Source: Pelagicoccus sp. (GTDB lineage: Bacteria > Verrucomicrobiota > Verrucomicrobiia > Opitutales > Opitutaceae). Taken from it: a stretch of DNA of 57,154 bases. Below the pieces are notes generated by a model. It was not told the origin of the DNA. It worked only from the letters and a program-made list of their open reading frames with translations, and searched no databases. Shown here piece by piece: positions 1 to 57,154 of this stretch. Location: positions 1 through 57,154 of the forward strand of contig JANQRJ010000073.1 of NCBI GenBank assembly GCA_028284635.1, written 5' to 3'. Position 1 is the stretch's first letter; each line of letters opens with the position of its first letter. A program made the translations under genes and the position numbers.

Positions 1-97
1 GTCATTGCCGCAGAGCCTACAGGGGGAACAACCGGTGCGGCAACGACGGAGCGTTGCCCTCCAAATGATGCTTCTTACGTTAAGTTGACGCCTATGC
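1..97. mobile_element. Right end of a small inverted-repeat element (rest outside window)
   Basis: Positions 80-97 read as the same 18-bp terminus (TTAAGTTGACGCCTATGC) that ends the complete element at 27637-28000, with one base different. As there, it abuts the right arm of a GTAG-type palindrome. The 79 bases before it hold no supportable gene. The left end is outside the window, so neither size nor target duplication can be seen. Confidence 0.55.
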
Positions 98-118
98 GCC
101 CTGCGGGATCCGCGCTAC
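98..118. repeat. Remnant right arm of REP family A
   Basis: The arm ends in GCGGGATCCGCGCTAC, identical to the right arm of the intact family A palindrome at 25371-25515. The left arm is missing, apparently displaced by the inserted element at 1-97. The last base touches the stop codon of the aminotransferase gene at 119. Confidence 0.65.
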
Positions 119-1252
119 TTACGCCTTCTGTATCAGCGTCGAGAGGATGGACAGGAAGGAATCCATCTGCTCCTTCGTGCCGATGCTCACGCGAGCCCAT
201 TTTTCGAATCTCTCCGCAGGCACGCCAGAGACGCGCGAGCCGCTGATCAGGATCCCATTCTCCTTCATGACGTCGCGCAGCATCTGCTGATCCAAGCCCG
301 AGCGAAAATAGATAAAGGCCCCATCAGGCTTGGCGTACTCTATGCCAAGCTTGTCGAACTCGCTACAAACATAGGAACGCACGCTCTTGTAGTTCTCGAT
401 ATTCATAGCCAGGTGCTCGGTATCCTTTACCGCTTCGATAGCAGCAATAGCGGCGAGATAGCTGGGCGGACCCATGTAGAAATCGTCTATAACATCTATT
501 ACTTCCGGACTGGAAACAGAGTAGCCGATCCGAAAGCCAGCCAGCCCGTAGCCCTTGGAAAAAGTCCGCGTGACGATGAGATTCTCGCGCAGCTTCACCA
601 GAGGAGAGCAGGTAGCCAAGGCGAAGTTCACGTCCGAGAGCTCGAGGTAAGCTTCGTCGACGAAGACCAGAATCTCAGGCGGCACCGACATGACGAACTG
701 CTTGAGCTCTACCGAGTCGGCTAGGACCCCAGTCGGGTTATTCGGATTGCAGATATATACGATCTTCGTATTCTCGTCGATCTCCGACCTCATGGCCTCG
801 AAGTCGTAGCCCATCTCGTCGGAAAGCGCCGCGTACTTCACATCGCCGCCTCGCTGCTCGAACTTGCGCACAAGCTGAGTGTAGCCCATTTGAGAAGTCA
901 CCACATTCGCTCCGGGTTCCGCGTAGGCCAAAGCCGCCATCATCAGCAAAGGCCCTGAACCTGCCGTAGTCAGTATGTAATCCGTGGGAACGTTCTCCTT
1001 TTCCGCCAGGATACTAACCAGTTCATTTACATTGTTGCGATTGTAGTATCCGCCGCTGTCCAGGCTGGCTATCATCGCTTCCTTGGCCTTGGGAGTGAAT
1101 CCAAAGGCGTTTTCGTTGCTGCTGAGCCGAGTGGGACTGTTCTCCAGCGTGGGCTTTGCCGCGAAGGCCGAGACGCTCAAGGCGAGCGCCGAAACAGCGG
1201 CAATCAAGCGGCTGCTCTTTCGTCCGAAGACGAGTCGTTGCGTGGTTTTCAT
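119..1252 (-). CDS. Exported HisC-like PLP aminotransferase (paralog 1)
   Basis: A fold-type I aminotransferase of the histidinol-phosphate aminotransferase group, 377 aa. Residues 1-31 form a Sec signal peptide (basic start, hydrophobic core, AFA cleavage site), so the enzyme should work in the periplasm, which is unusual for this family. Visible motifs are NENAFG near 46, CNPNNPTG at 168-175, VDEAY near 198-202 and the PLP lysine K233 in FSKGYGLAG. It lies 153 bp downstream of the TPR gene on the same strand, separated by a REP palindrome. The substrate cannot be read from sequence. Two paralogs occur at 14321 and 15743. The family call is firm; histidine biosynthesis is unlikely given the export signal. 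Confidence 0.9.
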   Translation of the reverse strand: MKTTQRLVFGRKSSRLIAAVSALALSVSAFAAKPTLENSPTRLSSNENAFGFTPKAKEAMIASLDSGGYYNRNNVNELVSILAEKENVPTDYILTTAGSGPLLMMAALAYAEPGANVVTSQMGYTQLVRKFEQRGGDVKYAALSDEMGYDFEAMRSEIDENTKIVYICNPNNPTGVLADSVELKQFVMSVPPEILVFVDEAYLELSDVNFALATCSPLVKLRENLIVTRTFSKGYGLAGFRIGYSVSSPEVIDVIDDFYMGPPSYLAAIAAIEAVKDTEHLAMNIENYKSVRSYVCSEFDKLGIEYAKPDGAFIYFRSGLDQQMLRDVMKENGILISGSRVSGVPAERFEKWARVSIGTKEQMDSFLSILSTLIQKA

Positions 1253-1287
1253 GATGAATTAGGTTCGAGACGTGACAGACGAGACAA

Positions 1288-1358
1288 ACGCGGCGCTTCG
1301 CAAGCGAAGGCCCTACATGGCCAGCCTTTGTAGGGTCGTCGCTTGCGACGTACCGCGT
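1288..1358. repeat. REP pair, family B
   Basis: Two inverted arms meet head to head: the inner ends read CCCTACA and TGTAGGG, and each arm has its own small hairpin (CTTCGCAAGCGAAG on the left, CGTCGCTTGCGACG on the right). It sits between the TPR gene and the aminotransferase and could act as a processing or termination site. Other copies are at 30741, 49410 and 49567. Confidence 0.7.
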
Positions 1359-1405
1359 AATTTATCAAATGGATTCATGACCTTTCGATTATACAGGATC
1401 GGAAA

Positions 1406-2764
1406 CTACATGCGCAGAGCCGCTTGCTCTATACGCAAAAGATAGTCGGCAACATAGTCCTTGGGATCGAGGCTCTGAGCCTCGCGCAAATACTTGGCTG
1501 CCGAGCGGTAGTCGCGCTTGCTGACATTGAGCTGGGCGAGCGAAAGGTACGCCTTGTGGGCGAACGCGTCGATCTTGCTGGCGCTTTCCGCGTAGTATTC
1601 GGCTTTGGCTAGGTCGCCCCGATTCTTCTCGAGATCGGCGAGCGTCAGCAAAGCTCCTCCATTAAGAGGATCTCTTTCGACGATCTGACCAAGAAATTCG
1701 GCCGCGCCATCCATATCGTCCTCGTTCATGGCGAGCCGAGCCTTTATATTTAGAAGATCCATGCCCTGCTTGTCCGTAAGCGCGCCGGAGAAGGAATTTT
1801 CCACCTTGGCCGCCAACATCTTCGCCGACTCCAAATCGTCGAGGTACACCAAGGAATTGACGACCTCGATCATGCGACTCGGACGGGCCCCACCCATGTC
1901 GATGGCCGCGAGGTAGTTATCCATCGCCACCTTCACAAGGCCCTCGTTGAGCATCAGGTCGCCCAGCAAAGACAGGGTCGGACCGTCCGCCTCGCCCAGG
2001 TCCCTGACAATGGAAAGATTGGCCGCCGCCATCTTCTTGTCTCCCAGAGCGAGAAACTGGTTGGCCTGAAGTTTCCACCAGTCGGCCTTTTCTGGCTCCG
2101 CCTCGATGAATTCGTAAAGCAAAGCGATCGCCGCCTCAGCCTCTCCCATTTGCACCAAGCATTGCAGCTTGCCCTGCCGCCAGTCCCTGCTCCCCGGAGC
2201 GAGCATGATCGCGTTGCGGTAGGCGTCCAGGGCCGTCGATGGCTGATCCAGATTGATGTAGCAGTATCCGATCAGCCCATACATCGTACCGTCGCCAGCT
2301 TGGATCGAGAGAGCCCTCTGCAGACTAGTGAGGGCCTTGGCATAGTCTCCCGCCGCTACATAGGCGCGGCCAAGATTGTAGTGGGCGCGGAAATACTTCG
2401 GAAACTTGTCGATAGCTTTGGAATAAGCCTCTGCCGCGATCGCCATATCGCCCTCCTGATAAAGCAGATTTCCGAGAATAAAATCGAAAGCGGCGCTGCT
2501 CTCGGCGCTGATGGAGGAACGCAAGCGAGCGATCGCGCCCCGCGGATCGCTATCGACCAGCGGCACGATTTCGTCGAGCAATCCCTTCTCCTCCGCCGTG
2601 ATATTCGGATTGATGTCCGACTCGGCAATATAGCTTTCCGCGAAACGAGCGCGAAACTCCGGATTGTGAAAGCCTTGCTCGGTCAATTCGTAGACCTGGG
2701 CCGAAAGCGTAGTCGCAAGCAGAGCGACAGGTAAAATCAGATTTCTATAAATGGATTTGTTCAT
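1406..2764 (-). CDS. Exported TPR-repeat protein of Ton operon 1
   Basis: A 452-aa periplasmic protein with a signal peptide (MNKSIYRNLILPVALLATTL, cleavage near SAQ at 22-23) followed by many tetratricopeptide repeats from about residue 100 to the C-terminus, with helix pairs such as ALTSLQRALSIQ and AEAYSKAID. It is the last gene of the DUF3450-ExbB-ExbB-ExbD-TonB-TPR series and starts 7 bp after tonB. A TPR protein ends the TonB2 operon of Vibrio in the same way, where it is thought to help the TonB complex. The paralog at 28030 has the same length and layout. The exact role is unknown. Confidence 0.88.
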   Translation of the reverse strand: MNKSIYRNLILPVALLATTLSAQVYELTEQGFHNPEFRARFAESYIAESDINPNITAEEKGLLDEIVPLVDSDPRGAIARLRSSISAESSAAFDFILGNLLYQEGDMAIAAEAYSKAIDKFPKYFRAHYNLGRAYVAAGDYAKALTSLQRALSIQAGDGTMYGLIGYCYINLDQPSTALDAYRNAIMLAPGSRDWRQGKLQCLVQMGEAEAAIALLYEFIEAEPEKADWWKLQANQFLALGDKKMAAANLSIVRDLGEADGPTLSLLGDLMLNEGLVKVAMDNYLAAIDMGGARPSRMIEVVNSLVYLDDLESAKMLAAKVENSFSGALTDKQGMDLLNIKARLAMNEDDMDGAAEFLGQIVERDPLNGGALLTLADLEKNRGDLAKAEYYAESASKIDAFAHKAYLSLAQLNVSKRDYRSAAKYLREAQSLDPKDYVADYLLRIEQAALRM

Positions 2765-2771
2765 GATAAAG

Positions 2772-3446
2772 TCAGTCCCAAGAGACGGGAATTTCGAAAT
2801 AGACGCGGGCGGAGACGGGTTTTCCAGCTACCGTCGGCTTCGTATAGACGATCGACTCGAAGAATCTTCTGAAAACGCGTTCGTAGTCCTCGTCTATAAC
2901 TTCGTTCACCTTCGCGATCGTGACGGTTCCATTTGGATTGATGGTTCCCACCATGTTGATGATTCCACTCTTCTTCTCCCGCTTCATGCGAGGGCTGAAG
3001 GTAGGCGCTGGCGGCACTCGCTGCTTGCGAGGCTCCTCGTCCAAATCGCTGATTTCGAAAAGACTGATCTGCTCCATGGTCTCAGCAGCCGACACGCCAA
3101 TGTTGCCCAAAGAGAAGCCGCCAGCCAACGCGTCGCCCACACCTGGATTCAAAGCCATACTGAGCTGCGAGAGCGATAGCTGCGGCGGGGGCGGTTCCAT
3201 CTCGGGCGGTGGTTCCTGCTCGGGAGGCGGTTCGGGAGGCGGTGGCTCCGGCGGTGTGTACTGAGGCGGGGGCACGGAGACGTCGAAATCGCGCACCTGC
3301 ATGTCTGGCTTCTTGAGGCCCGCCAGAAACTGAGTAAAAGGCAGCATGCCAAGCATGCCCAGAACGGCAAGAGCCGCCAGCCCACCAGCTCCAAACGGCA
3401 GGCGTTTCATGCCAAAGCCTTTATATACTGTGTATTTGACTGACAT
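2772..3446 (-). CDS. tonB: TonB-type energy transducer, Ton operon 1
   Basis: This 224-aa protein passes inner-membrane proton-motive energy to outer-membrane receptors. It has a short cytoplasmic start, one membrane helix at about residues 19-42, a proline-rich spacer at about 58-90 made of PPEP/PPPE units, and a C-terminal TonB domain with GTINPNGTVTIAKV and a final VYFEIPVSWD. The chosen start gives the same N-terminal layout as the paralog at 29421. It is separated from exbD by a 253-bp gap holding nested palindromes. In the second operon that junction is only 9 bp, so the repeats probably invaded an intact operon. Confidence 0.88.
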   Translation of the reverse strand: MSVKYTVYKGFGMKRLPFGAGGLAALAVLGMLGMLPFTQFLAGLKKPDMQVRDFDVSVPPPQYTPPEPPPPEPPPEQEPPPEMEPPPPQLSLSQLSMALNPGVGDALAGGFSLGNIGVSAAETMEQISLFEISDLDEEPRKQRVPPAPTFSPRMKREKKSGIINMVGTINPNGTVTIAKVNEVIDEDYERVFRRFFESIVYTKPTVAGKPVSARVYFEIPVSWD

Positions 3447-3462
3447 TATGTCTCAATTTCAT

Positions 3463-3649
3463 GTAGCCGCGTTCGTAAGAACGCGTTTGTGGTGGTAGGG
3501 CTGGACCCCCGGGCCGGCCGCTCTGCAGGAGAAGATCAGCCCGATGCGGACAGCCGGGCCGTCTGTCCCTACCCTGGAAAACGACTTTTTGACACGCCTA
3601 GAGAAACACGTTTGCGCTCTAGCCATCGCGTTCTCATGAACGCGGCTAC
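3463..3649. repeat. Nested REP pairs: family D inside family C
   Basis: The outer pair starts GTAGCCGCGTTCGTAAGAACGCG (3463) and ends CGCGTTCTCATGAACGCGGCTAC (3649). Each arm has a GCGTTC/GAACGC hairpin. Between them, 3494-3573 is a full family D pair that begins GGTAGGG and ends CCCTACC. One palindrome appears to have landed inside another. The composite fills the gap between tonB and exbD. Confidence 0.75.
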
Positions 3650-3699
3650 GGACATGCAAGGACTCGAATAATCTTCCGTTCATGCTTAAGAAGCTATAC

Positions 3700-4104
3700 T
3701 CAGCCCTCGGTCGCTAGGTTAACCACATTGGCTCCGGCCAGCTTGGCCTCGTCATGCACACGAGTGTAGAGATCGATGGAAACCTCCTTGTCCGCTTGGA
3801 TGATAACCGGCATCTGCTCCTTGGAGACCAGCTGGCGGACTACGGAACGAACCCCGGAAAGGCCCACTTCCTTGCCGCCGTAGACGATCTTTCCCTTGTC
3901 CGTTATAGCGATCAGGATGCTGTTTTTCTCAAGATCGACCGCAGTCGCAGCCTGCGGCTTGTTTACATCCACGCCAGTCTCTTCGACGAAAACCGTGGTC
4001 ACGATGAAAAATATCAGAAGAATGAAAACCATATCGATCAACGGCGATATGTTGATCTCATCGCTTTCCACTTCCCCTTCCAGTATAGAACGTCTTGCTT
4101 TCAT
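3700..4104 (-). CDS. exbD: ExbD-type biopolymer transport protein, Ton operon 1
   Basis: A 134-aa inner-membrane subunit of the proton-driven Ton motor. One N-terminal membrane helix at about 20-42 carries the conserved aspartate D24 in [14 protein letters not shown], the residue expected to take part in proton flow. A small periplasmic domain with GKIVYGG and MPVIIQADK follows. It starts 2 bp after the ExbB gene. The paralog at 30099 is nearly the same through the membrane helix. The family and role are firm. Confidence 0.93.
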
Positions 4105-4106
4105 AA

Positions 4107-4715
4107 CTACGACTTGAGCGCTTGAGACTTCTCCATCTTCAAAATTGTCAGAATCTCCATTCGGGTGAAAAACTGGTCCATCTCGCCTATCTTCTTCTTG
4201 ATAACGGAGATCATCACATAGGCGGGAATCGCCAGGACCAAGCCGGTCTGGGTCGTGATCAGGGCTTCGGAAATCCCGCCGGCCACCAGATCTATGGTAT
4301 TTCCGCCCGAGCTGACCGAGAGTCCGAAGAAGGTGCCAAGCATGCCGATCACCGTGCCAAGCAAGCCGGTAAGCGGAGCGGCCCCTACCAGTATAGTGCA
4401 GAAGTATACTCGGCGTTGCAGCTCCGGCATATGAGCTGCCCGCAGTTCCTCGAAACGCCCCCGGGCGATCGCGGAACTGGCAATACCTCTCTGCGTAAAC
4501 TCGACCATCTGGGCAACGTCGCCTCTCGCATCGCCCGGAACGTCAATCCAGTGACCCAGCTCGTTGAGATCGACATGGTAAAAGGAGTTCTTCTTCAGGT
4601 GCAGGTAAAGCTCGAAGATCGCGAAGTAGATCACGCCGCCCAGCAAAGCGAGGGGGATCATGAGCCAACCCCCCGCTACCCAGAGGGTCCAAGTTTCATC
4701 TAGAAGAGAGCCCAT
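4107..4715 (-). CDS. exbB: ExbB/TolQ-type proton channel protein, Ton operon 1
   Basis: A 202-aa inner-membrane protein with three helices: about 12-36, then the MotA/TolQ/ExbB core helices at about 105-130 ([22 protein letters not shown]) and 148-173 ([20 protein letters not shown]). It forms the proton channel with ExbD and TonB. Its start directly follows the stop of the longer ExbB paralog at 4716, so the two are probably translationally coupled. This matches ExbB2 of Vibrio-like TonB2 systems. Confidence 0.92.
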
Positions 4716-6107
4716 CTACGCAATGGTCTTGATGCCGTTGATGAAGCTGATGGACATCTTTTCCATACGAGCCAAATACCCTTTCGCCTTGCGCGAGAGG
4801 ATCGCGTAGAGCAACAGGCTCGGAATGGCCACGATCAGGCCGAACTCAGTAGTGATCAGCGCTTCGGAGATGCCCCCAGAAAGGGACTTCGCATCGCCCG
4901 TACCGAATATCTTGATACGATTGAAAGTGTTTATCATACCCGTCACCGTGCCGAGCAGGCCGAGCAGCGGAGCTACTGCGGCGGTCACCGAGATGAAGGG
5001 CAACAGGCGCATGACCTTCGGCTGCGTCTCGACCATCGACTCGTAGAGGATCTCTTCAACCAGCTCGGGATCGTGGTCGCTGTAGCGCACGCCCTGCTGG
5101 ATCATCTTGCCCATCGGACCGTCCGCCCCGTTGGCGAGCTTGATGGCATCCTCCTTCTTCTTGTCGGACAGCTTGGAAAGCACTTCCGCCAACAGGCCGT
5201 CCTTGGGCTTTGGCAGCGTCATGATCTCGAAAGCCTTGAATGCCGCTACCACGAGAGAAAGCAGAGCGAAACCGAGAATGGGATAGATCCAGATGCCGCC
5301 CTTGCCGATATGCTCCAAGAGCGACTGTCTCGTTGCGGCGATCGCCAGGGCGTTGTTCAGCGTGGCATCGAGCGGCAAGGCCGCCGTCTCGCCTTGAGCG
5401 ACCGCTGCAATGTTGGCGTCGAACGCGCCCTTGGCTAAAGGGATAGCGGTTGGCTCCAGCGACTGGCCTTGCCTCACCAGGCCCGCCTTTCCGCTTTCGC
5501 TGGCGAAAAAGGTGACCGGGCCGAAGCGAAGAAAGGATCCCTCTTCCAGCAAACCGCCCTCGGTGATGGCCGAGCCAGGATAGGTGGCGCCTCCGGAGAG
5601 CGACTCCATTCGGTCGAGCCCCGCTGCCAGTATCGCCTTCTGCGGGCCAAGTTGGACCAAGGGCTTGATATAAGGATCTTCGACAGCGGCCTCGGAAGCG
5701 GAAATCCTGTCCGCGTAGAAAGAAGCTTCCGAGGGGTCCAGTTGGGCGCCTAAGGTACGGCCAAACTCCGCGCTGAGATTTATCAAGTAGTCTACCATCT
5801 CGCCCTGGGCCGCGAGATTCGCCTCCATGCTGGAAAGGTCGGCGCTCTGATTGTCGCTTAGGCGCTGGGCTCGATCCGCTTCCCGACGCAGGGTCTGCAG
5901 CTCGTCGAAAAGCGCGTCCCGCTTGGCGGTCAGCGGAATCTTTTCCTTGCCGATGGCCTCGCGCGAATCGGCCAAGCGGGCAAGAGCCGATTCCAATTTC
6001 CGATCCGCCTCGGAAGAAGCCTGTTGCAAAGCGTCCTGCCCGTACAGTCCCGCCGAGACGGTCAGGAAGAAAGTTGCTATAGCTGTTTTGATAATTCCTT
6101 TGGACAT
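4716..6107 (-). CDS. Long ExbB/MotA protein with periplasmic coiled coil (TtpC-like)
   Basis: This 463-aa protein has a signal peptide (cleaved near SAGLYGQ at 23-24), a coiled coil of about 30-115 rich in E, A, R and L, a middle periplasmic region, then a membrane helix near 272-297 and the two MotA/TolQ/ExbB core helices (VAPLLGLLGTVTGMINTF and [20 protein letters not shown]). The layout is that of TtpC, the extra component of TonB2 systems. It lies between the DUF3450 gene (17 bp upstream) and exbB (adjacent). The paralog at 31607 has nearly the same length. Confidence 0.9.
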   Translation of the reverse strand: MSKGIIKTAIATFFLTVSAGLYGQDALQQASSEADRKLESALARLADSREAIGKEKIPLTAKRDALFDELQTLRREADRAQRLSDNQSADLSSMEANLAAQGEMVDYLINLSAEFGRTLGAQLDPSEASFYADRISASEAAVEDPYIKPLVQLGPQKAILAAGLDRMESLSGGATYPGSAITEGGLLEEGSFLRFGPVTFFASESGKAGLVRQGQSLEPTAIPLAKGAFDANIAAVAQGETAALPLDATLNNALAIAATRQSLLEHIGKGGIWIYPILGFALLSLVVAAFKAFEIMTLPKPKDGLLAEVLSKLSDKKKEDAIKLANGADGPMGKMIQQGVRYSDHDPELVEEILYESMVETQPKVMRLLPFISVTAAVAPLLGLLGTVTGMINTFNRIKIFGTGDAKSLSGGISEALITTEFGLIVAIPSLLLYAILSRKAKGYLARMEKMSISFINGIKTIA

Positions 6108-6124
6108 CTGTCGATCGATTGAAA

Positions 6125-6892
6125 TTAGGGAGTTACTATTTTTGCCGGCAAACCGACGAAGGTCGCATCCACGCTTCGATCGAAAATGGCGATCAAGTCG
6201 GAGATCTCGGGAGCAAGCGAAGCGTCAGCGGTCCAAATCCATTCGCCTCCGGCGGGATTCGGATGTCCATAGCCCGCGTATTCGCCACTGCCATCGATGA
6301 AATAGGCGTAAGCCATACCGTAGTAGAGAGTCGTCACCTCGCGGGTCTGTCCGTCGACTTCTTTCACTCCGGTGTCTTTGGTGATGATGCTCTGGAACTT
6401 GTCGAACTGCGAGAGGATCGCCACAACGTTCTGCAGGCGAAGCGTGAGTGGAGCGCTGTCGATCTGCTCTTCGCTGGGAATGCGCTTGAGAAAGGTGTCA
6501 ATAGAGGAGACGAAGGCTTCAGGCCAGCCCGTGGCGAGGGACTTTATGCGCTCTTCGTAGGTTTCTATAGCCACTTTCATATCATCACTGACCGCATCCA
6601 GATCCGCCTTGCGCTCCTCCAGCTCCGCGCGCTTGCGCTCGCCGGCGGAGGCGGTCTCTTCAGCAGTTTCGATGCTCTGCTTGAGCCGCGCGATTTCAGC
6701 TTCCATGAAGTCGATGGAGTTGAGCAGGACCTCTTTCTGCTCGCTCCATTCCGCCTGGTCGTCAGCGATCCGCTTTTCCAGGGATATCCATTCGCTGAGC
6801 TTGCTCTGCGTATCTCTTACCACGTCCGCAGCTAGTGGATACGCCGCCACTATTATCAAAGCGGAGCCGATTTTTCGAAGGGAAGGAATCAT
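6125..6892 (-). CDS. DUF3450 periplasmic coiled-coil protein, first gene of Ton operon 1
   Basis: The start at 6892 was chosen because it gives a signal peptide (MIPSLRKIGSALIIVAAYPL, cleavage near ADV); the open frame runs further upstream without one. The mature protein of about 230 aa has a coiled coil at about 30-105 and a C-terminal domain with TLYYGMAYAYFIDGSGEYAGYG. DUF3450 proteins are the first genes of TtpC-type Ton operons in gammaproteobacteria. Their function is not settled; a periplasmic accessory of the Ton motor is the usual inference. The paralog is at 33006. Confidence 0.82.
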   Translation of the reverse strand: MIPSLRKIGSALIIVAAYPLAADVVRDTQSKLSEWISLEKRIADDQAEWSEQKEVLLNSIDFMEAEIARLKQSIETAEETASAGERKRAELEERKADLDAVSDDMKVAIETYEERIKSLATGWPEAFVSSIDTFLKRIPSEEQIDSAPLTLRLQNVVAILSQFDKFQSIITKDTGVKEVDGQTREVTTLYYGMAYAYFIDGSGEYAGYGHPNPAGGEWIWTADASLAPEISDLIAIFDRSVDATFVGLPAKIVTP

Positions 6893-7020
6893 ATTGGGTC
6901 TATCGAGTTTGATACGGATTTGAGATAGGAGTTTGAAAATCGTTCTGTTCGAAACCGCGGCGAAGCTACCTCTTCTCCGCCGCGGCACGACTTAGGTCGG
7001 ATAACGAACAAACCAATTGA

Positions 7021-9690
7021 CTAGAAACTGGTATCCACTTTGAAGACGAAGTTTCGTCCGCGGTCAGCGAGAACCTGGCCGTCTTCGTCATTGTAGGAAC
7101 GGGCCAGCCAGAAGTACTGGTCGAAGAGATTCGAGACGTTCAGCGAAACCTTCCAACCGTCCAGCACGGTATCCGGCTTTCCAGTGTAGCTGATGCTGGC
7201 ATCGAACACCGTATAGGAATCGACTGGCTGGGTATTAAGCGTGTTCACGTGGACGTCGTCGAAGAACTTGCCTCCAAACGTGTAGCGCATGGGGCCCTTG
7301 GTGTAGATCGCGTCGAAATTCGCAGTTAGAAACGGTGTATTGCCCAAGTCGTTTCCGCTGATGTCGTCGTATATTTCGAAGGCTAGCGGATCGTCCGTGG
7401 CCGCAACGCGCTGGCCCACGCCCGGCGTCGGAATCGGATCGCCTGACTCGATGAATACTACGGACTCAAGCAGATCCTCCTGGAAAGTCGTTTCCTGAAG
7501 AGCGATGGATCCAGTGAACTTGAGCCCTTCAATGCCCGTCTGGAAATCCCCAGACGCTTCGAAACCCCAAGAGTCGACGCCCCCTACATTCTGGTAGACG
7601 CTGTTTCCCGCAGCTCCGGCGTTGGCCGAATCTACCGGCACGGCAGAGGAGAGAATGCGGTCGGTATATTGGATATAGTAGGCCTGCACCGTATAGCTGC
7701 CGCTACCCAGATTGCCGCGAATTCCTATATCGATATTATCCGAATACTCGGGGGCCAGGATATCTGGATTGAAGGTGTCGCCCGCAGTGGTGATCGTTCC
7801 GGAATTGGGGGTCGCCATATTTTCGGAGAAGTTGAAGAAGAGCTCCGTATTGTCGTTCAGACTGTAGCGAACACCGAACTGAGGAAGGAAGTAGTCGTCG
7901 TAGGTCGTCGAGCGATTGGTCTCCTCGTTCCTAAGCCATTCGCCGATCGAAAGGAAGCCGCGAGCATCGCGATTGAGCTCGATGGCCTTCGTTCCGACAA
8001 CGATATCCAAGTCGCCCTCGAGCATGGTAAAGGTGTTCTGCACCCAAAACTGGGTTACGTCCTGGTCGATATAGCGAGTGTAGTTGAGGAAATTGAACTG
8101 GTCGTAGAGGAAGTCGCCTGTAGGGCTTCCGCCGCCCGAGAGATTGTAGTTCGGGCGTTCGGTGCCATGCTTGTCGAACTCGTACCAGCCGCCGACGATC
8201 AGCTTGTTATTGTCGGTTTCCCAAGTGTAGCTCGCGGTGAGACCATAGCGGTGACCGCCGAAGTTCTCGTCACGCCCCGTCCTGCCTGGGACGCCAGAGA
8301 CGAACTCCGCTCCATCCGAGTAGGCCGGCGTGCCGGGAGCGACGATGGCGTGAGAGGCGCTGGGATCGCGCGAGCCCGTACCCGAGCTGGCGAACTCCTC
8401 GACCACTTCGCCAAACTCGTTGACCGGTTCGCCATCGGTATTGTACCATAGCTGGCTCCAGATATCCGTTCTGCTTGGGTCGTTCATGTAGGCCTGACGG
8501 ATCTGATGTTCCGCGTAGGAGCGATCCCGACCGAAGAGACCATAGTTGTTCTTGTCCTGGTAGTACGGGATGACCGAAAGCGACTTGCCGTCGTCGAAGT
8601 CGAAGTCGAAGGACATGCGATGCAACGTATCCATTCTTCCATTGCGCCAAAGGTTGAAGTACTGCGCGTTGGTCCCCGCTCCTGCATCCACCGAAGGATC
8701 GATATAGGCTGGCGGGCCGAGATTTCTTCCCTGGTCGCTCAAGTCGCCGTAATTAAACGTGCCTATGCCTGGGAATTCGAACGGCGTGAACTCCCGGTAG
8801 CCGAATCCCGTGCCACGGTAATTACCAGCTTCGGCATCCTGCCACTCGTCCCACGACAAGCCCGCCGTGTCATAGTCGTCACGATCGTTGTAGGTAAGGG
8901 CGTAGGTCGCTACGATCTTGTCGGAAGGAAATACATATTTGAACTTTCCTTCGTAGCGACGAGCCAGTCCCTTGCCAAGGCCTTCGAGACCGCGGGGAGC
9001 GAACTCGAAATGAGAACCGCTTATATAGCCTGTAAGACCAGGAGCGATCTCTCCTAGTTCGTATCTGCCAAACAGGGAAATATGATCGAACGAACCAACT
9101 GCCACGCTGAAGAACGCGCCCTGCTCGGACTCGGGATCCTTCATCGAGTACTGAAGCGAACCGCCCAAGGCCTGGTAAGCCGGAGTCGTAACATCTCCAG
9201 CCCCCTGCGACACCTTGATCGTGGTGAGATTCGGACCGCTCACCAGTCGCCCGATCGGCGAGCCGTAGCGAGGGTCGCTCGTGCCTACGGGAACCCCGTC
9301 GAGCGTCACCCCTAAATTCGCAATGCTAAAGGCGCGAACACGTATATCGTTTCCGAATTCATAGAATCCGAAAGGATCGCGACTAACCACGTTCACGCCC
9401 GGAATCTTGTCTACAAGCTTTTCCGGCAAAGCGCCTGGCAGGGCGATTTCGAGAGCTTCCAAGTTCAAGGAATTGTTGGCGCGACTCTCCCCCTGCCCCA
9501 CGATCGAAAAGGATTCGAAGACCTCCATGCCAGAGGAAGAGCCGGATTGGGCAACTGCGCTGGAAGCGACGCCGAGCATCGCGACGATTGCGGCTGAGGC
9601 GAAAGAAAGGCCTTTAGGCGATCTTCCGCCGTCTAGTGAGGACGCGCATGCAGCTACGCCACCCACGGTGAGCGGTTTTAGTTTAGACAT
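7021..9690 (-). CDS. TonB-dependent outer-membrane receptor (plug plus barrel)
   Basis: An 889-aa receptor. The signal region extends to about residue 48 (SSAVAQ), with a possible TonB box near 55-62 (MEVFESFSIV). A plug domain follows at about 85-190 with LVDKIPGVNVVSRDP, DIRVRAFSI and GVTLDGVPVG, then a 22-strand-type barrel ending in phenylalanine as outer-membrane proteins do. It lies 32 bp after the open frame that runs through the DUF3450 start, and reads in the same direction as Ton operon 1, which probably energises it. The ligand is unknown. The start context (AAAAAG before ATG) lacks a close Shine-Dalgarno; a strong one lies 36 bases upstream inside a possible leader peptide. Confidence 0.9.
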   Translation of the reverse strand: MSKLKPLTVGGVAACASSLDGGRSPKGLSFASAAIVAMLGVASSAVAQSGSSSGMEVFESFSIVGQGESRANNSLNLEALEIALPGALPEKLVDKIPGVNVVSRDPFGFYEFGNDIRVRAFSIANLGVTLDGVPVGTSDPRYGSPIGRLVSGPNLTTIKVSQGAGDVTTPAYQALGGSLQYSMKDPESEQGAFFSVAVGSFDHISLFGRYELGEIAPGLTGYISGSHFEFAPRGLEGLGKGLARRYEGKFKYVFPSDKIVATYALTYNDRDDYDTAGLSWDEWQDAEAGNYRGTGFGYREFTPFEFPGIGTFNYGDLSDQGRNLGPPAYIDPSVDAGAGTNAQYFNLWRNGRMDTLHRMSFDFDFDDGKSLSVIPYYQDKNNYGLFGRDRSYAEHQIRQAYMNDPSRTDIWSQLWYNTDGEPVNEFGEVVEEFASSGTGSRDPSASHAIVAPGTPAYSDGAEFVSGVPGRTGRDENFGGHRYGLTASYTWETDNNKLIVGGWYEFDKHGTERPNYNLSGGGSPTGDFLYDQFNFLNYTRYIDQDVTQFWVQNTFTMLEGDLDIVVGTKAIELNRDARGFLSIGEWLRNEETNRSTTYDDYFLPQFGVRYSLNDNTELFFNFSENMATPNSGTITTAGDTFNPDILAPEYSDNIDIGIRGNLGSGSYTVQAYYIQYTDRILSSAVPVDSANAGAAGNSVYQNVGGVDSWGFEASGDFQTGIEGLKFTGSIALQETTFQEDLLESVVFIESGDPIPTPGVGQRVAATDDPLAFEIYDDISGNDLGNTPFLTANFDAIYTKGPMRYTFGGKFFDDVHVNTLNTQPVDSYTVFDASISYTGKPDTVLDGWKVSLNVSNLFDQYFWLARSYNDEDGQVLADRGRNFVFKVDTSF

Positions 9691-9739
9691 CTTTTTGAGT
9701 AGGTTTGAGTTTTGAATTAAACCACCTCCTTGTCAGCAT
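9683..9739 (-). CDS. Possible 18-aa leader peptide overlapping the receptor start
   Basis: A small frame MLTRRWFNSKLKPTQKDV stops with a TAA that overlaps the start of the receptor gene (ATG at 9688-9690). It contains the near-perfect anti-16S sequence AAGGAGGTG, too far (about 36 bases) from the receptor ATG to serve it directly. It could be a coupling peptide, or the match may be chance. No Shine-Dalgarno is visible in front of its own ATG. Confidence 0.25.
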   Translation of the reverse strand: MLTRRWFNSKLKPTQKDV

Positions 9740-10113
9740 TAAGGGTGCCAACGAAAAGACGTTGCGAAAAAATCGAATTTTAGGCGCAACCAAATCCGAA
9801 TTCAGCGTTCGCGGTCCGCTCCAAGGCAGGACTTCAAGCAGCAGATTCTCGGATCTTCGAACTCAAGCAGGGACTTGTTTATATATAAATGTAGCGCAGC
9901 TAATCCATCCGAGGTCATGCTTCGGCTGCCCTAAGGCTGCCTTCCGCAAGATTAAATTCGAGCGCCGGACCCGGAGTTCTACGAATCGGGGAACACGATA
10001 AATGCTGTGACTCGGAAATAGCCGAGCGCTTTCGATCAATCTCCGATCAATGGCGCAAGCCATGCTGCCCGGCTATCCTTAGGGGTCTTCGCCCTTAACT
10101 AAAAAGGTGTCTA
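9691..10113. promoter_or_regulatory. Divergent promoter region between two outer-membrane barrel genes
   Basis: A 423-bp region with no convincing longer gene must hold the promoters for the receptor at 7021 (minus) and the barrel at 10114 (plus). An AT-rich TTTATATATAAA stretch at about 9879-9890 could be a -10 region, but I cannot fix a -35 box. The plus-strand gene has a clear ribosome site, AAGGTG, 5 bases before its ATG. Confidence 0.4.
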
Positions 10114-12546
10114 ATGAAACTATCCCGCCACACTTCCATGGTGGCCGGCGCAGCTCTTTGCTGCTGCGCAGGCATCGCATTCGCCCAAAGCGAAGAGCCG
10201 GCAACCGCTAACGATAAGGCTCAGACAAACGAGGCGGCCAGCGCCGCCAAGGATGAGACCAACAGCAGCCCCCGCGAGCGGGGCCGCATTCTGGTCAAGC
10301 GCAACCCAATCGCCTCGGAGTACCAGGTATTCGGCGAACTTGGCACCAGCCCCGGAGGGGATGCGGACGGCGAAGGCGTCGACTACCGATCCTTTTTCCC
10401 GGCCGCCAATCCCATCGTTTCGCAAGAAGAGAGCCTTACCCTGGGAACCTCGCTCAACTACAATGAACAGTCTGGCGCCGCGGAGCCGGGTTTCGACCTA
10501 AGCTTCAAGCAGCTGCTCGGAGCCGAGAGCCGCTGGGCGGCTTCCGGCCAGTTTCGCTACGCCGTCTCCGACCGGCTGATCGAGCACTACGAGTCCGTCT
10601 GGCGCGAACGTGACCTGGGAGGCGAACTGGGCGAACTCTATCTGCTCGACCGAGCCCGCTACTCCTTCGACGAAATCTATACCAAGAATACGACCTACGC
10701 CCTGCAGTTCGGCTTCGCTCCGAACGATCGTCACAGCTTGTATTTCAAAACCTACTACCAGGACTACTTCGACAACTTCTATCGCAACCGCCTCGAGTTG
10801 CAGATCGGCAGCGGAGCGATTGTGGAAGAGAGCGTCGGTCCTATCGAAGACGACAGTATCCGCAGCGCCAGCGTGACCAACGCACGCACCAGACGCTACT
10901 TCGGGAGCACCGACAACGAGCGCACTCGCCAGCACCACACCTTTGGCGGCTCCTACCGGGGTGACGAGTGGGAGGTCGACTACTCGTTCTACGCTCAACG
11001 TTGGGACCTCGACAGCCTATGGTACAACTGGAACTTCAACGACTTCGGCCTCGACTTCTCCTACGACACCGTCGACCCGAACTTTCCGACCTACACAGTC
11101 GACAACGGTGTCGATATTCTGGATACGAGTGCCACGCGCTTCTCAAGCCTGCGACTGCACGACAGCTTCACGCGGGATCGCGACAAGGCGGGACGCATAG
11201 ACGCGGAGCGAAGCGTCGATCTCGGCGGCAAGACCGTCTGGCTGCAAACCGGAGCCCTCCGACGCGACAAGAAGCGCTCGACCGGCGAAAGCCGCATCGT
11301 CTACGCGCCCAGCGCGACCGACCCTCTCTTTCTCGGCCAAATAGACCGCGACAGCGGACCGGTCGTCATCGTAGACGGCACCTACCTGCATCCTACTGGG
11401 CTTGACGCCACTCTCGGCAGCGAGCGGCTGGAGAACAATCCGGAGAACTTCGTGGAAAACGCCTTCCGCTCGCGGGTCGAATCCGCCCAGCAGTCCTACG
11501 ACGCCCGGGAAACGGTAAGCGGCGGCTACTTGCTTGGCGTCGCCAACTACGGCGACTGGACTCTAGAAATCGGAGCCCGCCTGGAATACACCGAGACCGC
11601 CACGCGCGGCACCGTCGTGCTGCCCGAATCCGTCAACGACCCCAGCGAAGGCGTGTTCATCGAGGAGATCGTCGATCCCGGATCGGGAGCCACGAGCATC
11701 ATTAAGGATCTGTATTCGAACAATGACTACACGAACTTTCTTCCCTCCTTCGAAGCCGAGCTGCAACTGGACGAACAGTCCTCGTTCAAAGCCGCGTGGT
11801 ACCAACTGCTAATGCGGCCGCAGTACTTCAACATCGTCGACTTTCGTCGCATCAGCCTGCCCACGCAAAGCATCTCCGAGGGAAACCCCGACCTCGAGCC
11901 TACGCTCATCGACAAGTTTCGTCTCGCGTGGACGACCGACTCGCCACGCTACGGAAAACTCGCCGCCGAAGCCTACCTGATCCAGATCGAGAGCTTCTTC
12001 TACGGAGCCGTATCCAATCAAACCATACTCGATGACGGCGTCTCGAAGCTGTTCCGCACCTCCCGGGTCGAAAACGGCGACAGCGGAGAGATAAGGGGCT
12101 TCGAGCTGCAGTGGAGCAAGCCGCTGGAGTCGCTGCCTCTCTTCGAAAACGGGTCCTTCACTATGGCCTACACCTTTTCCGATTCCGAAGCCACCGTAGC
12201 CACGCGGCCCGGCGAAACGCTTGCCGTGCCAGAGCGTTCGGACCATCTGCTCAAAACCACGCTTAAGGGACAGCGCGGCAAGCTCGGCATGGAGCTGCAG
12301 TTCAGCTATCAGAGCGAGGCGCTTGACGATGTGGGCGACTCTGCCGGGCAGGACGAAATCCGAGGAAAGGTGCTTACCACTGGGATCAACGTCCGCTACG
12401 CAGCCACCGAAAGCGCGACTCTCTATCTCAACGCGGCAAACCTGATCGACCATCCCGAACGTTCCTACGAGGGCAGCCCCATTCGAGTCACCCGTAACCA
12501 GTACAGTTCCTGGTTCGCAGTATTGGGCGCCAGGTACGCATTCTGA
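10114..12546 (+). CDS. TonB-dependent-receptor-like outer-membrane barrel without a clear plug
   Basis: An 810-aa protein with a signal peptide (cleaved near AFAQ at 24-25), a low-complexity region rich in A, E, N and K to about residue 55, and then a long barrel rich in alternating aromatic strands (for example TTYALQFGF, HSLYFKTYYQDYF, TLEIGARLEYTET). It ends GARYAF, with the terminal F typical of barrels. It resembles the barrel half of TonB receptors. I do not see the plug signatures present in its neighbour, and only about 75-100 residues precede the first barrel-like strands. It diverges from the receptor at 7021. The cargo is unknown. Confidence 0.75.
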   Translation: MKLSRHTSMVAGAALCCCAGIAFAQSEEPATANDKAQTNEAASAAKDETNSSPRERGRILVKRNPIASEYQVFGELGTSPGGDADGEGVDYRSFFPAANPIVSQEESLTLGTSLNYNEQSGAAEPGFDLSFKQLLGAESRWAASGQFRYAVSDRLIEHYESVWRERDLGGELGELYLLDRARYSFDEIYTKNTTYALQFGFAPNDRHSLYFKTYYQDYFDNFYRNRLELQIGSGAIVEESVGPIEDDSIRSASVTNARTRRYFGSTDNERTRQHHTFGGSYRGDEWEVDYSFYAQRWDLDSLWYNWNFNDFGLDFSYDTVDPNFPTYTVDNGVDILDTSATRFSSLRLHDSFTRDRDKAGRIDAERSVDLGGKTVWLQTGALRRDKKRSTGESRIVYAPSATDPLFLGQIDRDSGPVVIVDGTYLHPTGLDATLGSERLENNPENFVENAFRSRVESAQQSYDARETVSGGYLLGVANYGDWTLEIGARLEYTETATRGTVVLPESVNDPSEGVFIEEIVDPGSGATSIIKDLYSNNDYTNFLPSFEAELQLDEQSSFKAAWYQLLMRPQYFNIVDFRRISLPTQSISEGNPDLEPTLIDKFRLAWTTDSPRYGKLAAEAYLIQIESFFYGAVSNQTILDDGVSKLFRTSRVENGDSGEIRGFELQWSKPLESLPLFENGSFTMAYTFSDSEATVATRPGETLAVPERSDHLLKTTLKGQRGKLGMELQFSYQSEALDDVGDSAGQDEIRGKVLTTGINVRYAATESATLYLNAANLIDHPERSYEGSPIRVTRNQYSSWFAVLGARYAF

Positions 12547-12567
12547 TGACGAGGCCGGCAGTCAATC

Positions 12568-12642
12568 GTAGCGCGGAGCTTCAGCCCGCGGCCGTATTGC
12601 CGGATCCATTCTTCGCGGCCGCGGGCTGAAGCTCCGCGCTAC
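12568..12642. repeat. REP pair, family A-prime
   Basis: The sequence starts GTAGCGCGGAGCTTCAGCCC and ends with the exact reverse complement, with a 25-base centre. It lies 21 bp after the barrel gene's stop codon and 19 bp before the MFS gene, so it may end or stabilise the upstream transcript. A longer copy is at 49198, and a left arm only at 21915. Confidence 0.75.
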
Positions 12643-12661
12643 AACTCGACCTAGGAATCCG

Positions 12662-13876
12662 ATGTCTCGCGATTTCGACAAGCTTGCCTCCAAAGTCTGG
12701 ATACCGCTTTTCTTCCTCAGTCTCATCGTTTCGTCGCAATCCTCCTTCTCGATCGTCGGCTTGCCTCTCTACGCCTCGCAGAACGGCATCACGGCCAGCC
12801 AGCTCAGCCTGCTGCTCGGGGCCTTTCCACTGGCTACCGGATTGGCTGCCTTTTTTTCCGGTCCCGTATCCGACTTCTGCGGACGCAAGAGAATGCTGAC
12901 TATCGGACTGACTCTGCTTGCAACGACCCTACTGGCACACGTATTCGCTCAGGACATACGAATTCTCCTTGCCCTACGCATTGCTGCGGGACTTGCCACC
13001 GGGGCGCTTGCCGGACTTCCCGCCACCTTTCTGAGCGACCATTTCGGCAAGGACGAGCAGCATTCGCTGATTCGCAAAAGCATCTCCGGCTACGCGATCG
13101 GCCACACGATCGGCGTACCGGTCGGCATCGCGCTCATCGACTCATTCGGTTACCTTCAACTCAATGGCCTGCTCGGACTGCTGGCCTTGTCGCTGCTCCT
13201 CGTTACGGCGGTTTTCCTACCCCGTTCGGAGCAATCGGCTGCCGCCTTGGGAGCCGCGGTCTCGCAGTACCTGCGGCACTCGAGAAGGACCTTGGGCTCG
13301 CGCCGCGTCCAGGCACTGCTCGCTTCCTCCCTGCTAGGCTTCGCGGCAACCTCTCTCTTCCATGTAACCCTGACGCTCTGGCTGTACGAGGACCAGGGAC
13401 TGGAGCCCTTGCAGCTCGCTCCGATGTTCCTGGCAGCCGGGCTCCTACAGGTTTTCGTGCTGGGCTACCTGCTCCGGAAGCTGCAGCGGATCGCAGCGCG
13501 TCACATGATCGGGGCCTCCTTCCTTCTCAATGCCGCGCTGCTCGGACTAGCTGGCGTAGGCTTCACTTCAGTACTCGCCATGGCGAGCGTCTTCGCTCTG
13601 GTCTCCGGCGTAGTGGCACTCCGGATACCCTCGATCCAGCACCTGGTCAACCACGCAGGCGAACCAGGCCAGAAAGGGCTGCGCATGAGCATCATCCAAA
13701 CCGGCAACCACCTGGGAAAAGCCTTCGGAGCGACCGCAGCGAGCCTGCTCTATCTTTCCACTCCTTCCTGGCAGGTCTGTGCCGTCGCGGCCACGCTGCT
13801 GACCATCTGCTCATTTCTTTTTCTCAGCCCGAGCACCGGTCTAAAACTAGAGGAAGGACACCCTGGGACGGCCTGA
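12662..13876 (+). CDS. MFS transporter
   Basis: A 404-aa major facilitator protein with about 12 membrane helices. The signature between helices 2 and 3 is visible at about 69-80 (GPVSDFCGRKRM). Helices 4-5 (LRIAAGLATGALAGLPATFL) and the mid-protein loop with ARHSRRTLGSRR-type basic residues fit the usual 6+6 layout. It lies 115 bp after the outer-membrane barrel gene on the same strand, with one palindrome between, so a joint uptake or export route is likely. The substrate is not evident. It resembles drug-efflux or small-molecule carriers. Confidence 0.88.
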   Translation: MSRDFDKLASKVWIPLFFLSLIVSSQSSFSIVGLPLYASQNGITASQLSLLLGAFPLATGLAAFFSGPVSDFCGRKRMLTIGLTLLATTLLAHVFAQDIRILLALRIAAGLATGALAGLPATFLSDHFGKDEQHSLIRKSISGYAIGHTIGVPVGIALIDSFGYLQLNGLLGLLALSLLLVTAVFLPRSEQSAAALGAAVSQYLRHSRRTLGSRRVQALLASSLLGFAATSLFHVTLTLWLYEDQGLEPLQLAPMFLAAGLLQVFVLGYLLRKLQRIAARHMIGASFLLNAALLGLAGVGFTSVLAMASVFALVSGVVALRIPSIQHLVNHAGEPGQKGLRMSIIQTGNHLGKAFGATAASLLYLSTPSWQVCAVAATLLTICSFLFLSPSTGLKLEEGHPGTA

Positions 13877-14138
13877 CAGCCTGGCGAGGTTAACTTCAGG
13901 AAACAAAAAAGCGGCCTTGGCACATCCGATGCTTACTGAAGATGTCTAGAAAACAGTACTCACCAGCCATACCAAGGCCATTCAGTCTTGTTATGCTACG
14001 CGCTCATAAGGGCAATTCAAATATCTAAAGATTTTGTAAAATAGCATTCATGCAGCGAATGCTGCGAATCGGATTTCGCTGATTCCCGCACGGATGTAGA
14101 GCACGACAACGCTTCCAGTGTCGTATCACGCCGGCGAC
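13877..14138. other. Non-coding gap after the MFS gene
   Basis: No gene can be supported. A loose inverted repeat (GGCCTTGG near 13914 and CCAAGGCC near 13974, loop of about 50 bases) could be a terminator for the MFS gene. The rest shows no further structure except GCAGCGAATGCTGC at about 14052. Confidence 0.3.
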
Positions 14139-14326
14139 GTAGCGCGGATCCCGCAGAACGGGACCGCGTCCACGTCGTTTCTTATCCTCATCATCTTCTT
14201 CATCCTCATCTTTATCCTGGGATGAGGATGAAGATGAGGAGGGGGATGATGAGGGCGAATTGCGGACGCGAGCTTCAGGCTTCGCTCTTCGAGCTACGAC
14301 CCGACTTCGAAAGCTCCGCGCTAAAC
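14139..14326. repeat. Chimeric REP element with GATGAG-rich inner palindrome
   Basis: The left arm is family A (GTAGCGCGGATCCCGC, 14139). The middle, 14183-14256, is a long imperfect palindrome of CATC/TCATC units on one side and GATGAG units on the other. The right arm instead ends AAGCTCCGCGCTA, the family A-prime end. That end overlaps the aminotransferase stop codon at 14321-14323. Similar middles are at 25418, 27531 and 49849. Confidence 0.6.
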
Positions 14327-15460
14327 GAACACTTCACGCATGGCCTTGGCGTAGGCTGCCATTTCCTGGGGCAGGCCGATGCTGATGCGGCACCAATCCT
14401 CGTAGGGCGGAAAGGGACGCCCGACGAGGAAACCGCGCTCCTTCATCATCCGTTGGAAACTGCGAATCTCGATCCCGGTGTGGTGAAAAACGAAATTGCC
14501 AACCGAGGGCGTATACGAAAGGCCCAACTCGTCGAGCAAGGAGCAGAAGCGTTGCCTGCCCTCGGCAATCAAAGCGATCGACTTCCGATGGAAGGCCCGG
14601 TCGTCGATGCTGGCGCGGGCCGCCGCTACGCCGAGCCAACCCAGGCTCGACATCTTGCGTTCGCCCATCTTCTCAAGCAAATCCGTCGGCCCGATGGCAT
14701 AGCCTACGCGGTGGCCGGCCAGGCCGTGCATCTTGGAGAAGGAGCGACCGATAATCAGCGGCAAGCCCTCCCGCACAAGTTCGACCTGAGTCTGCTGCCT
14801 GTAGTCGGGCAGCAACTCGAGATAGACCTCGTCCAAGAAAACCGGGCAATGCTCGCTAGCCGCCCGGCAAAAATCCTCGATCTCCGCAGGCCGCAAAATC
14901 GTGCCGCTTGGCGTATCGGGATTGCAGACGTAGACCAGATCGACATCTGGCTCGCTCGCCACTTGCAGCATCGCGGGCAAATTGTGACGCATGGTCGCAG
15001 CGTCATGATCGACCCAGGAAATCTCCGCCCCATTTTTCTCGGCATAGCGCATCAACTGCAAGTAGGTGGGACGCGATGAGACGATCGCGCGGCCAGGGCG
15101 GCCAAATACGTCGCCCGCCAAGGAAAGGATCTCGTCGCAGCCGTTGCCCAGGAGGATGTTCTCCGGCAACACGCCCTCGAGTTCGGCCAGACGCTCCTTG
15201 AGAATATCCTCCTCGCGAAACGGATAGCGGGAGCTGTTGGAAACCTCTCGCATGATGGCCAGGCTAACCTTCTGCGAGGGGCCGAAGGGGTTTTCATTGC
15301 CTGCAAGATTCGTGTAACGAAGTTCCGGATACCGACTCAGAAGAGCGTCGCCGACAAGCGACTGCCCACGCCCAGCAACGCCTATCGAGAAGCCGACCGC
15401 TCCCAATCCGACCCGCTTCAGCCAAGCGCGGCGGCTTGTAGTTGATATTTCGTTACTCAT
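14321..15460 (-). CDS. Tat-exported HisC-like PLP aminotransferase (paralog 2)
   Basis: A 379-aa fold-type I aminotransferase. The N-terminus carries a twin-arginine signal (SRRAWLK at 9-15, hydrophobic stretch 17-30), so it is probably exported folded with its PLP. Motifs are GNENPFG at 54-60, CNPDTPSG at 179-186, the PLP lysine K243 in FSKMHGLAG and a C-terminal RISIG arginine motif. It follows paralog 3 (15743) on the same strand with a 282-bp gap. The CNPDTPSG motif differs from CNPNNPTG in the other two, which may mean another substrate. The stop codon lies in the end of a REP element. Confidence 0.88.
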   Translation of the reverse strand: MSNEISTTSRRAWLKRVGLGAVGFSIGVAGRGQSLVGDALLSRYPELRYTNLAGNENPFGPSQKVSLAIMREVSNSSRYPFREEDILKERLAELEGVLPENILLGNGCDEILSLAGDVFGRPGRAIVSSRPTYLQLMRYAEKNGAEISWVDHDAATMRHNLPAMLQVASEPDVDLVYVCNPDTPSGTILRPAEIEDFCRAASEHCPVFLDEVYLELLPDYRQQTQVELVREGLPLIIGRSFSKMHGLAGHRVGYAIGPTDLLEKMGERKMSSLGWLGVAAARASIDDRAFHRKSIALIAEGRQRFCSLLDELGLSYTPSVGNFVFHHTGIEIRSFQRMMKERGFLVGRPFPPYEDWCRISIGLPQEMAAYAKAMREVFV

Positions 15461-15742
15461 GAAAATGCTCCTCGCAGTTTAGTTCTTCTCAGAGAAAGGC
15501 AATGCTTGGGGAGCGCACGCGTCTCGCGTGCCGACTTGGGCAGCCTGTCCCGCATGAGCCACGCGAATCGGGATCTCGCCCAAGTCATCGACCTTCAAAC
15601 GACACGTCCTGGGCGGGACGCCCAGGACTGCACGCGAGACGCGTGCGCTCCCCGGCGTGCGACTGTGCAATCTGCTTTAAAAAGGCGACCGCTCGGCAGC
15701 GATCGCCCGTTGATAGAAATGATTCGGCGCGTCGCGAGAGAC

Positions 15743-16897
15743 CTATATCTTGCCTTGGTCCGTCATCACTTTCTCGAAGACATCGAGGAAGACCTGCATC
15801 TCCTCTTCCGTGCCGATGCTCACGCGGCACCAGTCGAGCATGGGAGGGAAGGGACGGCCGACGAGAACCTGCTCCTCCTCCATCATGGCCTGAAATTCCT
15901 TGATCGGGATGCCCGTCTTCATGAAGACGAAGCTGCCTTGCGGATCGGCGTATTCCACGCCAAGCTCGTCTAGCTTGTCGGTCACCATCTTGCGCACCGA
16001 GCGGTAGCTGCTGACGCTTTGCTCGAAGAACGCGGCGTCCTGCAGGGAAGCGACGCCCGCCACGCAGCCAAGCTTGTTCGGACCACCCATGCTGTATTTG
16101 CGCACCTTGGTCACAGTATCAGGTTTCATGATACCGTAGCCGACACGCAGGCCCGCCATGCCGTAGACCTTCGAGAAGGTACGAGCGAGAATGACATTCT
16201 CGCCTTCGCGCACCAGGCCGATCATGCTGTTCGCTTCCAACCCGCCATCGGCAAGCTCCAGATAGGCCTCGTCGACAAAAGCCACGACCTCTGGAGGAAG
16301 CTCTCTGATGAAAGTCTTGAGAGCGTCCGGATCGACAATGGTGCCGGTCGGATTGTTCGGATTGCACAGGTAGACCATTACGGTGTTTTCGTCGACAGCC
16401 GCCTTCACCGCCTCGAGATCGTACTCCAGCTTGTCGTTGACCGGAACGGTCTTCACATCGCCGCCAAAAGCCTCGAAAGTGCGAACCAGCTGCATGTAGC
16501 CGGGAGCCACAGTAACGACATTCTTGCCCTCTTCCGCGTAGGCCATCGCCGTCATCTGCAAAATCGGACCGGAACCGGCGGTAGGCACCACGTATTCCGC
16601 AGGCACGAGCTCGCGGGCCGCGATGGCATCGATCAGGGCCCTCGTCTCCTCCCAAGCATAGCGATTGATGTCCGGCAACTCCTGCATAATAGCCATCATC
16701 GCCATCTGGGAATAGCCAAAGGCGTTTTCGTTGCCATTGATCTTGACCGGGCCGCGAGAGCCTTCGTCGGTATCGACTTCGTGTTGCCCCAAGACCGCTT
16801 GAGGGGCAAAGAGGAGCGCCGCTGACGCGAAAAGCGATCCTAGTTTCAGAATGGAGCGCTGCCGGCTCCCTTGCTTGAGTTCCAGTATATTAGACAT
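15743..16897 (-). CDS. Exported HisC-like PLP aminotransferase (paralog 3)
   Basis: The start at 16897 (MSNILELKQGSRQRSILKLG) was preferred over one 20 codons upstream because it gives a signal peptide (hydrophobic 19-34, cleavage near VLGQ at 36-38). The 384-aa product has GNENAFG at 55-61, CNPNNPTG at 178-185, VDEAYLE near 208-214 and the PLP lysine K243 in FSKVYGMAGLRVGYG. It resembles paralog 1 (119) more than its neighbour. It is divergent from the amine oxidase gene at 17152, and both begin with the same AAAAAGATGTCTA context. A periplasmic transaminase needs keto-acid and amino-acid partners there; the neighbours could supply them. Confidence 0.88.
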   Translation of the reverse strand: MSNILELKQGSRQRSILKLGSLFASAALLFAPQAVLGQHEVDTDEGSRGPVKINGNENAFGYSQMAMMAIMQELPDINRYAWEETRALIDAIAARELVPAEYVVPTAGSGPILQMTAMAYAEEGKNVVTVAPGYMQLVRTFEAFGGDVKTVPVNDKLEYDLEAVKAAVDENTVMVYLCNPNNPTGTIVDPDALKTFIRELPPEVVAFVDEAYLELADGGLEANSMIGLVREGENVILARTFSKVYGMAGLRVGYGIMKPDTVTKVRKYSMGGPNKLGCVAGVASLQDAAFFEQSVSSYRSVRKMVTDKLDELGVEYADPQGSFVFMKTGIPIKEFQAMMEEEQVLVGRPFPPMLDWCRVSIGTEEEMQVFLDVFEKVMTDQGKI

Positions 16898-17151
16898 CTT
16901 TTTTTGGTTCTTAGTTTTCGAGACGAAGACGCGACATAAAGCAGAGACCGCGCCCAAAAACCATCGCGCTCCTAAAAACGACAGCCGCTATGGAACCACG
17001 CCTTCTATATATAAGCGAACTCTTCGAGCCCATTAGTTAAGCTCCCAACACCGCTCCGCGATACCTCGGAAAAACCAAAGGCAAAGCAATTCCGGCATGG
17101 GCTCTGCTAACCGGACGTCGTGACGCTGACTGCGTCATTTTAAACAAAAAG

Positions 17152-18726
17152 ATGTCTACCAAAGCGACCCTCTCGCGTCGGAACTTCATCCGGCAAGTCG
17201 GAGCGTACGGCGGCTGCGCCTTCACCGCCATGACCACGCTCGGGCTCATTACGCAAGCGACCGGCCACGGCGCCGAGCTTTCCGGCCTGCCGCATATCGG
17301 CAGCAAATCGAAGAACAAGGTGCTTGTTCTCGGCGCGGGGATCGCCGGCCTCACCACCGCCTACGAGCTGGGCAAGCTGGGCTACGAATGCGTAATCCTA
17401 GAGCCTCGATCAATCCCTGGCGGACGCAGCATGACGCTCCGACGCGGCGACAGAATCGACGAGACCAACGGCTTTTCCCAGACCTGCGAATTCGACAAGG
17501 GCCTCTACTTCAACCCTGGTCCCTCCCGCTTCCCTCAGTGGCACGTCACCATGGACTACTGCCGCGAGCTGGGCGTCGAAGTGGAGCCTTTCGTCAATCT
17601 AAACGAAAACGCCTTCTACTATGCGGAGGGCGATGTCGGTCCTCTCTCAGGCAAGCGCGTGCGTATCCGCGAAGCAAAGACAGACCTGCGAGGCTACGCC
17701 TCCGAGCTGCTGGCCAAGGTCGCCGACCAGGGGGCGCTCGACGAGCGGCTTTCCAAGGAGGACGTCGAGGCCCTGGTCGACTTTCTGCACTACGAAGGCG
17801 GCCTCAACCGCTCGAACGAGTACATCGGCAGCAGTCGCCGAGGCTATAAAGTCTGGCCAGGCGGCGGCTTCCAGGAGGGAGAGCTCGATACGCCATACGG
17901 CTTGAGCGAATTGCTCAAATCCGGCTACGGCATGCTGTTCCACCGGGCGAATGAATATCAATATCAGGCCCAGATGTTCACCCCCACCGGGGGCATGGAC
18001 AAGATACCCATCGCTCTGGCCGAGAAGGTCAAAGACAAGATCGTCTACGGGGCTCAGGTAAAGGAGATCCGTCGAAGCAATCCAGGAGCGCGTGTCGTCT
18101 ACTCCCACGAAGGCGCCGACCACGAGGCCACAGGAGACTTCTGCGTCTGCACCATACCGCCGACCATTCTGCGAAGGCTGCAGACCGACCTCTCTCCCAT
18201 GCTCAAGAATACGCTCAACATCGTGCCCTTCCAGAACTCGGGCAAGATCGCCCTGCAGTTCAAGCGCCGCTTCTGGGAGGAGGACGACCGCATCTTCGGC
18301 GGCCTTTCCTGGACCAATCTTCCCGTCGGCGAGCTTTGGTATCCATCTTCCGGATTCATGGGAAAAAAGGGCGTCATGGGCGGCTACTATATCTTCGGTC
18401 CAGCTTCCGACCGACTCGGCAACATGAGCCCAGCCGAACGCCTGGAGTTCGCCCTATCGAACGGCGAGAAGATCCACCCGCAGTACCGCGAGGAGATCGA
18501 AAACGCATTTTCGGTGAACTGGTCGACCATCCCCCACATCGAGGGATGCCTGGCCCACTTCCCCAGAGCGATGCTCAAGACCTTCTATCCCCTCCTCATA
18601 CGACCCGAGGGACAACTCTATCTCGCCGCCAGCTGGACCAGTCACCTCGGCGGTTGGCAGGCAGGCGCCTTCGAGGCCGCCCGACTTACCGTCAAAAGCA
18701 TTCACGAAAGGACCATGGCATCATGA
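17152..18726 (+). CDS. Tat-exported flavin amine oxidase/dehydrogenase
   Basis: A 524-aa FAD enzyme of the monoamine-oxidase fold. It has a strong twin-arginine signal (LSRRNFIRQ at 7-15, hydrophobic 18-36). The FAD-binding GAGIAG is at 61-66, followed by ILEPRSIPGGRS, and the C-terminal FAD motif is near LYLAASWTSHLGGWQAGAFEAA. It should oxidise an amine to an imine in the periplasm. The stop overlaps the start of a cytochrome c gene by 4 bp (ATGA), which suggests that cytochrome rather than oxygen takes the electrons. The substrate could be a polyamine, a biogenic amine or an amino acid; I cannot choose between them. Confidence 0.88.
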   Translation: MSTKATLSRRNFIRQVGAYGGCAFTAMTTLGLITQATGHGAELSGLPHIGSKSKNKVLVLGAGIAGLTTAYELGKLGYECVILEPRSIPGGRSMTLRRGDRIDETNGFSQTCEFDKGLYFNPGPSRFPQWHVTMDYCRELGVEVEPFVNLNENAFYYAEGDVGPLSGKRVRIREAKTDLRGYASELLAKVADQGALDERLSKEDVEALVDFLHYEGGLNRSNEYIGSSRRGYKVWPGGGFQEGELDTPYGLSELLKSGYGMLFHRANEYQYQAQMFTPTGGMDKIPIALAEKVKDKIVYGAQVKEIRRSNPGARVVYSHEGADHEATGDFCVCTIPPTILRRLQTDLSPMLKNTLNIVPFQNSGKIALQFKRRFWEEDDRIFGGLSWTNLPVGELWYPSSGFMGKKGVMGGYYIFGPASDRLGNMSPAERLEFALSNGEKIHPQYREEIENAFSVNWSTIPHIEGCLAHFPRAMLKTFYPLLIRPEGQLYLAASWTSHLGGWQAGAFEAARLTVKSIHERTMAS

Positions 18727-19091
18727 TTTCCAATACGCTTCGCGCTGCCGCCCTCATCGCTATCTGCTGGATAGCATTCGCCGAATCTACGCCCGAGACG
18801 TCGCAGCCTGCCGTCGATCCAGAACTCGTGGAGAAAGGTCGAGCGGTTTACGCCGCCTTCTGCCTGGCCTGCCACGGAGCCGAGGATGTCGCTATCGAGT
18901 CGCCCTCGAATCTCTTCGACCGGGAATGGCACTACGGCAACGAGCCCGAGCAAATCGAACGCTCGATCCGCAAAGGCATCCTCGAAAAAGGCATGCCCGC
19001 CTGGGACCAGATGATCACCGACGAAGACATCGACTCCCTGGTCGCATACCTTCTCAGTTTCCAAACGACTACAGACGACACAGATGAATAA
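18723..19091 (+). CDS. Small periplasmic cytochrome c
   Basis: The start overlaps the amine oxidase stop by 4 bp. The 122-aa protein has a signal peptide (MISNTLRAAALIAICWIAFA), one heme motif CLACH at about 43-47 and a likely methionine ligand in KGMPAWDQM near 88-95, followed by the usual SLVAYLLSF helix. It is a single-heme class I cytochrome c and the best candidate electron acceptor for the flavoenzyme before it. Its end overlaps the ammonium transporter start by 8 bp, so the three genes are probably translated together. Confidence 0.9.
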   Translation: MISNTLRAAALIAICWIAFAESTPETSQPAVDPELVEKGRAVYAAFCLACHGAEDVAIESPSNLFDREWHYGNEPEQIERSIRKGILEKGMPAWDQMITDEDIDSLVAYLLSFQTTTDDTDE

Positions 19092-20448
19092 AGTATCCAT
19101 TTCCCTGAGACAAAATCTGGCGGCTATCGTCCTCTTTCTCGCTCTCGGATCCTATCTGAGCCCAGACCTCGCCGCCCAGCATCGCGTCACTGAATCCACT
19201 TACGACGAGTACATCGACACCGTAACCGCCGACGAGTCCTTTTTCGCGATCAGCAACCTCTGGATCCTCGTCTGCGCGGCCCTCGTCTTCGTCATGCACC
19301 TCGGCTTCGCGACCCTGGAAACCGGCCTGACGCGGTCGAAGAACACGATCAACATCCTGTTCAAGAACCTCTTCGTCATCAGTTCCGGCCTGATTCTGTT
19401 CGCCCTCTTCGGCTTTCGCACCATGTATCCGGGATTTGAATTCAACGGCTTCGTGAACTTCGGATTCTGGATAGGAGTCAGCTCGGAGGACTACCTCGAC
19501 ATCATGAGCGCCAAGTACGCCAACTACACTTGGTGGACGGACTTCATCTTCCAGGCGATGTTCGCCGCTACCGCCGCCACCATCGTGTCCGGAGCCGTAG
19601 CAGAGCGGGTCAAGCTCGGCAGTTTCATGGTCTTCACCATCCTGATCGTCGGACTGGCCTACCCCGTCGCAGGCTCCTGGGAATGGGGCCAGGGCTGGCT
19701 TGATCGCAACGGCTTCCACGACTTCGCAGGATCCTCCATCGTGCACGCCTTTGGCGGGTTCGCCGCCCTGGCCTGCGTGCTCCTGCTCGGACCGCGAAAG
19801 GGCAAATACGACGAGGAAGGCAAACCTCGCCCCATTCTTGGCCACAGCATGCCGTTGGCTGCCGTCGGAGTGTTTCTGCTCTGGTTCGGCTGGTTCGGCT
19901 TCAACGGGGGCTCCGTCCTCAGCGCCCATCCAGAACTCGTCGGTGTCGTGTTTACGAATACGGCGCTGGCAGGAGCAGCCGGTTGCCTGAGCTGCATGGT
20001 CGTCACCCAGATCATCCTCAAGAAGCCCGATATCTCCATGGCCCTAAACGGCGTTCTCGCCGGCCTAGTCGGCATCACCGCCGGAGCGGACTCCATGATG
20101 CCAGGCTCCGCCGTGCTCGTCGGCGCCATCGCCGGGGCAATCGTGGTCGTCTCCATACTTTTCTTCGACAAGATCAGGATCGACGATCCCGTCGGAGCCA
20201 CTTCGGTACACGGCATCTGCGGAATCTGGGGCACGCTGGCAGTCGGCATCTTTGGCGAAGCCACATTCCTCTGGCAGCTCATCGGGGCCATGTCCTACGC
20301 CATCTTCGCCTTCGTCTTCTCGTTCGCCGCCTTCTACTTGATCAAACTCGCAATGGGCATTCGCGTCACTGCCGCCGAAGAGGACGAGGGACTCGATATC
20401 GCGGAACACGGACAGGAGGCCTACGCAACCGCAGCCCCCATTCGCTAG
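19084..20448 (+). CDS. amt: Ammonium transporter Amt
   Basis: A 454-aa channel of the Amt/Mep/Rh family with an N-terminal signal peptide (cleaved near LAAQ at about 29) and 11 membrane helices. The two pore histidines are kept: H221 in SIVHAFGG and H376 in SVHGICGIWG. It has the long periplasmic start seen in many bacterial Amts, with no P-II (glnK) gene beside it. Overlap with the cytochrome gene ties it to the amine oxidase unit; it probably recovers ammonium released there. No extra cytoplasmic sensor domain is present. Confidence 0.92.
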   Translation: MNKVSISLRQNLAAIVLFLALGSYLSPDLAAQHRVTESTYDEYIDTVTADESFFAISNLWILVCAALVFVMHLGFATLETGLTRSKNTINILFKNLFVISSGLILFALFGFRTMYPGFEFNGFVNFGFWIGVSSEDYLDIMSAKYANYTWWTDFIFQAMFAATAATIVSGAVAERVKLGSFMVFTILIVGLAYPVAGSWEWGQGWLDRNGFHDFAGSSIVHAFGGFAALACVLLLGPRKGKYDEEGKPRPILGHSMPLAAVGVFLLWFGWFGFNGGSVLSAHPELVGVVFTNTALAGAAGCLSCMVVTQIILKKPDISMALNGVLAGLVGITAGADSMMPGSAVLVGAIAGAIVVVSILFFDKIRIDDPVGATSVHGICGIWGTLAVGIFGEATFLWQLIGAMSYAIFAFVFSFAAFYLIKLAMGIRVTAAEEDEGLDIAEHGQEAYATAAPIR

Positions 20449-20466
20449 CCTCTTCCAGTATCCGAA

Positions 20467-21897
20467 ATGAAGATACTCCCACAGCACAAGCTCCGCTACG
20501 TTCTGGGAATATTCGGTGCGGCCGTGCTCTGCTACGGTGGCCTGCACGTCATCGGCCACCGCACCAACGACCGCATCCAATCGTACCAGAGCGACGCCCT
20601 GCCTTACGCCGACGTGGTCGAAGTCAAGCCAGGCTCGGAGTACTTCTTCACTTGGGGCGTCACCGCAAGCCCACGCATGAAGGCCATCGCCGCCCACAGC
20701 GTGGAAAATCGCTACGGCGACACCTACCAGCAGTCCTACGCCGTGCTGGTCCAACTCGCCTCCGATCTCGCCGAGGTTGGCCTTTCCCTGAGAGACGTGG
20801 TCAACGTGCGGGCCTACATCGTGGCGGATCCTGAGCCCGACTTCGCTGGCTGGAACAAGGCGTTCACCGAATTCTTCGGCACGGCGACGAACCCGCACAA
20901 GCCAGCCCGCACCACGGTCGGCATCTCGCGGCTCTTTCACTCCGACTACCGCGTCGAAGTGGAATTCACCGCCGCGTTCCCAGACGGCCGCGGTCCCCAC
21001 AATGTGGGTACGCGGCATCACGAGCGCTACACTCGCCTCGATCGCGTCGAGACCAGCGATCGCTGGAAGTCCTACGGCCGGCCCGCCTGGCCCATGAGCA
21101 CCGGGAAGGCGACCAAGGCCGATACCGGACTTTTCTTCTCCTCCGCCGTGCGACCTGCCTCCATGCTGCCAAACCCGCCGCCCGGCTTCTACATGTTCGG
21201 CAACATCAGCCAACAGTCGGACTCGCTCTTCAAGCAGATGGGCCTGCAGCTTAAAGCCGCAGGACTCGGCTACGAGGACGTCTTCTTCATCCGAGCCTGC
21301 GTCTATCCGGGAGCTGATTCCATCGCCAAAAGCTTCGCTAGCTTCAACAAGGAATACCGCAAGTACTTCAACAACAGCAGGAATCCAAATCGGCCGACCC
21401 GCACCGTGATGTCGACTCCAGGATTCAACTACAGAAAGCAAAGCATCTCCATCGAATACTACGCCGCCTACCCAAGCGACGCGGAAACTCTGCCGCAGGC
21501 CAGTCGCGTCTCCATCGGCGAGTCGCCCGCCGTAGCCAGCAATTCCAGTCTCGGACCAGGCGGCGTGGCTGTAGCGCCCGACGCGACCATGCTCTTCCTC
21601 GCAGGCAGCATACCGTCGGTCGAAGGCTCCTTCGAAGAGCAAGCCATCTCCGCTCTGGAGGCAATGAAAACCCGCCTCGAGATCGCCGACGCCGATATCG
21701 ACGACCTCGTACAGCTGCGGGCCTACCTGGCCCACGCGGATCCAAAGACTCTCGACGCTCGCATCGCCACCTGGGAGAGCCTGTATCGAGAAACCTTCGA
21801 CAAAGAGAACGCCCCGGCGATCACCACTCTCCCCGTCGTAGCCATCGTAGGCGGCGGTCTCATCGAGATCGAAGCAGCCGCCGCCGTAAAACGATGA
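20467..21897 (+). CDS. Membrane-anchored triple RidA-domain protein
   Basis: This 476-aa protein has a membrane helix or uncleaved signal at 11-30 and then three tandem RidA (YjgF/UK114) domains at about 45-172, 200-336 and 345-475. RidA enzymes hydrolyse enamines/imines to keto acids and ammonia. The catalytic arginine is present in domain 1 (R148 in PARTTV) and domain 2 (R312 in PTRTVM) but is I452 in domain 3, which is probably structural. The three domains mimic the natural trimer in one chain. It starts 18 bp after amt. RidA proteins are normally single-domain and cytosolic, so an exported fused form next to an amine oxidase is notable. Confidence 0.85.
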   Translation: MKILPQHKLRYVLGIFGAAVLCYGGLHVIGHRTNDRIQSYQSDALPYADVVEVKPGSEYFFTWGVTASPRMKAIAAHSVENRYGDTYQQSYAVLVQLASDLAEVGLSLRDVVNVRAYIVADPEPDFAGWNKAFTEFFGTATNPHKPARTTVGISRLFHSDYRVEVEFTAAFPDGRGPHNVGTRHHERYTRLDRVETSDRWKSYGRPAWPMSTGKATKADTGLFFSSAVRPASMLPNPPPGFYMFGNISQQSDSLFKQMGLQLKAAGLGYEDVFFIRACVYPGADSIAKSFASFNKEYRKYFNNSRNPNRPTRTVMSTPGFNYRKQSISIEYYAAYPSDAETLPQASRVSIGESPAVASNSSLGPGGVAVAPDATMLFLAGSIPSVEGSFEEQAISALEAMKTRLEIADADIDDLVQLRAYLAHADPKTLDARIATWESLYRETFDKENAPAITTLPVVAIVGGGLIEIEAAAAVKR

Positions 21898-21914
21898 GCC
21901 ATCAAGCAAACAAC

Positions 21915-22010
21915 GTAGCGCGGAGCTTCAGTCCGCGTCCGTCTCCGTTCGTAGCCGAAGTCGAAAGACTTTGGTCTCCTCAACCCAAGTCTTTCCACTT
22001 CGGCTACGAA
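21915..22010. repeat. Family A-prime left arm followed by a complete family E pair
   Basis: Positions 21915-21940 hold only a left arm (GTAGCGCGGAGCTTCAGTCC). From 21948 to 22010 a family E pair follows, TTCGTAGCCGAAG up to CTTCGGCTACGAA, with an AAGTC/GACTT mini-hairpin in its left arm. It lies 17 bp after the RidA gene stop. Confidence 0.65.
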
Positions 22011-22075
22011 CCTGCCTCTAAAACGCCCCCCGAAACCCCACGCCACGCCGCGCCTGCCATCACCTCCACCTCCCA

Positions 22076-22117
22076 TCGCGCAGTTTATTCTCTAACGTTA
22101 GAGAATAAACTGCGCGA
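22076..22117. promoter_or_regulatory. 42-bp perfect palindrome upstream of the aldehyde dehydrogenase gene
   Basis: Each 21-base half is the exact reverse complement of the other, with no spacer and the centre TAACGTTA. It is AT-rich in a GC-rich region, does not match any of the GTAG repeat families, and ends 65 bp before the aldehyde dehydrogenase start. It could be an operator for a dimeric regulator or a cruciform/terminator. No regulator gene is nearby. Confidence 0.5.
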
Positions 22118-22182
22118 AGCGGGCCGATGGCCTTGCGGTCGAGAGGCGGCATCTCTTCCGTTGTAGGACCGCCCGTCAAGCC

Positions 22183-23595
22183 ATGGCCAAAACTCTCGCA
22201 AGTGCGACGACCATCGGGACGCAGTCTTCGTCCAGCCAGGAAAAATTCGAGGTCGTCAACCCGGCTACCGGACTTCCTTTCGCGACAGCGCCTTCGCACG
22301 GCGCGGCCGAACTGGATCAGGCCGTCGAAACCGCGAGCAAAGCCCTCGGCGCCTGGAAGTCGTCCGAAATTGCTCGCCGCAACGCCCTGCTGGATTGCGC
22401 CAAGGAAATCGAACGAGCCGCCGAGGAGCTGGCTCGCTTGATTACCCAAGAGCAAGGCAAGCCTCTGAGCCAAGCGAGAGGGGAAGTCGCCCATGCCGTG
22501 AAGCAGTTTAGGGAATGCGCAAAACTGCCCATCCCGCGTACCATCCTGAGCCAGGAGGGCCCCACCCGCAGCGTGCTCGTCCAACGGCCGATTGGCGTTG
22601 TGGGCCTTGTCACGCCTTGGAACTTTCCCATCGGCACCGCCGCAGTGAAAATCGCCCCTGCCCTACTGGCCGGCAACACCGTCATCCTCAAACCCTCCCC
22701 TCACGCTCCACTTTCCCCGCTGCTCCTCGGACGTCTCCTCGAGAAACGGCTTGCGACCGGCGTGCTCAACGTCCTCTCCGGCAGCGACGAGCTTGGAGCC
22801 CTCCTCGCCCAACACCCAGCGGTAGACAAGATCTCCCTGACCGGCTCCATCGCCTCCGGAAAGTCGGTGCTGCGCGACGCTGCGGAACACGTCAAGTCGG
22901 TCACGCTCGAACTCGGCGGCAACGATCCGGCCATCATCCTGCCAGATGCCGATACAGGCCAGATCGCTTCCCCTATCCTCGACTCCGCGTGGCGAAACGC
23001 CGGACAGGTCTGCAGCGCCATCAAGCGCGTCTACGTCCACGAATCGCTGTACCCGAAAATGGTATCGCAGTTCAGATCCCACCTTCCCGAATACCAAATC
23101 GGCGACGGCATGGACCCAACCAGTCGTATGGGTCCGCTCACCACGCTCAAGCAACTCCGTCGCGTATCCGAATTCTCTGACCGCGTTTCCAAGGCCGGCG
23201 GAAGGCTGCACTCCACTTTTGCCAAGGTCAAAGGCGACGGCCATTTCTTCGCCCCCGCCATCGTCACTGGTATCGACGCCGAGCACCCGCTCGTGCAGGA
23301 CGAACAGTTTGGGCCAATCCTGCCGGTAGTCCCCTACAACACCATAGAGGAGGCGATCGCCATGGCCAACGGCACCCATTTCGGTCTGTCCGCCTCGGTC
23401 TGGACCGCGAATCCAACAGTTGGATACGAGGTCGCGTCCCAAATGGAGTGCGGCCGCGTCGGCATCAACGGACACCGACGAGGCGAGGTTGTCGCCCCTT
23501 TCGGCGGCTTCAAGCAGTCCGGCATCGGACGCGAACTCGGGCCGTGGGGGCTTCTGGAAATGTGCCAGCCGCAAGTCATCAACATCTTCGCGTGA
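22183..23595 (+). CDS. NAD(P)-dependent aldehyde dehydrogenase (succinate-semialdehyde type)
   Basis: A 470-aa cytosolic enzyme with no signal peptide. It shows the cofactor region TPWNFPIGTAAVKIAPALLAG near 145-165, the catalytic glutamate in LELGGNDPA near 245 and the catalytic cysteine in NAGQVCSAIKR near 280. It oxidises an aldehyde to an acid, and closest resemblance is to the succinate-semialdehyde/aminoaldehyde group. Behind an amine oxidase and RidA it would take the aldehyde formed by deamination, after uptake. The palindrome at 22076 is in its promoter region. ggt follows 17 bp after its stop. Confidence 0.88.
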   Translation: MAKTLASATTIGTQSSSSQEKFEVVNPATGLPFATAPSHGAAELDQAVETASKALGAWKSSEIARRNALLDCAKEIERAAEELARLITQEQGKPLSQARGEVAHAVKQFRECAKLPIPRTILSQEGPTRSVLVQRPIGVVGLVTPWNFPIGTAAVKIAPALLAGNTVILKPSPHAPLSPLLLGRLLEKRLATGVLNVLSGSDELGALLAQHPAVDKISLTGSIASGKSVLRDAAEHVKSVTLELGGNDPAIILPDADTGQIASPILDSAWRNAGQVCSAIKRVYVHESLYPKMVSQFRSHLPEYQIGDGMDPTSRMGPLTTLKQLRRVSEFSDRVSKAGGRLHSTFAKVKGDGHFFAPAIVTGIDAEHPLVQDEQFGPILPVVPYNTIEEAIAMANGTHFGLSASVWTANPTVGYEVASQMECGRVGINGHRRGEVVAPFGGFKQSGIGRELGPWGLLEMCQPQVINIFA

Positions 23596-23612
23596 ACAGC
23601 CAACCGCCACCT

Positions 23613-25352
23613 ATGAAAAACCTGATTCGCTACACATCCCTCGCTCTGTCCGCCACCCTACTGGCAAGCAACTCCACTGCTCAGCCCACGCCTCCGCCGG
23701 AGCCGCCCATCTACAACAGCCAGGCAACCCGCCATCCTGAAATCGGACTGCACGGCATGGTATCCAGTCGCGAGAAGCTCGCCAGCCAAGCCGCCCTGGC
23801 CGTGCTGAAAGAAGGAGGCAATGCCATCGACGCAGCCGTCACCCTAGGGTTCGCCATGGCCGTCACCACGCCGCAGGCCGGCAACATCGGCGGCGGCGGC
23901 TTCATGCTGATCCATTCCGCGGATACGAATACCAGCGTGGCCATCGACTACCGCGAGAAGGCCCCCAAGGCGGCTCACCGGGACATGTTTCTCGATGAGA
24001 ATGGCGACGTAGATCGCGAACTCTCGGCCTACAGCCACCAAGCCGCCGGCGTGCCGGGCACTGTAGCCGGCCTTGCCATGGCCCTCGAGAAATACGGGAC
24101 CATTTCCCTCGCCGAGGCCTTGGCCCCAGCGATCGAACTCGCCGAAAACGGCTTTCCCGTCAACCAGGACCTCTACCAATCTCTGAAGATCGGAAAGCCG
24201 CGCATCGAGCAGCACGCTCCTCACGCCTTGCCCTACTTCTACGACGAGACCGGAGCGGCGCGGCAACCCGGGGAGACCGTCAAGCTGCCGGAACTGGCCA
24301 AGAGCCTCAAGCTGATCGCCCAAGACGGCCCGAACGCCTTCTATCGAGGCCCCATCGCGGACCTGATCGTGGCGGATATGGAAGCCAACAACGGCATGAT
24401 CGACCACCAAGACCTGGCAAACTACAAGCCTGTAGTGAGAACTCCAGTACGCGGCACCTACAAAGGCTACGAAATCGTCTCCATGCCGCCGCCCAGTTCC
24501 GGCGGCACGCACATCGTGCAGATCCTCAACATCCTGGAGCCGTTCGACCTGAAGGCCAAGGGCCACAACAGCGCCCAAACGATACACCTCATGGCGGAAG
24601 CGATGAAGTACGCCTACGCCGACCGCTCTAAGCACCTAGGCGACAGCGACTTCCACCCTGTGCCATTGGACTGGCTCGTTTCCAAGAGCTACGCAGACGA
24701 GATTCGCGGCAAGATGAACTTGGAAAAGGCCACCCCCAGCGTGGAAATTCTACCCGGCGAAGCGCCAAGCGAAGGGCTCGACACCACCCACTTCTCGGTC
24801 ATCGACCGGCACGGCAACGCCGTCGCCAACACCTACACGGTCAACTTCTCCTTCGGCTCGAAGATCATGCCGCCTGGTACCGGCTTCTTCCTCAACAACG
24901 AGATGGACGACTTCTCCTCCAAGCCCGGCGTCCCCAACGCCTACGGCTTGATCGGCGGCGAGTTCAACGCCATCGAATCCGAGAAACGCATGCTCAGCTC
25001 CATGTCCCCCACTCTCGTGCTGAAGGACGGCAAGGCCTACCTTCTAACGGGCAGCCGAGGCGGCAGCCAAATCATCACCGTCACGCTGCAAGTCGTGCTC
25101 AACACGATAGAGCACGGCATGAATATCGCCGAAGCCGTATCCGCTCCTAGAATACATCACCAGTGGTTGCCCGACACCCTACGTTTGGAGCCCGGCATCA
25201 GCCCCGACACCGTCGCTCTTCTCCAAGCCATGGGCTACGAAACTAAAGCAAGCGGAGCCATGGGCACCGCAAACTCCGTCATGCGCGACGACGACGCCTT
25301 CTACGGGGCCGCCGACCCGCGCCGACCCGACAGCTTCGCCATCGGCTTCTAA
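23613..25352 (+). CDS. ggt: Gamma-glutamyltransferase (gamma-glutamyl hydrolase)
   Basis: The start at 23613 was chosen because it gives a signal peptide (MKNLIRYTSLALSATLLASN, cleavage near TAQ); an upstream in-frame start lies inside the aldehyde dehydrogenase gene. The 579-aa proenzyme should cut itself before T391 in DTTHFSV, which then is the nucleophile. SRGGSQIIT, near the substrate site, is also kept. It frees glutamate from gamma-glutamyl compounds such as glutathione in the periplasm. The following M19 dipeptidase would cleave the Cys-Gly left over, so the pair looks like a scavenging route feeding the deamination genes upstream. Confidence 0.92.
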   Translation: MKNLIRYTSLALSATLLASNSTAQPTPPPEPPIYNSQATRHPEIGLHGMVSSREKLASQAALAVLKEGGNAIDAAVTLGFAMAVTTPQAGNIGGGGFMLIHSADTNTSVAIDYREKAPKAAHRDMFLDENGDVDRELSAYSHQAAGVPGTVAGLAMALEKYGTISLAEALAPAIELAENGFPVNQDLYQSLKIGKPRIEQHAPHALPYFYDETGAARQPGETVKLPELAKSLKLIAQDGPNAFYRGPIADLIVADMEANNGMIDHQDLANYKPVVRTPVRGTYKGYEIVSMPPPSSGGTHIVQILNILEPFDLKAKGHNSAQTIHLMAEAMKYAYADRSKHLGDSDFHPVPLDWLVSKSYADEIRGKMNLEKATPSVEILPGEAPSEGLDTTHFSVIDRHGNAVANTYTVNFSFGSKIMPPGTGFFLNNEMDDFSSKPGVPNAYGLIGGEFNAIESEKRMLSSMSPTLVLKDGKAYLLTGSRGGSQIITVTLQVVLNTIEHGMNIAEAVSAPRIHHQWLPDTLRLEPGISPDTVALLQAMGYETKASGAMGTANSVMRDDDAFYGAADPRRPDSFAIGF

Positions 25353-25370
25353 TGTCCCACAAACAACAAC

Positions 25371-25515
25371 GTAGCGCGGATCCCGCCGGGCGGGACCGCG
25401 AACGTAACAACCCTCATCGTTTTCCTCATCTTCATCTTTATCATGGGATAAGGATGAAGAAGACGATGAGGAAGAATCCGACAGACGCGGTCCCGCTCGG
25501 CGGGATCCGCGCTAC
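25371..25515. repeat. Intact REP family A palindrome (145 bp)
   Basis: This is the best-preserved copy. The outer arms are GTAGCGCGGATCCCGCCGGG and its near-perfect complement ending CGGGATCCGCGCTAC, each with a mini-hairpin (GATCCCGC against GCGGGACC). The middle at 25418-25480 is a second palindrome built of TCATC/GATGA units. It starts 18 bp after the ggt stop. Confidence 0.8.
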
Positions 25516-25536
25516 GTCTCAACTCCGCATCCAAAA

Positions 25537-26838
25537 ATGAAATACATCAGCGTAACTCTCTCCACTGTAGCCGCGTTCTCACGAACGCGGCTACTCTGCG
25601 CATTCTGCGCCTTTACCACCTTCTCATCCGCCGAACAGCGCGAGCCCCGCGCCGACTGGAGCGACGAAAAGCTCGCGGCGCTAGCCGACGAGATCCACGC
25701 CTCCTACCTCACCCTCGACAGTCATCTCGACGTGCCCATCGTGCTGCGACGCCCCGAGTTCGACATCAGTCAGGAGCACAGCTGGGAGGAAGACGCCAGC
25801 CAGGTCGACTTTCCCCGTATGAAAAAGGGTGGCATAGACGGAGGCTTTTTCACCGTCTTCGTCAGCCAAGGGCCGCTCACTCCCGGCGGACGATCCCGAG
25901 CCATCGAGACGGGCCTCGATGTCGCCAAGCTTATTCATCGAACCATCGACGAGCACTCCGATCTGGCCGGCCTGGCCACCACACGGGAAGAGGCCGAGGC
26001 GTTGCGGGCAGAGGGCAAGCACGCCATCTTCATCGGCATCGAAAACGGATACGCCATTGGGCGAAACATCGAGCTGCTCCAGGACTACTACGACCTGGGC
26101 GTGCGCTACCTCGGCGTGACGCACTTCAGAAACAACGATCTGGCCGACTCCTCTACCGACTCCTCCGGAGCCTTGCACAACGGGCTCTCTGCCCTCGGCC
26201 TGGCCGCTATGGAGGAGTGCAACCGGCTCGGCATCATGATCGACGTCTCGCACGCCGCCGACAAGACCGTCTGGGACATCCTGGAGGTTTCCAAGACTCC
26301 TATCATCGCATCCCACAGCGGCTGCTACGCCTGCTACCCTCATCCGCGCAACCTCAATGACGCCCTGCTCATCGAGATCGCCAACCTCGGAGGCGTCGTA
26401 CAGATGAACATGTTCAGCGCCTACATGATGAAGGTGCAGCCCGACGAGCAGCGATCCAATGCCATGATCAAATGGTTTCAGGAGTACCGGGGCGGCGTCG
26501 AACTCACCCCCGAACAGCAACGCGAAAGCATCGCCAGACGAGTGGCCATCGAGAAACAGTACCCCAAGCCACTCTCCACTGTCGCGGAAGTAGTCGACCA
26601 CATCGACCACATGGTGAATCTCATCGGCATCGACCACGTCGGCATCAGCGGAGACTTCGACGGAGGCGGAGGCGTGGAAGGCGCCATGGACGTGGGTCAG
26701 ATGAAGAACATCACCATCGAGATGCTCAAGCGCGGGTACTCGGAGGAGGACCTGAAAAAATTCTGGGGCGGCAACCTGATGCGGGTGCTAGACACCTGCC
26801 AGGAATACGCTGCGTCCCTGGCTTCGCCCGATGAATGA
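25537..26838 (+). CDS. Membrane dipeptidase (peptidase M19) with a REP inside its signal region
   Basis: A 433-aa zinc dipeptidase of the renal-dipeptidase family. Metal-ligand motifs are visible: LDSHLD near 61-66, GIENG near 168-172, VSHAADK near 237-243, SHSGCY and GDFDGGG. It cleaves dipeptides, including Cys-Gly, and sits after ggt. Codons 11-19 plus one base, within the signal peptide, are a perfect 28-bp family C palindrome, which places VAAFSRTRL in the hydrophobic stretch. The frame stays open and no better start is visible downstream, so the gene seems to have taken a REP in frame. Export may be weaker as a result. Confidence 0.88.
   Translation: MKYISVTLSTVAAFSRTRLLCAFCAFTTFSSAEQREPRADWSDEKLAALADEIHASYLTLDSHLDVPIVLRRPEFDISQEHSWEEDASQVDFPRMKKGGIDGGFFTVFVSQGPLTPGGRSRAIETGLDVAKLIHRTIDEHSDLAGLATTREEAEALRAEGKHAIFIGIENGYAIGRNIELLQDYYDLGVRYLGVTHFRNNDLADSSTDSSGALHNGLSALGLAAMEECNRLGIMIDVSHAADKTVWDILEVSKTPIIASHSGCYACYPHPRNLNDALLIEIANLGGVVQMNMFSAYMMKVQPDEQRSNAMIKWFQEYRGGVELTPEQQRESIARRVAIEKQYPKPLSTVAEVVDHIDHMVNLIGIDHVGISGDFDGGGGVEGAMDVGQMKNITIEMLKRGYSEEDLKKFWGGNLMRVLDTCQEYAASLASPDE
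25567..25594. repeat. Family C REP palindrome inside the dipeptidase coding sequence
   Basis: GTAGCCGCGTTC, a TCAC loop, then the exact complement GAACGCGGCTAC. It is the same sequence found in intergenic copies at 3463-3649 and, less perfectly, at 39112 and 42148. It encodes residues 11-19 of the dipeptidase. Confidence 0.85.
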
Positions 26839-26974
26839 TTGAATCAGTTCATCAGAATGGATTAACCTAGCTCGATCTAGGACTTAGTTCTTCTTATAGT
26901 TGCAAGGGTTATCTTAAGCTCGGCTGTACTTGCAGTCGATTCTCCGATACGATTGAGGCTTAGCTGCCCCCCTC

Positions 26975-27487
26975 ATGAACGCGGAATCCGCAAGATATCT
27001 CACCGACTACCTCGAGATCAGACGTTCCACTCTCCTGCTCCGATGGTCTCGCCTGATGGAGAATTGGGCAGAGAAAGTCGGCTTGGAGAGCTCTCCCATC
27101 TGCTCCTCGAACTTGCAGCGCCTTCTCGAGAAAGTCCTCTACATCGTCAATGAGCACGATCTGGCCATCAGGAGCCACCAGCCGCTTTTCGAGTGCCCCG
27201 AACAAAGGGCAGTCACCCGAAGCGCCGAACCCATCTGCCTAGGCCTCTACGAAACAGGTCAATCCGCTTTTCGGTCCACTCTCGACGAGATCAAGAGTCG
27301 CAACGCAAAGGCCGCGAAGGAGTTCCAGGAAGTATTCGAGTTCGTCGAAGAGCTGGTCGAAACTGCCCTAAAAGCCCTCGTCCATCAGGAGATAGACACC
27401 TGCGTGCGCCTGTGCGGGGCCGAGGGCTGCCCATTCGCCAAAGCCGATCTGAACTTCGAACGCGAAAGGGAAGCGAGTCTGCTTTAG
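26975..27487 (+). CDS. Hypothetical helical protein of 170 aa
   Basis: I do not recognise this protein with confidence. It is predicted to be all-helical and cytosolic (no signal or membrane segment), with five cysteines in two clusters (ESSPICSS near 40-47, and CVRLCGAEGCPF near 148-159). The N-terminal stretch RSTLLLRWSRLMENWAEKV loosely recalls the N-terminal sensor domain of RsbR-type regulators. The cysteine cluster could bind metal or sense redox state. It starts 136 bp after the dipeptidase on the same strand. A family A palindrome begins 4 bp after its stop. The codon pattern and length support a real gene. Confidence 0.6.
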   Translation: MNAESARYLTDYLEIRRSTLLLRWSRLMENWAEKVGLESSPICSSNLQRLLEKVLYIVNEHDLAIRSHQPLFECPEQRAVTRSAEPICLGLYETGQSAFRSTLDEIKSRNAKAAKEFQEVFEFVEELVETALKALVHQEIDTCVRLCGAEGCPFAKADLNFEREREASLL

Positions 27488-27491
27488 TAGG

Positions 27492-28021
27492 GTAGCGCGG
27501 ATCCCGCCGAGCGGGACCGCGTCCGCAATTCGCCCTCATCATCCCCCCTCCTCATCTTCATCCTCATCCTAGGATAAAGATAAGGATGAGGAAGATGATG
27601 AGGATAAGAAACAATGCGGACGCGGTCCCGCTCGGCGCATAGGCGTCAACTTAACGCCATCGGTCTCCAGAAACGTGCTCGGAGGTAGCATTCCACCCCT
27701 TGCGTCAGCGATGCCAAAGGTGGAGAATTCGGCCTGCTGTAGGCCAAACTGAGGTACGCTGTTGCACCAGACCTCTGCCACTTAAGACGACAACGTTGAA
27801 CAATAAAACGGCAAGATTCTGGATGCCAATGCCTTACGTGATTGTAGCTTTTAGTAGCCGAACTCGAAAGAGTTTGGTTCTGTGCCCTATCATCCAAACT
27901 CTTTCGAGTTCGGCTACCTAGCATAAACCAGCCTCCGATGTCCCATTCGCCCCATCATTTTCAATCAACGCCCCAGACGAGCTTAAGTTGACGCCAATGC
28001 GCTCGGCGGGATCCGCGCTAC
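27492..28021. repeat. REP family A palindrome split by an inserted element
   Basis: The left arm and GATGAG-rich middle run from 27492 to 27636. The rest of the right arm, CGGGATCCGCGCTAC, resumes at 28008 after the inserted element and its duplicated target. Joining 27621-27636 to 28008-28021 restores exactly the right arm of the intact copy at 25371. The rest of this 542-bp gap holds no gene. Confidence 0.8.
27637..28000. mobile_element. 364-bp non-autonomous transposable element (MITE-like)
   Basis: It begins GCATAGGCGTCAACTTAA and ends with the complement of GCATTGGCGTCAACTTAA (17 of 18 match). It is flanked by a direct repeat of 7 bp, GCTCGGC (27630-27636 and 28001-28007), possibly 8 bp. 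It has no open frame long enough for a transposase. A family E REP pair lies inside at 27854-27917. Right-end copies of the element are at 1-97 and 49731-49813. An autonomous partner must be elsewhere in the genome. Confidence 0.75.
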
Positions 28022-28029
28022 TATAAACC

Positions 28030-29394
28030 CTACAAGCGTTGCGTGGCTTCTTCGATGGCCCGCAGGTAGTCGGCCACGTTTGGCTGGTATTCCAAATCCA
28101 AGGACCCGCGGATCAGCTTGACCGCCTCGCTGTATTGAGCGAGCTCGACGAGCATCTGCCCGTGGCGAAGCAGCGCCATGGCGGCAACGTCATCGATACC
28201 TGCCGCCCGCTCGAAAAGGAAGCCGGCCTGTTCGCGCTCTCCCTTTTGCGAATAGTATTGAGCAAGCAGCAGAATGGCTCGGCCATTCATCGGGTCCTCT
28301 TCGATAATCTTCTCCAGAGTCTCGGCGGCCGCGTCGCTATTGTCGGCTCCCAGCTGGATCTCGGCTTGCATGTTCAAAAGCTCCAGCTGGCGGTCGCGGC
28401 TGATATCGTCTCCCATCGAGCGGGCCGCGACCTGGGCGAGCCGGTCAGCCTCGTCCCAGGCTTCGTTTTCCACAAAGGCTCGGATCGCTCGGCTGATACT
28501 AGAAAAACGATCTTCCTTGTCCTTCGTGAGACCGAGCGCGTCTTCATATGCATTGATGGCTAGCTCGAACATGCCGCGATTCGCGTAGATGTCCGCCAAT
28601 AGGAAGAGGCTGGCTTCGGTTCCGCCGGACAGGCGGCGAACGATCTCCAAGTTCGCCATAGCCGAGACGATTTCCTCGCTCGCCAGATCCACGTTAGCCA
28701 AGTGCATATAAAGCTCATGGTTAAGCGGATCGGCTACGATAAGCTCCTTTATCAGGCCGGAAGCCTCTTGATAGGATTCGAGTTCGATCAGGCAGCGAAT
28801 GATGCCGAGCTTCCAGTCTTTCGAACGGGGATCGAATGCGAGCGCCAGCCTGTATGCATTGAGCGCCGACGAGTGGAGGCCAAGGTTGAGATAGCAGTAG
28901 CCGAGCAGGCCGTAGGACAGACCGTCCGCCCCGCCCAGCTCCATGCCCTTTATCAGAGCCTCCGTGCCTTTTTCGAGCTGCCCATCCTGGATGTAGGCGA
29001 TGCCGAGATTCTTGTAGGCCCGCATGAAGTTGGGAAACTTCCTGATCGCTTCCTCGTAGCTCCCGATCGCCGAGGGCAAGTCTCCCGACTGCATATTGAT
29101 GGTGCCGAGCATGAAATTCAAAGCCGGGCTCGACTCCGCAGTTATGTTCTCGCGCAGCATCTTCTCGCCCTCGTCCAAATTGCCGTCGAGCACGACCATA
29201 AGCGTCTTGAAGAACTCTCCCTCTTCGTCGCTCAATCTGGGCTCTAGCTGAGAGTGCATGCCATAGCTTCCCATCACCCGATCCTGAAACTCCGGATTCG
29301 ACCAGAAGTTCTGGCTCAAAGGATAGGTCTGGGCCGAGAGACTCGAGGCGAGCAAGCAAACCGCCGCCGAAATAGCTTTTGTTTTATTCATCAT
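28030..29394 (-). CDS. Exported TPR-repeat protein of Ton operon 2
   Basis: 454 aa, paralog of the protein at 1406: a signal peptide (MMNKTKAISAAVCLLASSLS, cleavage near AQT) and TPR units from about residue 105 on (for example AIGSYEEAIRKFPN and ALNAYRLALAFDP). The ribosome site CAGGAG lies 7-10 bases before the start. It ends the second Ton operon, 26 bp after tonB. Both copies share a start of YPLSQNFWSNPEFQDR type (YELTEQGFHNPEFRAR in copy 1), so the N-terminus may carry a specific contact. The role is inferred from Vibrio TonB2-type operons. Confidence 0.88.
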   Translation of the reverse strand: MMNKTKAISAAVCLLASSLSAQTYPLSQNFWSNPEFQDRVMGSYGMHSQLEPRLSDEEGEFFKTLMVVLDGNLDEGEKMLRENITAESSPALNFMLGTINMQSGDLPSAIGSYEEAIRKFPNFMRAYKNLGIAYIQDGQLEKGTEALIKGMELGGADGLSYGLLGYCYLNLGLHSSALNAYRLALAFDPRSKDWKLGIIRCLIELESYQEASGLIKELIVADPLNHELYMHLANVDLASEEIVSAMANLEIVRRLSGGTEASLFLLADIYANRGMFELAINAYEDALGLTKDKEDRFSSISRAIRAFVENEAWDEADRLAQVAARSMGDDISRDRQLELLNMQAEIQLGADNSDAAAETLEKIIEEDPMNGRAILLLAQYYSQKGEREQAGFLFERAAGIDDVAAMALLRHGQMLVELAQYSEAVKLIRGSLDLEYQPNVADYLRAIEEATQRL

Positions 29395-29420
29395 CTTGAA
29401 ACTCCTGAATGCGATGGGGA

Positions 29421-30089
29421 CTACGGTTTGGTAAGGGTTATCGGAATAGCGAAACGCGCCCGAGCGGCCTGACCGTTTTTCTTCGGGGCCGTGAACCTGA
29501 ACTTCTCTATATATTCGATCAGCGCATCGCGTATGATCTCGTTAGACAGTTCCCTGAAGCGATTGAACTGCACCTGCCCCTTTTCGTCGATTATGACAAA
29601 CGCATAGGCCCGCACATCTTCGTTCACTCTGCCCATAGCGTTACGCGGCCAGTTCCAGGCTGGCTGGCGCACGATTCTCGGCTTCTCGTCGAGCTCCGCC
29701 ACGCTGAAAGTCTGTATATCGTCCAGAGCATTCGTATCCACTTCGAATCCTCCCATGCCAAAGGCGGCCCCAAGAGCGTTGCCCGTGCCTGGATTCATGG
29801 CGAGCTGCAGCTGGCTCAAGCTCAGCGGCTTGGGCTGGGATTGCAGTTCCGGCTTCGGTTCCTCGGCTTTCTCCTCCGGCGGTGGCGGCGGCTCGGGAGG
29901 AGGTGGCGGCGGTGGCGGCATCGCCACGTCGACCGAACGAACGGTGACCCTTTCCTTCACCTGCATGAGGTGCTGCGTGAAAGGCAGAACGAATACGAGA
30001 ACCGCAACCAGGAGGATCGAGTAAACGAATATCCGGGCGACTTTCGCCGAGCCGCGCTTGATGCCTTTGGAGCTGTAGGAGTCGCTCAT
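29421..30089 (-). CDS. tonB: TonB-type energy transducer, Ton operon 2
   Basis: This 222-aa protein has a basic N-terminus, a membrane helix at about 20-42 (VYSILLVAVLVFVLPFTQHL), a spacer with a run of eight prolines and PEPPPPPEE near 58-76, then the TonB C-terminal domain ending ARARFAIPITLTKP. It shares with copy 1 the motif LxxAMNPGTGNAL (ALNPGVGDAL there), typical of TonB2-like proteins. exbD ends 9 bp upstream. It is likely dedicated to a different receptor from copy 1, or redundant with it. Confidence 0.9.
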   Translation of the reverse strand: MSDSYSSKGIKRGSAKVARIFVYSILLVAVLVFVLPFTQHLMQVKERVTVRSVDVAMPPPPPPPPEPPPPPEEKAEEPKPELQSQPKPLSLSQLQLAMNPGTGNALGAAFGMGGFEVDTNALDDIQTFSVAELDEKPRIVRQPAWNWPRNAMGRVNEDVRAYAFVIIDEKGQVQFNRFRELSNEIIRDALIEYIEKFRFTAPKKNGQAARARFAIPITLTKP

Positions 30090-30098
30090 AGTCGGGGA

Positions 30099-30500
30099 TC
30101 AATCCTCCGTGGCCAGGCTGACGGAAACCGCTCCTGCCAGCTTCGCCTCGTCAAGGACGCGCACTACGATATCGGTGATCGATCGTCTGTCGGCCTGGAT
30201 GATGACCGGCATCTTTTCCTTCTGGTAGAGCCTGCGAATGATCGGACGCACGCCGCTTACCCCGACATCCTTGCCTCCGTAGACCACGTTGCCCGCTTCG
30301 GTGATCGCGATGAGAATGCTGTTCTTCTCGAGGTCCGATGCCGAAGTCGCCTGGGGCTTGCTCACCTCGACTCCCGTTTCCTCGACGAAAACCGTGGTGA
30401 CGATAAAGAAGATAAGAAGGATGAAAACCATATCAATCAGCGGAGATATATTGATCTCCTCCGTTCCTTGCTTACCGGAAAAAAGTCTTTTGCTCTTCAT
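30099..30500 (-). CDS. exbD: ExbD-type protein, Ton operon 2
   Basis: 133 aa, one membrane helix with the proton-path aspartate D23 in [14 protein letters not shown] and a periplasmic domain with [10 protein letters not shown] and MPVIIQADR. The helix is nearly identical to that of copy 1, while the ends differ. In this operon a 455-bp gap with two repeats separates it from exbB; in copy 1 the gap is 2 bp. The repeats have therefore come in at a different junction in each operon. Confidence 0.93.
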
Positions 30501-30555
30501 GATCTGAAAATCTAGCTACACATAACCCTACTGTTTCAAAAACAAGACTAAGAGT

Positions 30556-30636
30556 AACCGCGAATGGACGCGAATAAACACGAATGATTTCTCATTTGAA
30601 GCTTTGATTCGTGTGTATTCGCGTTCATTCGCGGTT
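30556..30636. repeat. Family G inverted repeat
   Basis: The left arm starts AACCGCGAATGGACGCGAAT and the right arm ends ATTCGCGTTCATTCGCGGTT. The arms are about 31 bases with few mismatches, and each contains internal CGCGAAT direct repeats. It lacks the GTAG start of the other families. This is the only copy in the window. Confidence 0.65.
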
Positions 30637-30740
30637 AAAAATTCTCCGTTTTCCAATCCTAACCAAATGTGAGGATATCGAATTTGGTCTTCAATAGTGC
30701 AAGCATACTAAAAACATTTAAGAATCGAAGAAATATTCTT

Positions 30741-30817
30741 CGGTACGTCGCAAGCGACGACCCTACAAGGAGTTGCTATGTAGGGCCTTCGCTTGCGAAG
30801 AGCCGCGTTGGTTCGAT
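30741..30817. repeat. REP pair, family B
   Basis: CGGTACGTCGCAAGCGACGACCCTACA on the left faces TGTAGGGCCTTCGCTTGCGAAGAGCCGCG on the right, with GTAG ends inside. Each arm has its own hairpin around a GCAAGC or GCTTGC centre. It interrupts Ton operon 2. Confidence 0.7.
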
Positions 30818-30955
30818 TCATGAGCAGGTCTGGCATGACTAATTTTGAAACCATTACGAAACTAGATACTGCGAATTATGAAACTGTTGGGATAACCTGA
30901 TCGAAAGCCCGACAAACGCGGCGTACCGCAGAGGGATTCTTTGCATGGGAAACGT

Positions 30956-31576
30956 TCAATTTGTAGCCGCTGTTGGCAGGTTCGCGCCTCGCGCCTTTCT
31001 CGCGACGCAGGCTTCTATTCGAGTTATTAGCGTATCCACCGCATTCTGACGCTTCTCGATAAGCATCAGCATGACATAGCCGGGAATAGCGATGACCAGC
31101 CCGAGCTGGGTGGTGATAAGAGCCTCCGAAATGCCGTCGGCAATCATGTTTACCGTCTGGCCTCCAGTACTCAGAGCAAGCCCTTTGAAAGTGCTGAGCA
31201 TGCCGATAACCGTGCCCAGCAGGCCGGTAAGAGGAGCTGCGCCGACAAACACTGCTAGCATCGTTCGGCGACGATCCACGCGGGAAAGATGCTCGTTGCG
31301 AATCTCGCTAAAGCGATTCAGCACGTCGCGCTGGATAGGAAGCGCCGACTTGCCATACTCGATCATGGACCGGATTTCGCCCGAGGCATGCGCCGGGTCG
31401 TCCACCCAATCCTCGATCGCGCCATCAGTCGGCTGCTTGCCTTTGAGTTCGTTGAGATAGACGATGATCTCGACACCCGTATAGAATATCAGCAAGGCCA
31501 GCGCGACGAGCGGATACATCAAGTGGCCGCCTGCATTCCAGATCGGCAAAAAGCTTTCTTGGAAGAACTCGCTCAT
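30956..31576 (-). CDS. exbB: ExbB/TolQ-type proton channel protein, Ton operon 2
   Basis: 206 aa, three membrane helices: about 10-38 and the two MotA/TolQ/ExbB core helices ([22 protein letters not shown] and [22 protein letters not shown]). The central GLLGTVIGM is identical to copy 1. It starts 30 bp after the long ExbB gene. With ExbD and TonB it would form the second Ton motor. Confidence 0.92.
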   Translation of the reverse strand: MSEFFQESFLPIWNAGGHLMYPLVALALLIFYTGVEIIVYLNELKGKQPTDGAIEDWVDDPAHASGEIRSMIEYGKSALPIQRDVLNRFSEIRNEHLSRVDRRRTMLAVFVGAAPLTGLLGTVIGMLSTFKGLALSTGGQTVNMIADGISEALITTQLGLVIAIPGYVMLMLIEKRQNAVDTLITRIEACVARKARGANLPTAATN

Positions 31577-31606
31577 GGAAAGTCAAAGAGAAGCTGCCGA
31601 CAGACG

Positions 31607-32995
31607 CTATCGCCTGCTGGGCAGGCCGTTGACGAACACGACCGACATTTTCTCCATATTGGCCATGATCGACTGTGCCTTGCGGTTCAGCATAGCATGG
31701 GCCACCAGCGAGGGAATCGCCACCACGAGACCGAGCTCGGTCGTGATCAAGGCCTCCGATATGCCGCCGGAGAGAGAACTCGCGTCGCCCGTTCCGAAGA
31801 GGGTGATCATCTTGAAGGTGTTGATCATGCCGGTAACCGTTCCCAGCAGACCGAGCAGCGGGGCGACCGCCGCCGTAACCGCGATCACCGAAAGGAAACG
31901 CTCCACCTTGGGCTGGGCTTCGAGCATCTTCTCGTACATGACTTCTTCGACCAACTCCTTTTCCTGGTCGGAGCACAGCACCGCTTCCTTCACCATGGGA
32001 CCGAACTCCCACGGGAGGGCCTCAGCGGACTTGATCGCCTCATCCTTCTTCCCCTCGCGGACCTGCCGCACGATGTCGCCTAACTGGGCCGCGCTGGGCT
32101 GCTTTATGGAATAGATGGAAAAGAGCTTATAGACGGCGAGAAGACCCGCCAGGCAGGCGAAGGTTATAATCGGCCAGACCCAGATTCCGCCCTTGAGAAT
32201 GTGTTCCGAAACGGACTCCTTGGCACCCTCGATCGCCAAAGCGGAACCAAGCGTCACGTCTATATCAAGCTCGCCCTTTCCGTTTGCCGCGAGATCGGAA
32301 GCGGCCCGAGTGAACTGCGCATTGAGAGGAGTGGCGTTGGGGACCGCCATCTGATGGGACTCTATAATACCTGCCTCGGCGCCGGAATCGGATGCGAATA
32401 CGCTAATCGGCCCCAGCTCGATAAAATTGCCCTGCACAAGATCTCCCTCGGAATCGACCGCCTCGCCCGAGTAGATCACTCCGCCGATCCGGTCGCGCAA
32501 TCTGCCGATGCCCATCAAGACGGTATCGACCTGGGCTTCGTACTTGGCTGTCTCCGAGTTATCAGGACCGTCCAGAACATCGCGAATGCCGTCGATGCTG
32601 CTTTCATTCGCCTGCTGCTCCGCCGCAGTCATATGCGTCTGCAGCTCCTGGAAGAACTGCGTCATCAAGCCGCTCAGATAGTCGTTTTCGTCCTGAATCG
32701 CCTTCACCCGTCCTTCGAGAGCCTCCAGGCCAAGCGTCCGGGTATCCTGCGCTCGCTGCTCGCGATCGAGTTCCGCCCGCAACGCTCGGACCTCGCCCTT
32801 GAGAACATTGATGCGGCGGGAAAGCGGTACGCTCTCTTCGCGAATGGTCGCCCGCGTCTCGCTTAGACGCTCGAGGGCGCTCTCCAGATCCTGCTGGGCT
32901 TTGGCGTTTATCTGGGCCAGATCCGCCTGACCCTGGGCACTGCAAATGCCGATTCCTACAAGCGCGAGCGTCGCTATTCTATTTACGAATTTCAT
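31607..32995 (-). CDS. Long ExbB/MotA protein with periplasmic coiled coil (TtpC-like), copy 2
   Basis: 462 aa with a signal peptide (MKFVNRIATLALVGIGICSA, cleavage near QGQ), a coiled coil at about 28-110, a periplasmic middle section including YSGEAVDSEGDLVQGNFIELG, a helix near 270-290 and the MotA/ExbB core (VAPLLGLLGTVTGMINTF, then [20 protein letters not shown]). The core is almost identical to copy 1 at 4716 and the coiled coil less so. It follows the DUF3450 gene by 10 bp. Confidence 0.9.
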   Translation of the reverse strand: MKFVNRIATLALVGIGICSAQGQADLAQINAKAQQDLESALERLSETRATIREESVPLSRRINVLKGEVRALRAELDREQRAQDTRTLGLEALEGRVKAIQDENDYLSGLMTQFFQELQTHMTAAEQQANESSIDGIRDVLDGPDNSETAKYEAQVDTVLMGIGRLRDRIGGVIYSGEAVDSEGDLVQGNFIELGPISVFASDSGAEAGIIESHQMAVPNATPLNAQFTRAASDLAANGKGELDIDVTLGSALAIEGAKESVSEHILKGGIWVWPIITFACLAGLLAVYKLFSIYSIKQPSAAQLGDIVRQVREGKKDEAIKSAEALPWEFGPMVKEAVLCSDQEKELVEEVMYEKMLEAQPKVERFLSVIAVTAAVAPLLGLLGTVTGMINTFKMITLFGTGDASSLSGGISEALITTELGLVVAIPSLVAHAMLNRKAQSIMANMEKMSVVFVNGLPSRR

Positions 32996-33005
32996 TTGGA
33001 GAGAA

Positions 33006-33782
33006 TCAGTTGATGACGACAGGCAAATTCACGAAAGCGGCCTGCTTTCCTTTCTGATACATCGAGATCGCATCGAGAATCGCGAGGCCTCTTTCAGGAG
33101 TCTCCTCCCATTTCCAGCCCTCTGCGGTGGGATATCCATATCCAGCATGCTCGCCGGTGGCGTCGGAATAGTACGCGATAGCGAATCCGAAATATAGAGT
33201 GGTCACTTGCTTGCTCGTATCGTCGTCGAACTTGCGGGCCTCGACCTGAAGGTTCACTACGTTGTCGAACTTGTTCGCCTGGCTCAGAATGCCGATGACG
33301 TTGCGAAGCCTGATCGAGAGCGGCAACTGGGTTGGCTTCCCCTTGGTCGGCAACTGCCTCAGCAAGGGCGCGATGCTCTCCGCATAGCTTTCAGGAAAGT
33401 AAGGCACGAGCTCGCGAATCCCCTCTTCAAGTACTTCCAGACTGGAGCGAACGACGTTGCTAGCCTCTTCCAGCGCTTCCTTCCTTTCCGAGATCTCCAG
33501 GCGACGCTTATCGGATTCCGTGGCCGAGGCCCGAGACTGCTCGATCTTTTCGCTCAAGGCAGCTTTCTCAGCCTTCAGCATGCGCTCCAAGTCCTCGAGA
33601 ATCGCCTTGTCCTTTTCCCACTTGCTAGCTTCCTCTGAAATCAAGCTCTCCGTCTCTGCCCACTTGGTCACCGTCGACTTCGTCTCCTCGTACAAACCCG
33701 TGGCAGGAGCCCCCCAGCCACCGCTCGCAAATCCGAGGGCAGCCGCTAGCATGAGTGTTTTCCGGTATATCATTTCGATCAT
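33006..33782 (-). CDS. DUF3450 periplasmic coiled-coil protein, first gene of Ton operon 2
   Basis: The start is set at 33782 (alternative 33773), where a signal peptide follows (RKTLMLAAALGFASGG); the open frame extends upstream only through repeat sequence. The mature protein has a long coiled coil (about 25-105) and the family end with TTLYFGFAIAYYSDATGEHAGYG, matching copy 1. Together with the five genes after it, it makes the same six-gene Ton operon as at 1406-6892. Confidence 0.82.
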   Translation of the reverse strand: MIEMIYRKTLMLAAALGFASGGWGAPATGLYEETKSTVTKWAETESLISEEASKWEKDKAILEDLERMLKAEKAALSEKIEQSRASATESDKRRLEISERKEALEEASNVVRSSLEVLEEGIRELVPYFPESYAESIAPLLRQLPTKGKPTQLPLSIRLRNVIGILSQANKFDNVVNLQVEARKFDDDTSKQVTTLYFGFAIAYYSDATGEHAGYGYPTAEGWKWEETPERGLAILDAISMYQKGKQAAFVNLPVVIN

Positions 33783-34136
33783 CGTTGCAAAAAGTTGATG
33801 TGACAAAGGCGGGATTGTCGGTTTCGGCCACCCGGTCAACGCTCCACCTTGCCTGAGCTCGCATTGTGACACGTTTGGCGCGAAGCCCCTAACCGCCGAA
33901 ACGTCGCTGTAACAGTTCGCCAGAGACGATCTGGAGGATCCCGAGGTAGGGACCGATCGCGGTTCGACAGGCTCACCGCCCTGAGCAAAGCCGAAGGGCC
34001 GAGCGGTCCGCGATGCAGGATCCATTCTCCACGGACCGCTCGGCGATCGGTCCCTACCAAAGTCGAAGCAAGCTTCGACGCACTGAAATCAACGCGAGCA
34101 AAAGGAAAATCGAGGCTCGTCTCCATTCTCGTCATC
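33783..34136. other. Gap between Ton operon 2 and the ABC exporter genes
   Basis: A 354-bp gap that should hold the promoter of Ton operon 2, although no clear boxes can be named. About a third of it is the interrupted family D palindrome at 33945-34058. A short AAGCTTCGACG-type repeat lies around 34064-34080. Confidence 0.4.
33945..34058. repeat. REP family D pair with a second hairpin inserted in its left arm
   Basis: The left arm GGTAGGGACCGATCGC is cut at 33960 by about 39 bases (33961-33999, GGTTCGACAGGCTCACC through GAAGGGC), after which the arm resumes CGAGCGGTCCGC. The right arm is intact, ending CGATCGGTCCCTACC. The insert has its own stem GCTCA/TGAGC. Intact copies at 44843 and 55473 lack the insert. 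Confidence 0.8.
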
Positions 34137-35936
34137 CTAGCTGCCAGAGAACTCGCGATAGAGAGAAGCGTAGTAGCCATCCTCTTCTAGAAGCGCCGTA
34201 TGAACGCCGCGCTCCACGATCCGCCCGTCCTTTAGAACCAGGATCAGATCGGCATCCGTTATGGAGCTCAGCCGATGGGCGACCACAATGCAGGTACGGC
34301 CCGCCGCAAGCCGCCTCATGGCCTTTTGCAGCCTTGCTTCGGTGATAACGTCGACAGCACTGGTAGCCTCGTCCAAGATGAGCACCGCTGGGTCCCGCAG
34401 CAAAGCCCGGGCAAAGCAGACGATCTGACGCTGCCCATTGGAGAGGCTCTTGCCGTTCTCGCCTACCTGCGTCCGCAAACCTTGCGGCAAGGCCTCCAGC
34501 AAGTCTCGGCACCCCAGGGCATCCACTGCGGCGATCGCCTCTTCCTCGCTCGCGTCCGGACGTCCGATCAGGACGTTCTCCAGGACGGTTCCCTCAAACA
34601 GGAAAGCCTGCTGCGTCACGATCCCGTAACGGCAGCGCAACGACGGCCCGTGGATCCCCTCCACCGCTTTGCCGTCGATCAGCAGCTCACCCGCTCTCGG
34701 GAGATAGTGCTTGCTGATCAGATTCGCCAGAGTGGTCTTGCCGGAACCGGTGTGCCCCACCAAAGCGACGGTCTCTCCCGCTTCCACCCGAAAGTCCAAG
34801 TCTTGCAAGACGGGCTTTCCCTCCACGTAGCTGAACTGCAAGCCCTTCGCCTCGATCTCTCCCCGCAAAGAATCAGGCCTTTCAAGATCGTCGCTCTCCT
34901 CCCAATCCGGTTCCGTATCCAAAAGCTCGAACACGCGTTCCGCTCCCGCCGCCGAGGCCAAAGCCTGGGTATAGATCCTTCCGATATTCTGTATCGGCAT
35001 GAAAAAGTAGTTCGCCAAAAAGAAAAACGCTATGAAGTCGCCCACATCCGACTGGAAGCTTCCCGACAAAGCCCCATAGGAGCCGATGGCCAACAGGATG
35101 GCCAAAAACGCCTGGGTATTGAATTCCAGCAACGGCAGGTAGATCGCCGTGTTTCGAGCGAGATTCTGATTGTTGTCCGCGTGGCGCAGCGTCAGCTCCT
35201 CGTATTCCTCCGCCGAACGCTCTTCGCGAGCGAAGCTCTGGATTATCTTCATCCCGTTGACCGCTTCCGCAATCTTGCTCGTGAGGCGGCTTTGGCTGAG
35301 CTGCGTCTCTCTCGACCAGTGGGATAGCCGCCCTCTGAAGTATATATTTATTCCATAGATAGCCGGAGCGACCACTAGCACGGCGCAAAACAGGGCAGGA
35401 TTGTTCGCCACCATGAAAACGCTCGCTACAAGCATCTGTCCGACGAGCATCAAACCGAAAAAGAAAACGGTATGCACGCCGCGCCGCATGTTCTCGATAT
35501 CCGAAATATACCGGCTGAGAACGCTGCCCACCTTCGTCTTCGTATAGTAGCCGAGAGAAAATTCCTGCAGTTTCTCGAACAGACCGTTTCTCAAGCCTTG
35601 AGTGACCCTCTCCCCCAATTCCAAAGACGCTCTCATCCGAAAGTGAAAGACGATTTCCGCCAGAATCGACAGCCCCAGAAACCCCAAAGCTCCCCAAATG
35701 ACGCCGCCAAAATTGCCGGAAACGATCGGTCCGTTGATGACGTAGCCGATCGACACGCCCTGCATCGGGCGCAGGATCGCCCTCACCGCGGAAAGGGCCA
35801 GGCATCGATTTCGCAAGCCGGCAAAAGGATCCATGTATCGGAAGATCCGCCAGATGATCTTCACATCCAAGCGCTGGGGCCTTTGAGCTCCCGCGCCGAT
35901 TCCATCGTGCATGCCGACCGCTTGCGCCAGACTCAT
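34137..35936 (-). CDS. ABC exporter half-transporter (subunit with catalytic glutamate)
   Basis: A 599-aa membrane-plus-ATPase half-transporter of the MsbA/BmrCD type, with six helices in about 40-330. The ATPase has Walker A GHTGSGKTT (K400) and Walker B LILDEATSAVD with catalytic E523. The signature motif is LSNGQ at 498-502 rather than LSGGQ. The partner at 35933 has the reverse pattern, so the two should form a heterodimer with one weak ATP site. Its start overlaps the partner's stop by 4 bp. The substrate is unknown; multidrug or lipid export is the usual inference. Confidence 0.9.
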   Translation of the reverse strand: MSLAQAVGMHDGIGAGAQRPQRLDVKIIWRIFRYMDPFAGLRNRCLALSAVRAILRPMQGVSIGYVINGPIVSGNFGGVIWGALGFLGLSILAEIVFHFRMRASLELGERVTQGLRNGLFEKLQEFSLGYYTKTKVGSVLSRYISDIENMRRGVHTVFFFGLMLVGQMLVASVFMVANNPALFCAVLVVAPAIYGINIYFRGRLSHWSRETQLSQSRLTSKIAEAVNGMKIIQSFAREERSAEEYEELTLRHADNNQNLARNTAIYLPLLEFNTQAFLAILLAIGSYGALSGSFQSDVGDFIAFFFLANYFFMPIQNIGRIYTQALASAAGAERVFELLDTEPDWEESDDLERPDSLRGEIEAKGLQFSYVEGKPVLQDLDFRVEAGETVALVGHTGSGKTTLANLISKHYLPRAGELLIDGKAVEGIHGPSLRCRYGIVTQQAFLFEGTVLENVLIGRPDASEEEAIAAVDALGCRDLLEALPQGLRTQVGENGKSLSNGQRQIVCFARALLRDPAVLILDEATSAVDVITEARLQKAMRRLAAGRTCIVVAHRLSSITDADLILVLKDGRIVERGVHTALLEEDGYYASLYREFSGS

Positions 35937-37789
35937 ACCGTTATTGCCTCCCCTTGGCGTTTAGCGCCGAATTGAGCTTCGATCATCGTCGCGTAGGCCC
36001 CACGGGCCCTTCCCAGCTCCTCGTGCGTACCCACCTGGATGATACGCCCCTTTTCCAGGACGATCACTCGATCGGCTCTAGCGAGCGTCGAAGCCCGATG
36101 GGCCACGATAAAGGTCGTTCGATCTTCCATTTCCTCTCGCAAACCATCGAGGATTCGCTTCTCGGTCGAAGGATCGATAGCCGAAGTCGGATCGTCCAAC
36201 AGCAGAATCTTAGGATCAGGAAGGAGAGCCCGGGCAATGCTAAGGCGCTGCCGCTGCCCTCCGGAGAGATCGACTCCCATCTCGCCTATAACCGTGTCGT
36301 AGCCCTTCTCCAGCTTCCGTATAAACTCCTCGGCGCACGCCACTCGAGCCGCCTTCTCGACCTGCTTCATCGAGGCATTCGGATTGCCGAATCGAATATT
36401 GTCGGCGATCGACTGGCTGAATATAAACGCGTCCTGAAAGACGACTCCTACATTGCGACGCAAAACCTGGAGATCCAATCTCCTGGCATCCACTCCACTG
36501 ACCAAAACGCGACCCGAGTCCGGGTCGTACAGCCGAGGGATCAGGCTGAGAAGCGAGCTTTTCCCAGATCCGGTTTCGCCTGCCAAGGCGACAATCTCGC
36601 CGGGGCGAACGTCCAAGTCTATATCCGAAAGCGCATTGCGGCGCGGCGTGTAGGATACGCCAGCTCGCTCGAAGCGTACGCTGCCGACAAAGGGTCGCGG
36701 AACAACAGCATCGCTCGGCAGGCGAACCGATGCTTCGGAAACCAGCAACTCATGCAAGCGACGCGCTCCCGTCAGGCTTTCCTGCATCGCATTGGCGATT
36801 TGAGCGACATTGGAGATTCGATTCGCGAACTGCTGCAACAGACCGGCAAACACCACGAAACCCGCTCCAAGCGGCAAAGCTCCCTCTATCACGAGATACC
36901 CGCCGTATACCAAAAGGGCAAATAGGCTGGCATGAGAGAGCGCGTTTATGCAAGGAGCGTAGAGGCTGATGCTGCGAAAGATCCGCTTCTGCCTTTCCCA
37001 GATCTCCGTATTCATCTTACGCATACGTCCGATCGCTTGCGATTCCACGGAGAAGCCCCGAATCACCTCCGCCCCTCGGATCGCTTCTGAGAGATAGAGG
37101 ATCATCCGGTCGAAGGCCTCGCGATAGGCCATAAAAAGGGGACGCGAAACGCGGGAGAAGACAACGGACCCCCAAGCCATGAGAGGAACGAAGACCAAAC
37201 ATGCGAACGCCAGGCTAGCATGGATCCGAAACATGAAGATGGCGTAGATCGTCACCATGATGGACAAGGTTATCGCTTCGATCAAAGCCAGGTCCACGAA
37301 CGAACGAACTGCTTGTATATCTCCGGTGGCGCGATTGATCATCGCCCCGCTCGGATGCTTCGAGTAGAATCGCATGCATCCTTCCTGCAGCTTGGCGAAG
37401 ACCCTCCGCTGCAACTGTGGAGCCAATCTCCCATGCACCAAGGTAGCGGTCGAATTGGCCGCTCCAAAATAGAGCAAACCGCTGAAAGAGGCGCTGGCCA
37501 AAGCCCCCGCCGCTATCGCCAGAATGGTCTGCATCGCGGACCAGTCCTCAGGAGGCTTCAAGCCAAAAGGCCAAACCGGCGCCTTATCGCCAACCCCCGA
37601 GACAACCCCGAGGTAGTCCACGCCCAAGCCAACCAGATTCAAGCTCAGTACCGCGAAGACCGTCAACGCCACCTGCATGACCACCGCGCACGCAAAGAGG
37701 CGTCGATGCTCCCAACAAAGGCCAAGCATCCAACGCGTCAGAAAAAGGTTGCTAGCGTTTTTCTCCTCAGTTTTTCGAATAGGTCTCAA
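35933..37789 (-). CDS. ABC exporter half-transporter (subunit with degenerate Walker B)
   Basis: A 618-aa half-transporter: six helices in about 25-330, then an ATPase with Walker A GETGSGKSS (K410) and a standard signature LSGGQ at 508-512, but Walker B LLLDDPTSAID, with D533 in place of the catalytic glutamate. Heterodimeric exporters such as TM287/288 and BmrCD show the same asymmetry. It lies 117 bp downstream of phnM on the same strand with one palindrome between. Any link to phosphonate use is only by position. Confidence 0.9.
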   Translation of the reverse strand: MRPIRKTEEKNASNLFLTRWMLGLCWEHRRLFACAVVMQVALTVFAVLSLNLVGLGVDYLGVVSGVGDKAPVWPFGLKPPEDWSAMQTILAIAAGALASASFSGLLYFGAANSTATLVHGRLAPQLQRRVFAKLQEGCMRFYSKHPSGAMINRATGDIQAVRSFVDLALIEAITLSIMVTIYAIFMFRIHASLAFACLVFVPLMAWGSVVFSRVSRPLFMAYREAFDRMILYLSEAIRGAEVIRGFSVESQAIGRMRKMNTEIWERQKRIFRSISLYAPCINALSHASLFALLVYGGYLVIEGALPLGAGFVVFAGLLQQFANRISNVAQIANAMQESLTGARRLHELLVSEASVRLPSDAVVPRPFVGSVRFERAGVSYTPRRNALSDIDLDVRPGEIVALAGETGSGKSSLLSLIPRLYDPDSGRVLVSGVDARRLDLQVLRRNVGVVFQDAFIFSQSIADNIRFGNPNASMKQVEKAARVACAEEFIRKLEKGYDTVIGEMGVDLSGGQRQRLSIARALLPDPKILLLDDPTSAIDPSTEKRILDGLREEMEDRTTFIVAHRASTLARADRVIVLEKGRIIQVGTHEELGRARGAYATMIEAQFGAKRQGEAITV

Positions 37790-37811
37790 GCCTCCTTAGT
37801 TAAATCGATAT

Positions 37812-37887
37812 GTAGGGCCGGCGCTTGTCGCCGCGCCGCTGCGGTTTGATCTGTTCTTTGCGGCGCGGCGACAAGCGCCGGCCCTAC
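37812..37887. repeat. REP pair, family F
   Basis: It starts GTAGGGCCGGCGCTTGTCGC and ends with the exact complement, the outer stem being 26 bases or more; each arm holds CGGCG/CGCCG around CTTGT. It fills the gap between phnM and the ABC exporter genes and could be a terminator for the phn operon. It is the only copy here. Confidence 0.75.
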
Positions 37888-37906
37888 GTCTATAAAGCAA
37901 CCTCCT

Positions 37907-39070
37907 CTACGAAACAAGCGACCGCTGGCGAGAGCCCAGCGAGAACCTGGATACGCCATCAACCCAAGTTTCCGTCACTCGACCGTAGCCCGTTTTCGGC
38001 TCGAATAAAGTCAAGTCCGCCCGTTTTCCGACCTCCAGACTGCCCAGCTCCGCTGCCTTTCCGATAATGCGAGCCGGGTTCAAAGTGACAAGATTGACCG
38101 CGAAGCTTGGATCGATGCCATTCGCGATCATCTTGACCACGCAACCCAACATAGACGGGAAATGGTAGTCGCTGCAAAGAGCGTCGACCAAATCCTCCTG
38201 CAGCGCATCCAGGCAAGAGAGATTGCCGCAATGAGATCCGCCACGATAGTAGTTTGGAGCCCCCATACAGACGCTCATTCCGAGCTCCTTGGCTCGTCGA
38301 GCGGCCTCTATCGTAGTAGGCATCTCGGCAAGCGTTACTCCCATTTCGAAGGCTTCGTCCACATGTTCCACCGTAGTGTCGTCGTGACTGCCGATGCACA
38401 CCTTTCCGGCAAACGTATCGCGTACCTTGCCGCGATTGTTTATCAATCGATTCCTCTCGATGCTCTCCCGCAAGCCGTCCATCGCTTCCTCGAAGGTCAC
38501 CCCATTAGAAGCCGCCCGCTTTCTTGCTATATCCTCCAAGCTGCGAAACTGACGTTCGCCTGGAATGTTCTCGTTGTAGACAATATTGCCGATCGATTCG
38601 TAATCCGCCAGCTTCGCCAATATCGAGTCAACTGGCTCGAAGTTCGTGTCCCAGCGAATATGCATATAGTGGCGAGCCGACGACAACTTGGACAGCCGCT
38701 CGTACTCGTCAGCCAAGGCCATCCCATTGTTCGCCCTAAGCGGATGGGTCTTGCCCTTGTGGTCATCCGAAATCCGAACCGCTCCCAAGATCGTAGTAAG
38801 TCCAGAGGCGAGAGCTCGCGTATCCATCATATGGAAAGCCAGTTCCGCAGGAAAAGCCGCGCTCGGTCGGGGGTGCAGCTCGCGCTCGAAATAGTCCGTA
38901 TGAATGTCGATCACTCCAGGAATGAGCCATTGTCCCTGGGCATCGTATCCTTCGCTGTAGCTTCGATGCTCCTCTATCGAGGCGATAATGCCGTCCTCCA
39001 CTACGAGCGTACCGACGAAGCTCTCGGCAGGCGTTACAATACGGGCGTTTGTTATTATTGTTCTATTCAT
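37907..39070 (-). CDS. phnM: PhnM-like amidohydrolase, divergent at metal-site motifs
   Basis: 387 aa. Canonical PhnM removes pyrophosphate from ribose-1-phosphonate-5-triphosphate. Here HTD (57-59), GSHDD (227-231), MGAPN, RGGSH and SDYH are kept, so the fold and part of the metal site are clear. The family stretch LMDHxPGQRQ is NENIPGERQ (166-174), so its histidine is lost, and the LRCE motif reads IRWD (138-141). It is the last phn gene, 216 bp after phnE behind two REP pairs. The altered sites suggest a changed metal centre or substrate. The family call is firm; the standard reaction is doubtful. Confidence 0.82.
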   Translation of the reverse strand: MNRTIITNARIVTPAESFVGTLVVEDGIIASIEEHRSYSEGYDAQGQWLIPGVIDIHTDYFERELHPRPSAAFPAELAFHMMDTRALASGLTTILGAVRISDDHKGKTHPLRANNGMALADEYERLSKLSSARHYMHIRWDTNFEPVDSILAKLADYESIGNIVYNENIPGERQFRSLEDIARKRAASNGVTFEEAMDGLRESIERNRLINNRGKVRDTFAGKVCIGSHDDTTVEHVDEAFEMGVTLAEMPTTIEAARRAKELGMSVCMGAPNYYRGGSHCGNLSCLDALQEDLVDALCSDYHFPSMLGCVVKMIANGIDPSFAVNLVTLNPARIIGKAAELGSLEVGKRADLTLFEPKTGYGRVTETWVDGVSRFSLGSRQRSLVS

Positions 39071-39111
39071 GGTTGTTCACTCAGAGTGTTGGATAAGTCC
39101 AGTTTTCCAAC

Positions 39112-39264
39112 GTAGCGGGGTTTGTGGGAACGCGGGCCTCCCATACGAGATTCCGCGTCCTCACGAACCCGGCTACACAATCGCGGGACTTGATCGGCTT
39201 ATTCAACACGCTCTCAGGTAGGGACGGACCGCTCCCGACTTGTCGGGAGCGGTCCGTCCCTACC
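39112..39264. repeat. Two adjacent REP pairs (families C and D) between phnE and phnM
   Basis: 39112-39176 is an imperfect family C pair (GTAGCGGGG to CCCGGCTAC). 39217-39264 is a compact family D relative: GGTAGGGACGGACCGCTCCC then a GACTTGTC turn and the exact complement, a 23-base perfect stem. The second could work as a strong terminator or processing site. Confidence 0.7.
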
Positions 39265-39286
39265 TCGGAAATTCTTTCGAAGTTCG

Positions 39287-40126
39287 TCATCTCAAGTGCG
39301 TATCGACGTTCAATATTCGTTTTCTGACGAAGTCCGACACTCTCTCCATGAGGAGAACAAGCGCGATGATGCAAATCGTGTAGGCGAGCATGTCCTTGTA
39401 TTGCAGCATGCCTTTCGAGCGTTCCAATTCGAAGCCGAGACCGCCTCCACCGAAATAGCCCAGCACGATAGCCCGACGCAGATTCACGTCGAAGATGTAG
39501 AAAAGCGTAGAGACGAAGCTAGGAGCGACTTGCGGCAAAATCGCATAGCGAATCGTCTGCCACCGACTGGAGCCGAGGACCTCAAGCCCCTCTACCGGCT
39601 TAGTATCCACATTCTCGATAGCATCCGCGCAAAGCCGACCGCAAAAGCCGATGCTCGCTACCGTGAGCGCCAAGGTCGAAGTGAAAGGCCCTACACCCAC
39701 AATCGCGATGAGTATGAGAAGCGTCGCAAACTCGGGAATCGCCCGCTCCACCGAGAAGAGGGTGCGCATCAGGCTGCGAATCTTCCTCGAAGGCGCCGTG
39801 TTTTGGGCAGCGAAAAAGGATAGTCCCGTCGCTAACGTTCCTCCAAACAGAGTACCGAGAAACGCCGCGGAAATAGTTTCGCCAATCGAGTCGTAGAGCC
39901 CCTTCGACTGGAAGAGCAATCCAAGCTTGGGCGGCACCATGTCTTTGACCAGATTGGAGACATGGTCGAATTCGGTGATGAAAACGAAGGGATTGACCTC
40001 CAAAGCGAAAAAGAGCCCGCCAATGCAAACCAGGCACGAGACCGCGATCGCCGTGCGCTCCCAAAACTGACGCGAAGGGCGCTTGTACGGACCAGCCAGT
40101 TCTTTTTTCGATAGAGCAGCATCCAT
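39287..40126 (-). CDS. phnE: PhnE-type phosphonate ABC permease, second subunit
   Basis: A 279-aa inner-membrane permease with about six helices. The ABC contact loop EVLGSSRWQTIRYAILPQVAPSF is at about 178-200, followed by NLRRAIVLGYFGGGGLGFELE, typical of PhnE. It lies 1 bp after the first PhnE, so the two subunits probably make a heterodimeric permease with PhnC. Residue differences from the neighbour are spread throughout, so this is an old duplication. Confidence 0.9.
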   Translation of the reverse strand: MDAALSKKELAGPYKRPSRQFWERTAIAVSCLVCIGGLFFALEVNPFVFITEFDHVSNLVKDMVPPKLGLLFQSKGLYDSIGETISAAFLGTLFGGTLATGLSFFAAQNTAPSRKIRSLMRTLFSVERAIPEFATLLILIAIVGVGPFTSTLALTVASIGFCGRLCADAIENVDTKPVEGLEVLGSSRWQTIRYAILPQVAPSFVSTLFYIFDVNLRRAIVLGYFGGGGLGFELERSKGMLQYKDMLAYTICIIALVLLMERVSDFVRKRILNVDTHLR

Positions 40127-40127
40127 A

Positions 40128-40928
40128 TCAGACTAGCGCGCTGCCGCGAGCGGTTACCTTCTTGCGTAAAACATCCGAGATGCGTTCGGAAACGAGCACT
40201 AGGACTACGATCATCAGGATAGCGGTCGTCGCTTGATTGTAGTCGCTCAAATCCATCGCCTTCCCAAGTTCGTAGCCGATGCCACCCGCCCCGACCGCGC
40301 CCAAAACAACCGAAGCTCGAATATTGATCTCGAAACGAAATATGAGATTCGAAATAAACACGGGCAGCACTTCCGGAAGAATTGCGTATCGAATAATCTG
40401 AGACCGAGTCGCCCCGACGATCTCGACTGACTCCAGGACCTTGCTGTCCACCTCTTCGATCGCATCCCCGAGCAGCCGCCCAAGCATGCCGATGCAGCCG
40501 ATCGCCAAAGCCACGATGCCAGCGAAATAGCCGATACCGAAAACCACGATCAGAAAAAGCAAGGTCACGATCTCCGGCAGCGCTCGCTCGACGGAGATCA
40601 ATCCGCGAGCCGTCGAACGAAGCGGACCAGGCGATATGTTCTTGGCAGCCGCCAAACCGAAGACCAAAGACGCCAGACCGCCCAGCGGCGTCGCGAGCAG
40701 CGCCATCGCCACGGTGATCAAGGACTCGCGAGCCATCACGCCGAGAACCGAGAGATCCGGAGGCAAATGCTTGCCGAACTGGGAGATCCCCTTGTCCACG
40801 TTGGCGAAGAGCAACGCAAGATCCACGTCCGCCTGCCAAGCGGCCAGCCATACGACAAGGGCTAGGAAAAACAGAAAGGATGCAGGCCGACGATAGCGCC
40901 TGAAGTCGTATTCATTTCTCGGCGACAT
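40128..40928 (-). CDS. phnE: PhnE-type phosphonate ABC permease, first subunit
   Basis: The start at 40928 (MSPRNEYDFRRYRRP) is chosen because GGGAAAG lies about 8 bases before it; the open frame runs on upstream through repeat DNA. The 266-aa product has about six helices, the loop EIVGATRSQIIRYAILPEVLPVF and NIRASVVLGAVGAGGIGYELG. It lies 345 bp after phnC, a gap with two palindromic structures, and is coupled to the second phnE. Confidence 0.88.
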   Translation of the reverse strand: MSPRNEYDFRRYRRPASFLFFLALVVWLAAWQADVDLALLFANVDKGISQFGKHLPPDLSVLGVMARESLITVAMALLATPLGGLASLVFGLAAAKNISPGPLRSTARGLISVERALPEIVTLLFLIVVFGIGYFAGIVALAIGCIGMLGRLLGDAIEEVDSKVLESVEIVGATRSQIIRYAILPEVLPVFISNLIFRFEINIRASVVLGAVGAGGIGYELGKAMDLSDYNQATTAILMIVVLVLVSERISDVLRKKVTARGSALV

Positions 40929-41273
40929 AGCAGCTTTCCCATAAATTAAGGCCACGAATCCTGCTTTCTCTGGAGCCGATGCCATTGAAAGGGCATCTTG
41001 GAGAGTTTCCAAAAAGTTGAAAACACTGCTTAATAGGTAGGGACCGATCGCCGAGCGGTCCGCATTGCAGGATAATGATTTTGCCATCAATGATTTTGCT
41101 TCTTTCCCCACTTTCGGCAGTGAAATCAGCTTTTTGCAAAATCATTGATGGCAAAATCATTTTTTCGAGAAACAACGGGAATAGAAGAGCATGCTTTGAT
41201 TTGCTCCTTCGGAACGCAATCCTGACTGAAGAATGAATATTCTGTTTTTATATAACTTTCTACAAGAGCAGTT
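40929..41273. other. Gap between phnC and phnE with palindromes
   Basis: A 345-bp gap with no gene. It holds a lone family D left arm (41036-41071) and, right beside it, a 26-base perfect inverted repeat (41074-41161). The upstream part, next to phnC, is AT-rich (TTTTTATATAACTTTC near 41246) and could carry a promoter on either strand. Confidence 0.45.
41036..41161. repeat. Truncated family D arm joined to a 26-base inverted repeat
   Basis: GGTAGGGACCGATCGCCGAG and CGGTCCGC form only the left half of a family D pair. Directly after it, 41074-41099 and 41136-41161 are exact complements, each arm made of two AATGATTTTGC units separated by CATC. The loop is 36 bases. The missing right D arm suggests that the second repeat replaced it. 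Confidence 0.75.
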
Positions 41274-42125
41274 TTATGATGTCGCGACATTGGGTCGCAG
41301 CTTGGTTTCGTACGTCGTCGGCGCCGCTACCGTTCGCGCGGCCGGCCTATCCTGAGCGACGCCCTCGATTTCTTCGCCCTCGTAGATCGAGGCCAATGTC
41401 GCGGCGCTGAGCTTCGGGTCTCCATCGTAGACAATGCATCCATCTTTGATCGCGATCACTCGGGAGCAAAACTCCGCAGTCAAATGCGGCTGATGAAAGA
41501 CGCCTACCACTGGCTTGTCCTTGGAAAGCGGCTTAAGCAGCTCCATGACCTTGCGGGCGTTTTTCGGGTCCAAACTAGAAACCGGCTCGTCAGCCAGATA
41601 CACCGATGGCTTCTGATAGATAGCTCTGGCAATCGCCACTCGTTGCTGCTCTCCTCCGCTCAGATTGCCCACGCGACGACTGGCATAGTCCTCCATGCGC
41701 AAGGACTTCATCACTTCGTAGGCCTCCTTCGCTTCGGTATCCGTAAATCCATACAACCAGCTCCTGAGCGGCGATATCGTCCCAAGACGACCCATCATGA
41801 CGTTCTCCAGCGCGGTGAGGCGCTTCACGAGATTGCCTCCCTGAAAAATCACTCCCATCTCCTTGCGCATCTCACGCAACTGCCGATCTTTCAGTCGGGC
41901 GATATCGAGTTCGTGTCCCTCGCCCGACGAACTCCGAAACGAAAATCTAATCTCTCCCTCGCTCGGCTGCACCAGCCCAAGCATGCAGCGCAAGGTGAGC
42001 GACTTGCCCGCGCCACTAGCGCCGAGAATGCCGACGAATTCTCCCGGCTCCACCTTGAAACTTATATCCGACAAGAGGCTGCGCCCATTGGGCAGTTTCT
42101 TGCAAAGTCCTTTTACGTGTATCAT
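41274..42125 (-). CDS. phnC: PhnC-type phosphonate ABC ATPase, phn locus 1
   Basis: A 283-aa ATPase: Walker A GASGAGKS near 37-44, signature LSGGEQQR near 154-161, Walker B VYLADEPVSSLDP, and the H-loop histidine in GVFHQPHL. The overall pattern, with VIFQGGNLVKRLTALENVMMGR, is that of PhnC. The C-terminal 30 residues after EGEEIEG are an unassigned tail. It serves the two PhnE and two PhnD proteins encoded around it. phnD lies 118 bp upstream, separated by a REP pair. Confidence 0.9.
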   Translation of the reverse strand: MIHVKGLCKKLPNGRSLLSDISFKVEPGEFVGILGASGAGKSLTLRCMLGLVQPSEGEIRFSFRSSSGEGHELDIARLKDRQLREMRKEMGVIFQGGNLVKRLTALENVMMGRLGTISPLRSWLYGFTDTEAKEAYEVMKSLRMEDYASRRVGNLSGGEQQRVAIARAIYQKPSVYLADEPVSSLDPKNARKVMELLKPLSKDKPVVGVFHQPHLTAEFCSRVIAIKDGCIVYDGDPKLSAATLASIYEGEEIEGVAQDRPAARTVAAPTTYETKLRPNVATS

Positions 42126-42147
42126 TATTCGATTACTGTAGATCCTC

Positions 42148-42214
42148 GTAGCCGAGTTCGTAAGAACGCGGTCTCTATTTCGTTTTCGCAGCGCGTTCTC
42201 GCGGACGCAGCTAC
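42148..42214. repeat. REP pair, family C
   Basis: GTAGCCGAGTTCGTAAGAACGCGG starts just inside the left end and the right arm ends GCGGACGCAGCTAC. Mini-hairpins are GTTC/GAAC on the left and CGCGTTCTCGCGGACG on the right. It lies between phnD and phnC. Confidence 0.65.
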
Positions 42215-42243
42215 ATTCTTTTCAAATCCCTCATATACAGAAG

Positions 42244-43170
42244 CTATTTCAGCATCTCCATGCCCTTGATTCTGGAACTGAGCTCCCGCATAGGCTGGAA
42301 CACGGAGTCATCCATAGCGATGTAGTCGCCAACCGGATCGCGCCGAAATTTATTGCTTTCCTCCTGGAGAAGCTGGTTCAGCTCCGGGTCGAGCCTCGCC
42401 ATGTCCAAATGCGCCTGACGAATGGCGGCTTTCAGATCGGAAGGAAGGGATCGACGAACGGATAACGCTCCACTGGGAATAGGGTCCGATTTCCAGATGA
42501 TCTTCAGATCCGACTCCTTCACCTTATCGTAGAGCTGAAGCTTGATCAACACGCCACTCGAGATAGCAGCGGCATCCACCTTGCCTGAAATTACCGAAAG
42601 AGTCGTCGCGTTGTGCTTGCCGGGAAACACGAGTTCCTTGAAGTCGCTTTCCGGATTGATATCCATCTGCTCCAGGAAATAGCGAGGAATCAGATGGCCG
42701 GAGGTCGAGGCCGGGTTTACAAATGCGAAGCTCAAATCTCCAGCTTGCTCCTTCAGCTCGTCGATCGAATCGATATCGCTGTCGCCCCGAACCACGATAT
42801 AGGAATAGGAAACTCGAACGCCGCCATTTTGATCTCCTCTACCAACCAAGGCTTCGGCGCCCGCCTTTTTCGAGGCGATAAGATAAGGGAAGGTACTGTA
42901 GTTCGCTATATCGATCTTGTCCGCCCGCATGGCCTCGATAACCGGTCCGTACTGAGTAGTCTTGACGACATCGATCTCTATACCGAGCTGGCTCTCGAGA
43001 TATTTCGCTCGCTTCATATAGATCATCTCCCGGCGGCCAGGCTCCTCCTCGTCTGGCGTGTAGGCGAAACGCAACTTGGTCGGCCAGCCACGCTCATCCA
43101 CTTGCACGTCCTCGGTGCCTACGCAACCGCATAGCACGATGGAGAACAGTATCCAGATTCCAATACGCAT
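42244..43170 (-). CDS. phnD: PhnD-type phosphonate-binding lipoprotein (second of two)
   Basis: A 308-aa substrate-binding protein. The signal peptide ends in the lipobox LCGC (C16), so it is anchored to a membrane by lipid. The two-lobed PhnD fold shows TTQYGPVIEAMRADKIDIANY, FAFVNPASTSGHLIPRYFLE and VFPGKHNATTLSVISGKVDAA. It starts 1 bp after the other phnD gene. Both have the PASTSGHLIP loop that holds the phosphonate group in this family. Two binding proteins with one ATPase suggest a wider substrate range. Confidence 0.9.
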   Translation of the reverse strand: MRIGIWILFSIVLCGCVGTEDVQVDERGWPTKLRFAYTPDEEEPGRREMIYMKRAKYLESQLGIEIDVVKTTQYGPVIEAMRADKIDIANYSTFPYLIASKKAGAEALVGRGDQNGGVRVSYSYIVVRGDSDIDSIDELKEQAGDLSFAFVNPASTSGHLIPRYFLEQMDINPESDFKELVFPGKHNATTLSVISGKVDAAAISSGVLIKLQLYDKVKESDLKIIWKSDPIPSGALSVRRSLPSDLKAAIRQAHLDMARLDPELNQLLQEESNKFRRDPVGDYIAMDDSVFQPMRELSSRIKGMEMLK

Positions 43171-43171
43171 C

Positions 43172-44110
43172 TTAGTTGAGCATATCGATGTTAGCGACTC
43201 TCGAGGCCACTTCCCGGATAGGATCGTAGTGACTATCGTCTGCCAGCATGTAGCGACTCTCGGGATTCGCCGAATACGTGTATATTCGCTTAACCTCCTG
43301 CCAGACTTCCGGATACTCGCTCGGCAGCTCGACCAGAGCGCTTTGAATCGCCAGCTTCAGACTATCCGGCAGGCCTTCTCTCACCGCGATGCAACCATCC
43401 GGGATAGCAGGCGAAGTCCAGACGACTTTAAGCTCGTCCGGGTCGATCCGGCCGAGGCTCACCAGCTTGCGATAAGTGTTCTGGCTGACGCAACCTACAT
43501 CGACCTTTCCAGAGAGCACCGAAAGCAAAGTCGCATTGTGCTTGCCGGGGAATACCAGCTCCTTGAAGTCTCGCTCGGGATAGATGCCCTGCAATTCCAA
43601 GTAGGCCCGCGGAATCAGATGCCCGGAAGTCGAGGCCGGGTTCGCAAAGGCGAAGCTAAGCTCGCTTCCATGCCGCTTGAGGTCCTCAAGCGAATCGATG
43701 GGGCTGTCTGCCCCCGTCAGGATCAACGAATGGTAGCCATTAGGCCCTGCTTCCGTACCCCGAATCACGATACACTCCGCTCCAGCCTTCGCCGAAGCGA
43801 GAATGTATGCAAAGGTTCCATACATGCTAATGTCCACCTTGTTGGCCCGCATGGCCTCGATCACCGGCCCGTACTGAGTCGACCTCTTCAAATCCACTTC
43901 CAATCCAAGTCGCTCGCCCAGATAGGCGGACAAACTGTCGATAGCGTCGAAACGCAGCCCCGGGACTTCCTCATCCACCCAATAGGCGAATACCAAACTG
44001 CGAGGCCAGCCGCGCTCGTCGAGCCTGCCTTGCCCATCCGAGCATCCCGCTAGCAAACAGGCGGCGACCAGGCCCAGAAAGATAAACAGCTGTCTTGCGC
44101 GAGCGAGCAT
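43172..44110 (-). CDS. phnD: PhnD-type phosphonate-binding lipoprotein (first of two)
   Basis: A 312-aa lipoprotein with lipobox LAGC (C23 region) and the PhnD fold: STQYGPVIEAMRANKVDISMY, FAFANPASTSGHLIPRAYLE and VFPGKHNATLLSVLSGKVDVG. It is a clear paralog of the next gene, with the ligand loops nearly the same and the hinge and second lobe more different. phnL ends 8 bp upstream. Confidence 0.9.
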   Translation of the reverse strand: MLARARQLFIFLGLVAACLLAGCSDGQGRLDERGWPRSLVFAYWVDEEVPGLRFDAIDSLSAYLGERLGLEVDLKRSTQYGPVIEAMRANKVDISMYGTFAYILASAKAGAECIVIRGTEAGPNGYHSLILTGADSPIDSLEDLKRHGSELSFAFANPASTSGHLIPRAYLELQGIYPERDFKELVFPGKHNATLLSVLSGKVDVGCVSQNTYRKLVSLGRIDPDELKVVWTSPAIPDGCIAVREGLPDSLKLAIQSALVELPSEYPEVWQEVKRIYTYSANPESRYMLADDSHYDPIREVASRVANIDMLN

Positions 44111-44118
44111 CTACTCTC

Positions 44119-44838
44119 CTATGCGGTCGCCGCCTCTGCCTCGCAGATGCGCCCACCGACTAGTTTCAGCTCGCGATCGGCAAGCTTGGTCAACGTATAC
44201 TCGTCGTGGGTGATGAGTATCACGGAGGTACCCGAACGCTTCATTTCCAGAATAGCCTCTATCACCACGTCCTTGGTTTTCTGGTCCAAGGAAGCGGTCG
44301 GCTCGTCGATCAGCAGAAAACGCGGCTGCGATATAATGGAACGGGCCACGTTGATCCGCTGCTGCTCTCCGCCAGAAAAAGTCGAGGGATAGGCATCCCA
44401 AAGTTCGGCTGGCAAACCAAGCCGTTCGAGGAACTCTCTCGACCGGCGGAACGCTTCGTTTTCAGCAACCCCCTTGACAAGCAAGCTCTCCGCCACGATT
44501 TCGACCGCCGGGACTCGAGGAATCACATTGAGAAACTGCGAGCAGTAGGTCATCTCCTCCTTGCGAATGCGGAGTATCTGGTGCTCGGTGGCCTCGATAA
44601 GGTCGATAGGCCCGAAGGTCGAGGAATCGTACACCATGCTCTCGCCACTTGCCAGATAGGTCCGATACACGCACTTCATCAGGCTGGATTTGCCGGAACC
44701 GGACTTGCCAGTCAGGCCGATAATCTCGCCTTGGTCCATGCTGAAGGAAATATCCTCCAGAGCAGGTATATGCTTGTCGTTGAGGATATGCAGCAGAAAA
44801 TTTTTGGATAGATTTCTGACTTCTAGAAAATGTTTCAT
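44119..44838 (-). CDS. phnL: PhnL-type ATP-binding protein
   Basis: 239 aa, an ABC-type ATPase of the C-P-lyase set: Walker A GKSGSGKSS near 43-51, the family stretch YCSQFLNVIPRVPAVEIVAE, signature FSGGEQQRINVAR and Walker B LLIDEPTASLD with the glutamate kept. PhnL is needed for C-P lyase function with PhnG, H and I in making the ribosyl phosphonate. It is separated from phnK by 133 bp containing a family D palindrome. Confidence 0.9.
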   Translation of the reverse strand: MKHFLEVRNLSKNFLLHILNDKHIPALEDISFSMDQGEIIGLTGKSGSGKSSLMKCVYRTYLASGESMVYDSSTFGPIDLIEATEHQILRIRKEEMTYCSQFLNVIPRVPAVEIVAESLLVKGVAENEAFRRSREFLERLGLPAELWDAYPSTFSGGEQQRINVARSIISQPRFLLIDEPTASLDQKTKDVVIEAILEMKRSGTSVILITHDEYTLTKLADRELKLVGGRICEAEAATA

Positions 44839-44842
44839 GGCA

Positions 44843-44926
44843 AGGTAGGGCTCGATCGCCGAGCGAGCCGCGTCGGTTTGGTTTCTGCAAGGCTTCGCGG
44901 ACCGCTCGGCGATCGGTCCCTACCTT
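44843..44926. repeat. REP pair, family D, between phnK and phnL
   Basis: The left arm reads AAGGTAGGGCTCGATCGCCG and then AGCGAGCC, a GGCTCG/CGAGCC mini-stem. The right arm has the GGACCG/CGGTCC version. Both bases of the pairs have changed together, so the hairpin rather than the exact sequence is being kept. Confidence 0.75.
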
Positions 44927-44971
44927 CTCTAAACAGTATTCTCAATTTATCTGACATGCTCCTGTCTGTTT

Positions 44972-45823
44972 CTATAGCAAGCTGCTTACCAACAGCTGAG
45001 TATAGGCATGCTGTGGGTCCTGCAATATCTGGTCGGTCAATCCGGACTCCACGATACGACCGTTCTTCAGTACCATAGTGCGATCCGTCAGCATCCGAAT
45101 CACGCTCAGGTCGTGGGAGACCACGATCATGGAAATGCCGAGATCCTGCTGCAGTCCGCGAATCAGATCCAGGACCTTCGCCTGTACGGAGACATCCAAT
45201 CCGGTCGTCACTTCGTCCAGGAATATGAGAGGCGGATTGTTCGCGATCGCCTTGGAGATCTGTACGCGCTGCTGCATGCCGCCACTGAAGGTCGCAGGCG
45301 CGTTGTCCATGCGTTCGACCGGCACCTCGGTCTGCGTCAGCAAGGAACTAGCCCGATTTCGGATGCGGCCGACATTGAATTCGTTGGCCATGAGAAGCTT
45401 CTCGGCGATGTTGCCGCCCGCCGAGAACTTGAAATTCAGTCCGTCTCGAGGATTCTGATACACCATCCCCATCAGGTGGTTTCTCAGATAGCGCTTCTTT
45501 TGGTTGGTGACGCGAAGGATGTTCGTGTCGCCATCTTCAAACGAGCGAAAATAGACTTCGCCACCGGTAGCCTCGCCATCGAAGTAGAGAAGCTGCACCA
45601 GCGTACTCTTGCCCGATCCGCTTTCCCCGACCACGCCAAGCACTTCGCCTGGATAAAGATCGAAATCGATCTCCGCGCAAGCCACGATCGCGTCTGTCTC
45701 CGGACAAATATTGCTGCCGAACTTGGGTCCCGTGTACGCGATCGAATTGGAAATCGGATCGCCGTAGATCTTCGTCAAGCCACGAACTCTCAGCAGCCAG
45801 TTATCTGTGTTGTCTTGTACCAT
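44972..45823 (-). CDS. phnK: PhnK-type ATP-binding protein with cysteine-poor N-terminal insert
   Basis: 283 aa, an ABC-type ATPase that binds the C-P-lyase core at PhnJ. Walker A GESGSGKST is near 67-75, signature FSGGMQQRVQISKA, Walker B LIFLDEVTTGLD with the glutamate kept. Residues about 22-48 are an insert (TGPKFGSNICPETDAIVAC) missing from E. coli PhnK. In many PhnK proteins I recall this insert carrying two CxxC pairs; here only isolated cysteines remain. It starts 15 bp after phnJ. Confidence 0.88.
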   Translation of the reverse strand: MVQDNTDNWLLRVRGLTKIYGDPISNSIAYTGPKFGSNICPETDAIVACAEIDFDLYPGEVLGVVGESGSGKSTLVQLLYFDGEATGGEVYFRSFEDGDTNILRVTNQKKRYLRNHLMGMVYQNPRDGLNFKFSAGGNIAEKLLMANEFNVGRIRNRASSLLTQTEVPVERMDNAPATFSGGMQQRVQISKAIANNPPLIFLDEVTTGLDVSVQAKVLDLIRGLQQDLGISMIVVSHDLSVIRMLTDRTMVLKNGRIVESGLTDQILQDPQHAYTQLLVSSLL

Positions 45824-45838
45824 CTGCGTCTACCTACC

Positions 45839-46723
45839 TTAGCTCGGGTTGACGAAAAGCCGCTGATTCGGGCGTCCGCCTAGTTTGAGTTTGTCTAGAA
45901 AGTTACTGTCGTTGATCACGTGCTTACGGCCGCCGTCGGCTTCGTAGATCTCGTCCATGAACGCGTCTCCCTCGCCCGTAACCGAACATCGGATACCTTC
46001 GAATTTCTCGACCATGAACTTGACGTCTTCAAACTCGAGCGGCTCGACCAATGTGTGGGGCGGCACGCAGTGTATTCTCTTTTCCCGCCCAGCAGCGAAG
46101 ACGTGCAAGGTATCGCTATGGCTTAGATTCGGCACGTCCCAACGGGGTATCGGCGAAGGCGTCATGATATACCGGCCATTCACTTTGACCGGATAGCCCG
46201 CCCCTCTCATTATCGCTCCGAATTTGACGTAGGACTCGTAGAGCGAAACCCACATCTTGGCGTAGTCCGCTTCCGCGTGCATCTGACGAGTCTTGAATTC
46301 AAAGCGTTCCACGCCACGCAGTATCTCGGGCTGCGGCACCTGGAAGACGATGATCTGCTTGTCCGTCAACACCTCCTCCGGGATTCGGTGGCGAGTCTGC
46401 ACGATCGTCGCATCGGCCGTGTCGAAGGTCGTCTTGCAACCCGTCATGCGCTTCACGAAGTTCCGCAGGTTGCAGGCATTGACGCTCGCATCGCTGCCTT
46501 GGTCGATGATCTTGAAAGTGTCATCCGGGCCGATCAGCGAAAGCGTGGCATGGAGCCCGCCCGTTCCCCAACCTCGGGAAATCGGCATCTCGGGCGAGGA
46601 GTACGGCACCTGGTATCCAGGAATCGCCACCGCCTTGAGCATCTTGCGACGAATCTCCTTTTTGGTCGACTCGTCTATGAAGCCGTAGTTGTAGGCCTGT
46701 TGGAATTTTTTCGCCTCGATCAT
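45839..46723 (-). CDS. phnJ: PhnJ-like C-P lyase subunit lacking three of four catalytic/cluster cysteines
   Basis: 294 aa, aligned throughout with E. coli PhnJ. Canonical PhnJ is a radical-SAM enzyme using a [4Fe-4S] cluster (C241, C244, C266), a thiyl-radical cysteine C272 and a glycyl radical at G32. Here G36 in AVAIPGYQVP matches G32, and C246 matches C241, but the other positions are T249, I270 and L276 (CSVTG, then HVINDSNFL). The reading frame is intact to a normal stop and flanking residues align, so this is not a frameshift. It overlaps phnI by 4 bp. It cannot bind the usual cluster, so standard C-P cleavage is doubtful. Confidence 0.88.
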   Translation of the reverse strand: MIEAKKFQQAYNYGFIDESTKKEIRRKMLKAVAIPGYQVPYSSPEMPISRGWGTGGLHATLSLIGPDDTFKIIDQGSDASVNACNLRNFVKRMTGCKTTFDTADATIVQTRHRIPEEVLTDKQIIVFQVPQPEILRGVERFEFKTRQMHAEADYAKMWVSLYESYVKFGAIMRGAGYPVKVNGRYIMTPSPIPRWDVPNLSHSDTLHVFAAGREKRIHCVPPHTLVEPLEFEDVKFMVEKFEGIRCSVTGEGDAFMDEIYEADGGRKHVINDSNFLDKLKLGGRPNQRLFVNPS

Positions 46724-47898
46724 AGCAATTCTGGCGAAGCGTCCGCCAACTCTTGGGATTGGGTATTCAACATTGTCTTAGGCTTTTTCGCGCCCGCATT
46801 CCTATCTTCCTCGTCGCGACGCTTCATCGCGTTGCGCAGGTTGTCCAAACCGGACTGGAAGGTCACGTAGTGCGGCAGCTTCAAGTGGTTCGTAAATCCG
46901 TAGGACTCTATCCCTTCAGTATGATATAGCACGAACTCCTGGCTATTGGCCGGATGCTCATCGGCTACTCGCATAGAGCGGTCCAATATCCCCATGCCAA
47001 TCGCCTTCGTCTCGTTGTGGCCAAAGCACAGTCCGTATCCAAGAGACATATACGGAACGGAGCTTTTGCCTTTCTGCTTCAGTTTGGAAACGATTTCGCA
47101 TTCCGTCACTCGGATTCGACCGATATAACGAGAACGACCACGACGATCTCTCACCGATACGCCAACATGCCCGACCCGAAGCTCCCCGATTGTGGGATGG
47201 GCCGATCCAAAACCGCGCATCGAAGAATATGCCAGGGCCGCAATGCCACCCGTTTCAGCCCGGGCCAGCATCTGCAACGCGGCGGAACGTGGAGCGGGGA
47301 ACTTTATCGCCTCGCGGGTGACATCGACAACCCTCCGCTTTTCCTCTTCTTCATCCTCGTCGACAGGCCGGAGAATGCCCTGCTCCTTGAGCATATCCAC
47401 CACCTTGCAAAAGGAGCGAGGCGCCTCTTCATCCGAGAGTTGCAATTCCGAGTCGATATCTTCCAGAAACGACTTAACGGACCCGAACGTCTCGCTAGCC
47501 AAATCCGTATTGAGAAGACGCACCGTGTAGTCGCGCGTCGGGCCGAGAATCTGACCGCCCGGAATCTCGCGAAAGGCGGAGGAAATTCTTCTCTCCACCC
47601 TCATCGATCTAGTATCGAGAATGGTGGAATAATAGGAGCGCTTCAATGTCGCTCGATAGGCGCGAAGCATGAACGCCCCTTCCAGAGTACATCCCTCGAC
47701 CTGCTTCAAAGCGAGTGCGGCATGCTCCGGCGCGTAGAGCGATCCCTCTCCCATGATACGGTCGATGCCCGCGCGAAACTGCGTCTTGACTTGCTCGATA
47801 GTCAAGGGAGGCGACTCGCTCTTCAGTCGCTCGTATTCGACAAGCCGCGAAGCATTATCGATAGCATCCTCTCCCCCTTTTATAGCGACGTATCCCAT
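46720..47898 (-). CDS. phnI: PhnI, C-P-lyase core nucleosidase subunit
   Basis: 392 aa, about 38 longer than E. coli PhnI because of an acidic insert near 140-195 and a C-terminal tail. The start MGYVAIKGGEDAIDNA is the family start. Key stretches are kept: MRVERRISSAFREIPGGQILGPTRDYT in part, LAYSSMRGFGSAHP, and H338 and H343 in HLKLPHY, which match the metal-binding histidines of E. coli PhnI at the PhnI-PhnJ interface. So this site is preserved although the PhnJ cysteines facing it are not. It follows phnH by 12 bp. Confidence 0.9.
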   Translation of the reverse strand: MGYVAIKGGEDAIDNASRLVEYERLKSESPPLTIEQVKTQFRAGIDRIMGEGSLYAPEHAALALKQVEGCTLEGAFMLRAYRATLKRSYYSTILDTRSMRVERRISSAFREIPGGQILGPTRDYTVRLLNTDLASETFGSVKSFLEDIDSELQLSDEEAPRSFCKVVDMLKEQGILRPVDEDEEEEKRRVVDVTREAIKFPAPRSAALQMLARAETGGIAALAYSSMRGFGSAHPTIGELRVGHVGVSVRDRRGRSRYIGRIRVTECEIVSKLKQKGKSSVPYMSLGYGLCFGHNETKAIGMGILDRSMRVADEHPANSQEFVLYHTEGIESYGFTNHLKLPHYVTFQSGLDNLRNAMKRRDEEDRNAGAKKPKTMLNTQSQELADASPELL

Positions 47899-47910
47899 AG
47901 CGAAAAACTC

Positions 47911-48525
47911 CTATACTATTTCAATCTTAGTAGACCGCGGCAGACAGCAAATGCAGGGCTCATCCGTTTCGTCGCTAAACGAGAGATAGGTATCTACGCC
48001 GAGAGGAAACTCCGAATTCTTCTCCATTAGGGCGTCGATCCAGGAAGCCTCTAGGCCCTTCACCCAAATCATCCGTTCGTTTCGAACTCCTGGGCCGGTA
48101 AGGCGGATTTGGAGCGCGTCATCGGCAAGGCTGTCGTCAACCAGTTCAACCTCGACAATGATGGAAGACCCGGTTTCGGGGTAAGTCAGAATCCCCTCCT
48201 TGACGAACCTAACGAAATCGGGATCGTCCGAACCCTGCGCTAGAACGAAATCGGCCTCGCCTAGCTCGCTGGGCAAGCAGCCTGTATTCACGCTAAGATA
48301 CTCCTCGATCCTATTGGAACCTTTCGTCAGAAAGTAGCTCGTATCGCCATTGAGCAAAGCAAGACAGGCATACGCGGTAGCGCGATTCATACCTGTCGGC
48401 ACCGCTATATCGATTGCTTGTAGAGTCACTATCTTCCCCGGCCGCGCCATTGCGTCCAACAGGGATCTGAAGTGCATCTGCGCATCGAAGACTTCCTTAT
48501 AGTTAGCTTCTCTGACCAGACCCAT
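47911..48525 (-). CDS. phnH: PhnH, C-P-lyase core subunit
   Basis: 204 aa. The N-terminal FDAQMHFRSLLDAMARPGKI is the PhnH family signature, followed by AYACLALLNGDTSYF and a C-terminal region with FPLGVDTYLSFSD. PhnH has a PLP-transferase-like fold without the cofactor and is part of the G2H2I2J2 core. It starts 1 bp after phnG and is probably coupled to it. The C-terminus, EPCICCLPRSTKIEI, matches the usual CxLPRT-type end. Confidence 0.9.
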   Translation of the reverse strand: MGLVREANYKEVFDAQMHFRSLLDAMARPGKIVTLQAIDIAVPTGMNRATAYACLALLNGDTSYFLTKGSNRIEEYLSVNTGCLPSELGEADFVLAQGSDDPDFVRFVKEGILTYPETGSSIIVEVELVDDSLADDALQIRLTGPGVRNERMIWVKGLEASWIDALMEKNSEFPLGVDTYLSFSDETDEPCICCLPRSTKIEIV

Positions 48526-48526
48526 C

Positions 48527-48997
48527 TTAGTCTTCCTCCATTAGTTTGAAATCGACCCGAGTGCTGAGCGTCCTGGAAAAGTCCAAGGTCTCGCGCTCTC
48601 GAATGGCTTCCGCCTGCTCGCGCAGGAAGCGATCGATCCGCTCGTCCGAGACGCCTCCGATCACCAAGGCATCGATAAATGCAATACAGTACCCGCGCGT
48701 CGGATCTTCGCCCAGGCAGAGGCCGTAGCCACTCATTCCGTCCACGCTAAGCTCGCATTCCGTGGTCAGCGCCTCGCCAAGAAAGAACTCTTGTTTTTCA
48801 AGGGAATCCTCCGCTCTCACCATGGTGAGGCAGACGGAAGGTTCCTTGGCGATTTTGACTTCATGGACCTTTTCCAAGTCCTCCACGAGGGCCTTGAGCG
48901 GTTCGAGCGGACATTCGCATAGAATGTAGTCAGTATCGTATTCCATCTTCTGAAAGCAGTCTCCCACCTCTTTGTTAAGAAAGGATGAAGCACGCAT
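48527..48997 (-). CDS. phnG: PhnG, divergent C-P-lyase core subunit
   Basis: 156 aa, first gene of the phn operon. Weak but consistent family features are TMVRAED, FFLGEALTTECELSVDG, YGLCLGED and FIDALV, plus a C-terminal TRVDFKLMEED of the usual TxVDF type. The family N-terminal RxRWMxxLA motif is absent. The start at 48997 has no good ribosome site; an alternative ATG at 48946 is preceded by GAGGTGGGAG at a loose distance. The call rests partly on position before phnH. Confidence 0.8.
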   Translation of the reverse strand: MRASSFLNKEVGDCFQKMEYDTDYILCECPLEPLKALVEDLEKVHEVKIAKEPSVCLTMVRAEDSLEKQEFFLGEALTTECELSVDGMSGYGLCLGEDPTRGYCIAFIDALVIGGVSDERIDRFLREQAEAIRERETLDFSRTLSTRVDFKLMEED

Positions 48998-49068
48998 AAA
49001 AATGGAATCGACTGCACAGAAGAGGGAGCGAAGCTATCTCGCGCGTGGGTTAGAAGCCTCCCCAGAAA

Positions 49069-49160
49069 GTAGCCGAAGTCGACAGACTTTGGTTCTCTGC
49101 CTAGCATCCAAATGGCTTCGCTGTCGCCCTTTGGGCTTCGGTACTTGCGAGTTCCGCTAC
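49069..49160. repeat. REP family E pair with an extra segment in its right arm
   Basis: The left arm is GTAGCCGAAGTCGACAGACT and TTGG; the right arm ends TTGCGAGTTCCGCTAC. About 32 bases (TGGCTTCGCTGTCGCCC to TTCGGTAC) sit inside the right arm. The same segment, reversed, lies in the left arm of the copy at 49641. Confidence 0.65.
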
Positions 49161-49197
49161 CAAGCGACGCTCTTGTCCTCAACTAGTGTCGTGTCAT

Positions 49198-49288
49198 GCA
49201 TGAGAGTAGCGCGGAGCTTTAGCCCGCGTCCGCATTGCAGGCTCCATTCTCCGCGGACGCGGGCTAAAGCTCCGCGCTACTCTCATGC
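49198..49288. repeat. Long REP family A-prime palindrome
   Basis: GCATGAGAGTAGCGCGGAGC to GCTCCGCGCTACTCTCATGC. The stem is about 37 bases per side with a 17-base loop, longer than in the other A-prime copies because the flanks also pair. Confidence 0.8.
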
Positions 49289-49409
49289 GACATTGTACTT
49301 TATATAGTTATCAACTCGATCCGAAAAACGGACAAGCCTATCTGGAGGAGGGTTCATTTTCAGAGATGCCCGACATTTTCGATTTGAATTGCTATGACAA
49401 ATGGCTGTG

Positions 49410-49475
49410 CGGTACGTCGCAAGCGACGACCCTACAAAAATCGCCTGTAGGGCCTTCGCTTGCGAAGAGCCGCGT
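49410..49475. repeat. REP pair, family B
   Basis: GCGGTACGTCGCAAGCGACG and CCCTACA face TGTAGGGCCTTCGCTTGCGA and GAGCCGCG. It is nearly identical to the pair at 30741. It interrupts an open frame that starts at 49366 and may have broken a small gene. Confidence 0.7.
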
Positions 49476-49566
49476 TTGTCTAACATATGGCAAGCTTGAT
49501 ATGTGAAAGAAATTCATTTTGAAAACGATAAAGATATCGCGCCAAGAGAGAAGCAGGGGAGCAGAA

Positions 49567-49620
49567 TGTAGGGTCGTCGCTTCGCGAGTCCTCCATAGCT
49601 CGAAAGAGCGACGGCCCTAC
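49567..49620. repeat. REP pair, family B, opposite orientation
   Basis: TGTAGGGTCGTCGCTTCGCG to AGAGCGACGGCCCTACA. Here the GTAG ends are outside, unlike the other three B pairs in the window, where they face inward. Confidence 0.6.
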
Positions 49621-49640
49621 AGATGACAATCTAACAAAAT

Positions 49641-49730
49641 GCCGAACTCGAAAGTACCGAGACCCAAAGGGCGACAGCGAAGCCATTTGGTTCTGTCCCC
49701 TGTGATCCAAACTCTTTCGAGTTCGGCTAC
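49641..49730. repeat. REP family E pair with an extra segment in its left arm
   Basis: GCCGAACTCGAAAG is followed by about 32 bases (TACCGAGACCCAAAGGGC and onward) and then TTGGTTCTG; the right arm CTCTTTCGAGTTCGGCTAC is normal. The copy at 27854 lacks the extra piece. The left GTAG is lost. Confidence 0.65.
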
Positions 49731-49813
49731 CTGGCGCAAACGGCCTCCGACGTCCCATTTGCCCCATCGCTTTCAGTCAACGCCCCAGACGAGCTTAAGT
49801 CGACGCCAACGTG
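49731..49813. mobile_element. Right part of a second copy of the MITE-like element
   Basis: From 49731 the sequence follows the last 83 bases of the element at 27637-28000 closely, with the terminus CTTAAGTCGACGCCAACGTGC. The family E pair before it occupies the same place as in the complete element. Left part degraded or lost. It abuts a family A palindrome that has lost its left tip. Confidence 0.6.
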
Positions 49814-49949
49814 CAAAGCGGGACCACATCCGCAACAATCCCGCATCGGTTTCCCATCCTCATCTTTATCATGGGATGAGGATAAGGATGAAGAGGGCGA
49901 TGAGGAGGAATCGGACGGCCGCGGTCCCGTTTAGCGGGATCCGCGCTAC
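49814..49949. repeat. REP family A palindrome with truncated left arm
   Basis: It begins AAAGCGGGACCACATCCGC, i.e. within the left mini-hairpin; the outer GTAGCGCGGATCCCGC is missing where the element end joins. The GATGAG-type middle is at 49849-49905. The right arm is whole, ending GCGGGATCCGCGCTAC, 25 bp from the stop of the gene at 49975. Confidence 0.7.
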
Positions 49950-49974
49950 TGGAGGCACTCGCCGGCAAGCGAGG

Positions 49975-50937
49975 CTATCGAAAGCGAAGCGGCACCCGAA
50001 CTTGGCTTCTTACCAGAAACCCATCTTCAAGCCGGGGTAGAAAAAGCCATTCCTGCAACGACGCCGAACATGCCTTCAAGAGCGACTCCTCCAGATTGTC
50101 TTCGGGCACGATCTTCGCCACCTTCCCCAGCTCGTCTATCTCGAGCATGAAGTAGAGCGTGTCGCCGCTCGCCGAGCGGATTAGACTATCATCCACCTCC
50201 ACCGGGAAGCGATGGGCCAGAGAGACAGGAACAGTCTCTGAGGGTCGGCTTGCTTGGTAGGACATTACCAGATCCGAATAGAAATCATCGAACATTCGAT
50301 TGAGAAAAGGCGTCATCGGCTCTCGCCCACCCGTCACGATCTCTCCCTGCGAACTGAAAAACAGCAATGCGTACCTGATCGCTTCACGCCGGTCGTCATA
50401 GGCGAAGGGCAACTCGAATTCCTCGTTGAGGACGACTCCAGCTTGCAAATCTCCCAATCCCTGGATGTGCAGGGCACGCTGCCCAAAGTCGTTGAAGAAC
50501 AGGATGCCAAGCGTCGCCTCCTGAAAATCGGCGCTCGGCCGAAATTCCACCGAGACGCGTGTTCCCGCGATCGAGCCGCGACTCCGCTGATAGGCTCCGC
50601 CCAAAGCCAGTAAACGAGGCTTGCTCCTCGTCGGCTCTACCCGACTGGCCAGAACTTCGACCACGCCATCCGCGAAAGCCTCGCCTTTGACGAGATGCAC
50701 CACGGAGTCCTCCGGCAGGAGCGTATCTTGCCCGTCCCTATCTATCACTGCTCGTCCGCCGGTCCCATCCACGACACTATATAGTTTGTCGTCGAGAAAA
50801 GCCGCAGGAGCCAAGGGGTATGCCGACAAGTCGAGCAGCTCGTGGTCCAGCCCACCACGAAACTGCAAGCTTCCACTTGCCACCCCAGCGAACGGCAAAA
50901 GGAGAAACGAAATCGAAAAAAGAAACAAACGCGTCAT
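49975..50937 (-). CDS. Secreted protein with a C-terminal TonB-C-like domain
   Basis: A 320-aa protein with a signal peptide (MTRLFLFSISFLLLPFAGVA, cleavage near SGS). Residues about 22-245 are not recognised; they are rich in beta-strand. Residues about 255-320 look like a TonB C-terminal domain: LYFMLEIDELGKVAKIVPED, LLKACSASLQEWLFLPRLEDGF and a final RVPLRFR. There is no membrane anchor or proline spacer, so it is not a normal TonB. It is divergent from phnCDE set 2, with a Pho-box-like site between. Role unknown. Confidence 0.7.
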   Translation of the reverse strand: MTRLFLFSISFLLLPFAGVASGSLQFRGGLDHELLDLSAYPLAPAAFLDDKLYSVVDGTGGRAVIDRDGQDTLLPEDSVVHLVKGEAFADGVVEVLASRVEPTRSKPRLLALGGAYQRSRGSIAGTRVSVEFRPSADFQEATLGILFFNDFGQRALHIQGLGDLQAGVVLNEEFELPFAYDDRREAIRYALLFFSSQGEIVTGGREPMTPFLNRMFDDFYSDLVMSYQASRPSETVPVSLAHRFPVEVDDSLIRSASGDTLYFMLEIDELGKVAKIVPEDNLEESLLKACSASLQEWLFLPRLEDGFLVRSQVRVPLRFR

Positions 50938-51244
50938 TCTATGCTACATCCTCCAATGGGTTTCGTACAGCCAACCTGGCTGCAAAGGGGCTCAGTTCGC
51001 CCTAACTCTAAATGTTACAAATAAGTCACAAAGAAGTTACAGTCAAGTTTCGGAAGGCGTTATATCGAATTTTTGATAAGCGAATTTTCTGCGGACTCGC
51101 GAATTCTAGATAGATTAAGATTAGATAAAGATAGTATTAATTTTCGATAACCAGACCTCATTTAACGCTGCTAATCTTAACGGGAGTGGAGACCTACATT
51201 AACAGGATCCAAACACTCGCTCGCTATAGTTATCGGCAAACGAC
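50938..51244. promoter_or_regulatory. Divergent control region between the secreted protein and phnCDE set 2
   Basis: 307 bp, AT-rich compared with the rest of the window and free of REP repeats. It contains the four 11-bp-spaced repeats at 51014-51053. A TATAGTTATC motif just upstream of the phnC start (51225-51234) also occurs at 49307-49316. No exact -35/-10 pair can be assigned. Confidence 0.5.
51014..51053. promoter_or_regulatory. Pho-box-like direct repeats
   Basis: GTTACAA (51014), GTCACAA (51025), GTTACAG (51036) and a weaker GTTTCGG (51047): 7-base units with 4-base spacers, period 11. On the minus strand they read CTGTAAC/TTGTGAC/TTGTAAC, like the CTGTCAT units of PhoB sites. The site lies 77 bp from the start at 50937 and about 190 bp from phnC at 51245. 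A phosphate-starvation regulator is the likely binder. Confidence 0.55.
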
Positions 51245-52081
51245 GTGGAAGCCGAAGCAGCAAAGAACTACGCCCTCCGGATTCGCGGCACGGGCAAGAC
51301 ATTCAACCAACACAAAGCCCTCGACTCGATTGATCTCGACGTAGTCAAAGGCGAAATGGTCGCCCTTATCGGTCCCTCCGGCTCGGGAAAGTCCACCCTG
51401 CTTCGCCTTTGCAACGGCCTGCTCGTCGCCGATCCAGACCGGAATTCGTCCATCTGGGTAAACGGTTCGCAAATCCAGGAGGCGGGACGGCTCTCCAGCG
51501 GCATCCGAAAGGCCCGTTCCCGCATCGGCTTCGTCTTCCAAAGCTTCAACCTCGTAGGACGGCTCTCGCTCCACAAGAACGTGCTCGTCGGACGCAGCGC
51601 CCACACCCCGCTATGGCGGAGTCTTCTACTCCTTCATCACGACCGCGATCGACGGAAAGCCATGGAAGTGCTCGCATCCGTCGGCCTAAGGGGCAACGCA
51701 GAGCAAAGGGCCAGCACTCTTTCCGGCGGACAGAAGCAGCGCGGAGCCATCGCTCGGGCCATCGCCCAAGGAGCTGAGCTCATACTGGCAGACGAGCCCA
51801 TCGCTTCGCTCGACCCGAGTTCCGCCCAAAGCGTAATGGCCATCCTCAAGGAGCTGAACCGAAGTCTCGGCATCACCGTGCTCGTGTCGCTCCACCAAGT
51901 CGATGTCGCCCGACGCTACTGCGATCGCGCCATCGCCCTGAGCAAAGGGAGCATCCACTTCGACGGGCCGATGGAAGATCTCGACGACGCCCTTCGCTCG
52001 CTTTACGGCGACCAAATCGAGCTTGGCGCCCCTCTCCAACTAGAACCGCAATCGAACTCGGAAAAAGTATCCATCGCATGA
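51245..52081 (+). CDS. phnC: PhnC-type phosphonate ABC ATPase, set 2
   Basis: A 278-aa ATPase starting with GTG. Walker A GPSGSGKST near 43-51, Q-loop FVFQSFNLVGRLS, signature LSGGQKQRGAIARA and Walker B LILADEPIASLDP, with the H-loop histidine in VSLHQVDVARRYCDR. The pattern is that of E. coli-type PhnC. Its stop overlaps the phnD start by 4 bp. It differs clearly from the phnC at 41274, so the two systems are not a recent duplication. Confidence 0.92.
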   Translation: MEAEAAKNYALRIRGTGKTFNQHKALDSIDLDVVKGEMVALIGPSGSGKSTLLRLCNGLLVADPDRNSSIWVNGSQIQEAGRLSSGIRKARSRIGFVFQSFNLVGRLSLHKNVLVGRSAHTPLWRSLLLLHHDRDRRKAMEVLASVGLRGNAEQRASTLSGGQKQRGAIARAIAQGAELILADEPIASLDPSSAQSVMAILKELNRSLGITVLVSLHQVDVARRYCDRAIALSKGSIHFDGPMEDLDDALRSLYGDQIELGAPLQLEPQSNSEKVSIA

Positions 52082-53100
52082 CTACAGCATCACTGTGGCG
52101 CTTCGCGCTCGGCGCCCTCGCGACCGCAACAGCCGCCCTCTTTCCTTTCTTCCAAGCCGCGAGCCAGTCGACGCCTGCTCCGCAGAAGCTCTCTCTGGGC
52201 ATCATCTCGACAGAGTCCTCATCCGAACTTCGCAAGGGATTCGACCCCTTCATCGACAGGCTTTCCCAGAGGCTGGATATGCCAGTCAAAGCGTATTTCG
52301 CCACCGACTACGCCGGAGTCATCGAAGCCATGCGCTTCAACAAAATCCAACTCGCCTGGATGGGCAACAAATCGGCCATCGAAGCGGTCGATCGAGCAGG
52401 AGCGGAAGTATTCGCCCAAACTACCAAGGCCAACGGAGATCAAGGCTACCACTCGGTCATAATCGTCAGACGCGACAGTCCTTTCCAAACGATCGACGAC
52501 CTCCTGGCCAAGCGTGAAGAACTCGCATTCGGAAACGGCGACCCCAACAGCACCTCGGGCTATCTCATCCCATTCCACTACCTCTGGACTCCGCGCGGCA
52601 TCAACCCGCAGTCCGATTTTAAACACACCCGCAACGCCAACCATGAGGTCAACTGCATTGCCGTCGCCATGGGCCAGATCGACTTCGCCACCGCCAACGA
52701 CGAGGCCCTCTACCGTCTTGGAATCGTGCGCCCGAAGCTCGCCCAGCGACTGCGCGTCGTCTGGCAAAGCCCTACCATTCCCAACGATCCACTCGTCTGG
52801 CGCAAAGACCTGCCCGAGGAAACCAAACGCCAAATCAAACGCGCCATCATGCATTTCGGACGCAAAGGCCCCGATGCCGCGAAAGAGCGAGAGATCCTCG
52901 CTGGGATAAGAGACGGCTGGGGACCTTTTCTCGACTCCGACGACAGCCAGCTCCTGCCCATCCGCGAAATCGCTCTGGAAAAGGAACGCCAGTCCATCCT
53001 GAGCAACAAGCGTCTCGATTCGGACGAAAAAGCGACCCGTATCCAAGCATTGGAGGCGCGACATCTCGAGCTTCTCGCCGCCCACGGAGGCTCTGAATGA
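52078..53100 (+). CDS. phnD: PhnD-type phosphonate-binding protein, set 2 (E. coli-like)
   Basis: A 340-aa periplasmic binding protein with a signal peptide (about 1-30, ending near AASQS). It resembles E. coli PhnD strongly: YAGVIEAMRFNKIQLAWMGNKSA, AVDRAGAEVFAQT, LAFGNGDPNSTSGYLIP, HEVNCIAVAMGQIDFATAN and IPNDPLVWRKDLPE. It is not a lipoprotein, unlike the two in phn locus 1. It overlaps phnC and phnE by 4 bp on each side. Confidence 0.93.
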   Translation: MTTASLWRFALGALATATAALFPFFQAASQSTPAPQKLSLGIISTESSSELRKGFDPFIDRLSQRLDMPVKAYFATDYAGVIEAMRFNKIQLAWMGNKSAIEAVDRAGAEVFAQTTKANGDQGYHSVIIVRRDSPFQTIDDLLAKREELAFGNGDPNSTSGYLIPFHYLWTPRGINPQSDFKHTRNANHEVNCIAVAMGQIDFATANDEALYRLGIVRPKLAQRLRVVWQSPTIPNDPLVWRKDLPEETKRQIKRAIMHFGRKGPDAAKEREILAGIRDGWGPFLDSDDSQLLPIREIALEKERQSILSNKRLDSDEKATRIQALEARHLELLAAHGGSE

Positions 53101-53915
53101 GAGTCGGCACCGTTCCTCAGAACCTGGTAGCGAGCGAACTCGCGCCCCCTCGGCTCTCTCTCCGACAGAAGCTGATTCGTCTAGGCTGCGCGATCGCCCT
53201 TCTCGTCCTTTTCGCCTGGGCCTATAAAGGGGCGGAAATCCGTATCCACGATCTCTGGACATATCGGGAAAACATGGTCGAGTACGCCATGGGCTTCACC
53301 CGACCCGATTTCCTGCAGTGGCCCCAGTACATCGCGGACATGACCACCACCCTGCAAGTCGCCCTCTGGGGCACCGCCCTCTCCATTGCTTTCGCCGTAC
53401 CCTTCAGCCTGCTCTGCTCCTCGAACCTCAGCCCATTCTGGATACGCCAGGCCACCCGTCGCCTCATGGACGCCCTGCGCTCCATCAACGAACTCGTATT
53501 CGCCATGCTGTTCGTCTCCGCCATCGGCCTCGGCCCGTTCGCCGGAGTTCTCGCCCTCTTCGCCCACAATCTCGGCACCCTCTCGAAGCTCTTTTCCGAA
53601 GCCGTCGAAGCGATAGACGAAGGCCCGCTGGACGGAGTGCGAGCCACCGGAGCAAGCCGACTGGTCGAGATCGTGTACGGAGTCCTGCCCCAAGTTCTCC
53701 CGCTGTGGACTTCCTACTCGCTCTACCGATTCGAGTCGAACGTGCGCTCCGCCACCGTGCTCGGCATCATCGGAGCCGGCGGCATCGGCACCCCCCTTTT
53801 CGAATCCATCCGCAGCTTCGCCTACTCCCAGACCGCCGCCATCCTCATAATCATCATAGTCGCCGTCAGCCTGATCGACCTCGCCTCCGCCCGCATCCGC
53901 AAAGCGCTTATCTAG
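53097..53915 (+). CDS. phnE: PhnE-type phosphonate ABC permease, set 2
   Basis: A 272-aa permease with six or so helices. The ABC contact loop GVRATGASRLVEIVYGVLPQVLPLW is followed by SNVRSATVLGIIGAGGIGTPLFE, the PhnE signature. It is the only permease in this set, so it would form a homodimer, in contrast to the two-permease set at 39287-40928. Confidence 0.93.
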   Translation: MRVGTVPQNLVASELAPPRLSLRQKLIRLGCAIALLVLFAWAYKGAEIRIHDLWTYRENMVEYAMGFTRPDFLQWPQYIADMTTTLQVALWGTALSIAFAVPFSLLCSSNLSPFWIRQATRRLMDALRSINELVFAMLFVSAIGLGPFAGVLALFAHNLGTLSKLFSEAVEAIDEGPLDGVRATGASRLVEIVYGVLPQVLPLWTSYSLYRFESNVRSATVLGIIGAGGIGTPLFESIRSFAYSQTAAILIIIIVAVSLIDLASARIRKALI

Positions 53916-54072
53916 TCTCCAAATTCCAAATCCTAACTCCTAATCTGGCAAAGCCAGAGCCAAATAGACTGAGGGCTGAAGGCCGAAGGCCGCTAAATCC
54001 CCCTTCAGTCTTCAGTCCAAATCCCTTCAGCCTCCATTCTTCACTCTTAACTCTTAATTCTTAACTCAAAAA

Positions 54073-54873
54073 ATGCCCACCCTAGGAGCCGCACTACGTC
54101 TCGAACGTCTAGACGAACTCAAAAACTGGATACAGGAAAGCGACAGAGATGTCGAAATCCAGGATCCCAGCTACGACTTTCCCCTTGGCAAGTGGAAGGA
54201 GAAGGCCGACTACTGGAACAAGTCCATGCCAGACTACCGCGGTCGCCTCGGCGTGCACGGACCCTACGACGGCATTCCCCTGGCTAGCCGAGATCCAGAC
54301 GCCCAAGCCTTCGCCCAGAAAAAGCTGCTAGACTGCCTGGACTTCTGCGAGGCCATCGCCGCCACCCACTGCGTCATCCACAGCCCCTTCCACTTTCTCG
54401 GCAGCAGCGCCGCCTGCCACACGCCGGCTTTCGGTCAAGAGCATCTCATTGGAAACACGCTCGCCACACTCGAACCCGTCATCGAGCGAGCCGCCCAGAT
54501 CGGCTGCATCCTCGTCGTGGAGAACATATTCGACCGCCACACCGCCGCCCTCCGAGCCCTGGTCGACGCCATCGAGAGCCCCTACCTCATGCGCAGCGTC
54601 GATACCGGCCACTCCCAAATCTCCTACAAGACGGCCAGCGGCCCCAGTCCCGAATTCTGCATCCTCGAAGCCGACGAAACCCTAGAGCATATCCATCTTC
54701 AGGATACGAACGGAGAAAACGACTATCACTGGACTCCCGGCCTAGGAGACATCAACTGGCAAGGAGTCTTCCGAGCCATCGACCAGATCAAAGCCGCCCC
54801 CCGCCTCATCATCGAAGTAAGAGACATCATGGGCGCCTACGAATACTTCAAGAAAAACGAGCTAGCCGATTAG
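54073..54873 (+). CDS. Sugar-phosphate isomerase/epimerase-like TIM-barrel protein
   Basis: A 266-aa protein of the xylose-isomerase/endonuclease IV TIM-barrel group, without signal peptide. Likely metal ligands lie in LVVENIF near 152-158, VDTGHSQ near 176-182, HIHLQDTNGENDYH near 212-225 and LIIEV near 250. It follows phnCDE set 2 by 157 bp on the same strand and might act on a sugar phosphonate or on the ribose phosphate left after cleavage. Association with phosphonate uptake is by position only. Confidence 0.8.
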   Translation: MPTLGAALRLERLDELKNWIQESDRDVEIQDPSYDFPLGKWKEKADYWNKSMPDYRGRLGVHGPYDGIPLASRDPDAQAFAQKKLLDCLDFCEAIAATHCVIHSPFHFLGSSAACHTPAFGQEHLIGNTLATLEPVIERAAQIGCILVVENIFDRHTAALRALVDAIESPYLMRSVDTGHSQISYKTASGPSPEFCILEADETLEHIHLQDTNGENDYHWTPGLGDINWQGVFRAIDQIKAAPRLIIEVRDIMGAYEYFKKNELAD

Positions 54874-54977
54874 CAATCTGGCACTAGCCTTCTCCCCAAA
54901 CCACTGACCACACCGATTTCGCCGATAGCAAAAAGCCAATCGCTATTTAAAAATCATCAGAGCCAATCTGGGCGGTC

Positions 54978-55454
54978 ATGGTTAAGAAGATGAGCACGAA
55001 AACCATCAGAGTCAGAGCTGCCGCGGTCATTCTTATGGATAACCGCATTCTGGCCCATGTCGTGCAAAACAGCGACGATGGCAAGACTTGGTTCATCCCG
55101 CCAGGCGGAGGACTCCAATACGGCGAATCGAGTACAATCGCCTTAAGAAGAGAAATAAAGGAAGAGCTAGAGTGGGACATTTCGATTGAACGCCTATTCG
55201 GTTGCTTTGAAAGTTGTCACACAATCAATGGAGTCGACGAACATGAGATCTCCTTCGTATACGAGGCCAAGCCTTGCAAAGGCTCGACGCTATCTTTTGC
55301 CAAACGCGAGATCGTCGAAGACAACGGGACGAAAAAGACCTTCCAATGGATAGAACTCAAAGACCTCGCGCAACCCCAACACCTGCTCTATCCAGAGGGA
55401 CTGCTAGAGAAGATCAAAGCGAGAAGAGCTGGGCAATACGTGGTCACGCTTTAA
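54978..55454 (+). CDS. Nudix hydrolase
   Basis: A 158-aa enzyme with a full Nudix box at about 40-62: GGLQYGE then REIKEELEW (pattern GX5EX7REUXEE, with glutamate in place of the late glycine). It cuts nucleoside diphosphate-linked compounds. The start at 54978 has a weak ribosome site; 54990 (MSTKTIRVRAAAV) is an alternative that keeps all of the domain. The substrate cannot be told. It shares the strand with the genes around it, but the spacing (104 bp before, 200 bp after) suggests separate transcription. Confidence 0.85.
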   Translation: MVKKMSTKTIRVRAAAVILMDNRILAHVVQNSDDGKTWFIPPGGGLQYGESSTIALRREIKEELEWDISIERLFGCFESCHTINGVDEHEISFVYEAKPCKGSTLSFAKREIVEDNGTKKTFQWIELKDLAQPQHLLYPEGLLEKIKARRAGQYVVTL

Positions 55455-55472
55455 TATGGGAACTTGCTTCGA

Positions 55473-55550
55473 GGTAGGGCCCGATCGCCGAGCGGGCCGC
55501 AATGCAGTATCATCCATTCTATGCGACCCGCTCGGCGAACGGGTCCTGCC
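55473..55550. repeat. REP pair, family D
   Basis: GGTAGGGCCCGATCGCCGAG, then CGGGCC, on the left; GACCCGCTCGGCGAACGGGTC on the right. Mini-stems GGCCCG/CGGGCC and GACCCG/CGGGTC are compensatory variants of GGACCG/CGGTCC elsewhere. The right end has decayed to CCTGCC. Confidence 0.7.
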
Positions 55551-55654
55551 TTGGCAAACCGACGAACAAGCAGATTCAGGATACCCATCACTTTCAATCG
55601 CGCCCAGAAAAACAGGATCGGACTCATTGCCTTGCTTTTGGAAAGACTAATACA

Positions 55655-56428
55655 ATGCCAACCTGGAATCCAGATCAGTACCTGAAGTTCGAAGGCGAAC
55701 GCACTCAGCCTGCGATCGACTTGGCCTCCCGCATCGCTCTCGAGAATCCGAATCGCATCATCGACCTCGGTTGCGGGTCCGGCAATAGCACTGCCGTACT
55801 GCGGAGCCGATGGCCATCGGCCCAAATAGCCGGCCTCGACAGCTCTCCCCAGATGATCGAAGCCTGCAAACAGCAGCAGTCGGGCGAGGAATGGCTACTG
55901 GAAAGCATCGAATCCTGGTATCCGCCCTACGAATACGATATCATCTTTTCGAATGCCGCCTTCCAATGGATCAGCGACCTAGAGCCCACGCTTCATAGAC
56001 TAATGGACTCGCTCGCCCCAGAAGGGGCGCTTGCATTCCAAGTGCCCAACAATCAGTCCTCCCCCTATCATCAGAGCATTATAGAGGTAGCAGAGAGCCC
56101 GCGATGGGAGGCTTCGACGCGGACAGCAAAGAATCCGCTCACCTACAAGCCATCCACCTACTACTACGACCTTCTAAGCGATCGGTGCCGCAAGATCGCG
56201 ATCTGGGAAACGAAGTACTATCAAGTCATGCAGGACCATCAAGCGATCCTCGAGTGGGTTACAGGAACCGGCCTGAGACCCTATCTTGAAGCCCTGCCGA
56301 ATCAGACCGATCGAGAAGCCTTCAAAGCCGATATCCTGGAAAAGTACAAGCAATCCTACCCGCAGAGCTCGGATAGGAAAGTTCTATTCCCCTTCAATCG
56401 GCAGTTTGTCGTCGCGTATAGGCACTAG
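55655..56428 (+). CDS. tam: Trans-aconitate 2-methyltransferase-like SAM enzyme
   Basis: The start at 55655 is chosen for the GGAAAG ribosome site about 9 bases upstream and because family proteins start MxxWNPxxYLxF; the longer open frame runs back into a REP pair. The 257-aa enzyme has the SAM motif IIDLGCGSGNS near 35-45, LDSSPQMIEA near 60-69 and the family stretches FSNAAFQWISD and WVTGTGLRPYL, close to E. coli Tam. It would methylate trans-aconitate or a related acid. The next gene starts 3 bp after. Confidence 0.87.
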   Translation: MPTWNPDQYLKFEGERTQPAIDLASRIALENPNRIIDLGCGSGNSTAVLRSRWPSAQIAGLDSSPQMIEACKQQQSGEEWLLESIESWYPPYEYDIIFSNAAFQWISDLEPTLHRLMDSLAPEGALAFQVPNNQSSPYHQSIIEVAESPRWEASTRTAKNPLTYKPSTYYYDLLSDRCRKIAIWETKYYQVMQDHQAILEWVTGTGLRPYLEALPNQTDREAFKADILEKYKQSYPQSSDRKVLFPFNRQFVVAYRH

Positions 56429-56431
56429 CCC

Positions 56432-56980
56432 ATGTCCAAGCAAGAGCTCCCAAGCCTAGTCATCGTCGCCGGTCGTCCCGGGGCAGGCAAAACCACCCTC
56501 GCCAAGAAGCTCGCGCGGGATATCCATTGTCCACTCGTCAGCCGAGACGCCATCAAAGAGGGGGTTGTAAACACTATTGGCGACAAGGGAGAACCTGGAG
56601 GTCCCCTTACCTGGCGCGTCTACGAGACCTTTTTCGCCAATATCGAGCTGCTGCTGCGAAATCAGGTCACCCTCGTAGCCGAAGCCGCTTTCCAACATAA
56701 GAACTGGGCTCCAAAATTAGAGCCACTAGCGAAAGTCGCCCATCTGAGAATCGTCCTTTGCCAAATCGACCCTGTCCTCGCCAATACCAGAGTACAGCAG
56801 CGACGCGAAAACGACAAAAGCTGGGACCGCTTCCACAACAAGACGCTCGACCAAGTCAAACAAGCTCCCAAGGCCTACGATCCACCCAGACTAAACCATC
56901 CAACCCTAGCAGTGGACAGCTCCGATCAATATAACCCCAATTTCAAAGAGATCCTCGCCTTCGCCCAAAGCAAAACCTAG
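56432..56980 (+). CDS. P-loop kinase of the AAA_33/zeta-toxin-like group
   Basis: A 182-aa protein with Walker A GRPGAGKTT at 13-21, SRDAIKEG near 37-44 and an arginine-rich region RVQQRRENDK near 126-135. Such proteins phosphorylate small molecules or tRNA-related substrates. It is not PhnN: the guanylate-kinase-type motifs of that family are not seen. It starts 3 bp after tam and is probably co-transcribed with it. The substrate is unknown. Confidence 0.8.
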   Translation: MSKQELPSLVIVAGRPGAGKTTLAKKLARDIHCPLVSRDAIKEGVVNTIGDKGEPGGPLTWRVYETFFANIELLLRNQVTLVAEAAFQHKNWAPKLEPLAKVAHLRIVLCQIDPVLANTRVQQRRENDKSWDRFHNKTLDQVKQAPKAYDPPRLNHPTLAVDSSDQYNPNFKEILAFAQSKT

Positions 56981-57050
56981 AAATTAGTTTTCCCACAGAT
57001 TGCACAGATCTTCACAGATATCCAATTGATAGAAGCTCAGTGAATATTAT

Positions 57051-57154
57051 ATGGAACTAGAACCTATCCCGAAACCTATCATGAATGCCGTTATGTCTGA
57101 AATTGCCTGCAGCAAGGCGGATTTGGCGAGCGAATACGCGGGCGTATTTGTCGC
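57051..57154 (+). CDS. Possible start of a gene cut by the window end
   Basis: An open frame begins ATGGAACTAG at 57051 and runs to the window edge without a stop (34 codons, MELEPIPKPIMNAVMSEIAC and on). It is too short to classify. The region before it, 56981-57050, has three loose CACAGAT repeats (56995-57020). Confidence 0.4.
   Translation, partial: MELEPIPKPIMNAVMSEIACSKADLASEYAGVFV

Follow-up and report, generated by a model that had tools for sequence, protein, structure and literature searches.

A PhnJ lineage lacking radical-SAM cysteines, and a possible cluster-free route to C-P bond cleavage

The window analysed here, a stretch of 57,154 nucleotides from Pelagicoccus sp. (contig JANQRJ010000073.1), contains a phn operon whose PhnJ keeps only the C241 equivalent of the four cysteines C241, C244, C266, and C272 of E. 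coli PhnJ. Such proteins, which we refer to as Cys-less PhnJ, were found in 36 genomes of Verrucomicrobiota, Acidobacteriota, Bacteroidota, and Chloroflexota. Since C244, C266, and C272 are absent, the published [4Fe-4S] site and the thiyl cysteine cannot form; judged from its sequence, the window protein is thus unable to carry the published C241/C244/C266 cluster plus the C272 thiyl, in agreement with the claim of a preliminary description that the radical-SAM reaction in its published form is impossible here. Our leading explanation, held at a little under even chances, is that these operons encode a cluster-free C-P-lyase (PhnGHIJKL) subfamily that completes cleavage at a Zn/His site.

The phn operon of the window and its PhnJ

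The phnJ gene (45839-46723, minus strand) is an intact ORF of 294 aa that matches PF06007 with 404.6 bits (E 2e-121, cut-off 25, profile positions 2-271 of 275). In a phmmer alignment against PDB chain 4xb6_D from E. coli, C246 falls opposite C241, T249 opposite C244, and I270 opposite C266; this alignment ends at residue 275. A MAFFT alignment places L276 at C272 and G36 at G32, and the PDB alignment concurs with it at these sites as far as residue 275. The codons of the degenerate iron-sulfur motif (45896-45988, minus strand) were read directly as TGT for C246 (45986-45988), ACG for T249 (45977-45979), ATC for I270 (45914-45916), and CTA for L276 (45896-45898), and the codon for G36 is GGA (46616-46618). 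The family assignment, both alignments, and the codons therefore all bear out the preliminary description, which had identified a PhnJ with G36 kept and these four residues at the key cysteine places. An AlphaFold model of the protein (pLDDT 88.5) superposes on chain 7z19_H with an rmsd of 1.3 over 272 columns (TM 0.95 by target), and the window PhnJ is accordingly predicted to adopt the E. coli PhnJ fold.

PhnG, H, I, J, K, L, and M are encoded together (37907-48997), with all genes on the minus strand. Upstream of phnJ are phnG (48527-48997, 156 aa with C56, C81, C94, and C104; PF06754, 76.2 bits), phnH (47911-48525, 204 aa; PF05845, 135.7 bits), and phnI1 (46720-47898, 392 aa with H338/H343 kept; PF05861, 435.5 bits). 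Downstream are phnK (44972-45823, 283 aa), for which TIGR02323 is the best match at 239.4 bits, under its cut-off of 302.85, and phnL (44119-44838, 239 aa), for which TIGR02324 is the best match at 250.9 bits, just under its cut-off of 256.3. These are followed by two phosphonate-type binding proteins, phnD1 (43172-44110; PF12974, 201.3 bits) and phnD2 (42244-43170; PF12974, 189.2 bits), by the transporter ATPase phnC (41274-42125; best match TIGR02315 at 241.7 bits, under its cut-off of 266.1), and by the permeases phnE1 (40128-41111) and phnE2 (39287-40126), which exceed the TIGR01097 cut-off with 236.6 and 233.3 bits, respectively. The last gene, phnM1 (37907-39070), is of the ribosyl-phosphonate triphosphate diphosphatase type (NF011990, 282.4 bits, above cut-off), and its match to TIGR02318 (305 bits) falls under the cut-off of 390.55. 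Many loci carry several divergent PhnD copies, and in three Bacteroidota loci (L025, L027, and L028) a PhoB-type regulator and phnN adjoin the operon.

Family matches identify a pair of MsbA-like ABC exporter genes (34137-35936 and 35933-37789, minus strand; together 34137-37789) adjoining the operon. A similar pair lies beside the phn operon, on either side, in eight Verrucomicrobiota or acidobacterial loci or regions (L014, L015, L017, L023, L024, L029, L101, and L106), a neighbourhood that suggests the exporters could be part of the phn system. Downstream of the exporters, MotA/TolQ/ExbB-type and DUF3450 genes (30956-34025) may form a TonB-energising set, and a separate phosphonate-type transporter set (51245-53915, plus strand) with a PhnC-like ATPase, a PhnD-like protein, and a PhnE lies beside the operon.

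Distribution, ancestry, and selection of Cys-less PhnJ

The 36 distinct genomes comprise eight of the window's family, one further genome (G528), 15 others (G550-G564), eight further Chloroflexota, and four further members of the Mucilaginibacter order. All 36 retain the equivalents of C241, Gly32 (G36), and His108 (H112). In the window's family, PhnJ is present in 8/200 genomes, all eight with C241 and without the C244, C266, and C272 equivalents, and it was found in 0/7 other genomes of the window's genus; the nearest named relatives by PhnJ belong to the Opitutaceae of Verrucomicrobiota. A phylum-level draw around the window gave PhnJ in 8/387 genomes, with five Cys-less and three bearing all four cysteines. 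Among 300 genomes of the Mucilaginibacter order, all six PhnJ are Cys-less, and among 301 Chloroflexota genomes, 27 carry PhnJ at 28 loci, nine of them Cys-less, with two of the 19 cysteine-bearing loci (L147 and L158) ending before the last cysteine position.

A contig scan of named genomes was queried with the peptides MHAEADY and AFMDEIY; it is clade-biased and gives no measure of frequency. Among the best 80 of 164 relatives, identity to the window PhnJ steps from 70% to 63%. Above this step, C266 and C272 are absent in every locus among these 80 (Verrucomicrobiota, Acidobacteriota, and Bacteroidota), while below it all four cysteines are present except in three Cys-less Chloroflexota loci and in L089, an actinomycete copy with an apparently frameshifted end. 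The Bacteroidota Cys-less loci include two named Mucilaginibacter strains, one of which is Mucilaginibacter oryzae DSM 19975 (L025). A single Cys-less locus, from Bryobacteraceae (L018), has kept C244; in all others this position holds Ser or Thr. The C266 and C272 positions hold Ile, Val, Met, or Leu, and the latter also holds Ala or Val in Chloroflexota. These substitutions resemble, by analogy, metal sites that have lost their metal and become packed. The C241 equivalent is kept in all Cys-less PhnJ and may therefore have a role of its own.

The preliminary description had proposed a search for a second, canonical phnJ. No second PhnJ was found in the window's genome (4.57 Mb, 104 contigs), and each of the 36 Cys-less genomes has exactly one PhnJ match, so that no canonical second copy was found and a hidden one was rejected. 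Several other unusual loci were encountered. The chloroflexotal genome G852 carries a pair of canonical PhnJ separated by about 12 kb (C2:183351-184166 and 196174-196995; L142 and L169). In Actinoplanes sp. TBRC 11911 (L085:9965-11752), a phnJ with canonical cysteines is fused in a 596-residue frame to a PhnK-like ABC ATPase, a part judged by eye. The Cys-less phnJ of G528 (L012:1474-2391), from the same order as the window and another family, has an in-frame TAG for which decay or sequencing error is possible. A selenocysteine reading of the stop-containing canonical ORFs L030, L034, L042, and L070 was rejected, as the stops fall outside the gene, on one side or the other.

For phylogenetic analysis, we used 78 of 85 PhnJ references (alignment A3). 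L030, L034, L042, and L070 were excluded for stops in the extracted sequence, L085 as a fusion, and L073 and L083 because they were taken to duplicate L009 and L010; the set of 85 had itself been cleared of the broken copies L012 and L089 and of six loci whose genomes were otherwise represented. In a maximum-likelihood tree of these 78 proteins with the C-terminal domain removed, the 23 Cys-less rows fall on one side of a single branch. This is the clade with shared losses and conserved gene order that the preliminary description had proposed to look for, and the trait of having neither C266 nor C272 requires one change of state on the tree. Support is 100/98 for a subclade of 20 rows from Verrucomicrobiota, Acidobacteriota, and Bacteroidota, and 82/85 for the branch joining the Chloroflexota rows to the Cys-less group; because the tree is unrooted, it does not separate gain from loss of the cysteines. 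G36, R111, H112, Q128, C246, and D272 are invariant in 78/78 PhnJ. The Cys-less clade is under purifying selection: the dN/dS comparison suggested in the preliminary description gave medians of 0.109 across residues 10-237 and 0.231 across the C-terminal domain (19/190 pairs with usable dS). The corresponding medians for canonical pairs, which are more diverged, are higher at 0.231 and 0.498 (376/1485 pairs).

Candidate sites of phosphorus release and competing readings

According to the passages drawn from PMC9947105, the cluster site of the E. coli enzyme lies 30 A from Gly32, and a Zn2+ held by PhnI His328/His333 at the PhnI-PhnJ interface marks a second putative active site. There, PhnJ Arg107, His108, Gln124, and loop 47-50 contact a ligand modelled as PRcP, with R107/H108 facing the Zn2+; the PRcP was modelled into density and mass spectrometry could not confirm its identity, while a PRcP-like ligand was seen at the Zn site even without phosphonate supplied during expression (same passages, PMC9947105). 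In the window, PhnI H338/H343 correspond to H328/H333 and PhnJ R111-H112 (46388-46393, minus strand; invariant in 78/78 aligned PhnJ) to R107/H108, and the Zn histidines of PhnI1 are retained in 23/23 clade members (20/20 of the subclade and 3/3 Chloroflexota). As far as the residues indicate, this second presumed active site is intact in the Cys-less family.

In the known pathway, PhnN (ribose 1,5-bisphosphokinase) and a phosphoesterase act on ribose 1,5-bisphosphate and PRcP, after cleavage. The window's genome encodes PhnN on another contig (C24:38735-39268; 223.4 bits, cut-off 156), in a second phn cluster (L109) together with phnI2, an Exo_endo_phos-like gene (28% identity to an L027 gene so named by Pfam), phnM2, a protein with two H-x-T motifs, a TIGR03308 transferase, and phnD3. 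The H-x-T protein has weak, though mutually consistent, matches to 2H phosphoesterase families (LigT_PEase in 8/9 members, best E 4e-4; 2H-phosphodiest in 6/9), with the one member examined in full falling under the Pfam cut-offs; its predicted fold has a pLDDT of 38.9, and a profile comparison with a DUF1045 pair found no similarity. In the window's family, PhnN exceeds its cut-off in 7/8 PhnJ-bearing versus 0/192 PhnJ-lacking genomes, in a survey of related, non-independent genomes with at most 16 candidates scored in each. The 2H-type protein is found in the same 7/8 genomes and again in 0/192, by a profile built with five of the seven carriers (G020 and G177 were not contributors). Since both proteins act after cleavage in the known pathway, their co-occurrence speaks for continued release of phosphorus into PRPP in this family. 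Across phyla, PhnN is above cut-off in 12/24 Cys-less genomes tested, being absent at that level from all five acidobacterial genomes, three Chloroflexota genomes, G063, G554, G559, and G550, the last of which has a best match of 153.7 bits, just under the cut-off of 156. No PhnP scored above cut-off in the 24 genomes, although its cut-off of 272.25 is met by E. coli alone among 14 controls; the best score in the window's genome is 89.7 bits, and weak matches also occur in 10/13 non-E. coli controls. The 2H-type and Exo_endo_phos proteins may stand in for PhnP.

The second cluster also contains PhnI2 (C24:37163-38305; L109:8164-9306), which lacks both Zn-binding histidines, the first being Ser in 8/8 aligned sequences and the second D, E, A, N, or S, and which in the window's genome lacks the MGYVAxKGG N-terminus. 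A second PhnI is present in 10/10 Opitutales-type Cys-less genomes (one as a fragment, and two copies in G550) versus 0/14 others, and a mixed PhnI1-PhnI2 core is possible.

Taken part by part, it is probable that cleavage still takes place, and there is a somewhat less than even prospect that it proceeds without any radical. In the route that we propose, PhnC with two PhnD and two PhnE would import phosphonate-like substrates, PhnGHI with PhnL would couple the substrate to the ribose of ATP, and PhnM would trim the product, as the conserved genes suggest. Phosphorus would then be freed at the site formed by Zn2+, the PhnI histidines, and PhnJ His112, Arg111, and Gln128, with no radical on PhnJ. 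Most likely, the 2-OH of the ribose would attack the phosphorus and so form the 1,2-cyclic phosphate (PRcP), a reaction that would suit substrates whose leaving group is better than methyl. A 2H-type phosphoesterase or an Exo_endo_phos protein would open PRcP, and PhnN would return the product to PRPP. This route requires no additional components and is compatible with the Chloroflexota members, in which the extra cysteines are absent. Against it, simple displacement would not be expected to cleave an unactivated alkyl C-P bond, the TIGR03308 transferase nearby hints at ordinary aminophosphonates, and the strict conservation of Gly36 would also fit a surviving glycyl radical.

That last point leads to the strongest alternative, a relocated redox centre, which we consider unlikely. 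Here cleavage would remain radical, with a Gly36 radical generated via C56, C81, C94, and C104 of PhnG (codons within 48686-48832) or by a separate activating enzyme, and with C84 and C96 of PhnJ (46436-46474, minus strand) perhaps serving as a relay. The invariance of Gly36 in all 78 PhnJ favours it, and the extra cysteines of the subclade would fit such a centre: C84 is present in 20/20 and C96 in 19/20 subclade rows versus 1/15 canonical rows each, and PhnG reads CCCC at its four positions in 12/16 subclade members (CCCS in 2/16 and GTCC in 2/16) versus 0/54 canonical proteins, which also have C56 in 0/54. It should be noted that the PhnG profile also caught PhnI, to which PhnG seems to be related, and 21 such rows were removed before counting. 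However, the Chloroflexota Cys-less members have neither cysteine set (C84 and C96 in 0/3, PhnG GACA in 2/2), two Allomuricauda/Muricauda MAGs are short of two of the four PhnG cysteines, and three Bacteroidota PhnJ rows (L026, L173, and L175) lack C96, a residue also found in three actinomycete rows (L086, L089, and L090). Moreover, the annotated genes, in the part of the flanks that was covered, included no activating enzyme. We favour the non-radical Zn/His reading, itself tentative, over a moved redox centre.

The preliminary description had suggested that ribosyl phosphonates might be handled without cleavage. A complex that just makes or remodels such compounds could explain the loss of the published catalytic cysteines, the conserved exporter pair that adjoins the operon in loci of Verrucomicrobiota and Acidobacteriota, and the 12/24 genomes in which PhnN is not above cut-off. 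Yet the PhnN and 2H-type phosphoesterase that co-occur and cluster in the window's family would have no evident role, and importer genes and a PhoB-type regulator lie alongside, so that this suggestion is disfavoured and we regard it as improbable. Similarly low is our estimate that the true substrate is a P-O, P-N, or P-H compound taken up via PhnD, which PhnGHIJ would ribosylate before expelling the group by cyclisation. The divergent PhnD copies, the intact non-radical site, and the PRcP-like ligand of E. coli complexes produced without phosphonate (passages of PMC9947105) all accord with it, but PhnM and PhnD are of the types found in phosphonate operons. In addition, phosphatases render so costly a route to phosphate esters unlikely. 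Finally, a decaying gene or an assembly error has a negligible chance and was rejected for the clade, as a related copy with an in-frame TAG (L012) is outweighed by the same loss in 8/8 PhnJ-bearing members among the 200 family genomes and in three other phyla, 36 genomes in all, by purifying selection, and by the intact ORF and operon; the view of the preliminary description that the operon is not decaying thus holds, and the sequencing or assembly error that it had listed as a refutation is excluded in practice.

Relation to known systems and implications

The E. coli C-P lyase core (PDB 4xb6 and 7z15-7z19) is the closest point of comparison, with a shared fold (rmsd 1.3-1.7 over 272-277 columns at 50-51% identity), a shared GHIJKLM gene set, and conservation of Gly32, Arg107/His108/Gln124, C241, and the PhnI Zn histidines. 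The window PhnJ differs in lacking C244, C266, and C272, and the subclade differs from most canonical proteins in the added cysteines of PhnJ and PhnG. The PhnN/PhnP branch is alike in that half of the Cys-less genomes tested have PhnN above its cut-off, near phnM2 and phosphoesterase genes where examined in the window's family, and different in having no PhnP above a cut-off that discriminates poorly. Glycyl-radical enzymes with separate activases exist, and Cys-less PhnJ shares with them a conserved glycine, here within PGYQVP, which could be structural; they differ in that the annotated flank genes of Cys-less phn loci include no activase. In PMC11978286, the four PhnJ cysteines are treated as conserved and are checked. 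A search of open-access titles and abstract openings found no mention of a Cys-less PhnJ.

The Cys-less subfamily would represent categorically new chemistry only if the Zn/His reading proves true. According to the passages of PMC9947105, how C-P lyase breaks its bond is an open problem, with the cluster and the radical glycine 30 A apart and the Zn site as a second candidate. In a natural subfamily that has the Zn site and is without the cluster ligands, evolution has separated the two sites and the question becomes testable, with the named strain Mucilaginibacter oryzae DSM 19975 available for the purpose. A bolder and more doubtful proposal is that four phyla harbour a second C-P lyase with no PhnJ cluster or thiyl, possibly oxygen-tolerant, and that the Zn/His site is the true bond-breaking centre. 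Counts of phnJ as a marker of methane-yielding phosphonate cleavage may include genes without such a reaction, and the textbook mechanism of C-P bond breaking may not be the sole one.
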